Of a stretch of DNA of 64,000 nucleotides, positions 1-64,000 are shown one piece after another. The stretch is taken from positions 11,904,001 through 11,968,000 of the forward strand of contig OZ020244.1 in the NCBI GenBank assembly GCA_963971285.1, read 5' to 3'. The notes below the pieces were generated by a model that had not been told where the DNA came from, did not search any database, and was given only the letters and a program-made list of their open reading frames with translations. Position numbers and translations under genes: made by a program. Position 1 is the first letter of the stretch, and each line of letters begins with the position of its first letter. The stretch comes from Astropecten irregularis (Eukaryota > Echinodermata > Asteroidea > Paxillosida > Astropectinidae).

Positions 1-1080
1 TCAATTCTTGTTCAGTAATGTCAGATCAACATCCATGCCAAGTGGGAACAAATTCGGTGATGATGGCCACGAAACGAGCGAATAAAAGGCCACGGCCCAC
101 GGACTTTTTCCCTTTTCTTAAGTTAACACCCTATAGCTTGCCTCCACACTAACTAGCCAAGTTTAAATACGTGTCTGAAACGTAAATGCATGGACAGGGC
201 ATATTGCATACTGACGGAAAGCTCTTTAAACTCTTAAGAGACCACCGTGGTTTTCCATGCTTCTGCGTAGAACCAAGATGATCGATGTCCATCAAACTGT
301 TTATAGCTATTTCTCAAGGTTTCCACGGCTACACGCTACATTTTGCCTTATAACGAATTGCCATGCTCGCGAATCCCCTCCTCGACCTCTTGGATTGGAC
401 TGTCATGAATAATTCAACATGCGTGCGGCAGAAATCCAACCAATAGGCGCGCGTTTATGTTAATATGCCCACTGCTAAGAGTGGAAAAACAATTACGCGG
501 CCGGCTATGCAGGCGGTACCGAACCAATGAACTGCTGATGAGCCGCGTGGGAGATCGTTATAATATTATGCAAATTAGTCAAATGTATCATTTTATCGAG
601 GTCACTTCAAGTTGTTGACATTGACTTGATAAAGTATAACTTTATTTACATTTTGGGGATGCACGTATGTGTTCAGCTGGGAATGATCATAATTCAACCT
701 CCCATATAGCACGGCATTTTTACTTAGTTTACGGGAATGGTTTGACTTCTAAAAAAATCTCTTGCTATTCCTGAATTATTACTTTTATTATTATATTTTG
801 TACTCTTCTTCAACTTAAACCCTCATCAGACTACATTGATAAAAAAATCAAAAATGGTCATACACTTATTTTGAGTACTTTGAATATGTATTAGCTATTT
901 CAGAAAAGAAATCCTGTACATTTTAATTGATATATTATTTTAAAAGTTATAAAAAAGTTAGTTAAAAAGTTATAAAAATAATTATTCAATAATTGCTTCA
1001 TAATAAATATGTGAATATAAATTACCAATACATGACCTCGATATCATATACTATACAGAATTTCACATTTAGCCCGACTA
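1..1080. other. Non-coding flank, no gene seen
   Basis: AT-rich sequence with scattered short ORFs that lack coding character. No exon with clear splice borders, RNA gene or terminal repeat was recognised here. Confidence 0.5.
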
Positions 1081-1233
1081 GAAATATTTAATTATTGTGA
1101 GGATGGGGATGATGATGAATATAATTGAAACAAAAAATTGATTCGTGAAACACACTTCCAATGGCCCTTATAACACTGATAGATAAAACCCAACTCATAA
1201 AAAAAAATCATAAAAATTAAAATGTTGTAACAG

Positions 1234-2599
1234 GATTTCCCAATGTTCTCGGGGCAGTGGATGGCACCCATGTCAGAGTAGAGCCACCCAGTGATGTCAG
1301 ACATGACTACATCAACATGAAAGGCTATCCTTCTCTCAACTGTCAGGTACAAATACTAAATTTTATGTGTTTTTAGACTTTATATGGTATGAACATGAAC
1401 AGCTTATACAAATGTTAAGGATAAACTTGAAGATTGTATCATACTTTGGTAAGAGACCAAAACAGAAATCTGAAGATGATGCTAGTAGAAACCTACCTTT
1501 AAAATAGTTCTGCCTCCCCCCCCCCCCCCCGCCTGAAATGGTGTTACCCGGAAATTTATAAAACAACGACCGAAAGTCTTTTTGATCTTTTAAAAGATCA
1601 GAAATAAAAGAGAAAAGACTTAAGAAATACTGTGGCCGTTTTCCACTGTTTTCTCAAAAAGTTGGCACCATATGAGACTGAAATTTTCACAGATTACTTT
1701 TACTGTATCTTCCTTGATATTTTTTTTTTTACCATGAATCAGTATTTCTTTGACAAAAACCAAAGTATGATACTACCTTTAAGGTACTGTTTTGTAAATG
1801 ATATTATTTTTATGTTTGTACTACAGATGGTGTGTGATCACCACAGGCGCTTCCTTGATGTAATGATAAGGTATCCAGGGTCTGCACATGACAGCACGAC
1901 GTGGAGGGAAAGTGCCCTTGGCAGAGCCTATGAAATGAGTAAATATCTCTTAACAAAATAACCATACATCCTTACAAAGTTATAAGTACAAAGTATTGCA
2001 ATCAAAATGGAATTTCCATGAAATTCTATTTGCAGAAATATCTGTGGCATATTGTAGGAACAGCAATAATTATAAAAAAAAAATTGGGGATTTACAATTA
2101 TTATGCACATTTATATGTCCTCAAATTAGCAAAGGCATTGAAACCCTAGAACAACAAAGTGCTATATTTTTTCATATTCAAGTTGTAAAAAAGCTATGTT
2201 ATATGTACAGTGTGTTTTCTGTCAACTTGTAGACACATGGCCAAAGTGCATCATGTTGGGAGACTTTGCAGCGCATCTTCATGATGACTCCATACCATGA
2301 CCCAAACACGGAAGCAGAAGTGCTATACAACACACGCCATGCTGTCACAAGGTATTATTGAAGTAAATTTGAATAAGTTTAATCTCACCTCAACATTTAT
2401 TTAATTGCCGTAACTCCACTGTCATTGTATCTATGTTTGTACCATTTCATAAATGACAGATCCCTCATTGAGCAAACCTTTGGAATTGCCAAGCGTCGAT
2501 TCGCATTGATGAAAACTGGAACAAGAGTGAGGTCAATGACAGGCAGCGAGGGAAATCCTTGAATGTTGTCTCTTGCATAACTATGGTATTGATGAGGGT
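1234..2599 (+). pseudogene. PIF/Harbinger transposase remnant with introns
   Basis: Four exon-like segments with AG/GT borders read as a HARBI1-like DDE transposase, which cuts and joins transposon ends. Segment 1234-1346 carries GAVDGTHV, which holds the first catalytic Asp. Segment 1827-1938 carries VCDHHRRFLDV and PGSAHDST, which holds the second Asp. Segment 2233-2351 carries the MTPYHDPNTEAE-type stretch but only after a frame change, and 2460-2599 carries IEQTFGIAKRRFAL followed by LECCLLHNYG, near the third catalytic region. The order matches the family. The frameshift in the third segment and the lack of a clear start mean it is probably dead. It faces the minus-strand coiled-coil exons at 3719-4408, as expected for the two genes of a Harbinger element. 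Confidence 0.75.
1370..1800 (-). repeat. Dispersed repeat copy, family A
   Basis: Read on the minus strand, this segment resembles 17640-17965 and 61680-62030 on the plus strand. It shares the blocks with AAAGAAATAC...GATTCATGG, AAAAGATCA and GGTCTCTTACCAAAGTATGA. It lies inside the Harbinger intron. No coding potential is seen, and the superfamily is not recognised. Confidence 0.5.
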
Positions 2600-2629
2600 G
2601 AGTAAAATCTATTCAATCATCAAATTACC

Positions 2630-2760
2630 TCAAGGGAAACTGAGTGAATTTAATGTCATTGAAAAGTGAACAAAGAAAAATTGACTGGAGCAGGATTCGA
2701 ACCGGCGACCTCCTGAACACCGTTCAGGCGCTAAATGTTTTCTTTTTCCTAGACTCTAAG
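2630..2760 (-). repeat. tRNA-derived SINE copy
   Basis: The minus strand has a pol III B-box-like GGTTCGAATCC-type sequence (seen on plus as GGATTCGAACC) next to the block AAAAATTGACTGGA that recurs in the three other copies nearby. The segment interrupts the Harbinger remnant. Confidence 0.6.
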
Positions 2761-3124
2761 ATGACTGTTTCTAAAACAATGGCTCGTACTTTATGCTTTG
2801 TAAAAAAATACAATGTTGCTTTTGCATTTAGGTGATCTGATGCCAGACATTAACGTGGCAAGGCCCTCAGAAACCAGCTAGCCCAAGCAATGTTGGATGC
2901 CAGGAACCAAAGAAATTGAGCGATTGCACTAGTACGTCAAATCCCTGAGTGAAGTAAGAATCGACTGTCCATAATAAATAAACCATGTGATATTTGTTTT
3001 ACTATGATACCTTTAATATATAATATCAATATGATATTTGATATATGTATCAGTAAGTGCAGCAAAATGTTTGTGTTTGTGAGTCATTAACTTAAGGTCA
3101 TGAATATTTATGAGGTAAAGTAAC

Positions 3125-3270
3125 ATCTAATAACCACAAGAGAAACTGGATTAATTTTAAGTAATTGAAAAGTGAACCAAGACAAATTGACTGGAACCAG
3201 TGACCACTTAATTACCACACCCACACTCTACCAACTGAGCCAATACCATATATCCCGGTATGTATATTGG
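3125..3270 (-). repeat. tRNA-derived SINE copy, diverged
   Basis: It shares the tail block AAAAGTGAACCAAGACAAATT and a degenerate tRNA head. On the plus strand CTCTACCAACTGAGCC is the reverse complement of an A-box-like GGCTCAGTTGGTAGAG. Same family as the copies at 2630, 3440 and 4155. Confidence 0.55.
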
Positions 3271-3439
3271 CAGTGTCCCAAATAGTCAATTATCTTTCCC
3301 TTGTCATTTGGCAGTCAGAAGCCATGAAACAACTCACATACTGCTATATAGCGGATAAAGTGTGAATACAGTGGTATGTTAATGGTTTCATGGCTTCTGA
3401 CTACGAAATGAACAAAGATAATTTACTATAAGTGACACT

Positions 3440-3570
3440 GCCAATATACATGCAGGACTGGATTGCTCAGTCGGGAGAGTGCCAGTACGGTATTTCAGTG
3501 GTAGGTGCCTAAGAAACCGCTCCAGTCAATTTTTCTTTGTTCACTTTTCAATGTATAAAGAAATAGCGAT
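3440..3570 (+). repeat. tRNA-derived SINE copy, diverged
   Basis: The plus strand shows GGATTGCTCAGTCGGGAGAG, resembling a tRNA A-box, then the shared 3' block CAATTTTTCTTTGTTCAC. It is followed by a new sequence start near 3560. Confidence 0.55.
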
Positions 3571-3718
3571 CTGGAGCCACCACCCACCATACAAAGACTA
3601 CCAAACTCAACAAAACACCACCATCAAAAGACACCTTAGGGAAGGCAGAGCATGAAATTAATACAATGACAAGTTTGGTAGAAAGTCCTACCTTAAAACA
3701 TTTGCATATTGAGAATAA

Positions 3719-4408
3719 TTAAAACAAAACTGCTGTCTTGGCATCATAGTATCTCTCTTGAGCTGCCATCACCTTCCTCTTCATTACAAGTTCTTCTTCC
3801 AAAATTTCCAACTTCCTCTTCATGTAAAAAAACCTCCATGGTTGATGCCTCCATATTCTTACCCTTTTTATTCTTGGGGCAAGCATCTGCCTTTTGTTCA
3901 GCGGATGGTCCTGGTACTACAGAAAAACAGCATCAAAACCAATCATATTAATATTGCGATAATTTGTGTGGGTTTTCGATGATTATATTATTTAAAAAGC
4001 TGTATCCTCTTTGAGTGATCCCCCATGTACTGTTCCCAGGTTGCAGCATTGATGCGCTTATGGGTGAAATGATCCTTGGGGTATGACAGTGTGTACATAG
4101 TTTCATGGCTTCTGACTGCTAAACAAACAAAAATAATTGACTGTTGGGGTCACCACCAACATATGGCTGGATGGCTCAGTTGGTAGAGCGCATGTACAGT
4201 ATTCACCAGTTCGAATCACGCCCCAGTAAATTTTTCTTTGTTCACTTTTCAATACTGTGATATTAAATGTCCAATGGAGCATACAGAAAGAAGTGCTCCG
4301 AGTAACTCATTTGATTAAAATATCCAATTGTACCTGCTGAGCAAAGATGCTGGGCATCAGAACCCATCCTGCATTGAGCCTCATCATTCATTGAAGATGA
4401 ACACATGG
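3719..4408 (-). pseudogene. Coiled-coil 3' exons, probable second Harbinger protein
   Basis: Two minus-strand exons. The upstream one, 4334-4408, is bounded by TTTTAG and CAG|GTACAA. The terminal one, 3719-3916, ends in TAA and reads a charged, Glu/Lys-rich helix ending QERYYDAK, typical of coiled-coil tails on Myb/SANT-like proteins encoded beside Harbinger transposases. The T7 run near 3826-3832 seems to hold a frameshift, because the first and second halves of the terminal exon are open in different frames. No Myb/SANT domain was found upstream. The assignment rests on position and helix character only. Confidence 0.4.
4155..4256 (+). repeat. tRNA-derived SINE copy, best preserved
   Basis: An A-box-like GGCTGGATGGCTCAGTTGG and a B-box-like CAGTTCGAATCACGCC are spaced as in a tRNA. 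They are followed by the family tail CAGTAAATTTTTCTTTG. The acceptor stem is absent, so this is a SINE head and not a tRNA gene. Confidence 0.7.
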
Positions 4409-4409
4409 C

Positions 4410-4935
4410 TAAAATAAAGATAACAGGAAATACTATCAGCATCTTAATATTGACAAAATACGAGCATGGTGTAGCCCTCTGAGATTTCGCTTGTGTAACT
4501 TATGACTAGAGTAGACTTGTTAAAGCCTTTGAGGAACTTTGTGCAATGCAGTATTAGAGTAGCTTAAGTCTATGGTACCATGCAGTTTGCATTCTTAGTT
4601 TGACTTGGTGAAGTCTTGCCCAGTCCTGTTTGGGGAATGGATTAGGCATATCCCTTGTACTGGCTCGACTGTAGACTTCTCCCAATAAAGCCAGTGATCA
4701 TTTTACTCATCAGCCTGCAGTGACTCTGATCATATGGTGTATAGGAATGGCTAGGTCTCTTTGTTTGATTCAGTACTGAATATAAGAAAGGTCACCACAT
4801 TTAATACTGTTTCTTAAGTTTGATATGGATGAATGAGGTTTTCAATACTGTCGATGGTTATGTTTGTTATGAATATTGATGATTAATTTCCCCTTCCCTT
4901 TCTTGTATTTTCAGGTAACTAAGCTTGATTGCATC
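4410..4935. other. Non-coding, nothing recognised
   Basis: No ORF with family similarity, splice-bounded exon or repeat structure was identified. It ends where the block shared with 15757-15825 begins. Confidence 0.4.
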
Positions 4936-4944
4936 AATTTGGTG

Positions 4945-5010
4945 ATTATTTAAAGCGTGATTACGTAATAGTCGCGTGAAGTCCGTATAATCCTCAGTTT
5001 GTTGTTGGAA
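4945..5010 (+). repeat. Dispersed block shared with 15757-15825
   Basis: The segment from AAAGCGTGATTACGTAATAG to TTTGTTGTTGGAACC is nearly identical to 15762-15822. An LTR or transposon end is possible, but no partner terminus or coding region was found. Confidence 0.5.
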
Positions 5011-5354
5011 CCCACGCAGTACAGACCGTCTCTGTCCACGCTCCTGGAGCCGTATCACGCAAACACTGAAGCCGCACAACACCGCACCAACTAGAGCAAC
5101 GGTAAAATCTTCTTAGCTTTATATTTTCCAGTCTGGAAGAACTCGAAGAATGGTAGTCAATATCTCGTCGATTACTAAGTAAGAAATTCGAGTGCACCAT
5201 TTTGTCCTGCCAGCGACGCCCTATCCCACCCGGCAACTTCAAGCTCGTACCGTACGAAGGACCTATCTCAAACAAGCCTGATTTATAGAATTCCAAGGAT
5301 TACAATATCATAAAGTGGGACTGTAACCCAGAATAAAGGTATGTGCAAATGACT

Positions 5355-5525
5355 CAACGATGGACTGTTGTGTCGGAAACACATAGCGTATAGCGATGGA
5401 CTGCTATGCAGAGGGAAGTAAAAAGCAAACAGCAAAACGATGGACTGTTATGCAGTAAAAAAAAAAAAAAAAAAAAGGGAAAAAGAAGAGCAAACAGCAT
5501 AACGATGGACTGTTATGCAGTGAAA
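5355..5525 (+). repeat. Short direct repeats CGATGGACTGTTATGCAGT
   Basis: Four copies of the unit CGATGGACTGTTATGCAGT, with some variation, lie at about 5357, 5392, 5440 and 5503, separated by A-rich spacers that include an A20-type run. Confidence 0.7.
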
Positions 5526-5984
5526 CAAAAATACAAATTAAATGATTGCTCAGCCATACGTGACCGTGTATGAATAAAAAAGCATATCATTGGAAAGAGG
5601 AGAAATGTGGCTTTAACATGATACTATTCACTTTGCTGTAAAGCTAACACAATCTTCACAGATTTGAATTTAAATCCTGTTGCGTTTTTTTTATACACAC
5701 TGTACGACTGCATTCACCTTTTTGCATTTTTCCCAAACCCCCTAAAATCCATGTTTATGTTTCATTGTGTGAGGGCGATCGCTACCCAAAATGCTGTTTT
5801 GAAGGAACGGACATCGGTCATGGCAGCAAAATTAGGTGGGACAACAATGTTTTGCCCTCTACCACACGGGGATGCTACATATATAACCCACATCCACAGG
5901 CACTGTGTCCTACCAACTCTACATTGTGTCCAAAAAAAGGACGCCAATTTTAAACAAACTGAAAAGAAAATGTATGTTTCCACC

Positions 5985-7530
5985 TATTTCATCTTTAGTC
6001 TATTGCATTCACTGTCTCATTGGGCATATTTTGACTATATTTTGAATCACAGAGCAATCACTGCCTTGTCTGGAAAAGTCCATTTTTCTGACATTACAAG
6101 TGAGTAACAGTGTTGGTTGAGTGTAAGTCTTTTCCAGACATATAGTAATTGCTCGTTAATGCATGAATGGATTGCCTTGGAATTCCACAGGAAGTTGCCT
6201 TGGGGGATGCCCTGAATGCACCGGGTCGTTTTTTTTTTTAACATAGACATGTTAAATTGATATTATGCACATTGTGTCTCTAACGTCATTTATTACATTT
6301 CTCAGGTCCTCGCTGTAACGCAAGACCTTTTCAGGTCTACTTACTCAGTGGGATTGGGCGCTGGAATGCTGATCATGAGGCACAAGCAGTCTTCGGCAGA
6401 CAAGGACGCAAGAACAGGATATACTCAGCACCACTGATTCATCGTCTCAACACTCGCTGCAAAGCACTCTTCGGTGAATCAGAATGCGTGGAAGAGAACT
6501 TCCAAAAACCTGCTTTGCCGAGCGATGAACTCCTTGGTGTTGAGTACCTGTTCATGCAGAGCACCGGGAGTACAGCCGACGCCAACATCACATCCGCAGA
6601 TCAACTTCGAGATGATGGACCAACAGAGGAACAAGAGGTGGGGACCAACGCAGATGAGGTCCGAGGAGACGATGGCTACGACAGTGATGAGGCTGATGAG
6701 GATCCGGCGGTCGACCCTACACACATGGTACTAACCACTAAGGAGACTGCAGAGGTTCCAGACATGTGAGTTAAATAATGAAATGTGCCATTTGATAATA
6801 GCCATTGGTTGATGGTCTGTTTCCTTCCATGAACACAATGACTATTTCAAATGCATTATTTATAAATATGTCAATTTTGGCCAAAGGAGCATTTTTAGTT
6901 TCCTATCCTTCCAACACAGTAGCAAGGTGGTCATTTCTTCTGCCACAAATTCACAATTTTTAAAAAATGTTTTGTTTCTTTTGTGAAATTGAACTGACTT
7001 TGGGACTTCAAACCTTGCCATATCCACTCCAGAGTGATAAGTGTTGAAAGACAACCGTTCCAAAGTTGCCTAATCAATTGATCTATTGCTGTGTCCCCCC
7101 CAAAAAAATTACCATTTTCAAAATATTATAAGAAGAAATTGTATATTTTCAGCTATTTGATTATTAGTCTATTGCATTCAATATCTCCCAGGTCATATTC
7201 TGGCCAAATTTCAATGCAATCCATTCATGCATCACCGAGCAATTACTTGACCAATCTTGAAAAAAAAGTCCACTTTCCTGCCATAACAATTGAGTGACAT
7301 AGATGGCTAGCTATCTTAGTTGTGCCCTGTGAATCTCCTCTTGACATAACCGCCCACATTAACTACACAGATCACCAATAAGATGACCACAACTGTCGCT
7401 CATTTGTAATGAAAGCAAAATTGACTGTTCAAGACAATTCAAGATTTTTAAAGTAATTGCTCGGTGATGCATGAATGGATTGCATTGAAATTTGGTCCGA
7501 ATTTACTCTGTGAATGCAATAGACTAAAAA
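5985..7530. repeat. Dispersed inverted copies around unknown exons, family B
   Basis: A block containing AGTCTATTGCATTCA and GAGCAAT occurs on plus at about 5990-6115 and 7160-7300. It occurs in reverse as ATTGCTCG...GCATGAATGGATTGC at about 6148-6190 and 7450-7520. These inverted pairs sit on both sides of the exon at 6304-6768 and could be foldback element ends. Confidence 0.5.
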
Positions 7531-8043
7531 TATAAAAAACCGGTAGCTAAAAAACATACAATTTCTTTTATAATTTTTTGAAAATGTGGATAATTATTTT
7601 TGGGGGACACATTGTATATACCCGGTATATACACACTTAATAGAAAATGTTTCCTTTTGTATTTCTCTTTCTCATTATAGGAAGATGTCTGTGCACAGAA
7701 CCCCCTACCAGGATACAGGCAAGTAGAGACACTTAGCAGGCTGTTGGCAGACATAGCAGAATATGATGGAAAGCTGTCCTTGTCCTCTAAGACAAGGACA
7801 GCTGTGGTTGATGCATGGAATGCACTGGAACTACATGATAAGAATCCAAAGGAGTTTAAGGCTATGTATAATTCACACTGGAGAAACACTCTGTAAGGGC
7901 GGACCAAAGGAGATGACATGAATGATGCGGCTATTGCCCAAAGAATTAAATTCAGGCTCAGATATACTCCTGCACAACTCATTGATGCAAAAACAAATAG
8001 ACTTATGTACTGTGTTGAGAAGCATATCTGGCTAGTGTTGTGA
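6304..8043 (+). pseudogene. Unrecognised two-exon gene or transposon ORF
   Basis: Exon 6304 to about 6768 follows TTTCTCAG and ends before GTGAGT. It reads VYLLSGIGRWNADHEAQAVF..., then RKNRIYSAPLIHRLNTRC, then an acidic tail rich in Asp and Glu. A second exon from 7681, after CATTATAG, reads a helical region with GYRQVETLSRLLADIAEYD and later RTKGDDMNDAAIAQRIKFR. An in-frame TAA lies near 7893. The density of conserved-looking residues and correct splice borders argue for a real gene, but I do not recognise the family. The neighbouring inverted repeats suggest a transposon origin. No catalytic motif is visible. Confidence 0.5.
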
Positions 8044-8599
8044 AGCATATCTGGCTAAACACAAAAGAAGTGTCAACACCGGACCTAAAAAGAATACCCA
8101 AATTTTATGAGCGAATGTTGCAAAGAGTCTTGGTAGAAGACCCTGTTTTGAGTAAGCTATAGGCCTGCCACTGCCAAAAATCAAGACGAAATGTGTTAGC
8201 TCATTTTCCTCAGGCAACAAGCACTTGCCAGTGAGAGAGCAACAGACCAGGGAGAAGCCATTGTCCGGCGCATCAAAGCATATCAAGGGACCCTCTCCCA
8301 GATGCACCACACCTTCCACAAAAGCGACAAAATGCTAATGTGTTAATCAAAAACAACAATTATTCAAATTGCAAAGCTGCAAAAGATAAAGAGTACAACA
8401 AAAATGCCCTGAAAACAAAGAAAGGAAAACAGTATTGTATGACTCCTTTGGAGTATGACTCTGATTTTGTTTTAAACAATCAATGCAAGGCCGTAAAAAG
8501 TACAAAAACAAATTGAAAACAATCTACACTTATTATTCTGTTTGCGACATGTCCGCACATGTCACGAAGTCGTTCTTGATTTTTGACCGAGTTTCACAT

Positions 8600-10030
8600 G
8601 TAATTTCTATGAGTGGAGATCACATTTAAAGTGTGTGATGGGTGTTCAGTTTTTAGAGCACATAGTCCTGCTGCTTACTTGTCATTGTCAAGTTTATGAA
8701 ACAGATTGAAAATGGTGTATTTATGAGAACACATACCCTTACCTTATGCAAACATGCAACTTTTAATAATTTAGGTCACATCGATGTGTGGTTGCACAGT
8801 ATTCAGATCACATGTTCCTAAATTGTATGCTAACTTGTCATTTTGTGAAATTCATATTGAAAAGAAGTGGTGTTTCTATGACAACACATGACCTTACTTT
8901 ATGCAAACTTTTCATGTTATGAGTTAATGTAGGTGATATTGTGCATGTGTGGTTGTAAAGTTTTTAGATGACATGGGACCAATTTCATAGAGCTGCTTAA
9001 GCACAAAAATTGTTTTAGCAAGAAAAGTCTTCCTTTATCAATCAGGATTACCAACCAAATGTTAATGTGATGTTTGCTGCTTTTGACTTGTAATCGGCCA
9101 TAGTTTGCTGAGCATAACAATCATAAGGAGTTTTGGCTGGCATACTGATTTTTTTCACCAAGGTTTTTGGTGCTTAAGCAGTTCTATGAAATTGGCCCCT
9201 GGTCTTATTTCATGCTAACTTGTCATTTTGTCAATTTTATGAAAACGGTGTTTTTTGGAGATCACGTGCCCTTACTTTATGCAAACTTTTCATTTTTATG
9301 AGCGAATGTAGATGATATTGTGCATGTTTGGTTGTAAAGTTTTCAGATGACATGGTCTTATTTCATGTTAACTTGTCATTTTGTCAACTTTATGAAAACG
9401 GTGTTTTTTGGAGATAACGTGCCCTGACTTTATGCAAACTTTTCATTTTTATGAGCGAATGTAGATGATAATTATTGTGCATGTTTTGTTGTAAAGTTTT
9501 TAGATGACATGGTCTTATTTCATGTTAATTTGTCATTTTGTCAACCTTATGAAAACGGTGTTTTTTGGAGATAACGTGCCCTTACTTTATGCAAACTTTT
9601 CATTTTTATGAGCGAATGTAGATGATATTTTGCATGTTTGGTTGTAAAGATTTTAGATGACATGGTCTTATTTCATGCTAACTTGTCATTTTGTCAACTT
9701 TATGAAAACGGTGTTTTTTGGAGATCACATGCCCTTACTTTATGCGAACTTGTCATTTTGTCAAGTTTATGGAAACAGTGTTTTTTTTAGAACACATACC
9801 CATACTTTATGCGAACTTTTCATTTTTGTCAACTTTATGTTAACGGTGTTTTTTGGAGAACACATGCCCTTACTTTATGCAAACTTTTCATTTTTATGAG
9901 TGAATGTAGATGATATTGTGCATGTTTGGTTGTAAAGTTTTTTGATGACATGGTCTTATTTCATGCTAACTTGTCATTTTGTCAAGTTTATGAAAACGGT
10001 GTTTTTTTTAGAACACATGCCCTTCCCTTC
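8600..10030 (+). repeat. Minisatellite, units near 155 bp
   Basis: The block GATGACATGGTCTTATTTCATG recurs near 9347, 9504, 9657 and 9947. Each copy is followed by CTTGTCATTTTGTCAA, ATGAAAACGGTGTTTTTTGG and CTTACTTTATGCAAACTTTT. A shorter sub-unit of about 63 bp is repeated between 9700 and 9860. Older, diverged units reach back to about 8600. No gene lies here. Confidence 0.85.
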
Positions 10031-10260
10031 CGTAAGGAAATTAAAGTGAATTAATTGACTGTTTATGTGAAAGTACATGAAGATTAATACTTATAGAGTG
10101 TTGACATGAACTATGCACAATTATCAAGTCATGTATTTGTTCATAATGTTTGTTTCATTCCTTGTGGCAAAGTGCTAAAAGAGCACTGCTTGATAATAAA
10201 ATTGCATTATTCTTTAAACTGAACCCAATTGCATCCTGTCTTGTGTTTATTGAGAAGTTT

Positions 10261-10490
10261 GGCTAATGTGACAAAATTTGTTGTTTTTCTTGTAGAATAT
10301 CAGAAATTGTATTAAAACATTTTTTGAAGATCTGCAAATAATGGCTAATGTGACAAAATTTGTTGTTTTTCTTGAAAAATATTAGCAATTTAATTAAAAC
10401 ATTTTTTGAAGATCTGCAAATAATGGCTAATGTGACAAAATTTGTTGTTTTTCTTGTAGAATATCAGCAATTTAATTATGTAATCATTTT
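10261..10490 (+). repeat. Three tandem copies of an 81-82 bp unit
   Basis: GGCTAATGTGACAAAATTTG starts copies at about 10261, 10343 and 10424. The unit includes ACATTTTTTGAAGATCTGCA. AT-rich and non-coding. Confidence 0.85.
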
Positions 10491-10659
10491 CCTTTATAAT
10501 CTGACCAATTTGAGATCTTTCCTTTTACAGATTGTATTTGTTATACATAAAAAGATAAAAGACCTTATTTAACAAAAAGAAAAATTAACAATTTATAAGC
10601 ATTTTCATGATCCTTTTACACCAAGCAAAATACTAATTTAAAACCTCCACTGACAATTC

Positions 10660-13600
10660 CTTTTACGAACAGGGGTACGGGCGATTCTTACGTTCACGGT
10701 GCTTCTGCAAACCGACCCTCATAGAGAAAATGAAATGGGCCACAAAAAAAGAAAACCAAACAAACTAAAAAACAAAGGGGAAAGGACAAACAAACAAAGT
10801 GACACCGGTTTTTGTAAGGGTGGCTTGACTCTACCCAGCCGCGTTGGTTCACTGGGTAACATCATGGCGACCATGCAACATGCTCTGTACTTTGCTCTGT
10901 CTTTATGCATCATTCAATCTAGTTCCACTCTTCAGATTTCTACAATTTATACACCAGAAGATGGGGAATGTTCTCCTGATCAGCCTAGACATATTTCTGC
11001 TCATGATGTAGCCCAGAGGAGGAGAAATTTGCAGAGTTTTGCTTTGGAGTTTCAGAAGTTTCAGCCAGATCTTCATCTACCATGTCATGCAACCTTTGTC
11101 AACCACTGCATGGCTGATTGCCTCCATTCATATGGTGCTGCTTTCCAAGGTATGACTCATGCCAGCCATTGTCTGCTGATTAACATGGTCAATCATGACC
11201 ATTATGCTGTGCATGCTAAACTATGGCCATCTCTTATGATGAAACACAGAACTTTTCCTGTTCTAAAGAAGAAGTTTGGACATATGCCTATCGGGTATTA
11301 TGCCAGTTCAGATGCAACTTTCAACCTGACTTTGTCTGGAGATGTAGAAACCAATCCTGGTCCACCCCTGCCTAGTAATCATGGTAATTCATCTGCTCAT
11401 CCCTCATCCAACAGCCCCCACCTTGAGAACGAAACAACTCTGAAAATTTTCCAACAAAATGTGAGAAGTCTGAAGAACAAGTTAGACTGTTTCCACAGCA
11501 ACCTACTCAGTAATCTTCATCCACTTGGCCACTACAGGATCTTTGCCTTGACAGAAACCTGGTTGTCATCAGACGTCACTGATGCAGAAGTTGCATTGCC
11601 TGATTATGCCATTTTTCGCAAGGACAGATTGAATAGGAGAGGGGGAGGAGTGCTCATTGGTTGTCACAACACACTGCAATGCCGTAGGAGGACTGACTTT
11701 GAACGTGATGATCTTGCTGACTGTCTTACAAATGCTTCTCGGGAGTTTAACAGTATCTGCCTTATGGGTGACTTTAACCTCCCCGCCCTCCAATGGAATG
11801 TTGACACTGGTGCACCCAACCCAACAACACCCATCAACGAGACATTTGTAGATTCAGTAATGAATGCTCACAATCTGCTCCAACTAAATCGCCAAGCTAC
11901 CAGAGGTGACCACATTCTCGATCGTGCCCTCTGCTCTACTGACTTAGAAGCAACTTGCCATCTAGGAGAAGATATGTTTTCTTCTGATCACCATGCACTC
12001 AGCATCAGCCTTACCATATCACCATCACTGAATCATATCAAAACAAAACGCATGAACTTCAACTTTCGTAAAGCCAACATGAATGACCTGCAGAGGACCC
12101 TGGAATGCATCCCATGGTGCTTACTGGAGGCAACATCGGACTCTCATGAAGCCAGTTCACTTTTCCATGACTTTGTCGAGGCTGCCATCATAGACGTCGT
12201 GCCGAGAATAAGACCACGCCGCCCCACTCCACCCTGGTTTGACGCAGAAGTAAGGAAAGCCCTGAAGGATAAGGAGATAGCTTTTAAGAAAAAGCGATCT
12301 AACTCTACCCTATAGAAGCTTTTAAGGTGGCCCGGTCATACTTTAAACAGTTGGCGAGGAAAAAAGTACCGAGAATATCTTAGGAAGTTGGGTGAGAACT
12401 TGGGGAGGAACCCGAAACGCTTTTGGAGTTTATAAAGACACGATAACGACAATGCACACTTCCTCCAGTACTTGAGAATGAAGCCACCGGGAGGCAAGCA
12501 GACAATCCAGCCAGCAAATCATCACTTTTGATGAATCACTTCCAGAGCATATATCCAACACCTGACGACAGCAATATTATACCGGATATTCAACCCTCCA
12601 ATCTGGACTCTATGCCACCCATATTTATTGATCGCACCATTACTGAGCGTGAACTCACGAACATTGATCCCTCGAAAGCTTGTGGTCCAGATAATCTTCC
12701 TGGTTCTGTTCTGAAGTCTTGTGCATCTATCTTCTTTGTACATTTAACTTATCTCTTTCATAGATCTATTAATGAAGGAATATTTCCAGCATGCTGGAAA
12801 GCTGTTAATATTGTGCCGCTACATAAAACTAAGTCTAAGAAAAATGTGGCTAACTACAGACCAGTGTCCTTATTACCGATTATTTCTAAAGTCTTTGAGA
12901 GAATCTTGTGTGCTCAGCTTGTAGATCATGTCCAACCTGCTATCTCTGATCATCAGCATGGATTTGTACCTGGTAGAGATTGTACTACCAATCTTACTAC
13001 CTTATTACAGGAAGCTTATTCTGCTGTTGATCAGGGCGGACAGTTGGACATCATCTACACTGACTTTTCCAAAGCTTTTGACAGTGTTTATCATGATCTG
13101 CTACTTCATAAACTTGCTTCTTATCATGTACATCCATTGTTACTTAATCTGTTACGTAGTTATCTGTCTGAAAGGAAACATCGAGTTGTTGTTGAGGTTG
13201 AATGTTCTGAATGGAATCCTGTTCCTTCAGGCGTGCCACAAGGTTCAGTGCTAGGCCCATTGTTGTTTACCTTATTTATTAATGATCTGCCAACAACACT
13301 TGTCAACAAATCACTACTGTTTGCAGATGATATGAAGGTTTTTCGACAGATTTATAATGATTATGATTGTTTATCATTACAACATGATTTGACTTTATTA
13401 CATGCATGGTGTACAACATGGAAACTAAATCTAAATTTTCAGAAATGTTCTGTAATGAGTGTCACACTTAAGAAGAAACCTGTCATGTTCAACTATTCTA
13501 TAAGTAATTGTGTATTGAACCGTGTTTTAACCCAGCAGGATCTTGGCATTTTGATAGACAGTAGGTTGAATTCCATAGCTCATGTGAATTCCATTGTTAA

Positions 13601-14415
13601 GAAGGCTAATCGCATTATTGGTTTGGTGTGGCGAAACATCCGACATTGTAAAAATGAACATGTACTCCGTACACTGTATTGTTCCCTCATCAGACCCAAA
13701 CTAGAATATTGAACAGTAGTGTTTAATTCCATTTCTCATTCACAATCTCAGCGACTGGAAAAACTACAGCGACGTTATTTATTCTTTATGTATAAGACCC
13801 TTCATAATGATCCAGGTAATCTGTCCTATATTGAACTTTGTGATTTAATTAGTTTACGAACCCTTCTGGAAAGGAGAACTGTTAATGATTGCTTATTTCT
13901 GTATAAATGTATCCATAACCAGTATAATCTAACCACTGATCTTCCATTTGCTCTCCATGTACCTGAACGTCGAACTAGATCTGCTTCCAAACACATCCTA
14001 CATGTTCCAAGGAGCCGGGTGGGGGTAACCAAACAAGGATTTGTTTCAAGGATTACATCTACCTACAACCGACTCCATGAAACATGTGATGTGTTTGGGG
14101 CACCAACTGTACACTCTTCCCGTAAACAGATTTATAGAAGTATACTTTTCTAACTCTGAATGTATATATCCCTTGTTTAATCACTCAAAGTCTATAGATC
14201 TAAATTTTTATTGCATGTATTTATTATTGATGAGTATTGTTTGTTTATTTGGTTGTTAGTTATTGTATATTGTTTGTTTCTTGGATTATATTATGTTGGT
14301 TTAATTTGTTTTTGTAAATTTTGTAAATGACTAATGTATCTATATTCAGTTTATTTTTCATGATACCTGTAACTGGCAGATCTCTGCTGTTGGTTATCCA
14401 ATAAATAAATAAGTA
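10660..14415 (+). mobile_element. CR1/L2-group LINE with N-terminal 2A, broken
   Basis: A non-LTR retrotransposon with a leader, 2A peptide, endonuclease and reverse transcriptase, ending in a short AATAAATAAATAA tail at about 14399-14412. The 5' boundary is approximate. It resembles the 48-52 kb element in layout: ATGGCG start, signal-like leader, 2A, endonuclease, RT. Confidence 0.85.
10864..14153 (+). pseudogene. 2A-endonuclease-RT polyprotein, disrupted
   Basis: The likely start is the ATG at 10864, which sits in a better context than upstream non-ATG openings and begins a hydrophobic, signal-like segment (MATMQHALYFALSLCI). A 2A motif ending GDVETNPGP lies at about 11337-11364; 2A makes the ribosome skip a peptide bond and would release the leader. 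An APE-type endonuclease follows, with FQQNVRSLKNK, LTETWLSSD, RRGGGV, MGDFNLPALQW and SSDHHA. The part between RRRTDFE and RDDLADC, where family members carry the YRPP region, is missing. Reading is lost from 12316 to 12527. RT motifs resume with FSKAFDSV (motif A), GVPQGSVLGPLLF (motif B) and FADDMK (motif C). A TGA at 13710-13712 interrupts before the C-terminal tail at 13719-14153. Confidence 0.85.
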
Positions 14416-14419
14416 ACTC

Positions 14420-16530
14420 CTTACGCCTTTGGAAAGAGTCCAACTGTCAAGTCTATTGTCCTGGTAGAATAGAACATTTAGTGGTTGTGGCGTTCTTTCT
14501 CCTATGTTAAATGTTAAGAAGAAAAGTTCATTGTTTGGAACTTTGTTGGCAACGATAGTGTTACATCATACAAGGGCCCTTTAGTTTGTTCATCCCTATG
14601 GAGACTTGGTTGAAAGATGGCTGCCCCCTTATGCCTCATGGGAAAGATGTTTTTACGGAGTTATCCAGCTAAAAGATCCCATTCTGGCAAAGGGGTCCAT
14701 GTTGATATGATTTTCTAGTTTCTCGACACGATTCTTAGGAAGAATAATTGTATCGGTTGGAAAAGTAGGTCACTTCACTCTCTGCTTTCCGGGGCTACCT
14801 CAGCTTAGCCCTAGCGGACTATCAGTCTACGTGCAGAGCAGGGGTGGAGGGGTTTACTCTCACATACAGGGCATCGTTTTCAACGTTTCAGACACCTATA
14901 ATGATCCGTCCAAGTACCATAAAGACGTTTCAATGAATACTCATGCATAATAGTATGCGAAGGATACATGTTTCTGATGTAATGTGTTTAGAGATGTATG
15001 GGTTATCTCTCCTTTCCTCTGAGCTGAACATGGGAACTTATATTGTTGAAACCTATAGATTGTAAGGGTAGACCTCTTCCATACCCTGCTACAACGTATA
15101 CTTACTTGACTGTCTAAGTCATTAGGTGGGTCGTTGCTACTCGATCATTCGTGCCTGGGTAAATGATTGCTAAATTCGACACCGCAATAGTCGAGGGAAA
15201 TACGTTCAAGAACTCTCACCAACTATGTTCGGGTAAAACATTTTACATTACTTGTTAGTTGTTACTTCCCTACGGTATGGGGAAAGCCGGTAGCTTGAAC
15301 GGAATATTCATGTATAACCTATAATGCATGTTAGGTGACAATGAAACATTTGGTAATGACCAAGACCTGTTATCAGAATCTATGGCTGACCTCTTGGTGC
15401 AGTCCTGTCTCTGGTTTGGACTAGGTGCGTATTTGGCCCATTATTTTTTAGGAAGGGTGCACCCTCAGTATCCCCTGCTGTATTGGCATTACCCTTTGCC
15501 ATGATTTTTAAGCTGAAGGGAAGTGGAGTATCCTATATCGGTAATCCAGCAGGGAGTCCTTTCGGGTGCACCTTGTAGAAATGGGAATATTAGAGCTGGG
15601 GATTTAAGAGTTGGGGATAAAATACTGTGCCCAATACGAATACATGTATATGGCGAAGAACATGAGGTGTCGGGAACGAGTGAGGGAAAGTTAGCCATCT
15701 CCCCAAACCTAAAGACGGACACGCGACCACACCGTGTCAAGTTTTGGATACATTATAATCCAAAGCGTGATTTCGTAACAGTCGCGTGAAGTCCGTTTAA
15801 TCCTCAGTTTGTTGTTGGAACCATCCAGGGCGAAGCTCTAGGTGTAAGCGGCCGGGATGACGGTTAACCGATAAGGGCTCCAATCTTGAAGGGATCAGAT
15901 AAAGCTCAAAACACCCACCCACCCTATCCCAATTACGTTTCGACACCGGTGCAAGTTGTGCGTTCGTCCAAGTTAGCCATCTCCCCAAACCTAAGGACGG
16001 ACACGCGACCACACCGTGTCAAGCTTTGGATACATTATTATTCAACACGTGCTGTGTTGGTTTGCGGTTGGTTTTTAGTTTGGTTTAAGTTAAGTTTCAA
16101 GGTTGGTTAAACTTGGTCATTTATAGAGTCATTATATTTATATATATCGCAACATATTGAAGGATTTACTGTTGGTAATAGTTTTGGTCCGGTCAGAAGA
16201 ATGATGTGATAGATTAAATTATTTTTTTATTCTTGCGTTGAATTGAATAAATTCTTTTTATTTTGTTTTGAGAGCAAATTTTACGTTTCCTTTTGCCCTT
16301 TTTGGGGAGAATATCCTGCGACTTTATTGATTCCTTATTAATGGTCTAAGTTATTTTTTGATATTTTTGTCTAATTTCCACAGTGTGTCATGTTCCTTTC
16401 AACATATACCTGCTTCTTCACAGGGGTTGATGGACTCCACGTTACTAGCTGAAAAACCAATAAAGACACAGGCCTATTGTTACATCAATCAGGTATTAAA
16501 GTACTAAATAAAATGAGGGTTAACTGATTA
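14420..16530. other. Non-coding with one direct repeat pair
   Basis: No gene recognised. A 68 bp block beginning AGTTAGCCATCTCCCCAAAC occurs at 15689-15756 and again at 15971-16036, 282 bp apart. The first copy runs into the block shared with 4945-5010. This could be a decayed LTR or DNA transposon end. Confidence 0.5.
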
Positions 16531-17639
16531 ATTTATTGATTGTTTAAAGACTATTACAGGAATGTGCACTCACTTCCAGGAGTCATCTCTGCAATGCGTT
16601 GCACTTCTTGCACTGCCTCTTCCCATGATTCGAAGACTGTCAAAAAAAAAATTGAAAAATTTATTCCCTTACAACATGCTCAAATAATATCACTACTAAT
16701 GACTGACAAGCCTAAAATTTCTGAAAGCATGACTGCCATATTTAACAACTAAAGTAGCACATAGTGAGCAAAACCCTCCCACTAGGAATTGACTTGTTCA
16801 AGTCCACCACTTCTTAGGATACAGTTAACCTACCTTCATCTCCAACGACGATGTAAAACTGAAATTTATACAAGCAATGACCACCAATAAGACATTTCAC
16901 AAATTTAGAATCATAAAACTTTTAATGATACACTTAAACTTACCTTAAAGGTATCAATTTATAGGGGAATCCCCTCCAATTTGTCTTTCCACACAGCATC
17001 TGACATGATGTCCTGCGCTTGAGTCAAAGGGGATGGTTCCTCCCCCACCAGTCTGCATGACTTGGCCCTTTCGTTTGGTGACTAAATGTACATCATACAA
17101 AACAATAAATATCTGGCAAATCACTAGTAAAGCAAACCATCTGCCTTGTAAATCTAGGCCCTACCTCTTTATACCAATTCATCGCGATGGAATACTGATC
17201 AAGGATGGGGAACGCATCACTCAGATTGTGCAATTTGTCATTCCACATGAATATTTCAAAAGTATTTATAACACAAGATGGGATTTGAATTCCATATTTT
17301 TGTTTTTACAAACTTTAGTGTAACCTTACTGTTTGTGTTACAGCATTGTTGTCACATTTTCCCCAACACTTATGAATCTTAAACCAGTAGTACCCATATT
17401 TGAAAAAAATAATAATTTGGTGGCACTCTGATTACCAGTGAGGGGCCTAGAGCCTACCTAAACTAAATTGTACAATAAGTACCTGTAACCTTATATAGTA
17501 ATACATGTCATGATATTTATATAAAAATAATGTTGAGTATAAATTTCACTGTCAAAAATAAAAATTGTTGTTGTTGTCGTTTTGCTTTTTAAGAGATACA
17601 ATTATTGTAATGTATGCTATAACATTAGTCTACTTAAAG

Positions 17640-17965
17640 GTAATATCATACTTTTTATCAAAGAAATACAGATTCATGGGCAAAAGTATCAAGACAGATA
17701 CAGTTCCATACGATGCACACATTTTGAAAAAACAGTGAACAACAGCCACAGTATTTCTTAAGTCTTTTCTCTTTAATTTTAAAAAGATCAAAAAGATTTT
17801 CGGTCATTGTTTTACTATATTTTGGATAAATACACCATTTCAGGCGAAAACATTTAAAGTGTTTGTTACTACCAGTACCATCTTTATACCCTGTAGCTGT
17901 AAGTACTATAAGTAAATCCGTGAACATTTTTGTTTTGGTCTCTTACCAAAGTATGAAGGCCTATC
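17640..17965 (+). repeat. Dispersed repeat copy, family A
   Basis: Shares ACAGATTCATGGGCAAAAGT, AAGATCAAAAAGATTTT and CATTTCAGGCGAAAACATTT with the copies at 61680-62030 and 63735-63890, and in reverse with 1370-1800. It lies in an intron of the minus-strand gene. Confidence 0.6.
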
Positions 17966-17969
17966 ATGG

Positions 17970-19295
17970 AGGAATAAAACACAGATTCCTTCCATGGGCC
18001 TATGGACTTACTTGCGCTGACCATGTGTCTTTGACGGTCACGACACTGGTCCGCCGTCTTCAAATTTCCTCCTGCGACACTTTTGATGAACATATGTGCG
18101 AAAGGGAAGATTGAGAAATGGGAACCGATTGCATAGAGGATCCAGTAGTAACTGGAGCTGTCTGCAGTACATAACTAGCACAAATACTATTCCTAGCTTA
18201 CTAACAAATCTGATCAATCGTAATATTTTAAACATGTTATTGCTAAACCAATCATCTCAAAATCGTTTATAATAAAAAAAAAATGAGTAGGCTAGTACTA
18301 GTTTTACAGTACTATTAAGCGCAATTATGACGCCCGCGCAAGTTTTAAACTGGGCCGTGCGTTATTTTGAATTTAACATTCATTTTGGAATTTTTTTATC
18401 AATTGGTTAAAGATGGATAGCCTAGGGTCCAACCTAGTAGTAAAACTACTGGTAGACCTACTCGGCCAGCCCCAGGACTTAGGAGGAAGGAAAGATTTTT
18501 CCTCCCTTACTCCCTATGCTGGATTTAATTAAGTAGACCTATTGTCTTTTAGTGAGTGAACAGTCACAATAACGTGGCTCAATAACTCAGTAGAATCACA
18601 GTAACCAGTAACTGCAGTGCATGGTCTATAATTATTGGTTAATTTTTAATAAATAATAATAATAGAGGAATGAGGATCATGGATGTCCAATATTATTAGC
18701 CATGTGCATTGACTGAGACTGAGCGACGTTTCGCGGTAGATTGAAGTAACGTTAGACCTACATCAAGGATGCCATAATTTCCATAAAATTTCCACAAATT
18801 TTCAAGAAAAATGTACGGTGTAACGTTAGGCCTAACGTAAGCATAAACATCATCAACATTAATCATTAAAAATTTGGAGCAGAATAAATGTTAGACTTCC
18901 ATTTGTAACAACTTGAACACGACGCCTCCTCCCCGTCCCATCGATTGCATGGAAATACTCCAACGTTAAAAAAAAACACACACAAAAACAGAAACTTTTA
19001 CCCTTCCTCCATGGTAGTACAAAGGTCAAATCGGGCGCCCCCAAGAATCTGCCTGAAGAAAAAAAAGTTGAAAATACAGTGCCCACTACCGCCCCCCTGG
19101 AGAGACAAAAATGTCTTAAACCAAAGCGAGCGTACTCTTATTTCGTGACATTTTCTAAAAAAAACCAGGACCTGTAAATACATTACCAAAATCTGAATAA
19201 AATTTGAACACAACTGACGAAATAAACCCAGTGTGAGGTACAAACTATGAGTTGTATCTTTATTTTCAGTGCCAATCAATTAACAAAATATATAA
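17970..19295. other. Intronic or intergenic, nothing recognised
   Basis: No exon with both borders and no further repeat family identified. Confidence 0.4.
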
Positions 19296-19489
19296 TCTTA
19301 CGCATTCACGCTGGCTCTGACTCGCTCCCAGGCAGCTTTCTTTTCTCTCCTTGTCAATGTTGTTCTCTTTATGGGACCCTCGATTATTTTTTTTTCCATC
19401 CAAATAAGAGGTTGCCAGAGCTCCATCCATTTCTGGGGTGAAGGGAGAGGCCTTTCTTATAATTTTCTTTTCAACGTTATCTGCCATGA

Positions 19490-21115
19490 CTGTATTTATT
19501 ATTTTTGTAGCGGCCGCGCGATGATTTAACTATTAAAAAGCAGACGACAATCACTTTTCAATTTTGCTTACGCATGCGCAGTCTGGCGAAATTTCTTGCT
19601 AAGCGTAGCAAGAATGAAAACACCTCCGTAAATACGCTAACCGTAACAAAACAATTCTGCTACCGTAAGCGAGGAATTTTTGCTAACGGTAACGGATTCC
19701 ATGAAATTGGGCCCCGGTCATTTCCTCCTCTGCTAGCCTTAACTCAAATGGAGTAGAACTTTACACAATACACTTGCATGCAGAAAAAAGCAAAACAAAA
19801 ACAATAATAAAGAAATACAAAAAATACAAAAAATCCTTTCACAATTCATTCTGACAGCAGCAGTTATTACTTTATAATGTTATTAATTCAAAAAATGAAA
19901 GGCTGTGTACGGATACCTGATCCGCCGTGAATGCCTAACATGTACATGTACCTTTAGTTCTAAAATGGAACTGTTTTCTATCTGTGGTTTCTTTGAAGAA
20001 ATCAGCAAGTGTTTCGACCCATGATGACTGCCACATAGCTGAAGCTGTTGATGAGCGATGTATTATACATGAAATGGGGTACATTTTCAATGTACCTGAT
20101 AACGTAGAAGGCCTACAAGAGATATAAGTTACACTTGATGTCACACAAAGGGAACATCACAACATAAAGATGTCAGCCTACTCCATGTGCAAGAGCAATT
20201 TAAAGGAATGGTACAGAATTGGTAATACAAAATACACTTTAAGATCACAGATTCACATAAAACTTACATACACAGTATAATTGCGATGATAGGAGAAAAC
20301 ATCCCATGAAATATCTTGTCTGAAATGCCATATTCGTTGAGAAATAAATGAAACTGTTTCCGATTGGAAGAAGTCGCTTCGAAGCGTTTTTTATTCATTC
20401 GTTGAAATGTGTAAACGGGTTTTCACTTTTTTCCCGTGACCCAGATGGCTGATTGACCTCAAACTTCTACAGGTTTGTCAGTTAAGGTATATGATGGATT
20501 ACATAATGTGCTTTCACTGTCAGCAACGGTTTTGTCGCAAAAACCAGTTCTGTACCATCCCTTTAGTATAGTTTACAAATATAACCCTCTAATAGAATTA
20601 TATAATAGGACAGAAAGGGAATGCATTTCGGCAGGTTTGTCATGTGGAATTTGGGCATAATTCTGCAAATATATATGCATTTATGAGCTGTCTTTTACTT
20701 TCATACCCAAACCCTGGCAAAGCTAAAACTTCACATTTTCATCAGGAGAGTTACCAGTTACCAGTATATAAGAGTAATCAGTTACTCTCCTGAGGTTTAA
20801 CAGAGCATGTTGTTTGGAACGTCGAGATAATACCACCGGTTCTTCTCAGATCGAACCACACAATCTCTCAGAAGAAATTACATGGTGTCACCGCAAACCT
20901 ACCTTCCTATTAGTTCTTCAACCATGCATAGCTTTAACTTTCTTACTTCACATTTTCAATTTGTTTGCATTTTAGGAATATTCAATGGCTTATGCTCCTC
21001 ATGTGTCATTGCAATTTCCAAATAGCAAAATAAAGTGTAAACATCTTTTTCATGTGTATCGGTTTGATGTCTCCCGACGAAAACTAGTAGTATATGTGGG
21101 GCGGTTGAACCCTTT
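19490..21115. other. Non-coding, nothing recognised
   Basis: Contains only short ORFs without family similarity. The segment upstream of 21115 leads into the GC-rich block. Confidence 0.4.
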
Positions 21116-21119
21116 TATG

Positions 21120-21360
21120 TGTGGTTTTAGGAGGAGGAGGAGGGAATATACTGCGCATGCGAAGCGCGTGCGCATACTCACACAGGCGGACGCGCGTGAA
21201 AGCGCGCGTGCGAGCAGTGTTTGTCGGTCGCGTGCGTACGCGTGTTGCGCGGACGCGCACGGGCATTGTCATTATACATGATATTGTTTGGGACGCGCGC
21301 GTACGCGTGTCGCATTGCTCTTTGGATCGTTGTACTGGAAAGATGTCATATAACGAGAGT
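21120..21360 (+). promoter_or_regulatory. CpG-rich block, possible promoter
   Basis: A sharp local rise in CG dinucleotides (runs of GCGCG and CGCGTG) in an otherwise AT-rich region, ending just upstream of a splice-bounded ORF at 21366. Promoter function is inferred from composition and position only. Confidence 0.4.
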
Positions 21361-21365
21361 TTACG

Positions 21366-21536
21366 ATGGAGCTTGGCGGTGAAGGGGTATTTTTAAGTCC
21401 CGATCCCACATCCTCTCAAATAGAGGAGATGGATCATTTGGAGGAAGAATGGGCACACTACCCATTTCTAAGTCCAGATCCAACCTTTTCTCAGGAGTTA
21501 GAGATTGACCGCATAGTCGACGAACTGTTTGGTGAG
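21366..21536 (+). CDS. Possible first coding exon, internal duplication
   Basis: ATG at 21366 opens 57 codons that end directly at a GTAGGT donor (21537). The protein is acidic. It contains the phrase FLSPDPT followed by SQ and an acidic IEEMD or LEID stretch twice, near residues 9-22 and 34-47. No known domain is recognised and downstream exons were not found. It could be a host gene or a transposon exon. The CpG-rich segment just before it supports transcription from here. Confidence 0.4.
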
Positions 21537-21539
21537 GTA

Positions 21540-23689
21540 GGTGACAAACGATAATGCTTATCATAGAATAACATATAGCCTGAGGAATAATGAGCTTTTA
21601 AGAAATAATAATAATATAAGATGAATAGATGACCTTACCGACTTTGGTTAGTAGGCCTAGACCTATATTTAATAATTTAATAATGATTTTAAGATGGTTC
21701 ATTTCCACTTAATAATAACGATGAAGGTGGGGTTGTGGAGATTTTTCCTATGATTGAAACAAAAGCAGGCAGGCCTTATATCCGGACAAGGGAGCTCACA
21801 TTGACGTAACGTTTTCTTCATCTCCATAACATGAATATGTATTACTGTTTAAATCTCCTGAATTATTTTATGTTATTAGTATTATTTTTTAAATAATTGA
21901 GTCTGTTTTTGTTTGTTGAATGAATAAATAGAGCAAACGCTCTTTATTAAGGCGAGCCCTCAAAAATAACTCCGCGGACTGTCCGCGGATTGTCCGCGGA
22001 CTTCTGGCCGTTGCTATGGGGAAAGCTATTTCGCAGACTCTGCGGTGCTATTCATCCATGCGCGTCAAGTTAATGAGGCGGCCGCGTGCCCCGCACCTTT
22101 GTTATTGTAAACATCCTGCTGAAAATTCACGATCTTTGGACGTCTTATTTTAATAACGCGAAGTCCGCGGACGTATATATTTTATTCCCAATCCTGAGAT
22201 TGAAAAACGATCGGCCTCGAAAAGTAGCATATGCAGTAACATGTTTTAAAATAATATATGTATGGCACAGCGTGCTTCGAGGTAGGCCCTACATGTATTA
22301 AAAAATATATCTCGGCGGAGGGATTGGCGAAAACATAATCTCATAAAATACGCCCTAATGAAGACGAATTAAAACAGATTTTGGGGTGATTTCATTGATT
22401 GCATTGGCTGCCGTGACTTTTTCACGAAACAAAAATGAATTTTTTTGGTGAACTCGGGTGAAGCTTTTAATAGCAAGGAACGAGGTCCTATAAAACGTGA
22501 ACAGAAATATCCCGTTCATCCCCAGTGACCCTTCGAGTTTCCGATGGGTCGACGGTTACTGTGGACAAAGTGGAACTGTCGTCTTCCTGGAGCAACTGGA
22601 AGATATGGGCCTATAGCTATTACTGATTTGGAGTTCTTGTTAAAAATGACGAATGAAACACACAAACAAAAATCGACTGAGCCAGACAACTTTATCAGGG
22701 CTGATATACAACTACCATCGAACTTCCGTTTTTGCATCAAATAAAATCCTTTTATTCTTTGACCAGCCAACAAACGAGAAATTAATCAATATATAAGTAT
22801 GTGAAGACTTTATTGTAACTCAGTAATTAATAGCCTCCGTTAAAATAATATTAGATATATTTTATTCAGTTGAGGCCATTCCGTCTTTTGAAATGTCAGG
22901 ACTGACCTACAATAATGCAGAACTTTGAAATAAAAAATCCTTTTATTTCCATTATAGTTTCAGTCGGCTCTAAATTAACGTTGGCCCGGTAATTATTCTG
23001 CCGGGTTATAATTATATTGGGCATTTTCAACAGTCCATCAGACGATTCCTGTTGATGTCGGGTATAGAAAGGGAATTGACTGCACCATTCGTAGCCTATA
23101 ACATAACTAACATTGTGATGTATTTACATCATGTATAGGGCCTACATGTACATGCCATAACATAACTCAGGTACAGTGTATATAGTGTTTTATCCAGGCC
23201 CTCCATATACGCTTACTCAAATTTGTATAAACATTTAAACATAGTATAAAATAATTACTGATACATACATGTAGTTATAAATTTCCTTTTAGGCATCTTG
23301 AACATCTGGGCGCACGACTACACAACCATAATTTATGAGCTATTTAAAACCACATTAAAAACACATTTTGTTAAAGTATGAAATGACTGGTCACGCTTTG
23401 TCGTGAATCGTATTAATTTTATTATTTAAGGTATGGTACACTATTGGTCACATGGTCTTCTGTGATTTGTACACGTCTGAAGTGAGTTGGATCATGTCAA
23501 GATCAGCTGTGGAGTTTTAATTGTCAAATACAGATTTGCTCAAATGTTCCATGGTCGGCCACGTACTGTATTAGAAGTTGATGATGTGTCACACTTTATT
23601 ATTTAAGAAAACCCTAAACAGGCGCATTCTTCATTTCTCTGGCGCTGGTGCTACAGTCATCTGCAATTTAAAAAAACCCAAAAACATTA
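21540..23689. other. Non-coding left flank of the Polinton
   Basis: Apart from the GC palindromic repeat at 21948, no gene or RNA is recognised. AT-rich. Confidence 0.45.
21948..22012 (+). repeat. GC palindromic repeat, left arm
   Basis: TTATTAAGGCGAGCCCTCAA is followed by several overlapping TCCGCGGA palindromes. An inverted match lies at 42165-42235 on the other side of the Polinton. Confidence 0.6.
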
Positions 23690-23694
23690 TTAGT

Positions 23695-23900
23695 AGTAGT
23701 AGGGAAATACCGGACCTATTGCAAAATGAAAAATTGTGACATTGAGAACTATTTTTTTTCATTTCATTTCAACAATTTTCAATGAGTGTGATTTATACAT
23801 CCCCATTTTCCCGCGTTATTTCTCAATATTCTTGGAAAATTGTAAAATGAGGAATTCCCCATTTATCCCGGTCATTGAAAATTTTTGAAATGAAATGAAA
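23695..23900 (+). repeat. Polinton left terminal inverted repeat
   Basis: About 205 bp, matched in reverse at 40391-40595 with only a few differences: one T/C change near the middle and one A-run length change near the inner edge. It ends in tandem TGAAA units. The immediate left flank TTAGT is the target duplication. Confidence 0.95.
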
Positions 23901-23919
23901 TGAAAAAATCAAAAAAAAA

Positions 23920-23957
23920 AGAGAAAATAATATTATTTATATTATAATAAAAGGATA
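23920..23957 (+). promoter_or_regulatory. AT-rich leader before polymerase
   Basis: TTATATTATAATAAAAGG directly precedes the polymerase ATG at 23958. It resembles the TTATATA-AAAA motif before other genes of this element. Confidence 0.4.
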
Positions 23958-26900
23958 ATGACTGATCTAACAACGAATCAGCAAACGACGGAGCAGACGG
24001 TAAGACCAATTATTGCAAAGGGGTTTAGCCAATGGACAAAAGATAACTTAAAACATTTTGTTGCAGAAACCCACATTCCAATAGAAGATCCAGAAACGGA
24101 TTATACTAAAAGTGAATATATAAATGCTATTACACGCATACAACCCACCCGGAGTGGGTATAAAAGATGGGGTTATTTACAATTAAAAAGATATGTTCAA
24201 GATAATAATATTAGGTTAGATTTATCTAAAAAGCTCGATCACACTCGACGTGAATATATCAAAGCGATTAAAGCGTTTACAAATCAATTTACAAATTTAA
24301 TAAATAAAGATAATCAAGAACTTAGAGAATTAGCTAGAAAATTTAACCTCAATGTTGTTCCAACGGGTCGAAGAGGACAAGTATTAAAACGAGATTATAT
24401 CAAAACGATTAAAGAAAATGTATCATCAGAGGAAATTCATGAAGCGACAAACTGGAGAGAAGCGAGATCTTTTCGTGGTAATCTTATAAATTTAGAAATA
24501 ATTCTTCAAAGACAATATTCCGATCTAAATACATTTTTAAAACATCAGCATAAAAATATGATTAAAGAAGTAACAAAGATCTTTAGAAAAAAAGGCCAAT
24601 TTAAGCTTGAATTTAGGATAAAACTCGAATATATAAAAGTTGAAGTTTCAGATGAAACATTACATGATTTTACTTTTCGAACCGAACAACATATTATTTT
24701 AAGGGAAGATGAAATAAATGTAAAGGTTAATGAAATTTTGTTCGAGCTAATAAATGTAGTGGAATCAAAAGATTTTGGACCCTCAGGTTTAACTTTAAAT
24801 AAAATATTAGCGTTTTATATGAACTTTATTAAATATACCAATGTTTCTGGTAGTTCATATATTAAACTTACGCCATTTATTAAACATAAAAAGGCTGTTA
24901 TTAACATACAAAATAAAGATGATCAATGTGTTAGATGGGCTATCAGATCTGCATTAGGGTTATACAAGGATGAAATTAAAGAAAAGAAAAAGAAGAATCC
25001 AAAATATCAAATTATGGAAGCAAGAACCACCACCTATAAGTTAAATGATGGCTTAGATTTTACCGGTATAGATTTTCCAACACCCTTAAAGCAGATTCCT
25101 AAAATAGAAAAACAAAATAATTTAAATATTAACGTGTTTGGGTTAGATTGTAATGATGAAAATAAGAATTTCCTTATCCATTATATATCTCTAAAGAAAC
25201 AAACGACATTCACATAAATCTATTATTATTTACTAGAGAGGTAGAAGAAGAAAAAGATGAAATTAAAACAAAAAGGCACTATTGTTGGATTAAGAATTTT
25301 TCAGCCCTATTTAGCAATGGTACAAGTAAAGATGAGCATAAATTATATTTTTGTTACAGATGTCTATCTCATTTTTATACACGGCAAAAATTAAAAATTC
25401 ACGATGAAATATGTCAAGGATTAACCGTTCATCCTTCAAGAGTCATCCTTCCAGAAGAAGATAAAAATATTCTAAAATTTAAAAACTTTAAAAATTTTCA
25501 AGATGCACCGTTTGTGATTTACGCTGATTTTGAATGTATTTTAGAAAAACACAATGCAGAAAAGATGAAAAAAACTAAAAAGTTGAGCGTTCATAAACCC
25601 AGCGGTTATTCTTACGTCGTGGTAAGATTTGATGGAAAACTAATGAAGCAAAAAACCTATAGAGGGTGTAACGCTAGCGAGCATTTAATTAATTCATTGT
25701 TAAAAGAACAACGTAAAATTAAACAAATATTTAATAATCCTAAACCAATCGAAGAGATCGACGAATCATTAATGACGAGTAACGAGTGCTGGATTTGTGA
25801 AAAGGAAATATATCAAACTAGCGTTTTATATTGTAATTGTGAGATACCCCGTGAACCCAAAACCGAATCTGAAAAAGAAGAAAACGCGGTCACGAACAGT
25901 AAAGGTTATACAGATTTTTTGTGTTTAGAATGCGGTAAAAAAATTAATAAATTTAGAAAAGTTAGAGATCACTGCCACATCACGGGTAAATTTAGAGGAG
26001 TTGCACATGATTATTGTAACTTAAAACTTAAAGTAACAACTCACACACAAATACCGGTTATTTTTCACAATTTTAAAAATTACGACGGTCATTTGATTAT
26101 GCAGGGGGTAAGCGCTTGTATCAAAACGTTAAATAATAAAATAAAAAAACGTAAAACGTGTATAGAAAAAATCAAAACTCGTATAGAAAAAATCGAAACG
26201 TATAAAGAAAAACTCAAAACGCAAGAAATAAAACTAATTAATCAAAAACTAAAAATAATCGATGAAAAAATAAATGTTAAAATCGATGAACTAAAAGATG
26301 TTTTAAGTATATTAAATTATTATCAAAAGGAAAAAAACGTATTCAATAATATATTTTGTGTTCCTCAAAACTCAGAAAAATACATAAGTATTAGTATAGG
26401 TCAACTCCGTTTTATAGATTCGTTAAATTTGATGAACTCTTCCTTAGAAAAATTAGTCGCTGCTTGCCCTAAAGATGCATTTAATTTATTTAGAAAACAT
26501 TTTAAAGATTATAATACGGATGATGTTGATCTTTTATTAAAAAAGGGGTGCTATCCATACGAATATATGGATTCCTTTGATAGATTTAAAGAAACTCAAT
26601 TACCACCCATTGAAAAGTTTTATAGTAAGATAAAACTCAAAAGTATTACGCGAGAAGAATATACTCACGCGGAGTTGGTTTGGAAAACTTTCAACTGTAA
26701 AACTCTAGGTGATTATCACGACTTATACGTGACCACGGATACGTTATTACTCGCTGATGTGTTTCAAAACTTTAGAACCACTTGTAAGAAAACCTATCGT
26801 TTAGATCCAGCGAAATATCTCACGGCACCGGGGTTGTCTTGGGACGCTTTGTTGTTACATTCTAAAATAGAATTAGAACTTTTAACCGATATCGAACAAT

Positions 26901-28354
26901 ATTTATTTTTTGAAAAAGGTAAAAGAGGTGGTTATTCTAGCGTGGGTAGTTGTAGGCATCACAAAGCCAACAATAAATATTTAAAAGATTACGACCCCGA
27001 AAAAGAATCTTCTTATGTACTTTATTTAGACGCGAACAATTTATACGGTTGGGCAATGAGTCAATATTTACCCTACGCCGATTTTAAATGGTTAACCGAT
27101 TACCAAGTCGCTAACTTTATGACCGATCATATTTTAGGTTTAGCTGATGACAACGACTATGGATTTTTGTTGGAAGTAGATCTAGACTATCCTAAAGAGC
27201 TTCACGACTTACACAACGACTTACCCTTAGCCCCAGAGAACATAACCGTATCGGCTGAACGGTTAAGCCCTTATCAAAAAGAATTGTTATCTAGCGGAGA
27301 AAAAGCTTCGCGAGATGACAGACTCATCGCTCATTTAGGACCTCGTAAAAAATATGTCATTCATTATAAAACGTTAAAACTGTATTTACAACTAGGATTA
27401 AAACTCACGCGCGTACATCGTGTTTTACGATTTAAGCAAAAACCTTGGATGCGGTCTTACATCGATAAAAATACACAACTCAGAAAAATAGCCAAATCAG
27501 ATTTTGAAAAAGATTTTTTTAAACTCATGAACAATTCCGTTTTTGGTAAAACAATGGAAAATGTTAGAAATAGAATAGATGGAAATATTATTATAGACGA
27601 TGATAGCGATTTATCGGTAAAAAAAGTATTAAAACTAGCATCCAAATCTAATTATAAAACATCGACTAAATTTACAGATTCTAATATAGGTTTCTTTGAA
27701 AGGTATAAAGAAAAAACGTATTTAAATAAGCCCATCTATTGTGGAGTGAGTATATTAGATTTAAGCAAATCTTTTATGTACGACCTTTATTACAATCACT
27801 TGAAGAAAAAATATAACGATAACATAAATCTCATGTATACCGATACCGATAGTTTATTATTGATCGTTAAAACCGACGATGTTTACGAGGATATTAAACG
27901 AGACACAGAACTTTACGATCTATCTAATTATTCACCCACTCACCCTTTATTTGACCCTAAAAACTAAAAAGTAATTGGAAAAATGAAAGATGAATACGGT
28001 GGTCAAGTAGTAAAACAAGCCATTTGTTTAAGATCAAAAATGTATGTAATCTTAATACAAGATGATAAAGAGGTTAAAAAAATTAAAGGTATAACAAAAA
28101 CCGTGACTGAAAAAAATATTATCTTTGAAAATTTTTATAAGTGTTTAAAAGATAAAAAATCTCAAGAACATCAAATGAATATAATTCAATCTAACAAACA
28201 TCAAATTTATACGCAAGTGAAAACCAAAACTTCATTGAGTCCTTATGATGGAAAAAGATATATTTTATCTGATGGAATCAATACTTTAGCATTTGGCAAT
28301 AAAAAAATTAAATATCAAGATTCTGGCAATTTGGTGTCATCCGGAACGATTTGA
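23958..28354 (+). pseudogene. pPolB: Protein-primed type B DNA polymerase, two lesions
   Basis: Copies the element's DNA from a protein primer. The ATG at 23958 opens 419 codons with three SAP/HeH-like repeats in the first ~150 residues, then a conserved N-terminal block ending near NVFGLDCNDENKN. Reading then shifts: the same protein continues from about 25196 in another frame, consistent with a 2 nt gain in a CTCT stretch near 25190. The main part holds a C2H2-like finger, Exo I YADFEC (25520), an HNH-like DHCHITGKFRG block, Exo II HNFKNYDGH, Exo III YVTTDTLLLADVF, motif A DANNLYGWAM (27029), motif B NNSVFGKT (~27530) and motif C YTDTDS (~27838). All catalytic Asp residues are present. A single in-frame TAA at 27965-27967 cuts off the last ~130 residues, which continue in frame to 28354 and overlap the integrase end by 40 bp. 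Confidence 0.95.
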
Positions 28355-29358
28355 AGTTCTTCTTTTACAAACGATCGATTAGGTCCGTCTTTTAAGTAAT
28401 AAAGCGTAGGACCTGTAGTAACTTTTTTACCACTCATGATTTTAAATTGACTTGTTCTTTTTTCAATTTGATACATGTTAACGCTCCATATGGGATCGGT
28501 AGCCCTCCTCACAGTACCTCCTTCTTGTTCCCCCGGTTGATATAAATAACGAACTAAAACATTAGCCGGAAGATCACTAACGTTTGTTTTTTGTGGTGAT
28601 GAGGGTAATTGTTTAACCCTTTTTAACTTGATCGCTTGCGTGGGGGTGATTTCTTTATCTTCTGAATCTCGAATCAATCGTGTTGTTTCTTCATTGAGGG
28701 ATTTTATAACCTGGGGCAACCTCACCACCCATTCAACGTTTCTCGCCTGCGGGCGAAGCATTTCTTGCATGTATTGATGACCGAATAATCTTTCGGCTAA
28801 GGTTCGGTTAAATCTTTCGACTACCCCTTGCGATCGATGCACACCCGGCACACCTACACTGATCTCTACGTCATGAGACTGAAACAACTTTTTAAAATCT
28901 CCTTTAAATTCTGTTCCAGCATCGATTTGCACTAATTTAGGCCACGTTAATGACGAACGCTTGTAAATTTTAATAATCGCGTCTTTTACTTGTCCGGTAA
29001 CTTTGGAAGTTATGGGTTCAGCCTCTTTATACCGACTCGCCACGTCTATGACCGTCAACGCATATTTAAACGTTTTTTGTTTAACTCGATCCCAGGGTAA
29101 GTATAATACATCTAACTGATGTACGTAATTTGGTTCTAACCAATCACTCGACATTGCCGTCGGCCTAGGCACATATGAGGGAGGTGGTAAATAAATTTGC
29201 CAAACAGCTTGTTTTTTTAACCAAGATCTAACTTTTTGTTTATCAACCCCTGTTTTTTTATGCAATTGCGTAACAGCGCCCTCACCTTTCCAATAACCTT
29301 TAGGGCTGTAAAACAAACCTGAAAGCTGTTTTCTTTGTTTTTTATTTAACTCGCTCAT
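28315..29358 (-). CDS. Retrovirus-type integrase (Polinton INT)
   Basis: Joins element ends to host DNA. I chose the ATG at 29358 (MSELNKK), eight bases past the stop of the upstream gene; an in-frame ATG at 29373 is also possible. From 29358 the protein has 347 residues. The N-terminal helix-turn-helix-like region includes KKTGVDKQKVRSWLKK. The RNase H-fold core carries D83 (HQLDVLYL), D146 (QIDAGTEF) and E181 (SQGVVERFNR). D146 and E181 are 34 residues apart, close to the usual D,D35E. A basic C-terminal part may form a chromo- or SH3-like fold. It reads without breaks and is convergent with the polymerase. Confidence 0.95.
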   Translation of the reverse strand: MSELNKKQRKQLSGLFYSPKGYWKGEGAVTQLHKKTGVDKQKVRSWLKKQAVWQIYLPPPSYVPRPTAMSSDWLEPNYVHQLDVLYLPWDRVKQKTFKYALTVIDVASRYKEAEPITSKVTGQVKDAIIKIYKRSSLTWPKLVQIDAGTEFKGDFKKLFQSHDVEISVGVPGVHRSQGVVERFNRTLAERLFGHQYMQEMLRPQARNVEWVVRLPQVIKSLNEETTRLIRDSEDKEITPTQAIKLKRVKQLPSSPQKTNVSDLPANVLVRYLYQPGEQEGGTVRRATDPIWSVNMYQIEKRTSQFKIMSGKKVTTGPTLYYLKDGPNRSFVKEELQIVPDDTKLPES

Positions 29359-29365
29359 TTTTATT

Positions 29366-29788
29366 TTATACATATCTATAAATGAAGAACCCCACTGCAG
29401 CTGTACCACCTAATACCCACACGAGTTCTCTAATTTGTTGATCATCACTCGGAGTATAAAAGTCGCTAAGTTTTGGTTTAGGTGGTAATTCAAAATCGTA
29501 ATTTTCACCCGTTACTTCGCTGTACACTCTAAGCGCTTCGTTTACGTTACTAAACGTTCTTTCTGATAATTTTTGTTGTATCATACGTTTATTCAAATAA
29601 TCGAGATATTTAACACGTTGTTGTTCCCAATCTTCTTTGGCTCGCGCTAATTTTTCTAATGCTAAGTCATGTCTTTTTCGTTCTTTGTCAATTTGTTGTT
29701 TTGATAAACTGCTAAATAAAAAGTTACTACCGGTAAACGCTAATGCATTTACTATTGCCCCGCCAACCATCATTGCTATTCCTGCCAT
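29366..29788 (-). CDS. Small conserved Polinton membrane protein, 140 aa
   Basis: Starts at ATG 29788, head-to-head with the capsid candidate at 29846. The N-terminal 25 residues are hydrophobic and Gly/Ala-rich (AMMVGGAIVNALAFTG). A long charged helix rich in Lys, Arg and Glu follows (about residues 33-85). The C-terminus has a second hydrophobic segment (VWVLGGTAAVGFFIYRYV). Proteins of this layout, with ERKRHDLALEKL-type helices, are frequent in animal Polintons; their function is unknown, and a minor virion membrane component is my inference. The stop overlaps the upstream ATG choice of the integrase. Confidence 0.75.
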   Translation of the reverse strand: MAGIAMMVGGAIVNALAFTGSNFLFSSLSKQQIDKERKRHDLALEKLARAKEDWEQQRVKYLDYLNKRMIQQKLSERTFSNVNEALRVYSEVTGENYDFELPPKPKLSDFYTPSDDQQIRELVWVLGGTAAVGFFIYRYV

Positions 29789-29845
29789 CTTTTTATTTAT
29801 ACTAATTTAAAAACCTTATATATTAAAAACACACTATTTTGAACT
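29789..29845. promoter_or_regulatory. Divergent promoter with TTATATATTAAAAA
   Basis: The 57 bp gap between two head-to-head genes holds TTATATATTAAAAAC at about 29815-29829, upstream of the ATG at 29846. The same motif precedes 32972, 33112 and 37359. Confidence 0.6.
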
Positions 29846-31108
29846 ATGAATCATTACGGTAAAAAACTAAACCCAACGAGGCGTCTTAAAATCCCTAAAG
29901 CCATTAAAGGCGAACGAAGAGAAGTGTCAATCACTCATAATCCAAGCACGATTGCGGCTGGTCAAAAACTCATCGTTAAGTTTCCGCAATTAGGACCCGA
30001 CGATGTTATCGTACCCGGTACTTCTAAACTCGCTTTTAAACTCGAGTTAGAGGGAGGATCAGATGATAATCGAACGGTGTTTAACAACTTATGTCGTAAC
30101 TTAATACGCGAAATCAATGTTAGGCTTCAAGGTAACACAATCGTGAGTTATCGCGATGCAGATGTCTTTCACAATTTTAAAGATAACTGGCTGCATCCCT
30201 ATATTACACGAAATATGGCTTATGTAGGCCTTGAAAAAGAAAACGTCACAAAATTAAGATTGGGGGCGGGGGATGCTAGTGCCGAAAATAATAGCGGAAA
30301 AGATAAAGCTATCGCCGACGCGTTTGGTAATCGATATTGTATTCCTTTAGATATTGAGCTTTTAACAGCACATCATCCTTTTTATCCTAGCAGTCTAAAG
30401 CAGCCCCTGACATATGAATTAACATTTAACGATCACGATAAAGTCGTTAATAGCTCGGATACAAGTGCCCAATATTCAATTTCGGATTTAACGCTTGAAT
30501 ACGAAGTTGTCACTAGCCGAGATTTGGCACAAGAGCTAAAAAACAAACGAATGAAATACTATCTTTTTGATCACGTACATAATTTAGAAACAAGATCAAT
30601 CAACAAATCGGATACCTTATGGAACGTTATGATTAATCAACCGATTAAAAGTCTCAAAGGTGTTTTAATCTTATTTAGAGATCCAACGGTAAAAAACCCT
30701 CAAAGATTTTATAATCCCCACATTAGCAAAACCAGCATTACGGTTGAAGGAAAACCCAATCAACTTTACTCACAAGGTATGTTTGAGTATCAGCACTGGC
30801 AAGAAGTTAATAAATTTTTTGGTGATAGCGATACCGAAAACGGTCAATCGATTGTAAAAGATTTAAATTTAGTGGGTATAGAAATGGCTGGCTACTATAA
30901 AGATAAATACGGCCTGTGGCTAGATTTTCGCTCAACTGATGATAAAAGTGCTCACGGAAGTGGAAGACGTTTAAACGACGGAGGAGGAATTCAGATTCAG
31001 ATGACTCGAGAGGCTGAAACACCAGGGGATTTAACGATGTTTGTATTTTTGGTCATGGACGCGCAATTAACCATTGAGGATGGAAATTTTAAGAATTTAG
31101 TTTTTTAA
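29846..31108 (+). CDS. Major capsid protein candidate (double jelly-roll)
   Basis: 420 residues, intact. The pattern of a PGTSKLAFKLEL strand, FNNLCRNLIREINVRLQGN, then DADVFHNFKDNWL early in the protein, followed by many short hydrophobic strands, fits the double jelly-roll major capsid proteins of Polintons and adintoviruses. These form hexagonal capsomers. It lies directly upstream of the packaging ATPase, as expected of a morphogenesis module. I recognised it by pattern, not by a search; the 396 aa minus-strand protein at 34847-36034 is the other large structural protein and the roles could be exchanged. Confidence 0.65.
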   Translation: MNHYGKKLNPTRRLKIPKAIKGERREVSITHNPSTIAAGQKLIVKFPQLGPDDVIVPGTSKLAFKLELEGGSDDNRTVFNNLCRNLIREINVRLQGNTIVSYRDADVFHNFKDNWLHPYITRNMAYVGLEKENVTKLRLGAGDASAENNSGKDKAIADAFGNRYCIPLDIELLTAHHPFYPSSLKQPLTYELTFNDHDKVVNSSDTSAQYSISDLTLEYEVVTSRDLAQELKNKRMKYYLFDHVHNLETRSINKSDTLWNVMINQPIKSLKGVLILFRDPTVKNPQRFYNPHISKTSITVEGKPNQLYSQGMFEYQHWQEVNKFFGDSDTENGQSIVKDLNLVGIEMAGYYKDKYGLWLDFRSTDDKSAHGSGRRLNDGGGIQIQMTREAETPGDLTMFVFLVMDAQLTIEDGNFKNLVF

Positions 31109-31124
31109 ATGCTTATTAAAATAA

Positions 31125-31728
31125 ATGGAATCTTGTCATTGTGCTTTAATTGTAGGAAAAACAAACTCGGGAAAGACTAAATGGATTTTAGATTTATTGG
31201 AAACCAAATATCGTGATAAATTTGAATCGATCGTGATCATTTGCCCGACCTTATTTAAAAATAAAACTTATTTATCGAGGCTTTGGATAACAATGGATGA
31301 AAATGTATATTTGTGTGATTTAGACTCTGAAAAAATAACTTTAAATGAAGCCTTAGATTTATATCAAAATATTTTAGATGGGATAAAAACGTTATTTATC
31401 ATAGATGATTGTTCTAGTCAGCAGGAAATAAAATATCGAAAAAAAAACATGTGCGTTGAGCAAAATCGCTTTTTCTGGGAGGCATTATAACCATAGCTGT
31501 TGGTTATTAACACAAAAGTATAATTCGGTTTTAAAAGACTATCGTGAGAATACAAGTTGGGTTGCGATGTTTTATACAAAAGATAAAACGAGTTTTGATA
31601 TTGCATTAGATGAAAATGATGTTGTGTGTGATCAAAAAAGAGACGTAATTAAAAAACATTTGTGTGATAAAAAATATAGTAAATTGGTTATTAACACAGA
31701 ACCTCCAGTTTCATACCACGTTTTATAA
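31125..31728 (+). pseudogene. Genome-packaging ATPase (FtsK/HerA type), frameshifted
   Basis: Would drive DNA into the capsid. ATG at 31125 is 17 bp after the capsid candidate. Walker A is GKTNSGKT (about residues 11-18) and Walker B is TLFIIDD (about 87-93). Shortly after, a nine-A run at 31439-31447 shifts the frame: the first frame ends at 31490, while the conserved downstream part (FSGRH, then LLTQKYN, near 31470-31520) is open in another frame to 31728. A one-base length change in the A run explains it. Polymerase slippage during transcription could restore some product, but this is speculation. Confidence 0.88.
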
Positions 31729-31803
31729 AAATTTAACAACCTAATTTTTGTTATCATTTGTTGTATTTTGTTAAAAATTTGCTAATAACTACCTATCAAG
31801 TTA

Positions 31804-32045
31804 TTTATAGCAATTTTTAATTTTGTTATAAATAAAAAACACCAATGCTACAATACGTTGATGTTATTATTAAGTTTGTTATCACTTTAAACTTAAGCTA
31901 CTTATGTTATAATTTATTTTGCTTTATAGCAATTTTTAATTTTGTTATAAATAAAAAACACCAATGCTACAATACGTTGATGTTATTATTAAGTTTGTTA
32001 TCACTTTAAACTTAAGCTACTTATGTTATAATTTATTTTGCTTTA
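31804..32045 (+). repeat. 119 bp perfect tandem duplication
   Basis: TTTATAGCAATTTTTAATTT begins copies at 31804 and 31923, and GCTTTA ends them at 31921-31926 and 32040-32045. Two full copies appear identical. The unit includes the AT-rich leader and the first codons of the next gene, so its start region exists twice. The period is not a multiple of three. Confidence 0.93.
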
Positions 32046-32689
32046 ACAAAATGTATAAGTTGTTATATAGTAAAATGAATGACTTAACAACAATTATAAA
32101 TAGCGATGTAAATAAACCTTCAACAACAAACGACAGTAGTTATAAAGATCGACTTTGTGGTATAGTTGCTGCAGGTGATTCAAAAAAATATTTAGGTAAA
32201 GAATACACCATCACAGACATAGAAGCCCTAACACCTGCAGATCAAGAAAAATTATTTAACCGGTATCAAGCTAAATTCGGTAAAGAAGTGGTAACTACAG
32301 TGGGTAACTCAATTTTGAGTTTGTATGCACGAGCTATAGGTTTAGCAACTCCGGCTGATATTTTAGGAATTAGAATTAGCTTAAATTCCGAGGAAAATTT
32401 AACCAATGATTTAAATAACGATCCTATCATTAGTAATAGCTTAGCTTATGTACTTAGTGAGGTTTGTTACAAATATGGTGTCTACCTATCACCTTTGATA
32501 GCAACACTTATTACCACAAAACATTTAAACTTTAACAAATCCACAACAAATAAAAATACTTATATAATAAATAATTCAAATGACAACTATGCATCAGGAG
32601 AACGAGCAAGCTTTAACAACAGCACCCTCAACAACAACACCAACAGCACCAACACCGATACCAACAACCCCAGTGACCCAAGTAACTAA
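31964..32689 (+). CDS. Conserved Polinton protein, unknown function, up to 241 aa
   Basis: The first ATG in frame is 31964, inside the second copy of the 119 bp duplication; 32051 and 32075 are alternative starts that avoid the hydrophobic N-terminal segment. The core (KEYTITDIEALTPADQEKLF, RYQAKFG, then AYVLSEVCYKYGVYLSPL) matches a helical protein common in animal Polintons. The last ~50 residues are Asn/Thr/Ser-rich and of low complexity. It overlaps the next gene from 32589. A structural or membrane-associated role is only inference. Confidence 0.7.
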   Translation: MLQYVDVIIKFVITLNLSYLCYNLFCFNKMYKLLYSKMNDLTTIINSDVNKPSTTNDSSYKDRLCGIVAAGDSKKYLGKEYTITDIEALTPADQEKLFNRYQAKFGKEVVTTVGNSILSLYARAIGLATPADILGIRISLNSEENLTNDLNNDPIISNSLAYVLSEVCYKYGVYLSPLIATLITTKHLNFNKSTTNKNTYIINNSNDNYASGERASFNNSTLNNNTNSTNTDTNNPSDPSN

Positions 32690-32946
32690 AAAACAAACGC
32701 TAAACGCGTTGAACAAGGTAAACGCCTGGCAGAACATAATAAAAAAATGAAAGAGCAATTAGCTAAAATGAAAACAGAAGAGTTGGAGTCAGAGATTATT
32801 CAAAATACCCCGGTTTAATTTTAGTAGGCGGTATAGGTTTTTTATTGTATAAATCATCAAACAAATCACCAAAAAACTCTAAAACTATTCAAATAACAAA
32901 ACCAAGTCTACCACAGAGTCAACCCGAAGAACTTTTAATGGATTGA
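32589..32946 (+). pseudogene. Small basic membrane protein, two frameshifts
   Basis: ATG at 32589 opens a Thr/Pro-rich leader overlapping the end of the previous gene. A Lys/Arg/Glu helix beginning near RVEQGKRLAEHNKK (about 32705-32815) is open in a second frame, and a hydrophobic segment (LVGGIGFLLYK, from about 32821) followed by a polar tail is in a third, ending at 32946. The order of leader, charged helix and single membrane span is typical of a small Polinton protein. Two short indels, near 32690-32704 and 32810-32818, would explain the changes. Confidence 0.65.
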
Positions 32947-32971
32947 TTTTTAAAATGTTTATATATTAAAA

Positions 32972-33082
32972 ATGGATGAAACAATCGTAAATGATATTGC
33001 CGCCACAGTTTATATTTGTGTTTTAATAGCAGCAGCCACCATTGGCTTCACCTTTTATCAATCTTTAAAAAAGGGGGACTAA
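32972..33082 (+). CDS. 36-residue membrane micro-protein
   Basis: ATG at 32972 follows TTTATATATTAAAAATGG. The protein is a single hydrophobic helix (about residues 10-29, VYICVLIAAATIGFTF) with an acidic N-terminus and basic C-terminus (SLKKGD). It has its own promoter-like motif and sits in an array of structural genes, which supports it being real despite its size. Function unknown. Confidence 0.6.
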   Translation: MDETIVNDIAATVYICVLIAAATIGFTFYQSLKKGD

Positions 33083-33111
33083 TTTAAATTTTAAAAACTT
33101 ATATAGTAAGA

Positions 33112-33366
33112 ATGGCAAATACAAATATTGATATAAACGGAATAGCAAACACAGTTTATCATGGTGCAGTGTTAAGCCTTTTAACCATGGGATACTCGAT
33201 GGTAAGTAAAAAATTACTCAAAATTAAATCGCCTGATTTAGATAGGCTTAGTGTAGAAGATGCGGCTAAACTAACCGCATTAGTCGGAGGTTCTTTAGCA
33301 ACGCAACAGTGGCTGGTCACACAGGGAATCTTACCAGGTAGTATTATAAATAAACCTACAGTTTAA
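33112..33366 (+). CDS. 84 aa conserved Polinton membrane protein
   Basis: ATG at 33112 follows ACTTATATAGTAAGA. The sequence has NTVYHGAVLSLLTMGYSM near the start, a basic KKLLKIK turn, then LSVEDAAKLTALVGGSLA and WLVTQG. Small proteins of this layout recur in animal Polintons; their function is not known. Two hydrophobic helices suggest membrane association. Confidence 0.7.
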   Translation: MANTNIDINGIANTVYHGAVLSLLTMGYSMVSKKLLKIKSPDLDRLSVEDAAKLTALVGGSLATQQWLVTQGILPGSIINKPTV

Positions 33367-33392
33367 AATGTGTATATAATAAAAAATTAAAG

Positions 33393-34754
33393 ATGGCTGA
33401 ATTTGATTATAAAGAGACTGATCCCCTGTTAAATGAAACAGAAGATGGAGACAATCAACAATTTAACAACCCCGTTTATAATAATGACGAACTCGATTCT
33501 GAAGAAAATCAAGCTCGATTAAATACTTTACGAGGTGGTGATGCACAAGAACAACGAGAGGAATTAAGAGCTCTTCGTAATGGTGAAAATGTTTTTATCA
33601 TATTTAAACTTCAAAATCAGTACATTGATAAATTTTATGATAGCATAAGAAGTGAAGGTTATAAAACTACCGATTTAGGCCTAATTCAACGCGAAAACTT
33701 TAGATTTGAAGAGGATGGAACATATTACGAAAAAGGTAAAATTAAAATAAAATTAACGTTGAATAATGATCATACAAAAATTGCTTCTGCGCATACAATA
33801 TATTCTAAAACATATAATAAAGGAATTAAAAATAGAGCTCTTTTTATGCGAAAAGATTTAGGGATTGTTGATTTTACAACATCAACAAAACGCAACAAAG
33901 AAGCAAGCGCAGCGCTTCAACAAGCAAGTACATCTTTAACTAATATTCAAAGTGAAAACATACCCTTACAAGATTTATCACAAGCAGCTGATCAAACGAG
34001 TAATGTTATAGAAGAACTCGAACAAGAAACCAACATTGATGAACAAAGTGAATTTAATATCAGAGAGCTACGCGGTTTAGACCAAACATTACAATCGCTA
34101 AAAGGAAATTTATTATTGGAACAAACAAAGCTAACTGAGTTAAATGAGACAAAAGAAAGAGTTAAAAAAGAATTAGACGAAGCAAAAAAAGCAGAAGATG
34201 AAGAACAAATAGGATCACTCACAGAAGAGTTAGAAAATGTAAACATTAAAATACGAGAAAGGTCTAATAATATCATAAGAGCATCAGATAAAATAAAATC
34301 TCAAATCAATCGCATCAAAGAAACAATCAATATAATGTTAGACAGTGATGTAACGCTTAGAGAAAAAATTAAGTTTTTATTTAAAGAGCAAGGTGTCACG
34401 ATCGCGAGTATTTTAGCAGCAATTTCTATGGCTATCAGCACACTGGTAAGCTCGGTGGTAGCAGCCGTTAGAGGCGTAGGCATCCCAACCCCAGAGCCAC
34501 CCGCGCCTAAACCTGAACCACCATCAGGAGGTGGCATCAAAGAGTGGGTACAAAAGCACTTGAAAAACTTAGCAAACGCTTTGAAAAAAATAGGGTTAAC
34601 CGCATTAGGTGCGCTGCCGGGGGTCATTGGTAGCGTCATAAGTTGGTTACTAAATGTTTTAAGTAAATCAGTTGGCTGGCTAGCAGAACACGTGTGGGCT
34701 TTATTTATAGGTACAGGTGCTTTAATTATTGCTTATATTAAAAATAATTGGTAG
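33393..34754 (+). CDS. 453 aa coiled-coil protein with C-terminal hydrophobic domain
   Basis: ATG at 33393 follows GTGTATATAATAAAAAATT. The acidic N-terminus (to ~60) is followed by a globular part with VFIIFKLQNQYIDKFY. A long coiled coil lies at about residues 190-320 (rich in Glu, Lys, Leu). A Pro-rich linker with PEPPAPKPEPP follows near 367, then an amphipathic and hydrophobic C-terminus (WVQKHLKNLANALKKIG, ALPGVIGSVISWLL, ALFIGTGALIIAYI). Similar C-termini occur in other invertebrate Polintons. It could be a virion membrane or spike-like protein; that is inference. Its 3' end meets the hairpin at 34787. Confidence 0.7.
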   Translation: MAEFDYKETDPLLNETEDGDNQQFNNPVYNNDELDSEENQARLNTLRGGDAQEQREELRALRNGENVFIIFKLQNQYIDKFYDSIRSEGYKTTDLGLIQRENFRFEEDGTYYEKGKIKIKLTLNNDHTKIASAHTIYSKTYNKGIKNRALFMRKDLGIVDFTTSTKRNKEASAALQQASTSLTNIQSENIPLQDLSQAADQTSNVIEELEQETNIDEQSEFNIRELRGLDQTLQSLKGNLLLEQTKLTELNETKERVKKELDEAKKAEDEEQIGSLTEELENVNIKIRERSNNIIRASDKIKSQINRIKETINIMLDSDVTLREKIKFLFKEQGVTIASILAAISMAISTLVSSVVAAVRGVGIPTPEPPAPKPEPPSGGGIKEWVQKHLKNLANALKKIGLTALGALPGVIGSVISWLLNVLSKSVGWLAEHVWALFIGTGALIIAYIKNNW

Positions 34755-34786
34755 TTTTGTTTTTTAACAAATAATAAAAAAATAAC

Positions 34787-34838
34787 CCCCAAGCTCTTTT
34801 TGAGCTTGGGGGGTATTTTTTTTTTTTTTTTAATATTT
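34787..34838. terminator. Hairpin terminator-like element between convergent genes
   Basis: A perfect 11 bp stem (CCCCCAAGCTC with GAGCTTGGGGG) and 5 nt T loop is followed by a long T run; A-rich sequence precedes it. It lies between the stops at 34754 (+) and 34847 (-), so it could serve both strands. Confidence 0.7.
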
Positions 34839-34846
34839 ATATTTTT

Positions 34847-36034
34847 CTAAGTCAAAATTTCGTAGACTAAAACTCCTATCGCAATGATTGCAACTGTTCC
34901 TATCGTTAAAGATAATTTTTCATCTTGATGAATGTCTAAAGATGCTTTAGGATTTGACTCTGGGGTTTTAGGTGTAGGTAATAAACGTGGTGTAGGTTCT
35001 TCTGTTGGTTCTTGAGTGGGCTTGGGTTCAAGGGTTGGTTGAGGATCAAAGTCCTCAACTTGTACCGGAGCGTTTAAGGTTGGTTGAAACCCCGGTTTAG
35101 AGGTTAAAGGTGCAATTTGCAAGTTATTATTGTAACCATCGTGTATGCCTACCCTTAAATCCATATCTGACGGAATGAGGTATAGCCCGGGTCTTACAAC
35201 AAAGTTGAGTGGAGTTTTAGCATACTGCAGTGAATCTTGAAATTGATTGATACTTTGCTCTAAATCTGGTTCACTATTAATGAGACTTTCTACGATGGTA
35301 ACAAACTGATGCTGTGCGTCTAAACCGGTTCCCGGGGTTAAAACACTGGTTTTTGTTTGTGCTTGTGCACCTAAAAGCGCGTACACGTAAGCCCTAATCG
35401 ATTCGTTAATTTTTGTAATTCCAACATCGGTAAAAGAACTCGTCTTTGAAATAAAGTCTGTCCAAGCACCTAAAACATTTTTGGATTGTTCAAGCCAAGT
35501 GACTGTATAGGTACTCGCGTGACCCGATCCTTTTGGTGGATCCACCAAACCAAATCCCATATAAGTTGAGCCTGCATACGTACCGTAGTTTACACCCAAG
35601 TCGTGGGGGTCATAGTTTTTCCCCGGCACTGGAACCGGCCCTGAATTGTAGTAAAAAGCAGTACCCAAGCCGTTTGAGGTTGTATCTCTCGTTTGTTTAA
35701 AAGACTTGCTTCGGTCGATACCAAATACGCGACACGTGTCCGTAAAAGCTCTCGTATCATAACGGTTATTTAACGCGTTAAATACATCATCACCAGGTAT
35801 CGGTGCTATCAAATTATAAAATATTTTTCGCATCGTATAATACACGTGAAAATGAAACAGCGATGAAATGTATTGGTTTTTATTGTTGAGGAGGTCAAGG
35901 CCTACTCCGCACGCGGTCGTGGCACAATAAATCGCAAAGTTGAATTGGTTTTGATAAAAGGTTAAAGGGTTGGTTTGCCATCGTGTTATCGCTTCGTCTG
36001 TTTTAACGCGTGGTAATTTATACGAGGTTGACAT
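34847..36034 (-). CDS. Conserved Polinton structural protein, C-terminal anchor
   Basis: I chose the ATG at 36034 (MSTSYKLPR); the longer opening upstream lacks an ATG. About 395 residues. The N-terminal part has TNPLTFYQNQFNFAIYCATT and FHFHVYYTMRKI, the middle INESIRAYVYALLGAQAQT and the C-terminal third YLIPSDMDLRVGIHDGYNN. This pattern is familiar from uncharacterised Polinton proteins of molluscs and lancelets. A Pro/Thr/Glu-rich linker and a final membrane helix (TIGTVAIIAIGVLVYEIL) follow. It is probably a virion protein, and could be a capsid component or membrane-anchored. It is the only large minus-strand gene in the structural block. Confidence 0.7.
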   Translation of the reverse strand: MSTSYKLPRVKTDEAITRWQTNPLTFYQNQFNFAIYCATTACGVGLDLLNNKNQYISSLFHFHVYYTMRKIFYNLIAPIPGDDVFNALNNRYDTRAFTDTCRVFGIDRSKSFKQTRDTTSNGLGTAFYYNSGPVPVPGKNYDPHDLGVNYGTYAGSTYMGFGLVDPPKGSGHASTYTVTWLEQSKNVLGAWTDFISKTSSFTDVGITKINESIRAYVYALLGAQAQTKTSVLTPGTGLDAQHQFVTIVESLINSEPDLEQSINQFQDSLQYAKTPLNFVVRPGLYLIPSDMDLRVGIHDGYNNNLQIAPLTSKPGFQPTLNAPVQVEDFDPQPTLEPKPTQEPTEEPTPRLLPTPKTPESNPKASLDIHQDEKLSLTIGTVAIIAIGVLVYEILT

Positions 36035-36146
36035 ATCTTTAAATTGTACAAAAAAAAGTATGATTTTTATTGACAGCAATAGCTAAAGACCCTAAAGAGT
36101 TTCCCATTTATAATATAAGTCTTTTTATAATAAAAGTAGAGTAAGA

Positions 36147-37358
36147 ATGAGCGAAATACAACACATATTTTATTTGACAAAAAACGAACAAACGTTTAAA
36201 TTGCAAGAGGTGATTGATAATTTAGATGGCTCAAAACAAATTCGCGTTAAAAATCTCGTGTTTACGGTAGGCTATTTTAACATAACCAAATCCAGTGAGA
36301 TTACTTGGGAAAAGGAGATAGATGGGCAACCCGCTTATACTAACGGTAGGCCTAGAGACAATAGACAAACTGATGAAAGCTCACAACCACAGACAAAGCC
36401 ATTAAAACTGACCCCTGAGATAATGAATCAATTTAATTTATCGATGACAACTGAAGAAATTCAACAAAGCCGAGAAGAAGTCATAACACGCATTATTAAA
36501 CAGATGTTTGACGGATATGATACTGGAATTCTTAACGAAGTGGAAATAAAAATACAAGAAGAAATCCAGGTCCTCAGACAACGAAAACGAACCCTAGAAT
36601 CATCTAGGGATAGACTTGATGATGAATTACAAAATGAAGTTAACTATGTAATACATTTATTAAATAAAAGAATATAATATATCATAGAAGGCCAAGTATT
36701 AGCCGCAGATTTACTTCGATATGGATACAACAATGACAATCAAGAAAAAACAGAAAATATGCGTTTACCACAAATTAAAAACAGCCTCGTTGTTTTAGGA
36801 CATAAAGAGCCAATCGTAAATGCACTACATCCGGTGAGTGAGGTTACGGCTTTACCCGAGGGCAAATCAGGAAGCATCATTATTTTACCTGGATTTTATG
36901 GTATCGATTGGTTTGAGTCATTGATAAACGCGATACCAGGTGTGAGCTTTAAAGTCTATAGAGAAAGTCAAACGGTGACCTTAAGGGTCGCTGATATAAA
37001 CCTTAATCTACGTTTAAACCGAGAAGTTTCTAATTTGCTCAATTTACCCAAAGGAAGGTTAATCCCAAATGTCATTTATAAGGGTGATTACGATATTAAC
37101 CCATTTACCATTACGTTTATTCATTGCGAGCAGTTAAACACGAGTGATAATTTTTACAATAGGTTTCCTTCAAATGTGTTATCATTTTATCACACGAGCC
37201 AAACGAGTCAAACTCACGTTGGAAAAACATTAAAAAACGGTAAAATTGATAAACTTGCCTTTTCAATTAAAAACGAGGAAGGAAAAATCATCAATAACAA
37301 AGGCGCGGGGATTTTAATCGAATGTGAAATAATTAAAAAACGCTTATATATTAAAAAT
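36147..37358 (+). pseudogene. Penton-like minor capsid candidate, in-frame stop
   Basis: ATG at 36147. One frame is open from 36147 through 37358 and beyond, except for a single TAA at 36675-36677. The part before the stop begins with strands around VKNLVFTVGYFN and then a Glu-rich helix. The part after it has IIILPGFYGIDWFESLINAI, paired strands around VTLRVADINLNLRLN, and LAFSIKNEEGKIINNKGAG near the end. This order resembles single jelly-roll penton-type proteins of Polintons, which occupy capsid vertices. The frame carries on without a stop into the next ORF at 37359. Confidence 0.6.
37339..37358 (+). promoter_or_regulatory. Promoter motif inside fused frame
   Basis: CGCTTATATATTAAAAAT directly precedes the ATG at 37359, matching the motif before 29846, 32972 and 33112. 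It implies that the downstream protein is expressed separately although the frame upstream is continuous. Confidence 0.65.
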
Positions 37359-38030
37359 ATGGCAGCCATTAATGTAAATGAAATAAAACCTTTATATCCT
37401 AATCTAAACTTAAACAGCGGTGATGATATTAAAGACGAAACTAAAATTTATCGACTTCAAAAAATTGAAGAGATTAAATCTCAAATCTGTAAAGAAAGAA
37501 ACTCGCGCGAGGTTTCTTTTAAAAAGTTAAAAAGGTGGATCTCTGCGATTCAATATGTAGAGCACGGGGTTGAAGTACTAGGGGTCACTGCAGCCGCGAT
37601 AGGGATCCCCGCATTAATGGGTGTTATTAGTGCCCCAATTGGCTTAGTCTTAGAGGGGACTAGCATAGGTGCCTTTGGATTTTACGCGGTACTTAAATAC
37701 GCAAGCAAAAAATTAACGGTAAAGAGTAAAAAACACGATCAGATTAAAATTTTAGCAGATGCAAAGTTAAACACAATAGATGAATACGTGTCAAAAGCCA
37801 TCGAAGATGGTGATATTTCTCACGAAGAATTTATATTAATTACGTCAGAACTTAAAAAATTTAACGACTTGAAAGAAAAAATAAGATTAAAAACTTCTAC
37901 AAAGTTAGAAGAAGCTAAACATTTAAATAAAGTTGAATTTGAACGACAAGTTGAAGAAAAGGCTAAAGCGATGGCGAGTGATTTACTCGCCAAAGAAAAA
38001 AAAGAGCTTATGAAAAAACTTCGAGATTAA
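37359..38030 (+). CDS. PX-like conserved Polinton protein, 223 aa
   Basis: I chose the ATG at 37359 because a TTATATATTAAAA motif lies just before it and because the residues read through that motif look non-protein-like. The protein has a charged helical N-terminus, a hydrophobic centre (VLGVTAAAIGIPALMGVISA and GAFGFYAVLKYA, about residues 77-115), then a helical segment HDQIKILADAKLNTIDEYVS with an EF-hand-like EDGDISHEEF near residue 150. The Lys/Glu-rich tail is probably a coiled coil. Proteins of this layout are frequent beside penton genes in animal Polintons. Function unknown; membrane remodelling is a guess. Confidence 0.65.
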   Translation: MAAINVNEIKPLYPNLNLNSGDDIKDETKIYRLQKIEEIKSQICKERNSREVSFKKLKRWISAIQYVEHGVEVLGVTAAAIGIPALMGVISAPIGLVLEGTSIGAFGFYAVLKYASKKLTVKSKKHDQIKILADAKLNTIDEYVSKAIEDGDISHEEFILITSELKKFNDLKEKIRLKTSTKLEEAKHLNKVEFERQVEEKAKAMASDLLAKEKKELMKKLRD

Positions 38031-38108
38031 GTTTAAGTTTGACAAAGTCGTTTAAAAACGACGAGAGTAAACCTCCGAGTTATAAAGAAAGTCAAGCGAG
38101 AGTTACCC

Positions 38109-38540
38109 CTACAGCTCCTCCTCTTTAAAAGTTTCGTTGTATCTTTTTAACGCTTGATTAAAATATTTTAATTCTACTTGAAATAACTTTTGTACTGTTT
38201 CTTGGGTTACGTTAGAAACATTTTTTAGATAACAAACTGCCATTAACGACCTGAGTGGATGACCCCTAGATATTTTTCCCTTTAATATTTGTTTTAATTT
38301 AAACTCGATGAGTTTAAGCTCACACATTTGGTATTGAATGTTTAATTTATCAAAGACTTTTTTTACTATAGAAGCCTTTGTTTTTTTATAGAAAAATCTC
38401 TGATTATACTTTCCATTAATATTTTCCGTAGAATAATCCATGAGACTATAACCTATAATTAATCCACACTTGTCGCAATAATACTCGTCTTTGTCTTCAT
38501 CAATCATGATGTTGTGAGTGCACATACCTATCTCATTCAT
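38109..38540 (-). CDS. TFIIB-like transcription factor, viral type
   Basis: 143 residues, ATG at 38540 following a TTATATAAAAAATATAA leader. The N-terminus forms a zinc ribbon: C7, H9, C22 and C25 (MCTHN, then YYCDKCGLIIGYS). After a basic linker, residues ~60-135 read as one cyclin-like repeat with KISRGHPLRSLMAVCYL, which resembles the RGKxRK...ACxxYA region of TFIIB homologues in nucleocytoplasmic large DNA viruses. The second cyclin repeat of cellular TFIIB is missing, as in some viral forms. It would recruit RNA polymerase II to the element's promoters; that is inference from family. No lesion is seen. A VLTF-type zinc protein is the main alternative. Confidence 0.75.
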   Translation of the reverse strand: MNEIGMCTHNIMIDEDKDEYYCDKCGLIIGYSLMDYSTENINGKYNQRFFYKKTKASIVKKVFDKLNIQYQMCELKLIEFKLKQILKGKISRGHPLRSLMAVCYLKNVSNVTQETVQKLFQVELKYFNQALKRYNETFKEEEL

Positions 38541-38687
38541 TTATATTTTTTATATAAAATTTTTTTTTTTTTTAATTTTTTTTTTTTTTAAATCATTGTT
38601 TTTCACCTAATACTTTACTCACAATGCGTGGGCGTTTTTATAAAGAGTGTAAAGGGGCCGGGGTCTATGCCTTAAACTCATCAAAGA

Positions 38688-38717
38688 GGGTCAACAACAC
38701 TGTTGACCCCCTTTTTT
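38688..38717 (+). terminator. Hairpin plus T-run, terminator-like
   Basis: A 9 bp perfect stem GGGTCAACA/TGTTGACCC with a 4 nt loop (38688-38709), then CCC and six T at 38712-38717. It lies beyond the TFIIB-like gene in a gene-free part of the element. Confidence 0.55.
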
Positions 38718-39062
38718 GGGGTACCGGGTTCAAAGTTTAAAGGTTTTTTTTTTCATGTTTTTTTATGTCAGGATATTGTTTTTTATGTTTCTTATTAAAT
38801 ATCCCCCCAAATATTCAACGAGAAACATTTTCTTTCTTTTTCTATTTTTTTTTCATGTTTTTTTATGTCAGGATATTGTTTTTTATGTTTCTTATTAAAT
38901 ACCCACACCAAATATTCAACGAGAAACATTTTTTCTTTTTCTATTTTTTATTCATATTTTTTGTTATGTTAATTTCAATTTTACAGACCGTGCGTCGAAC
39001 CCGGTACCCCACGACTTGAAGCCGATGAGCTTGTCCGCTGGGCTATCCACCCAGCCCCGAAA
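38718..39062. repeat. tRNA-like insert with inverted 14-mer ends
   Basis: GGGGTACCGGGTTC at 38718-38731 recurs in reverse as GAACCCGGTACCCC at 38997-39010. The second copy is part of a tRNA-like stretch on the minus strand (about 38985-39062) with A-box-like TGGATAGCCCAGCGG and B-box-like GGGTTCGAC. The acceptor stem does not pair, so it is not a working tRNA. It is probably a SINE or tRNA pseudogene captured by the element. Confidence 0.5.
38751..38950 (+). repeat. Two tandem 100 bp T-rich units
   Basis: TTTCATGTTTTTTTATGTCA begins copies at 38751 and 38851. The units include TATTCAACGAGAAACATTTT and differ by a few bases. Non-coding, although each unit happens to be open in two frames. Confidence 0.85.
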
Positions 39063-39445
39063 AAATTCGTGTTTTAATTGTGATATATCTTATACTCGAA
39101 ATAGTGCAATAACAACGATGACGACACAAAGGACGAGTCTATTTTTGAGGGGTGTTTGACTGTGATTGTGGCGGTTTACATGGGTTCAGTCATGCAGTAT
39201 ATTTCAATAACAAACCCGGGCGCTTTTAAGAATTTGACCTTTGTGCCATCAGATGACTAAGCGTTTTACACTACGTTCAGTCATGAATGGAATTTGAATA
39301 ACAAAAACCCTGTTTACGCTGGGGGTTTAACCACGTGTGACATTGAATGATGGCTGTTTTTTCCAAGCGAGTGTTATGTATACACCTGAAGGTAAATAAC
39401 CTTTAGTGCATTGTCAAGTGTATATGAGTAGTGTGCATGCATACG
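39060..39445. other. Gene-free segment of the Polinton
   Basis: No ORF, repeat or RNA recognised. Its composition is less AT-rich than the coding part of the element, and it could be acquired host DNA. Confidence 0.4.
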
Positions 39446-39447
39446 AC

Positions 39448-39487
39448 AAAAAAAAAGCCACATCCAAAATAGGATGTGGCTTTTTTT
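39448..39487. terminator. Bidirectional hairpin terminator-like element
   Basis: GCCACATCC at 39457-39465 pairs with GGATGTGGC at 39472-39480 across a 6 nt loop, flanked by an A run on the left and a T run on the right that can extend the stem. It lies about 75 bp past the stop of the minus-strand DUF2738-like gene. Confidence 0.7.
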
Positions 39488-39560
39488 AGTGTGTAAATAA
39501 AAATGATAATTTTTTGGTTATTTTTTCAGCTTTCTTTTTTTTTATATTCTAGATTTAGAT

Positions 39561-40330
39561 TTAGTCATCAATATCTTCAATATCAAACATGATATTAGTG
39601 GGGATTTGTATAGTTTCATATTGCCTAATAGCAGCTTGTTCTAATTTAAATCTAATACTCGCACCAAACCCACTGTTACCATGAGAACCAAAAAATATAT
39701 CATTACAGATGAGAACAGGTGTAACTTTTACATGATTTATTCATATATTCATCAATGTTATCAATCTTTTTCTTTTTAGAATCAAACAATTTTGTATATT
39801 GTTTTAATTGATTTCCTTTTCCATATGATTTAAGTTTAATATACATTTTTTTGTTTTTATCATCATAAATTGGTTTAACACTTTGTTTTCCCATGTTTAT
39901 ATACATAGATTTGGTTGTTTTTGGTATATTTTCATCTTTAACAGATTCAATATATTTAGCTACTGTACATATCATTTTATCAAAGTATTTAACAATTTCA
40001 TCACAGTCATTTTGTAAATGATATGCAATTTGATAGCCAGTTGTGTTGTCTAGACTTTTTTCTTCACCAAAAGCATTAATTGTATTTATTCCAAAACAAA
40101 AATTTGTTGGTAACTTAAACATTAAATTACATTCCTTTTTATCGTGTTTATAAGTAATTTTTGATTTAGCATATTCTACTCCTTCTTGTGAAGTTTTAAT
40201 CACTGGATTTATTATTAAATTTTTCTCATTAAACAACCCATAATGATTATATTCACTTTTATCTACGCTTTTATATAGATCATGTTTTTCAGTTACAATA
40301 TATGTATGTTTTAATGTTTTGTTTTGTTCA
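39561..40330 (-). pseudogene. DUF2738-like protein (putative ssDNA-binding), frameshifted
   Basis: The minus strand is open from the right inner edge down to about 39725, reading a protein with IYDDKNKKMYIKLKSYGKG and NIDEYMNKSCK. That is the pattern of DUF2738, a family found in large DNA viruses and proposed to bind single-stranded DNA. At about 39725-39730 a four-A run changes the frame: the first frame stops at 39703, while the matching C-terminal part (strands, then an acidic FDIEDIDD end) continues in another frame to 39561. A one-base gain explains it. No in-frame ATG lies between the upstream stop near 40374 and residue ~60, so the start may also be lost or non-ATG. The gene abuts the right terminal repeat. 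Confidence 0.65.
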
Positions 40331-40390
40331 ATCTTATTTATAATAATATAAAATAATATTATTTTATTATTTCATTTTTTCCGATTCAGT

Positions 40391-40595
40391 TTTCATTTCA
40401 TTTCAAAAATTTCAATGACCGGGATAAATGGGGAATTCCTCATTTTACAATTTTCCAAGAATATTGAGAAATAACGCGGGAAAATGGGGATGTATAAATC
40501 ACACTCATGGAAAATTGTTGAAATGAAATGAAAAAAAATAGTTCTCAATGTCACAATTTTTCATTTTGCAATAGGTCCGGTATTTCCCTACTACT
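40391..40595 (-). repeat. Polinton right terminal inverted repeat
   Basis: Reverse match to 23695-23900, ending CCCTACTACT, followed by the TTAGT target duplication at 40596-40600. The few differences from the left copy suggest a young insertion. Confidence 0.95.
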
Positions 40596-40600
40596 TTAGT

Positions 40601-41445
40601 ATTTACTGGATACATATACCAAATGGTACCAATCGTATTTATTGAAAATATTGCATGGACTAGGCATACTGATACTCGTAGAACACTTCTTAAATCGAGT
40701 ATTGCAACCTATATAGTGAACCGTACACATCAACATTTTACAATGTACATTACTGGGTCATTATACATGTATTTAGGAATCAATGATAGAAGAAAAAAGT
40801 CAAATTCAGGGCTACAAACAGACTCACCCGGCTAGATAATTTTGGCGATATGCGAAAATGCAGTGTAGAAATAGTAGTAGTAGGCCTATGCCTACATTAA
40901 TTTCCGCCCGCGCCGATCTCCATGGTAATTTTGAAAAACAAATCTCACATAATCTACTTCTGGTAGAAACGAAGATTCATTCTTGGTATTTAGCTATTTT
41001 GTATAGATTTAGTCCGCTTTTAAACCATGATATAATAGATGGGTTGTTTACTTTGTATAACGGTACCGTAGCATTAATATATTCTAGTTTAGTCTGCACG
41101 TGTTGCGTTATTAGCACTTGCCACAGATTTGTATCCGTCTTGTTCCCGTTATACATATCACCGTATCAAACACTATACTCGCAAGGGTAGCTGACTGAAA
41201 TACGATTGCGTGCTCATCGATTGCGTGCTCACGGGAAAGTCCCAAATTGGAAGTCAATAAGACGACCCCCAAAATGGACAGAACGCATGCGTGTAGCACG
41301 AGAGGGGTTACTGGTATTGACGTGCTCAATCGGAAGCCCATTATTTTAGTGATCGCGCACATGGTGTTGTATTTTGTTGCAAATAACGCAGTCGTATGTA
41401 AGACACAGATTTCTTGCCGCAACGAAAAGGAAAACTCTACCGACT
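40601..41445. other. Non-coding right flank of the Polinton
   Basis: Mixed composition with a short duplication GATTGCGTGCTCA near 41200-41230. No gene recognised. Confidence 0.4.
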
Positions 41446-41450
41446 GAAAG

Positions 41451-41940
41451 TGCATTATTTTTCTCTTCCAAACTATAATTTCCCCGGCTGAAAAATACGG
41501 TTTTTGGGGGCATTGGCCGATCATTTTCTCTGCTACCTGCATTATTTTTCACCTCCGAACTATTATTTCCCGGGTGAAAAATACGTTTTTCGCGGACTTG
41601 GCCGACCATTTTCTCTGCGACCTGCATTATTTTTCACCTCCGAACTAGTATTTCCCGGCCGAAAAATACGTTTTTCGAGGACTTGGCCGACCATTTTCTC
41701 TGAGACCTGCATTATTTTTCACCTCCGAACTGTTATTTCCCGGCTGAAAAAAAATGTTTTTAGGGGACTTGGCCGACCATTTCCTCTGCGACCTGCAATA
41801 TTTTTCATCTCCGAACTTTTATTTCCGGGCTGAAAAATACGTTTTTCGCGGACTTGGCCGTTCATGTTCTCTGCGACCTGCATTATTTTTCACCTCCGAA
41901 CTATTACATCCTCGGCTGAAAAATACGTTTTTCAGTGATC
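41451..41940 (+). repeat. Six tandem copies of an 85 bp unit
   Basis: TGCATTATTTTTCACCTCCG-type starts lie at 41451, 41538, 41623, 41708, 41794 and 41879. Each unit contains a CCCGGCTGAAAAATACGTTT-type block and GGACTTGGCCGACCATTTTC. The 85 bp period shifts frame each unit, so the long overlapping ORFs here are by-products. Confidence 0.9.
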
Positions 41941-42164
41941 ATTTTGCAAAAAAACATTTTGCTTGAGTAAACAATATGAAAGTATCGGATTGCCAACAAT
42001 TAGCTCAGTAGTTACGCTTACGCGGAGTCCGCGGACAATTGGTACGCTTACCTCGCGAACCCCATGAGCAGTTTCTGGCCAGCATTGAATTAGCATAACA
42101 AAGATGTATTGTCATACGATGTAAATGAGCCTGCTGAGCTGGTCTGTTGACAGTAACTAGGGAT

Positions 42165-42235
42165 TAAATTTTAGTCCGCGGACTTAGCGGACTCCGCGGA
42201 CAGACCTTTTTGAGGGCACGCCTAATAAAAACAAA
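42165..42235 (-). repeat. GC palindromic repeat, right arm
   Basis: In reverse it reads TTATTAGGCGTGCCCTCAA followed by GTCCGCGGA palindromes, matching 21948-22012. The pair could be the ends of one element into which the Polinton inserted. Confidence 0.55.
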
Positions 42236-42349
42236 TCCAATATTATTGATATTATTTATCCCTTGGGTGATGGTGGGCGACCCATGACCCTTCCTCCAGC
42301 AAGTTTGACATTTCAACATACATATATTGTATATTGTTTCCAACCTACA

Positions 42350-42769
42350 TAGAACTCACATGACGTCATCACATCATGGAAACTCCCGGGATGATGGATG
42401 TATATGCAGATGCCCTTTCCCAGGACTCCATCATCCCACCAACTCCCCCTGCACCTCAACGAGGTGTTCCATACATTCGTGGAGCTGGTGTTAAGGAGAA
42501 CATGCCCACTGTGGTGAGTGAAACGTATTCGAAGTAAATATACATTTCGATGGTTTATTTCCTTTTGCACATAGACATCTATTATTTACTTCTCCCCCCC
42601 CCCTTTCTTATGCAAAATAGAACTCGTCATTATGGAAATCCCTGTAGTGATGGAGGTATCGGCAGACGACCGTTCGCGCGACTCCATCTATCCAGCAACA
42701 ACCCCTGCACCCCAGCGAGATGGATCGTACATGCGAGGAGCTGGTGTGCCCGAGAAAGAACCTCTTACG
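42350..42769 (+). CDS. Two tandemly duplicated exon-like ORFs, unknown
   Basis: Segments at about 42350-42513 and 42621-42769 both follow an ATAG acceptor, start AACTC, contain an ATG (42376 and 42632) and end before GTGAGT. They read parallel sequences: an acidic stretch, DSI, a Pro-rich PAPQR, then Y-RGAGV and a charged end. The amino-acid similarity is clearly higher in the PAPQR...RGAGV part than elsewhere, suggesting selection at the protein level after duplication. No known domain. A host gene or an exon set of a transposon are both possible. The 2.1 kb foldback element begins 40 bp downstream. Confidence 0.4.
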
Positions 42770-42812
42770 GTGAGTGTTATAGTGTGGTAGATCGGTGCAA
42801 CATACAGCTAGA

Positions 42813-44949
42813 ATTGCTCAGTAAATGATGAAAGCATGAAACTTGGCACAGTTATACTTGAGCCTATACTGAATATTTTCAAAGGTGGAGCCAATGGATA
42901 CGGTATGTTCCTTAGCAACGGTTGCTAAGAAACTGATTGACCCTAGCAACGAGCCATTTAAGCAGGTCTAATCCTTTCCGAAAGGGTGATAATTTGTGTT
43001 TTAGCATCATTTGTTTGTTACTAAGCAACGGATATACCACATCAAATGTCTATTTTTATCTACATTTTCTTTTTGTAAATGATGTTTCCACCTAAAATTG
43101 CCTAAAACGTACAGCTGGAGAAAAATGTTTCCGTGTATTACAATCTGTACAGATTGGCATTACTGTTGATAGCCAAATCATAACATTTATTAGTTGCTTA
43201 GTAACCTATATTCCATAGCAACAAGCTGCGTACACATAGAAAACAATCCCTGCACATGGGGTCCGTTTTACTCAATGTTCTTATCAATAGAAGGCATATC
43301 CTAGAATCAATTAGAGATACGCTATTTTAAAATGACCAAATATCAAATTGAAACAATGTTGCTAAGCAATGTTGCTAGGCAATGCATTCATTAAAGCAAT
43401 CACTTATTTAGGCTCAGTTGGATTACCTCAATAATATTGATTATTCTCTGTAAGAGCAAATGTAAGATAAACGTTTTCCCTTTGCCCTTTCTCTTTTCTT
43501 GTTATACTAAGTAAATATAAACTGGAAGATGCTCACTGTTCCTCTAAGTAGTGTAGTATCTGGAGCAAGGTATCATCGATAGTAACAATGAAAGATTGAT
43601 CATTCTCATGTAGGTTGAGTTTAACTCTGATATAAAGTTCTCTCACTTCCCTGGGAATATATTATTTCCTTCTATATATGCAATGAAGGGTGGTTTGAGA
43701 AAAGTTTTCATTGAGATGCATTGCCTGAAATTAAGGGCAAATATTTGAGAAGGGTTAGCCTGATATCAGTACCGCTATGTTTGTTAGTAGTTGAACAGAC
43801 GAGAGGTGGTTCTTGGGTGGTTTTCACTTGAACTTTATTTTCACGATGAATCGGTTTTTTTTCTCTGATAAAAATTGACACGATTCCGTGGGATTGTTTA
43901 ATACTTTCATGTGTAGGGTTCCCTTCCTTGAGAAACGTGGATCTTTGAAAATGGTAATACATGTATCCAAAATTTGGATATGTAGGTTTAGGAGGCCTCA
44001 GAAGTGAGCCTGAGTGTGGTATGCAATAATTTCATATATTTGATGGGGAAAAAAATGAGTTTATCATCTCTGTGACGTGCCCAGAAAGGAATCTTGTCTA
44101 TGAGTGTTAAGACTATTTTTTTTTCCAAAAAAATTAATTCAATGTTATCGATTAATGGATCGATTTGAGGAAACACCATGTAACCGGTAAGAGTCATTCG
44201 TATATTTGCACTAATAATATAATGTTATTATCACAAATTTCCGGACTAGCCCAGTCCAAAACCAATCTTCGGTCGCTAGAAATGGCCTCCGAATTGGACG
44301 ATATTGTGCTCTAGAGCAGGTTCTATGAGCTGGTAGATCTACGTGGATTAGGGTTTGGTGATATCATCGTCATAGGCATGGTGTAATTATTCTGCAGTAT
44401 GCCACCACAATTGACCACAATCTGCAGCTGCACGCCAGAGGATTATTGCCTTTTTTTTTAAATGGACCAGAAATAGTTGACAAGTTCACTGTCTACAAAA
44501 AAAGCCCAGTCAGTTAAATGCGTTGCCTAGCAACCATAACAAAGCCATCATGTGCAGTTGACTTCAGTTCCAAATTGGAAAGATCACGAATACTAAAGCA
44601 ATATGAATCAAAATACTTCATAATGTTTAGTAAAATTGGCCTGCAGACATCAAATATGATCGGTTGCTAAGGAAAATGTGTTGCCTAGCAACTGTTGTTT
44701 TTATGTGTTTATTGCAATTGATCCAGGATGTTGGTATGAAAAGTAAAGCGGCAGATATTGAAATCCATTAAAAATGGTCTGAACATTTAGTCGGCAGGCA
44801 ATTTAATGTTGGTTTCTATGGAAAATATGTTGCCTAGCAACCGTTGCTATGCTTGGTACAGTTTGCATTGGCTCCACCTCTGAAAATGTTTAGAATGATG
44901 TGACAGACATGTGTGGAAAGTTTCATGCTTTTATCATCATCTGAGCAAT
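42813..44949. mobile_element. Non-autonomous inverted-repeat element with X-box-like sites
   Basis: The left end, AATTGCTCAG...AAAGCATGAAACTT...AGGTGGAGCCAATG, is matched in reverse at 44820-44949 (CATTGGCTCCACCT...AAGTTTCATGCTTTT...CTGAGCAATT). The ends are diverged but alignable for about 120 bp. The interior has no coding potential but many copies of GTTGCCTAGCAAC-type motifs, near 42906, 42945, 43019, 43190, 43370, 44521, 44690 and 44829. No clear target duplication seen. Confidence 0.65.
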
Positions 44950-47900
44950 TGTGGCACCAATCGCCTACACTAGCATGGATAATCTGAAGCGACACAGAAA
45001 AGTGTGTAATGGTTCCATAAAAAAAGTAGCTCAAATATAAAATCGAGTGTCAATAAAAAGTCCTCCCCAAACAAGATAACGTATAAAGATAAATCCAAGA
45101 AAACCCCAACCCCGAATCCTCTTTCCCCCAGGAAACAGGTACAGCTGAAGTGCTTAGCATGTGGGAGAAAATTCAGCCCACAAGATGCCCTGCACCGGCA
45201 TAACAAAGAGTATTTCCGATTTCGCAAACCAGCAGGTGCTGGCCATGCCCAACCCAGGCCGGTATCTCCTCCTAGGCTGCTGGATGAACCACATGAATCC
45301 CCGGTGATCGATCCACTGGCCGAAGACGGAGCAGACTTTACCCCAGAATAGGTGAGCGACGATGTGGAAGATGTACAAGTCATTCTTCGAGACAATTGGG
45401 CTTGTGTTCGCACACACAACACAACGGGCCGCCCTGTTCAAGATATCTACAATCTGAGGTTGATAGGTGCATCCAGCGTCAACGTAGAAAGTGGCATCCG
45501 GGCCATATTTCCTCGCTTGCGGCGCCACACTAAGATTAATATTTCCTTTGGATTCGTCCTGCGGCATGAGAAACAGGAGTATTAGCGCTATTTCCACTCT
45601 AGCCACAACAATGCCTTGGTGTTCCCGTCGCCAATGATCGTCGCTTCGCAAGAAGACTTGGAGCGCCTGGTGGAGAGAGTAAGCGATGCTGATGTGTTGC
45701 TGTACGCAATTAACCATCGTCCCGACACCAAGTGGAGCGTTGTTAGCCTGACCAACATGACGGTCTACGCCAACAAGATGCCCAACTTTCCCATTGGACG
45801 GGCACCTGAATGTCAGCTTCCTGCCTACGTGAGGAACAACGGAGGTTTTGTCACTCTAGTCAAAAGTGAACAGACAGGCCGGCGCTACGTTGACGATTTG
45901 TACTTTTTCAGAAGCCTCGCACTGCACCGCGGAGCAAATCTTCACGCCCTGGAAAGACCAACCCAAGCCCTTCTCGACATCTATCGGCAGAAGACAGGGA
46001 AACGACAGTTCGGTGGTGGTGTGACCCTGGATGATCTTCCTTACCTGGAGAATATTGTCGATGTTAGCATCAAGGTGTACTCTCTCGTGCGAGCGACGGT
46101 GGATGGTGATGATGCTGATGATGACAAAGTACAGCAGCCAAGAATCCAAGCCGAGCTGGTCAGACGCAGCCACCGGAAATTAACAGATTGCACCCTCTAC
46201 TTGAACTTACACGGGAATCACTTTTTCTACGTGTCTGACTTGAAAAGAATTAGATACAGTCGCTGCTACATCTGTTGCTAGTGTAACACCGCCTTTCCCA
46301 GACCATACAGTCTTCAGCGGCATGAACACTCATGTGAAGTCAACGTGAAGCATCGATTTCCCGGCGGCACCTACCGCCCACCTTCTTCCGTGTTCGACAA
46401 GCTGGCAGAGGAGGGAATAGAGGTAGAAGATGAGCTGCGTTACTACCCCTTTCGCGCCACGTTTGATATTGAGTGTTTTTTCCAGCCCGTGGGTCAGGAA
46501 GGCCAGCGAAGGGTAGGAAAGCTGCAGTGGGAACGCAGACATGAACTATTGAGTGTCGGCGTGGCGTCGAATGTCCCTGGCTTTGATTCCCCGAAATGCT
46601 TCGTGACGGAGGGAAATCCCCTGACTTTGTACGCCGAGTTAGAGCAGACGGATCCCGTCCAATTCGTCATCAAGAGGACCGGAAGTTACATGGCTGTCAA
46701 GACGTCACGACTTAAATTTCAGGACATCACCAATTATCTCGCCCCTGGATGCAGCTACGCCAAGTTTCTGAAGGCGTACGATTGCCAGCAAGAAAAGGGG
46801 TTCTTCCCATATGAGTGGATGGACGACCTGGCCAAGCTCGAAGACGGAACCTCCCACCTCACGATGCCTTTCACAGTAAGCTCAAGGGAGCAAACATCAC
46901 GGCTTCGGAGTACCAGTACTGCCAGAAGGTATGGGAGCGGGAAGAAATGCAGACAATGTCGGATTTCTTACAATGGTAAAACATCCTAGACGTTGTTCCT
47001 TTCCTGGATGCCATTGAAAAGCTGTTCACGTTCTATCGAGAGCGGGGCCTCGATTTGTTCAAGTCGGCCATTTCCGTCCCCGGGCTATCCCTCAAGTACC
47101 TGATGATGACGCTTCCTCCTCACATTCATCTCTCTCTTTTCAACAAGAAGAACGATGACCTCTACTTCACCCTGAAAAAAAAAAACATCGCTGGTGGCCC
47201 TTCCATTGTGTTTCACCGGTATCACCGGTATGCCCTTTACCTGTGGTCCCTGATGCAGGAGATAACATAACATAACAAATTACATTTATATAGCGCTTAA
47301 TACAAAGTTTCTAAGCGCGATGCCCACGGGAAACTTCGTCAGACGCAAAGCCAAAACAGGGTTAAAACCCAAGCCAGGTCGTCCGCACGGCATGATGGCT
47401 ACCGAATGGTTCGAGTGGGAGTCGAGGAAGCGCAGTGTCCACATCCGCCATCAGTACAACAACACGGAGAAGCGCATCGGACCGCGCAAGATTCCTGTGG
47501 ACGGATACTGTTCGGAGAACAACACCGTCTTTCAATTCCATGGCTGCTTCTGGCACGGCTACCAGTGCCATCTCAATGCTCATGAACACAATCCAGTCCG
47601 AAATGTAAGCTGTGAAGAGTTGAGGGCCAACACCGAACACATCTCGTCTTACATGTACATTCGCCAGCAGGGTTGTCGACTTGTCGAAATGTGGTAATGT
47701 CAATGGACGCGAGTACAACAAGAAGATACCGCACTGCAGGCCTTTCTGGCGTCCTCCAGAGTACCCAACTTTAAGGAGAACACGATGACACAGCGCCAAG
47801 TGTTGGAGTACATCAATGATGGGAGTATGTTTGGCCTAGTCAGGTGTGACGTCGAGGTACCTACCCAGCGACAAGAATACTTTGCCGACATGACTCCGAT

Positions 47901-48289
47901 ATTCAAGAATGTAGACATCAAGAGGCAATACATCGGCCACCACATGAGAGACTTCACTGAGCTGGAAGGAATCATGAAGACTCATAGACGCAGCTTTATT
48001 GGCAGTATGTTTGGGAAGGATATTCTTCTGGCCACTCCCCTGTTACGATGGTATATGGCGCACGGGATCCAGGTCCAACATGTGTACGAGAGCATCCAGT
48101 ACACACCCAGCGATTTTTTTCCAACAGTTCGGCAATGAAGTGAGCGATGCCAGACGAGCAGGCGACAGCGACCCATCCAAAGGAATCATAGCAGATACCA
48201 TGAAACTGCTTGGGAGGTCGAATGGGAGGGTGACGGAATTATCGCCCTGTCCAGTAACACCTACTATTGCTTCGGGCGCTGTCGTACAG

Positions 48290-51200
48290 GATAGACGCAA
48301 CATATGTTTGCTGGACATTTTTGATATCAAAATCCATATTTATCACCGTTTCTTCCAGCCATCTGGTCTTCATTTGAGTTCTTTTTATAACCTGGAATGT
48401 GTGTCGTTCGAACTTGGCTTATTTCGTGATATTTTATTGCCGATTGGAGCAGATTTTTGGATGACAACTTCCGGGGTTGTGGCGTGCTACAATTAACAAC
48501 ACAAACAACGGCAGCCTACATACAGTGAGTAAGTCTCGTTACTAACTCGTTCCAGAGCCTGCGACATTCAGCTGACAACCTGTGAACCCGAACTGCCGCA
48601 GATTCTGCAAGTTGATTTTAACTTTGGAGCTCTATCCTGTACGATTCAGCGCCCTCCCCCTCCCTAACCCTTTTCCCCTCGTACATCGGGGGAAAACAAG
48701 ATGGCGGCTGCCAACCATGGACGCCCCTGGCTGTGTAAGGCCCATTGTACTAGCGCATGCACAATGATATCTACGTTCATCACGTTGTATTGCCTGCTTG
48801 CCCCTGGATGTTATAATGAACCTATTACATACACACTTCTCGATCCTGTTGACCACTGCCGTGTTTGGCATTCTACAACTACCAGTATAGTACCACGACT
48901 CGAAATGGAAGCTTTTCATGGAGAAATGACAATGCCTGTTTATTATCGGCATCGATATGCAGCCACTGCCTTTCAGACCTTTTATGTTGACAGTGTTCCA
49001 GCTATTCTCCCATATGTTGTCACCATAAACATAGGACATGCTGGTCTCAGGGTTAGATTTTGTGGGAAGAGGATGAATTATTACCCAGCACAGAGTGACA
49101 CTGCTACTTTTCAACAAAGACTGCTTCTAGACGGTGATGTTGAACTAAACCCAGGCCCATCATTACCTCATGACAACGTTACCACACCTGATCGCATATT
49201 AACCCTGGAAGGAGTCAAGAATATGTCAGGGCTAAGAATAGCCCACATAAACATCAATGGCCTCTACGGGAAACTTGATCAGCTACGAGTATCTCTGCTA
49301 GATAAGCCAGTCCATATCTTGGCACTCTCGGAAACAAAACTTTGTGAAACTATTTGTTCTAGCGAGCTTAATGTGCCAGATTATACGCTACTTCGCAAGG
49401 ACAGAACTCGACGCGGGGGTGGTGTTGCAATTTTTATCCAACAAAGCATTAGCTTCATCAATGTCCCCTGCATCCAGAACTTGGAAAACATTGCCATACT
49501 TGTGTCTACACCTAGTGGCAATTCGATGTTGATCACTACAGTTTATCGACCACCAAATTCACCTGCATCATTCTTTGACGATTTTGAATCAGCCTTGGAA
49601 CTTCTTATAACTAAGTCCAGTAACATGATCATCGTCGGAGACATAAACTGTGACTTTCTTTCAATTTCGCCACAATTGACACGATTGCAGGAAATAATGA
49701 ACCTGTTTAATCTTCATCAAATTGTTCCTGAGGCAACTCGACTTACACAAAACTCTGCCTCATTAATCGATGTGATTCTTACCAATAATGTGTCAATACA
49801 TTCTGAGTGCAATGTCATTCCATGTGCAATAAGTGATCATGACTTTATCTTTACCTCTGTCAAATTTAAAGTCACTAACCAGTCTCATGTTGAAAAAACT
49901 TTTAGGACTTTTAAAAATTTTGATCCTGATGCCTTTTTAATTGATCTCAATAATCAGCCCTGGCATATTTTAAATAATATGACTAATATTGATATGGCCT
50001 GGGAGACTTGGTATAATATGTTTGGCAGTGTTTGTGACAAACACGCTCCATTCGTTATCCGGCGTTTTAGAGCAAATCTTCCGAAGTGGCTTGAAAACAG
50101 ACAAGATATCTTTCAATTAATGCATGATCGTGATGCTGCTAAAAGTAAAGCTAGAAGAACTCAAAATGTGGCTGACTGGGCTAGGGCAAAAACTCTGAGA
50201 AACAGGGTTACAAGTTATTGTCGAAATGCTAAAGTTGATTATTTTCGCAATTATGTTCAAGCTAATCAATCTAATAGTAGAAAACTTTGGATGGGCTTGC
50301 GAGACATTATACCAAATAAGAAGTGCAATAGCTTTCCATGTTCATTCAATGTTGACAATAGGGACACCTCTGATCCAACTACTATAGCCAATGGGTTTAA
50401 TGATTTTTTTGTTAACATTTGTAATATCCTCACAGCTAACATTTCGAATGACGATGAATTAGACCCATTTTCATATTTATCTCGTTGTTCATCCGCTTTT
50501 TCATTTGATAGAATTTCACCCGAGTTTGTATTCAAAGAGATTGTCAGACTGGATCCTGGGAAGTCTCCTGGCCTGGACAACATTGATGGTAGGCTCTTTA
50601 AGCTGGCAGCGCCAATCATCTCAAATCCCTTGACTCATTTATTCAATTTATCCCTTTCAACTGGTACTCTCCCACATACTTGGAAAATGGCTAAAGTTAT
50701 CCCCATATTTAAATCTGGTAATCGCAAAGAATTGAATAATTATAGGCCCATTTCCATTTTGTCCGTGGTTTCTAAAATCATTGAGAAAGTTGTCCATTCC
50801 CAACTGTTTACCTACATGAACTCCAATGCCCTCCTGTCACCAAGTCAATCAGGATTTAGACCCGGGTATTCCACACTTGCAGCAGTGACCCATGTCCATG
50901 ACAGCTGGCTCCACCATATTAACAATGGCAAACTTGTTGGTTCTCTATTCATTGATTTACAAAAAGCTTTTGATACAGTAAACCATGATATTCTTTTACG
51001 CAAACTCTCATTTTATGGTTTATCTAATCCTGTTATCAATTGGTTTACCTCATACTTATCGGGTAGGACACAGCAAGTTGCATATAAATCGAAGCTTTCA
51101 GCTACTTGCCCAATTGTAGCTGGCATTCCTCAGGGATCTATTTTGGGACCTTTGCTATTTTCTTTGTATATAAATGACATGCCAAAATGCCTAAGTCACT

Positions 51201-52380
51201 GCAACATTGAAATGTATGCTGATGATACACTCATGTATTGTGGTGAAAAACACACTAATCTCATTGAAAATAATCTAAAGATAGATCTCTTGAACTTGAC
51301 CAACTGGCTCCGGGCTAATAAACTCATTATTAATCCCCAAAAAACAGAACTCATGTTAATCGGAACTGCACAAAAACTTCGAAGGTCCAATCCTCTTCAG
51401 ATCCACCTATCCGGCCAGAAAATCAAACAAGTTGACTGTCACAAACATTTGGGAGTTATCTTTGATAGTAACCTAAAATTTAAGGAGCATACAAATAAAC
51501 TGTGTAACAAATTAAATTCGTCAATTTCTGTTTTAGCTAGGACAAGGAAATTCATTAATCAAGCGACTGCTACTTCCCTTTATAATGCCCTGGTTTTACC
51601 GCACATAGACTACTGCTGCATGTTGTGGGGTGCCAAGCCTTCACTGGTCTGTAAAATTCAAAAGCTTCAGAATAGAGCACTTCGTATTATTCTTAAGGTC
51701 CATCCTCAAACCTCATCTAGTATTCTATTTAGTCACGTCAATGTTATGACCGTTTCACAACGTGTTCAATTTCAACTTGGCTGCCAGTCTTATAGGGCTT
51801 CTATTGGTGTTGCTCCAGACTACATGTGCCGGATATTGAACAGGATCCAGCCTGGCAATCGACCAACAACTCGTGCAGTTACACAGGGTAACTACATCTT
51901 CCCTAAACCCAACTGCGAACTTTTCAAAAACTGCTTTAGCTTTAGGGCCCCACATTTTTTAAATAGTATTCCCTCTGACATCCGTTCGTCTCCCTCTTTC
52001 CACTCATTTCGGCGTTCGCTAAAAGAGTGGATTGTGGAACATGAGCGGATGTCAGGTTAGTTTCATTAATCGGGTGGGTGGGGGAGGGCGCAATTTGCTC
52101 TCATCATTTTTTTAACTCTGTAATTATACTTTGAATGTAATTTCTTTTTTGATCATTCAGTAATTCTGCCTATATGTGTTAATATTCTTATTTATTTAAT
52201 TTTCCCTCACGTTTTTTGTACTGTTTGTTTGTTGTCTACCCTCCACGTTTTTAATCTTGTTTTTTTGTAAACTTGATGTCAATGTATCTTTGATGTTTTT
52301 TTAATGTAATGTTAAATGTCTGTCTCTGAGGGCCCCAAATGATCAGCTTGTAGCTGGATGGGTCACCCTCGTGAAATATG

Positions 52381-52425
<45 letters not shown>

Positions 52426-52428
52426 ATT
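48290..52428 (+). mobile_element. CR1/L2-group LINE with intact ORF
   Basis: Inserted in the second Polinton's polymerase. The 5' end is approximate (about 48290). The 3' end is a TAAA microsatellite of about eleven units at 52383-52427, followed at once by polymerase codons (SCKGFKKATND). A single long ORF is intact, so the copy may be recent. Confidence 0.85.
48701..52060 (+). CDS. 2A-endonuclease-reverse transcriptase polyprotein
   Basis: 1119 residues without a break from the ATG at 48701. The N-terminal ~150 residues include a hydrophobic, signal-like stretch (MISTFITLYCLLAPG) and end in a 2A motif, DGDVELNPGP (about residues 144-153). In related sea urchin elements such 2A peptides release the leader co-translationally. 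The APE-type endonuclease follows (IAHININGLYGK, LSETKL, RRGGGVAIF, VYRPPNSP, VGDINCDF, SDHDFIF). The RT has NYRPISILSVVSK, IDLQKAFDTVNH (motif A), GIPQGSILGPLLF (motif B) and MYADDTLMY (motif C). The C-terminus ends in the FHSFRRSLKEW-type tail. It copies LINE RNA into DNA at a nicked target. Confidence 0.92.
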   Translation: MAAANHGRPWLCKAHCTSACTMISTFITLYCLLAPGCYNEPITYTLLDPVDHCRVWHSTTTSIVPRLEMEAFHGEMTMPVYYRHRYAATAFQTFYVDSVPAILPYVVTINIGHAGLRVRFCGKRMNYYPAQSDTATFQQRLLLDGDVELNPGPSLPHDNVTTPDRILTLEGVKNMSGLRIAHININGLYGKLDQLRVSLLDKPVHILALSETKLCETICSSELNVPDYTLLRKDRTRRGGGVAIFIQQSISFINVPCIQNLENIAILVSTPSGNSMLITTVYRPPNSPASFFDDFESALELLITKSSNMIIVGDINCDFLSISPQLTRLQEIMNLFNLHQIVPEATRLTQNSASLIDVILTNNVSIHSECNVIPCAISDHDFIFTSVKFKVTNQSHVEKTFRTFKNFDPDAFLIDLNNQPWHILNNMTNIDMAWETWYNMFGSVCDKHAPFVIRRFRANLPKWLENRQDIFQLMHDRDAAKSKARRTQNVADWARAKTLRNRVTSYCRNAKVDYFRNYVQANQSNSRKLWMGLRDIIPNKKCNSFPCSFNVDNRDTSDPTTIANGFNDFFVNICNILTANISNDDELDPFSYLSRCSSAFSFDRISPEFVFKEIVRLDPGKSPGLDNIDGRLFKLAAPIISNPLTHLFNLSLSTGTLPHTWKMAKVIPIFKSGNRKELNNYRPISILSVVSKIIEKVVHSQLFTYMNSNALLSPSQSGFRPGYSTLAAVTHVHDSWLHHINNGKLVGSLFIDLQKAFDTVNHDILLRKLSFYGLSNPVINWFTSYLSGRTQQVAYKSKLSATCPIVAGIPQGSILGPLLFSLYINDMPKCLSHCNIEMYADDTLMYCGEKHTNLIENNLKIDLLNLTNWLRANKLIINPQKTELMLIGTAQKLRRSNPLQIHLSGQKIKQVDCHKHLGVIFDSNLKFKEHTNKLCNKLNSSISVLARTRKFINQATATSLYNALVLPHIDYCCMLWGAKPSLVCKIQKLQNRALRIILKVHPQTSSSILFSHVNVMTVSQRVQFQLGCQSYRASIGVAPDYMCRILNRIQPGNRPTTRAVTQGNYIFPKPNCELFKNCFSFRAPHFLNSIPSDIRSSPSFHSFRRSLKEWIVEHERMSG

Positions 52429-52669
52429 CAGCTGTAAAGGATTTAAAAAAGCCACCAATGACACCAACAAACAAAAGTACCCGGGAGTTCTCGAAACCCA
52501 ACAAGCAGCAGGAGGTGTACAAGCAGCAGGAGGTGTTAACCGAGGCTTTCGCATGTGCAATCAGCACATTAACACATATGCCCAGGAAAAAATAGCATTC
52601 AGCTACTTCTACCCCAAGCGCAAGGTTGTGCCTGATGGAGTGTCAACGACCTTTCTAGACATTTAGGTT

Positions 52670-53460
52670 GAGGCAGGCTGAACCGATCCATTTAAGCAAG
52701 GGTGAGAAAACATCAGAATAAAACAAAATCATAATGCATCACAAAGTTGTGGTAAAAAATGCAGTTGATCATTTCAACGTGATGTCATTGATTGAATGAT
52801 TGATTGATCTATTATTTTATTTATAAAATTATTTATTTGTTTGTTAATTAAATTACTCATTGATTATTATTTTTTATTGATTGATTTATCTAGCGGAGGT
52901 GTGTTTCAAGTGACACATTTCTCCTCTATTATGTCCCTTTTGGTCACTGGTTTCTTGTTTATACTGGTTATTATGGTACTTTGATCCATCCCACCGTGAA
53001 ATTTCCTCTTCATGTTTTGCATTCTTGTATCCATTTCTGTGTAATTCGTAGTGCTTCTTAGGCGTTTGATGGGTCATCATTTTAAATAATAATGGTTATT
53101 TTTTATCTTTCCATTTGACGAACAGCTCTCTTTAAAGCATGACATTGTGACCTTGATAAATATAATTCCAGTTTTTTAATCATTTGAAAGTATTGACTAG
53201 TTCGTTTTAATTGAGAATAATTAATTGAAAAAAATGAATTGCCATCACACCTGTGTTTGTTAAACAATGACAACTCTGTTTTCTTATTATGAGTACGGTG
53301 CATTTATATTGACGGTGGTTGCTGCAGAGAGATGATGGACAGAAATTAATAAATGTTGTGTTTAATTTCGTTTGGTAAACAACATTTGCTTTGCTGAAGA
53401 TCAATTCTCTCTGTATTCGTATCGTCTTTAAACGAACCTTGCATCCATTGTGTTACTCAC
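52670..53460. other. AT-rich gap between polymerase and ATPase remnants
   Basis: No coding similarity. Composition differs from the GC-richer Polinton coding parts on both sides, so it may be a later insertion, but no ends were found. Confidence 0.4.
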
Positions 53461-53468
53461 TTAACGTC

Positions 53469-54112
53469 ATGTCAGTACCAATTAAACATCCTTTTACTTG
53501 TGTGGTAGCAGGTCCAACGGGGTTTGGCAAAACACAATTTGTGAAACGTTTGGTGGTGCCTGCAGACGAGAACGTCATCCAACCTCCACCCGATACTATT
53601 GTGTGGTGTTACGGAGAGTATCAATATGCATATACTTATTTGGCAAGTGTGGTGCCTCATTTACAATTTGTGGAAGGTCTTCCTGAAGACTTTCATACAA
53701 AGTTAGATAGATCCAAGAGAAGTCTCAAGGAAATTGACGATCTCATGACAGAAACGGGCAACAACAAACGGGTCACAGAACTATTTGCGAAAAGCAGTCA
53801 TCACAGAAATCTGTCCGTCATACTGATTCTTCAGAATCTGTTTTACAAAGGAAAAGAAATGAGAACCATCAGTCTGAACGCTTAATACATGGTACTCTTT
53901 AAAAATCCAAGAGATGGCTCTCAGATCACTCACTTAAGCAGACAAATGTATCCCAGTCGCCCAAAATACATAAAAAAGCCTACCGTGATGCCACCTCCGA
54001 ACCTTACGGTTACCTCTTCATCGATCTAAAGCCAGACACGCCGGAAGACTTAAGATTGAGATCTAGCATTTTCCCCAAACAACAAACCATCTTCTACGTC
54101 CCGAGGGTATAA
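53469..54112 (+). pseudogene. Second Polinton packaging ATPase, broken
   Basis: The ATG at 53469 gives MSVPIKHPF, better than the upstream opening. Walker A is AGPTGFGKTQF (about residues 15-25). The Walker B region reads EIDDLM near 53737 and lacks the usual hydrophobic run before it. FAKSSHHRNLSVILILQNLF matches the conserved sensor region. A TAA at 53883-53885 interrupts, the frame continues with FKNPRD and LSRQMYPS, then a shift near 53975 leads to the YGYLFIDLKPDTPEDLRLR end at 54112. Its sequence differs strongly from the ATPase of the first Polinton, supporting a separate lineage. Confidence 0.85.
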
Positions 54113-54148
54113 ATATGAGCAGTTCCAGGCCAGACCACTCATTTGAAG

Positions 54149-54389
54149 ATGTTGAAGCGCATGGTCAACCATGCTCCTTACCTCCGCCCTCAATGTTCTT
54201 AATGGGAACGTTAGCCTGAAACCGATCGATAAACGCAGATTGGGCAAATACAAGAGACATCTAAGAGCCCTGAGCATTAGAAAAATGAGCATTCACAAGA
54301 AGAAGAAAATTCTCGGTCAAAAAGGTGGGTTCCTTGGTGCACTGCTTACCCCTATATTGAGTACAGTCGCTGGTCTTCTTTTGAAGTGA
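54149..54389 (+). pseudogene. Small basic Polinton protein with hydrophobic tail
   Basis: ATG at 54149 (MLKRMVNHAPYLR) leads after a frame change near 54190 into LNVLNGNVSL, a Lys/Arg-rich middle (RRLGKYKRHLRALS, KKKKILGQ) and a Gly/Leu-rich end (GGFLGALLTPILSTVAGLLL) that stops at 54389. The layout resembles small core-type proteins of this Polinton lineage; function unknown. Confidence 0.6.
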
Positions 54390-54408
54390 ATATCAACACT
54401 TGTATAGC

Positions 54409-54830
54409 ATGCACAACGCTAAGAAGATGGTTATGATCCCCCACGAGACCCTAGCACAACTACAAGCGGCGAAGCAGCTTGAACAATCTCCAGCTACTCG
54501 CATTGTGCAAGGTTTAGATGCCGATATGAGGCAACTACTAGAAAGGCATGACCTCACGGACGAGGAGAAAATCAACAGTATCATCAGATCCTTTACAGAT
54601 ACATGACGTTGAACAGGAAAAGAAACGCGCCCCTGACCATGACGTTTAAAAACATTAATGAGGCAGAAGAAAAACCCCAAATGCCTAAACTTTCTCCCAT
54701 GATTCATCCGGACCCACCTTACCTGGAGCCCGAAGTTGACACCAAGCAAAGCGCTGTCTATCTTCCATCGCAAGCTTCATCCTCGAAACTGTTTCCCGAG
54801 GCCTCCAAACTTCCACCGATGCCTACCTAA
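54409..54830 (+). pseudogene. Structural ORF remnant of second Polinton
   Basis: ATG at 54409 opens a frame with KKMVMIPHETLAQLQ and LDADMRQLLERHDLTDEEK that ends at 54606. The neighbouring frame then continues with LNRKRN and a Pro-rich stretch to 54830. One short indel near 54600 separates them. The family is recurrent in invertebrate Polintons, its role unknown. The following 54.83-55.07 kb is decayed and not readable. Confidence 0.55.
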
Positions 54831-55969
54831 GAAGCAAAGAACACGATGACGAAGAACAAGAAAAAGAAGAAGAAAAACAAAAGGAAAACATCCACCCAAA
54901 AGTGGACCCCATATTAAGTACACACGTAGCCTTTCCTCCTTCATTTGATGGTTGACGTGCGTCATGGATTGTTGTTGCCCACCGCAGTCCAACCGTGAAC
55001 CTCATTGCTTACTCCAAAGAATACGATGCTTGATGGTGTGTTGTCGAGGTACCCTTATTATTGAAAACGCAGATTCTGCCGATGGCGGAGGCGTACCTCA
55101 AGAGAATATATTACGACCCTCAGCATCCAGCTTCCTTCGGTGGTGTGGATGCTGTTAATTACCGTGCAGCAAAGATAGACGGGACCGGTCTCACCAAAAA
55201 AACAGATCGAAACGTGGTTGAGCGAGCAACCCACCTACACCCTTCACAAACCTGTCCGTAAACATTTCAAACGAAACAGAGTTGTGGTTCACGGCATTTA
55301 CCACCAGTGGCAGGCAGACCTTGTCGATCCCCCTTCCCTCGTCAAGTATAACAGGGGCTATCGATATCTGCGGACGTGCATTGATATCTTTTCCAAGTAC
55401 GCCAGGGCGGTATTTCTCAAGAATGGGCCAAAACGTTGGTTGACGCATTCGATGAAATTGTAAAGCAAGGAAGAAACCGCGTCTTCTCCAGACAGACAAG
55501 GGCAAGGAGTTCATGAACACGTTGTTCCAGGCTTACCTCAAGAAAGAGAACATTTACTTTTTTACGACACACAACGTGACAAAGGCTAGTGTCGTGGAGA
55601 GATTTAACAGAACGTTAAAGACAAAAATGTGGAAGTATTTTACAGCCAACAATACGAACGACTACATGAAGGTCCTGCCCAAGTTAAGGAGTATCAAGAC
55701 GTCGCCTGCCTCGGTCAAATGCAGACAAGGTTAGAGAAAACCTGTACGACCCTACTTACGAGCGTACGGATCGTGACGCTTTCAAGTTTAGAGTCGGGGA
55801 CACAGTACACATCAGCATGGCGACAAGACCATTTCGCAAGGGTAACCTCCCAAACTGGACAATTGAACTATTTACCATCAGTGCTAAGCTCCAACGCCAT
55901 CCTCCCGTGTACCGTTTGAATGACTACGATGGGGAGGAGCTGGAGGGAACCTTTTACGAGCCCGAATTA

Positions 55970-58900
55970 ATAATAATAATAATATCATAATATATAATTC
56001 TTGTATAGCGCCAAATCCGTCAAAATTGACGCTCAAGGCGCTTCACAGAAATAAAAACAATCATTTAGAATTAAACAACAGCCTTAAAAACTTATACAAA
56101 GATAAAGAAAAACCTTTCAATAACTATAAAACAGTTTAAATAAGTTATCTAAAACATCTAAAACAAGCAGTTTAAAATTAATTAACTTATTTCTAATATT
56201 TAATCAGGGTAGCCCGTTCACACTTAAGTCACAAGCTGCTATTAAAAGAAAACACAGTAAAAGTGATAAAATAGTAGAAATACTAAAACCTTATAACGAG
56301 TGTACTACCTCTAAATTAAAATGGTATACAGTTAAAACAACCATGACTACGAGACTTAGAAATGACTTACATAAACAGTGGGAAACACAAAAAAAAAAAA
56401 AACGGACACATAACAGAATAATGACAGACAAAACACACACATTCATGTTGATAAAAGACAGCCGAAACAGTCAATTTAAACTGAAATCTTAAAAATAACC
56501 TAATTATGCAAAAACAAGTAGGAGAACAAGACTTACATCTCCACAACAAAATGGGGAAAACATACACTAGACGAACAAACGAACAGACTAACAGTAGGCA
56601 AGACACCCATACCGGATGATAAAAGACAAACTCTTAAAAACAGACAACTAAGCATGAGACAAACGATGCTGAGCGCATGCCCCAGCTACCAAAAATATAA
56701 ATACTTGCATTTAAGACACATGCTGCCTATGAGTGGACTGCATGAGTAAACAAATGAGTCTTCAAGAGTTTCTTGAAAGAGTCAATAGATCTGGCCGTGC
56801 TGATGTGTGCTGGTAATTTGTTCCAAAGTGAAGCTGCAGAATGTTGGATGGCGCGTGGTCCCCATGAACGATGAACACGGGGAACAACCAGAGAGATGGT
56901 CTGGGAAGATCGAAGATTCCGGGTTGGTTTATATTTAGGTAGAGCTTCGATGAGATATGCTGGTGCGGATCCACCGAGTGTGTGGAACGCAAGTAGAAGA
57001 ATCTTGAATATGATTCGGTACGTGACAGGTAACCAATGGAGAGACTGCAACACTGGATTTATGTGCTCTGAACGTTTGGTCAAGGTTACTAGTCTAGCCG
57101 CGGAATTTTGAAGTCGTTGGAGTCTTTTAAGTTGATATTGGGGCAAGTTGTACAAGATAGAGTTGCAGAAATCAAGTCGAGACGATATGAGTGCGTGCAC
57201 AAGTTGTTCCGTTGCTGTGCGAGTCAAGTATTTGCGGATGAATCCAAGATTTCGTAGATGGAATCTAACCGACTTGGATAAGTTGTATATATGATCATTG
57301 AATGTCATGTGAGTATCGAAGATGACCCCCAGGTTTCGAGCTGTTGCAGATGTACTGATGCAGTTAGCACCGATGCGTATCGACGAGATATTCAACTTGG
57401 CAAGGTTAGTCTTGGTGCCAAACATCATAAAGCATGATTTGGCATCATTCAGCTTGAGGCAGTTGGAGCTCATCCATGTTCTAATGTGATCAATGCAGGC
57501 CTCGAGCTTCGTCATAGCGACTGCAGCACTTGATTGAAGCGGGCTGAATGATGTAAACAGTTGAATGTCGTCAGCGTAGCAGTGGTACTCAATGCCGTAT
57601 TTCTGGATAATTTTACCAAGCGGACTGGTGTATATAGAGAAAAGAAGAGGTCCGCCAACTGATCCCTGTGGAACACCGCAGCACAGAGGAACAGGTGAGG
57701 ACTTTATGTTCTTGATGCAAACTGACTGTTGGCGATCAGTGAGATATGACGACAACCATTGCAGAGCAGTGCCCTTGATCCCAAGTGAAGATAGACGGTT
57801 GATGAGTATGGTGTGATCAACTGTATCAAATGCAGAAGACAGGTCTAGCAACACGGTAGCTGTGACAATTGCCTTTGTCCATTTGCTGAAGAATATGACC
57901 TGACATGTGGGCGAGAAGAGTTTCAACGCTGTGGTTTGAGCGATAGGCTGACTGGTATTTGTCAAGGAGACCATTCGTTCGTAAAAACGAAGACAGTCTG
58001 GCAAAAACCACACGCTCATGTAGCTTGGAGAGATATGACAGGTTCGAAACAGGACGATAGTTACGCATGACATCAGAATCCAGATTTGGCTTTTTCAGCA
58101 ACGGTCGCACCAGTGCTGATTTTAGGGTACCTGGCACGACCCCAGATTTCAGACTCTGGTTGATGATGCAGGTGATTGCTGGAGCAATTGCATCCACACA
58201 AGACTTCAGTATTGATGTGGGGATCGGATCAAGCTCACATGATTTAGCGGGTGTCTTCAAAATGAGCTTCTGAATTTCTTCGAGGGATGCAGTTCTGAAA
58301 GAAGACATATACGGCGCCCCTTGTGATGATGATGGTGATGTTTCAACAACAAATGTAGCAGACACGAATGGTTGACACCTTGGAAGTTAAAAACTGGCTG
58401 AATGTGTCAGCAAGAGTCTCGTCACAGTCGTGTGATGGCAAGGGGGGGTTGTTTTCCTGTGGAGCAATTGATTAACAACCTTGAAGAGTTGTTTCTGGTC
58501 ACCAGAGCATTTGCCAACTACACTGGAGTAATACTGGCACTTGTTTTTCCTAATCACTGATATAGCATGCTGACGTTGCTTGCAATACAGCTGACGGTCA
58601 ATCTCAAGGCGTGAAGATCTCCATCTGCGCTCCAGTTGTCTACGCTTGCGTAAAGCTTCAGACACCTCATTGTTATACCAGTTTGTGTTAGGACGTACTT
58701 TGAAAGTGCGTGTTGTAGCTGGTGCATGCTTGTTCAGAATGCCAAGCAAAGTTTTGTTGTACATTTCAACTCCAAAAGCAGGATCCTTAGCTGACTCGGA
58801 GCAAACCTCGGTAAACCGGCAATCTGTAACGTCACAGGAGAAGGCATTTATATCAATCGAACGAAGGTTCCTTGAAACAACAGTTGTTGTAGGGACAGCT

Positions 58901-59440
58901 GGTTTGTGAAAAGGTACATCAAATAGGAGTGCAAGGTGATCAGAGATTCCCTCAACGACTTGGATTTTTTTGGAGATAATAGGCATGATCTTCACAGCGT
59001 GTTATGAGTAAATCAAGAATGTGGCCACATTGATGGGTAGCTTTATTTATGTGCTGTTGCAGTCCATGTGCAGATAACAGATCTGCAAACTGCGCAGATT
59101 TCACCGCTGAAGGGTTGTCCACGTGAATGTTAAAATCACCTGTTATAATAAGAGACGACTTGCCGAACAGGTGACTGTCGATGAAGCAAGCAAACTCATC
59201 AAGGAAGGTACTGAATGCCAAAGTGGACCCAGGCGGTCGGTAAATAATCACCAAATGCGTGGAAAAAGCTTTACTCACCAACTCTGCCTGCAGTACTTCA
59301 AACGAACTGAACGTCCTCACATTTTTGCAAATTTTAACACTGATGGTGCTCCGGTACAACAATCTGACACCTCCTCCCCGCTTATTGGCTCGTGGTATGT
59401 GATGGAACGAGTACCCACTCGGAGTAAGACCAGCAATAAC
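55970..59440 (-). mobile_element. CR1/L2-group LINE, 5'-truncated, minus strand
   Basis: Inserted in the integrase. Its 3' end lies at the left, an ATA-type microsatellite at 55970-55985 followed by TGTATAGCGCCAAATCCGTC. Its 5' end lies near 59440, inside the endonuclease region. GAATT occurs on both sides (55963-55970 and about 59431-59440), a possible short target duplication. Confidence 0.8.
56727..59440 (-). pseudogene. Endonuclease-RT polyprotein remnant
   Basis: Reading on the minus strand: endonuclease fragments with ANKRGGGVRLLY, IIYRPPGSTLAF and ITGDFNIHVD (59440-58975), then a frame change in an A/T run near 58970, then SDHLALLFDVP and a helical linker to a TAA at 58387-58389, then the RT N-terminus ([23 protein letters not shown]). 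A second frame change near 57868 precedes motif A ([13 protein letters not shown]), motif B ([13 protein letters not shown]) and motif C (CYADDIQLF). The C-terminus ends at 56727. The start of the endonuclease and any 2A leader are missing. Confidence 0.85.
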
Positions 59441-59574
59441 AGAATTGCAGCGCATCGTCAAGAAAAATAATGATTTGTATACCGTGGAAGAAGTGCTGCA
59501 GACTCGAAAAAGAAAGGGGGAAATGGAGTGTCTTGTCAAGTGGCTGGGCTATATTCCTCTAAATTCAATAGCTG

Positions 59575-60405
59575 GGTCTCACATCTGCAAAGTCTATGAA
59601 AACTGTCAGGCACGGCCGTATCAATCCCGTACACACAGTGTTAATAAAGGCACTGCGTTTGTTTTCCACTCATTTCTTAACTCCAGTAATACAAACAAAG
59701 ATGGCGGCCACCGCCGTCCGTGAAACTTGTGTCAACAAATCAAACAGGAACGTCTTTCCTAGGACAATTTGACTTCAACATTTTCCAAAAAATACAAAAA
59801 TAACTAATAACTTGTATTTCCCCTCGTTGTGTTAAGTAATATGCGCGGTTCAAAGTGAAAAACAGGGGGAAAAAATTACTTTTTGACGCTCGCGGTGTGA
59901 TGAAAAGTACGTTCATTTTCGTAAATCCTTAAAAGATTTCGATCTCTAAACAACCTTTTTATAAGTTTGTTTGACCAAAACGCTGCAAAAGCTTGTAAAT
60001 CTATGTCCTTTATAGTAAATGTCTCGAAGCATACGGTATGGGCACCTTTACTTAGTGAATAACGAGGGTCGGAAATATCAAGAAATCACGTACGATGTAC
60101 GTAAGATTTATATACACATGCGCCGGTCAATGGGAAAAGGCGCTGTACACTTTGTATACACGTAATACATACATACACACACGCACATACATGTAGACAC
60201 AGCACATTGAGGACATACTTCGCAGTCTATCCAATAGAGGACACTTGCAGCATGTGATTTGCATCTATCCGACTGAGGACAGAGGACCAAATGAATTGGT
60301 TCATTGTACTTTCGACATAAACGGGCCTTAATTGTGGGGCGAAAAAGTGGCTCAGCCAAAACATTGAACTGTTGCATCATTTGAGTAGGGTCGAGCTAGG
60401 TAGGC
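59575..60405. other. Non-coding, nothing recognised
   Basis: Right flank of the second Polinton. A CACACACG-type short repeat lies near 60170-60200. No terminal repeat matching the left side was seen. Confidence 0.4.
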
Positions 60406-60409
60406 CCTT

Positions 60410-60745
60410 ACAAAAAAGTCCTATAGGAATCCTATAAGAAAAATCCTATAGGATCCTAAAAGACTTATCCTAATGGAATCCTATAGGATTCTTATAGGTT
60501 TTTCGTCACTTCCTATAGGATTTATGTACAGGAATTGCTAAAGGATTCCTATAGGATTTCTATGGGATTCTTATAGGATTACATACATATCCTATAGGAT
60601 TTGTCTATGAGAATCGTATAGCATTTCTGTGAGATTCTTATAGGATTACATACATTTCCTATAGGATTTTGTCTATAGGAATCCTTTATATTAATCTAAA
60701 GAATTCCTATAGCATTTCTGAAGGATTCCTACACACTTTTCTGGA
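60410..60745. repeat. CCTATAGG palindrome-rich degenerate array
   Basis: ATCCTATAGGAT-like words recur more than fifteen times within about 335 bp, in either orientation because the core CCTATAGG is its own reverse complement. Spacing is irregular, near 10 to 25 bp. Non-coding. Confidence 0.85.
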
Positions 60746-60749
60746 CCAA

Positions 60750-61675
60750 TCCTCCAGCCGGTGGAATCCTCTAGTATACGGTTAGAGTACTTTTCGATCG
60801 ACAATTCCTGTGGATTGTTACTCAAGAAGATATGCAATATTATTGACAGCATCAATCAAGATTCAAGAGATTCAAGAGATGAACAAGTTCAAAACTGGAT
60901 CGGAATCTGTGTACCTCAAAAAATCTAAGAATAAACAACTTCAAAACAAATGAGAGAAGATTGGAACACGTAAAAATTGAAGGTTTCATCGTTTCGTATT
61001 ACTATCAAATTCAATTTGTTTCAAGTATACAATATAATAACACGTCTGGAACTCACTTTCATGTAACGATAACATTAAAATATTCGGTATAAACTATATA
61101 TAAACTTCTGTCCAAACTCTCAAGCTTACAATCAAAGTGTTGAAGAAAACTAACATTTGAGGAATGTCAACACTTAATCAGGTTAAGTTTAGTCCAAAGA
61201 AAGTCTTGAAAATGTCAAGTGAAGTCTATCCTCAAGTTGTCATATCCTTGTTAAAACTCATCTTTAAGTGGTGACATTTCTCGAACTCTATAAACTGTTA
61301 AATCTAACAAGTTAATTTTTCTTTGCCAATGTGGAAAATAAAGGCAAAATAATAGTAGCCATTTTTTCTTTAATATGATAACACATGGCAAAACAATTTA
61401 CATGAGAATAATTGGCATACGCCCTTCCGGTCAAGTACATTATTTTGTGGTAACTTGGAATTGAATTTCTTTTTGTTCAGGACTGTAAAATAATAATTTT
61501 ACTTACCTTAAAACATAAAATAAAAGCACTATTTCGTTTTGAGTTATTCAAGGTATTTCCACAAGTGTTAAAATTAGGAATTATATTCCATCGTGCTACA
61601 TTCATAGAAATTAATACTTCAGTCATTTTGGCTAATCCTATTATTGGAGAGCATGTCAAAAGGGATGTCTAAAGG
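60750..61675. other. AT-rich non-coding
   Basis: No gene, exon or repeat family recognised. Confidence 0.4.
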
Positions 61676-61679
61676 TAAA

Positions 61680-62030
61680 CAACATACTTTGTATTGAAAG
61701 AAATGCAGATTCATGGGCATATGTTTCAAGAAAGATACAGTAACAATCATCTGTGACATTCCCAGTTCTGGCCTGACCGTGCCCACTTTTTAGACAACAG
61801 TGAGAGACGCCAGCGGTATTTAAAAAAAAAGTTTCACCGTTATTTTTTATCTTCCGAAGATCAAAATTGTTTTTGTTTATTTTGGTCGTTTACTCTATTC
61901 TAGATAAATACATTTCAGGCAGAAAGATGTTAATGGTATATATCTACCATCACCATTTGTATACCCTAGAAATAGTTATAGGCCGGTGAAGATTTGTTTC
62001 GGTATGCTACCGAAGTATATAGCACCTTTA
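61680..62030 (+). repeat. Dispersed repeat copy, family A
   Basis: Shares GCAGATTCATGGGCA, CATTTCAGGCAGAAA and GAAGATTTGTTTCGGTATG with copies at 17640 and 63735. Confidence 0.6.
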
Positions 62031-62400
62031 AACAGCTTATAAAGACATCTGGTAATTTTAGCATTTGCCTTGCGCGAACGCACAGAATGCTCAGCAAAAT
62101 CTCCCACACAGTATGCACAATCATGACAAGGAGTCTGGACGTAAAAACATACTTTTTACAGGTTTCCCTATACAATTTATGCTATTTAACAAAAGAAGTA
62201 TTTAGGAATTTAGGAAAAAGGAGTGACTTTGTCTTCAACTTTTTTTGGTCATTAGCATCGACGTATCACTTTCTTAAAGAAACAATGTGTTCACACACAC
62301 AAAATATGTATGGCCTAATTATATCACTATAATTGAAGCGTAAGCGGTCATTTTCCTGCTTTTTAATTTTTTTTGTAATAGAAAAAACCTGACAATTGAC

Positions 62401-63500
62401 TCATTCTGAATGTTTTATGCACTGTCTGGATCTTAGTTTTGACTCGGTGTTCAGCTTTGCCCTGATCGCCTGCTTCACTGCTCCTTCTTCCACCTTGAAC
62501 GCTGCCTTCATGTGAGCTGTTAGGAATTAACAAACCATTATCATACAATGTTTATTTATTGAAACAATAATGACAATATGAAAACCGAAAGGAACAACAC
62601 AAAAACACACACCCCACAAATGCACACACATAAACGAACATATAGGCCTATAATACAAAGAAATGCCTATTGGAATTTGTCATTTCAATTTGTGTTATTA
62701 GATACTATAGATTTGTATTGGCCACGAGTCCGTTTGGTGAATGTTTGAACTGTCACAATGATCGGAGGCTTGATACCACTATCTTGAGGTCAAGACGCAT
62801 TGGGTTTGCTTTAAAAAAAACTAATGCATGGGTTTATTATATCTGCTATATACTAATAACATTACTCACCGATCAAGGGCATAATTATATTCTTTGGCAG
62901 AGCTGGCTTCACTTCTTTATCTTTATGAGCATTGCAGCACGATCCCGAAAGTGAGCATGTTGCCAGTTGCTCTCGGCTAAAGAAGTAAAGTAGACAGTCT
63001 GAAGCATACTTCTGCAGGTTGGATGAACTCCACATGTTTTTAATAGCTTTAGGGACCGTCAAATCTGCATGTAGAGTAACCTTTATATGAATAAAAAAAT
63101 ATAATAATACACGCATGATTAGTTGCAGTTGCATTCCAAGGTTTAAATGTCATATTTCGCCGTGTGAAATTGTAAATTATCACTGTACAGTACAAACAAT
63201 ACGGACGATCTTTTCAATAACGTTCATGGAAAACACTGACGAAGTATCATGCATGTGTGAATAAGCAATCGCTTCGTCATAACGTTACTGGCACTAAAGT
63301 GGTGAAAACCATGAAAAGTATAAACAAAATCATCAAGCATGCATTAATCTGCCACCATGCATCCTACCTCATCTGAAGAATGGATCGGATTGGCTTTTGC
63401 TGGTGGCTCAGGCATGTCAGGTACCGATTTGTGTGGCTCTCTCCTACTAGGGGGCCTACTCCTCAGCTCCTTCATTGAATTAAGAAGTGCTGGTAGATCT
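62401..63500 (-). CDS. BEN-domain protein, 3' exons
   Basis: Three minus-strand exons splice in consistent phase. The first (about 63500 down to 63368, donor GTAGGA) reads a basic, Pro-rich linker, LLNSMKELRSRPPSRREP. The second (63080 to 62870, donor GTGAGT) reads VPKAIKNMWSSSNLQKYASD, FFSREQLATCSLSGSCCNAH and KPALPKNIIMPLI, the pattern of a BEN domain, a DNA- and protein-binding module of chromatin regulators. The last (62517 to 62401) reads a charged helix, HMKAAFKVEEGAVKQAIR, and stops with TGA. No lesion is seen in these exons. Upstream exons lie beyond 63.5 kb or outside the window. It may be a host gene or a transposon-borne BEN protein. Confidence 0.65.
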
Positions 63501-63734
63501 CCAGAAAGAATTACATGTAATAATTATTTATGTTAGACTCTTCACATGACAGGAAATGTGCCTTATTGAGGATCCATTCAGGTTTGCAATTAACATGAAC
63601 TTACATTGCACTTAATCGATTTAATTTTGCGAGCAAAATAGACAAAGGAATCTATGAAAAAGCAAATAATGAGTTAATAAGAACATAACATTCACCGCAT
63701 ATATTGGAAATAACCAACATCTTTAAAAGTTCAA

Positions 63735-63890
63735 AAATCATTTTTGTCACTGGAGTTGACTCTTTCCTGGAGAAATACAGCATTTCAGGCAGAAATATTT
63801 GAACGGTATGTTTCTACCATCACCATCTTTATACCATGTATGTTATAGGTAAATCTGTGAAGATTTGTTTCGGTATGTTGATACTATACC
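63735..63890 (+). repeat. Dispersed repeat copy, family A, partial
   Basis: Shares CATTTCAGGCAGAAATATTT, CTACCATCACCATCTTTATA and TGAAGATTTGTTTCGGTATG with 61900-62010. It lies upstream of the BEN exons. Confidence 0.6.
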
Positions 63891-64000
63891 TTTAATTAAG
63901 ATTTTGGTATGCAAGTATACTTTATTTCCAAACAGGACAAGGCGTCAGTGAGACTTTCCACCTTTCTCTCGAGTAGGGATTTCTGCACTCGCAGTTCTTT

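Follow-up and report, generated by a model that had tools for sequence, protein, structure and literature searches.

Polintons are usually held to rely on host transcription. A short ORF in a 64,000-nt stretch of the Astropecten irregularis genome (contig OZ020244.1, positions 11,904,001 to 11,968,000; hereafter the window) raises the question of whether such an element can carry a transcription factor of its own, and how much of TFIIB that factor would contain.

The gene and the element that carries it

The gene, here called half-TFIIB, sits inside a Polinton (Table 1). The terminal inverted repeats of the element are 191 bp long and identical at 189 of 191 positions, and the 5-bp flank TTAGT is exact on both sides. 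The Polinton location claimed in the preliminary description is borne out by these repeats with their AGTAGT ends, by the rve integrase and by the A32-type ATPase, and the gene itself lies exactly where that description had placed it, as an ORF of 143 aa on the minus strand. Vertebrate Mavericks have such AGT end motifs together with 6-bp duplications, according to PMC8097293. The half-TFIIB element resembles the Mavericks described there in its (AGT)2 end motif, terminal inverted repeats, integrase and ATPase, but differs from them in that its exact duplication is 5 bp long, a 6-bp duplication not being exact, and in its extra TFIIB-like gene.

Table 1 Features of the half-TFIIB element, in window coordinates.
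Feature	Position	Strand	Basis
Left target-site duplication TTAGT	23690..23694	.	5 bp
Left terminal inverted repeat, starts AGTAGT	23695..23885	+	
Probable protein-primed PolB region, three ORFs in two frames	23958..28354	+	Endonuclease_7 domain; polymerase motifs by eye
Retrovirus-like integrase	28315..29373	-	Pfam rve, E 7.7e-9, above cut-off
Probable major capsid protein	29846..31108	+	ORF; tentative assignment
A32-type packaging ATPase ORF, 121 aa	31125..31490	+	Pfam Pox_A32, E 5.8e-5, 23.1 bits against a cut-off of 22.8
half-TFIIB (TFIIB-like gene), 143 aa	38109..38540	-	ORF from ATG, protein relatives, predicted fold
Single cyclin box, residues 71-141	38118..38330	-	Predicted fold
Conserved basic linker, residues 32-70	38331..38447	-	Conservation among relatives
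Zinc ribbon, residues 5-31 (C7, H9, C22, C25)	38448..38528	-	Pfam and hhalign
Right terminal inverted repeat, plus-strand end ACTACT	40405..40595	-	
Right target-site duplication TTAGT	40596..40600	.	5 bp

Two further ORF assignments in the element, capsid and polymerase, were made from recognised motifs and not from a database match. The ORF that we take to be the major capsid protein had a best Pfam match of E 0.2, to an unrelated family, and no PDB sequence match at E ≤ 1. The PolB-like region, which we presume to be PolB from polymerase motifs recognised by eye, comprises ORFs at 23958-25217, 25565-27967 and 27983-28354; the second of these contains the Endonuclease_7 match (E 4.6e-5) and gave no Pfam polymerase match at E ≤ 10. 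The region is split in this way despite the 99% identity of the terminal repeats. By eye, the three ORFs look like pieces of one gene, and this copy of the Polinton is therefore probably not autonomous.

half-TFIIB is a real, conserved gene. An in-frame TAA lies immediately upstream of its ATG, so the protein starts at that ATG. The element has 10 ATG-initiated ORFs of at least 143 aa, against a mean of 0.01 in 100 random first-order sequences of the same length and composition, only one of which had any. Three successive protein searches listed 1, then 6, then 15 proteins, 14 of the last set at E < 1e-8. The relative P0001 (145 aa) is 69% identical over 99% of half-TFIIB; for the remaining proteins, many of which are fragments, identity is 48-60% and coverage of half-TFIIB 19-95%. 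The weak relative P0015 (E 0.47) was kept in the 16-member profile described below on account of an N-terminus like that of P0014; it also entered one fold alignment and was left out of the comparison for a second repeat. P0002, P0009, P0014 and P0015 have approximately 85 additional helical residues (1-85) N-terminal to the ribbon, which are absent in half-TFIIB and P0001. With the 15 relatives as queries, tblastn recovered half-TFIIB itself in the window; all other matches had E values of about 0.1 or more, and there is thus no second copy of half-TFIIB in it.

Several other features were noted in the same part of the element. A 67-nt direct repeat (38745-38811 and 38845-38911; 94% identical, 100 bp apart) lies between the start of half-TFIIB and the element's right boundary. 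At 39450-39487, two perfectly matching inverted arms of 16 nt enclose a 6-nt loop and end in a T-run. A stretch near 39000-39070 that appeared tRNA-like by eye was rejected, as ARAGORN found no tRNA in 23600-40700 and neither did Rfam, applied at gathering scores to the whole window.

Domain structure of half-TFIIB

By its sequence, the N-terminus of half-TFIIB is a TFIIB-type zinc ribbon. Its top Pfam match is Zn_Ribbon_TF (PF08271), with E 3.9e-4 and a score of 20.3 bits where the curated cut-off is 29; the same profile matches four of seven family members. The family profile (16 members, 13 used after filtering) was aligned by hhalign with an archaeal TFB profile made from the best 80 of 193 loci, 79 of which were used and one left out for length. 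The ribbon scored 34.1 (E 2.7e-6, probability 88.6), compared with a maximum of 18.9 in 100 column shuffles. The pattern C7-x-H9 ... C22-x2-C25 keeps three of the four canonical cysteines, and H9 may be the fourth zinc ligand. The C-x2-C...C-x2-C form is present in P0002, P0003, P0009, P0010 and P0015, while the second pair is altered in P0005 and P0008, and P0014 is without the first cysteine.

The ribbon is followed by the linker, most of which has a pLDDT below 52 in the half-TFIIB model and which may hold the place of the TFIIB B-reader and B-linker. Behind it, structure prediction supports a cyclin-box fold. TFIIB and Brf entries top four structure listings, which are not independent because they derive from two models (half-TFIIB and P0002). 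In one of them, the first 31 of the 50 entries listed are TFIIB or Brf, with sigma-factor and HTH entries lower; in another, obtained with the P0002 model, cell-cycle cyclins tie with TFIIB/Brf and account for 30 of the 50 entries listed. hhalign against the archaeal TFB profile gave 12.8 for cyclin repeat 1 and 13.0 for repeat 2, both inside the shuffle range, and thus no sequence signal linking the helical half of the family to TFIIB; with the ribbon above the shuffles and the cyclin repeats within them, sequence backs the ribbon only. half-TFIIB ends after one repeat, and the aligned relatives (P0015 left out) have no second one either.

The preliminary description had anticipated much of this architecture: its zinc ribbon is supported as TFIIB-type by a Pfam match below the cut-off and by an hhalign score above all shuffles, and its single cyclin-like repeat agrees with the predicted fold, with no second repeat behind it. 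The pattern that it gave as RG...ACxxL is a conserved motif but needs correction to R92-G93 ... A101-V-C103-x-L105; the residues invariant in half-TFIIB and six relatives are R92-G93, A101-V-C103-Y-L105 and F127-N128. Profile-profile comparison and structure prediction, of the kind that it proposed, recovered the ribbon by profile and the cyclin box by fold, but yielded no profile signal for the cyclin half.

The absence of such a signal is one reason to consider that half-TFIIB might be a regulator with a zinc ribbon, its C-terminal helices forming a domain that is generically helical or cyclin-like and not of TFIIB descent. The level ranking of cell-cycle cyclins with TFIIB for P0002, the sigma-factor and HTH entries lower in one listing and the low pLDDT of the ribbon in the P0002 model (43-55) all point in that direction. 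We nevertheless consider this origin improbable, given the TFIIB/Brf entries at the head of the four listings and the TFIIB-type sequence of the ribbon. half-TFIIB is TFIIB-like by its ribbon sequence and predicted cyclin-box fold, and is not a full TFIIB. It shares with TFIIB, archaeal TFB and Brf the order of an N-terminal zinc ribbon, a linker and, by predicted fold, a cyclin box. It differs from them in lacking the second cyclin box and one canonical ribbon cysteine, in its length (143 aa versus about 300), in being borne by a mobile element, and in having a cyclin box without a sequence link to theirs.

Relationship to cellular and viral proteins

Apart from domain order, nothing speaks for half-TFIIB being a piece of a host TFIIB or Brf gene recently captured by one copy of the element, and this origin is highly improbable. 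A sequence search of the PDB with half-TFIIB alone gave no match at E ≤ 10, although the set includes eukaryotic TFIIB and Brf, and P0001, which comes from another source, has nearly the same length. This result and the 69% identity to P0001 together argue for an old, diverged family. The seven-member alignment gave three PDB matches (E 0.077 to 1.5), none of them TFIIB.

In structural searches of viral proteins (Foldseek, BFVD), the best matches were TFIIB entries from Marseillevirus, Mimiviridae and iridoviruses, with E 5.8e-3 for half-TFIIB and 1.8e-6 for P0002. This resemblance to homologues in large DNA viruses accords with the likeness proposed in the preliminary description; the TFIIB entries noted are 186-428 aa long, against 143 aa for half-TFIIB. 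These matches between predicted structures provide a lead to a possible tie between the half-TFIIB Polinton and large DNA viruses. No relatives turned up on viral contigs in sequence searches that used as query half-TFIIB, a six-member alignment, or the integrase, capsid-like and PolB-like ORFs of the element; these searches relied on a few short patterns, by which distant relatives are missed. An archaeal TFB query, also run with few short patterns, likewise found none on these contigs. Phage records gave 16 matches to half-TFIIB, none convincing (best E 2), and the best PHROGs match (E 0.015) was to an unrelated family.

VLTF3, the poxvirus-type late transcription factor 3, likewise combines a zinc ribbon with helices. 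A VLTF3-like protein ranked ninth in the viral fold search of P0002 (E 3.3e-3, probability 0.80), and PMC11244446 reports VLTF3 genes in adintovirus-related (Polinton-related) elements of Amoebidium. Membership of half-TFIIB in this group, with a role as a late-gene factor, is nonetheless quite unlikely: a TFIIB entry comes first in the same fold search, and at E ≤ 10 Pfam gave no Pox_VLTF3 match for half-TFIIB and seven members, in a scan whose filters drop weak matches.

Within the literature searched, a TFIIB-like gene in a Polinton is undescribed. A search for Polinton, Maverick or virophage together with TFIIB, which covered partial texts, returned no report of one, consistent with the remark in the preliminary description that this is not known as a standard Polinton gene. 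In the portions available, PMC12638062, PMC13037468 and PMC11464507 treat TFIIB as a giant-virus gene; no TFIIB was found in those of PMC11071308, PMC12220804, PMC10120064 and PMC8097293; and that of PMC11071296 describes CTCF-like zinc-finger genes in some adintoviruses with no mention of TFIIB.

Proposed function

In cellular TFIIB, the ribbon binds the polymerase dock and the cyclin boxes hold TBP and DNA. We lean, if only slightly, towards the reading that half-TFIIB is a reduced TFIIB, in which a basic linker joins a B-ribbon to one cyclin box, and that it positions host RNA polymerase II on the promoters of the element. Its ribbon would dock on the host enzyme through the contact used by TFIIB, and its cyclin box would contact TBP, promoter DNA or both. 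Polymerase II could thereby be placed preferentially on AT-rich element promoters during expression of the element. The stretches upstream of the element ORFs are AT-rich and often TATA-like, and the 13 other element ORFs scanned with Pfam include no RNA polymerase-like gene.

A shared promoter motif was sought in the 45 bp upstream of 11 ORFs, chosen from 13; the other two were left out because other ORFs overlap or adjoin the DNA upstream of them. The candidate TATAATAAAA occurs exactly in 3 of the 11 stretches, and some 10-mer is found in at least three stretches in 59 of 1000 dinucleotide shuffles. With two mismatches allowed, 10-mers reach 11 of 11 stretches, which 22 of 100 shuffles equal and random places in the element, at most 9, do not; base composition explains the motif, and it was rejected as evidence.

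The missing second cyclin box also makes a decoy, or dominant-negative, role possible. With a ribbon and one repeat, about half of a canonical TFIIB, the protein could occupy host polymerase II through its ribbon and leave initiation incomplete, lowering host transcription rather than raising that of the element. This role seems unlikely to us in view of the strong conservation of the linker and cyclin box (R92-G93, A101-V-C-Y-L105, F127-N128), for which a decoy acting through its ribbon alone would have no use.

Large DNA viruses with TFIIB often carry an RNA polymerase. More tentatively than the polymerase-positioning role itself, we suggest that half-TFIIB marks a Polinton lineage whose own one-repeat TFIIB redirects host polymerase II to the element promoters and so provides a separate transcription programme without an encoded polymerase, possibly as a step toward the TFIIBs of large DNA viruses. 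If true, a small virus-like element would seize promoter choice through a single 143-aa protein, and half-TFIIB would probe how small a TFIIB can be and still work. It would also be a further gene common to Polintons and large DNA viruses, with a bearing on their debated relation.

Neighbouring sequences in the window

Fragments resembling a second, decayed Polinton are present at 45634-53885, where tblastn with the 15 relatives found no TFIIB-like gene. They include an ATPase-like ORF (53469-53885; Adeno_IVa2, E 3.7e-5) and ORFs at about 45634-48138 that appear polymerase-like by eye; of two that were scanned, one had no Pfam match and the other only Vsr (E 0.0011, below the cut-off). The only inverted repeat of at least 60 nt in 40596-64000 (42866-42950/44812-44896, 75%) does not flank these fragments. 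Within the same region, 48701-52060 is an ORF of 1119 aa that by eye encodes a LINE-type reverse transcriptase, and its first fifth contains GDVELNPGP, which we take to be a 2A-like motif.
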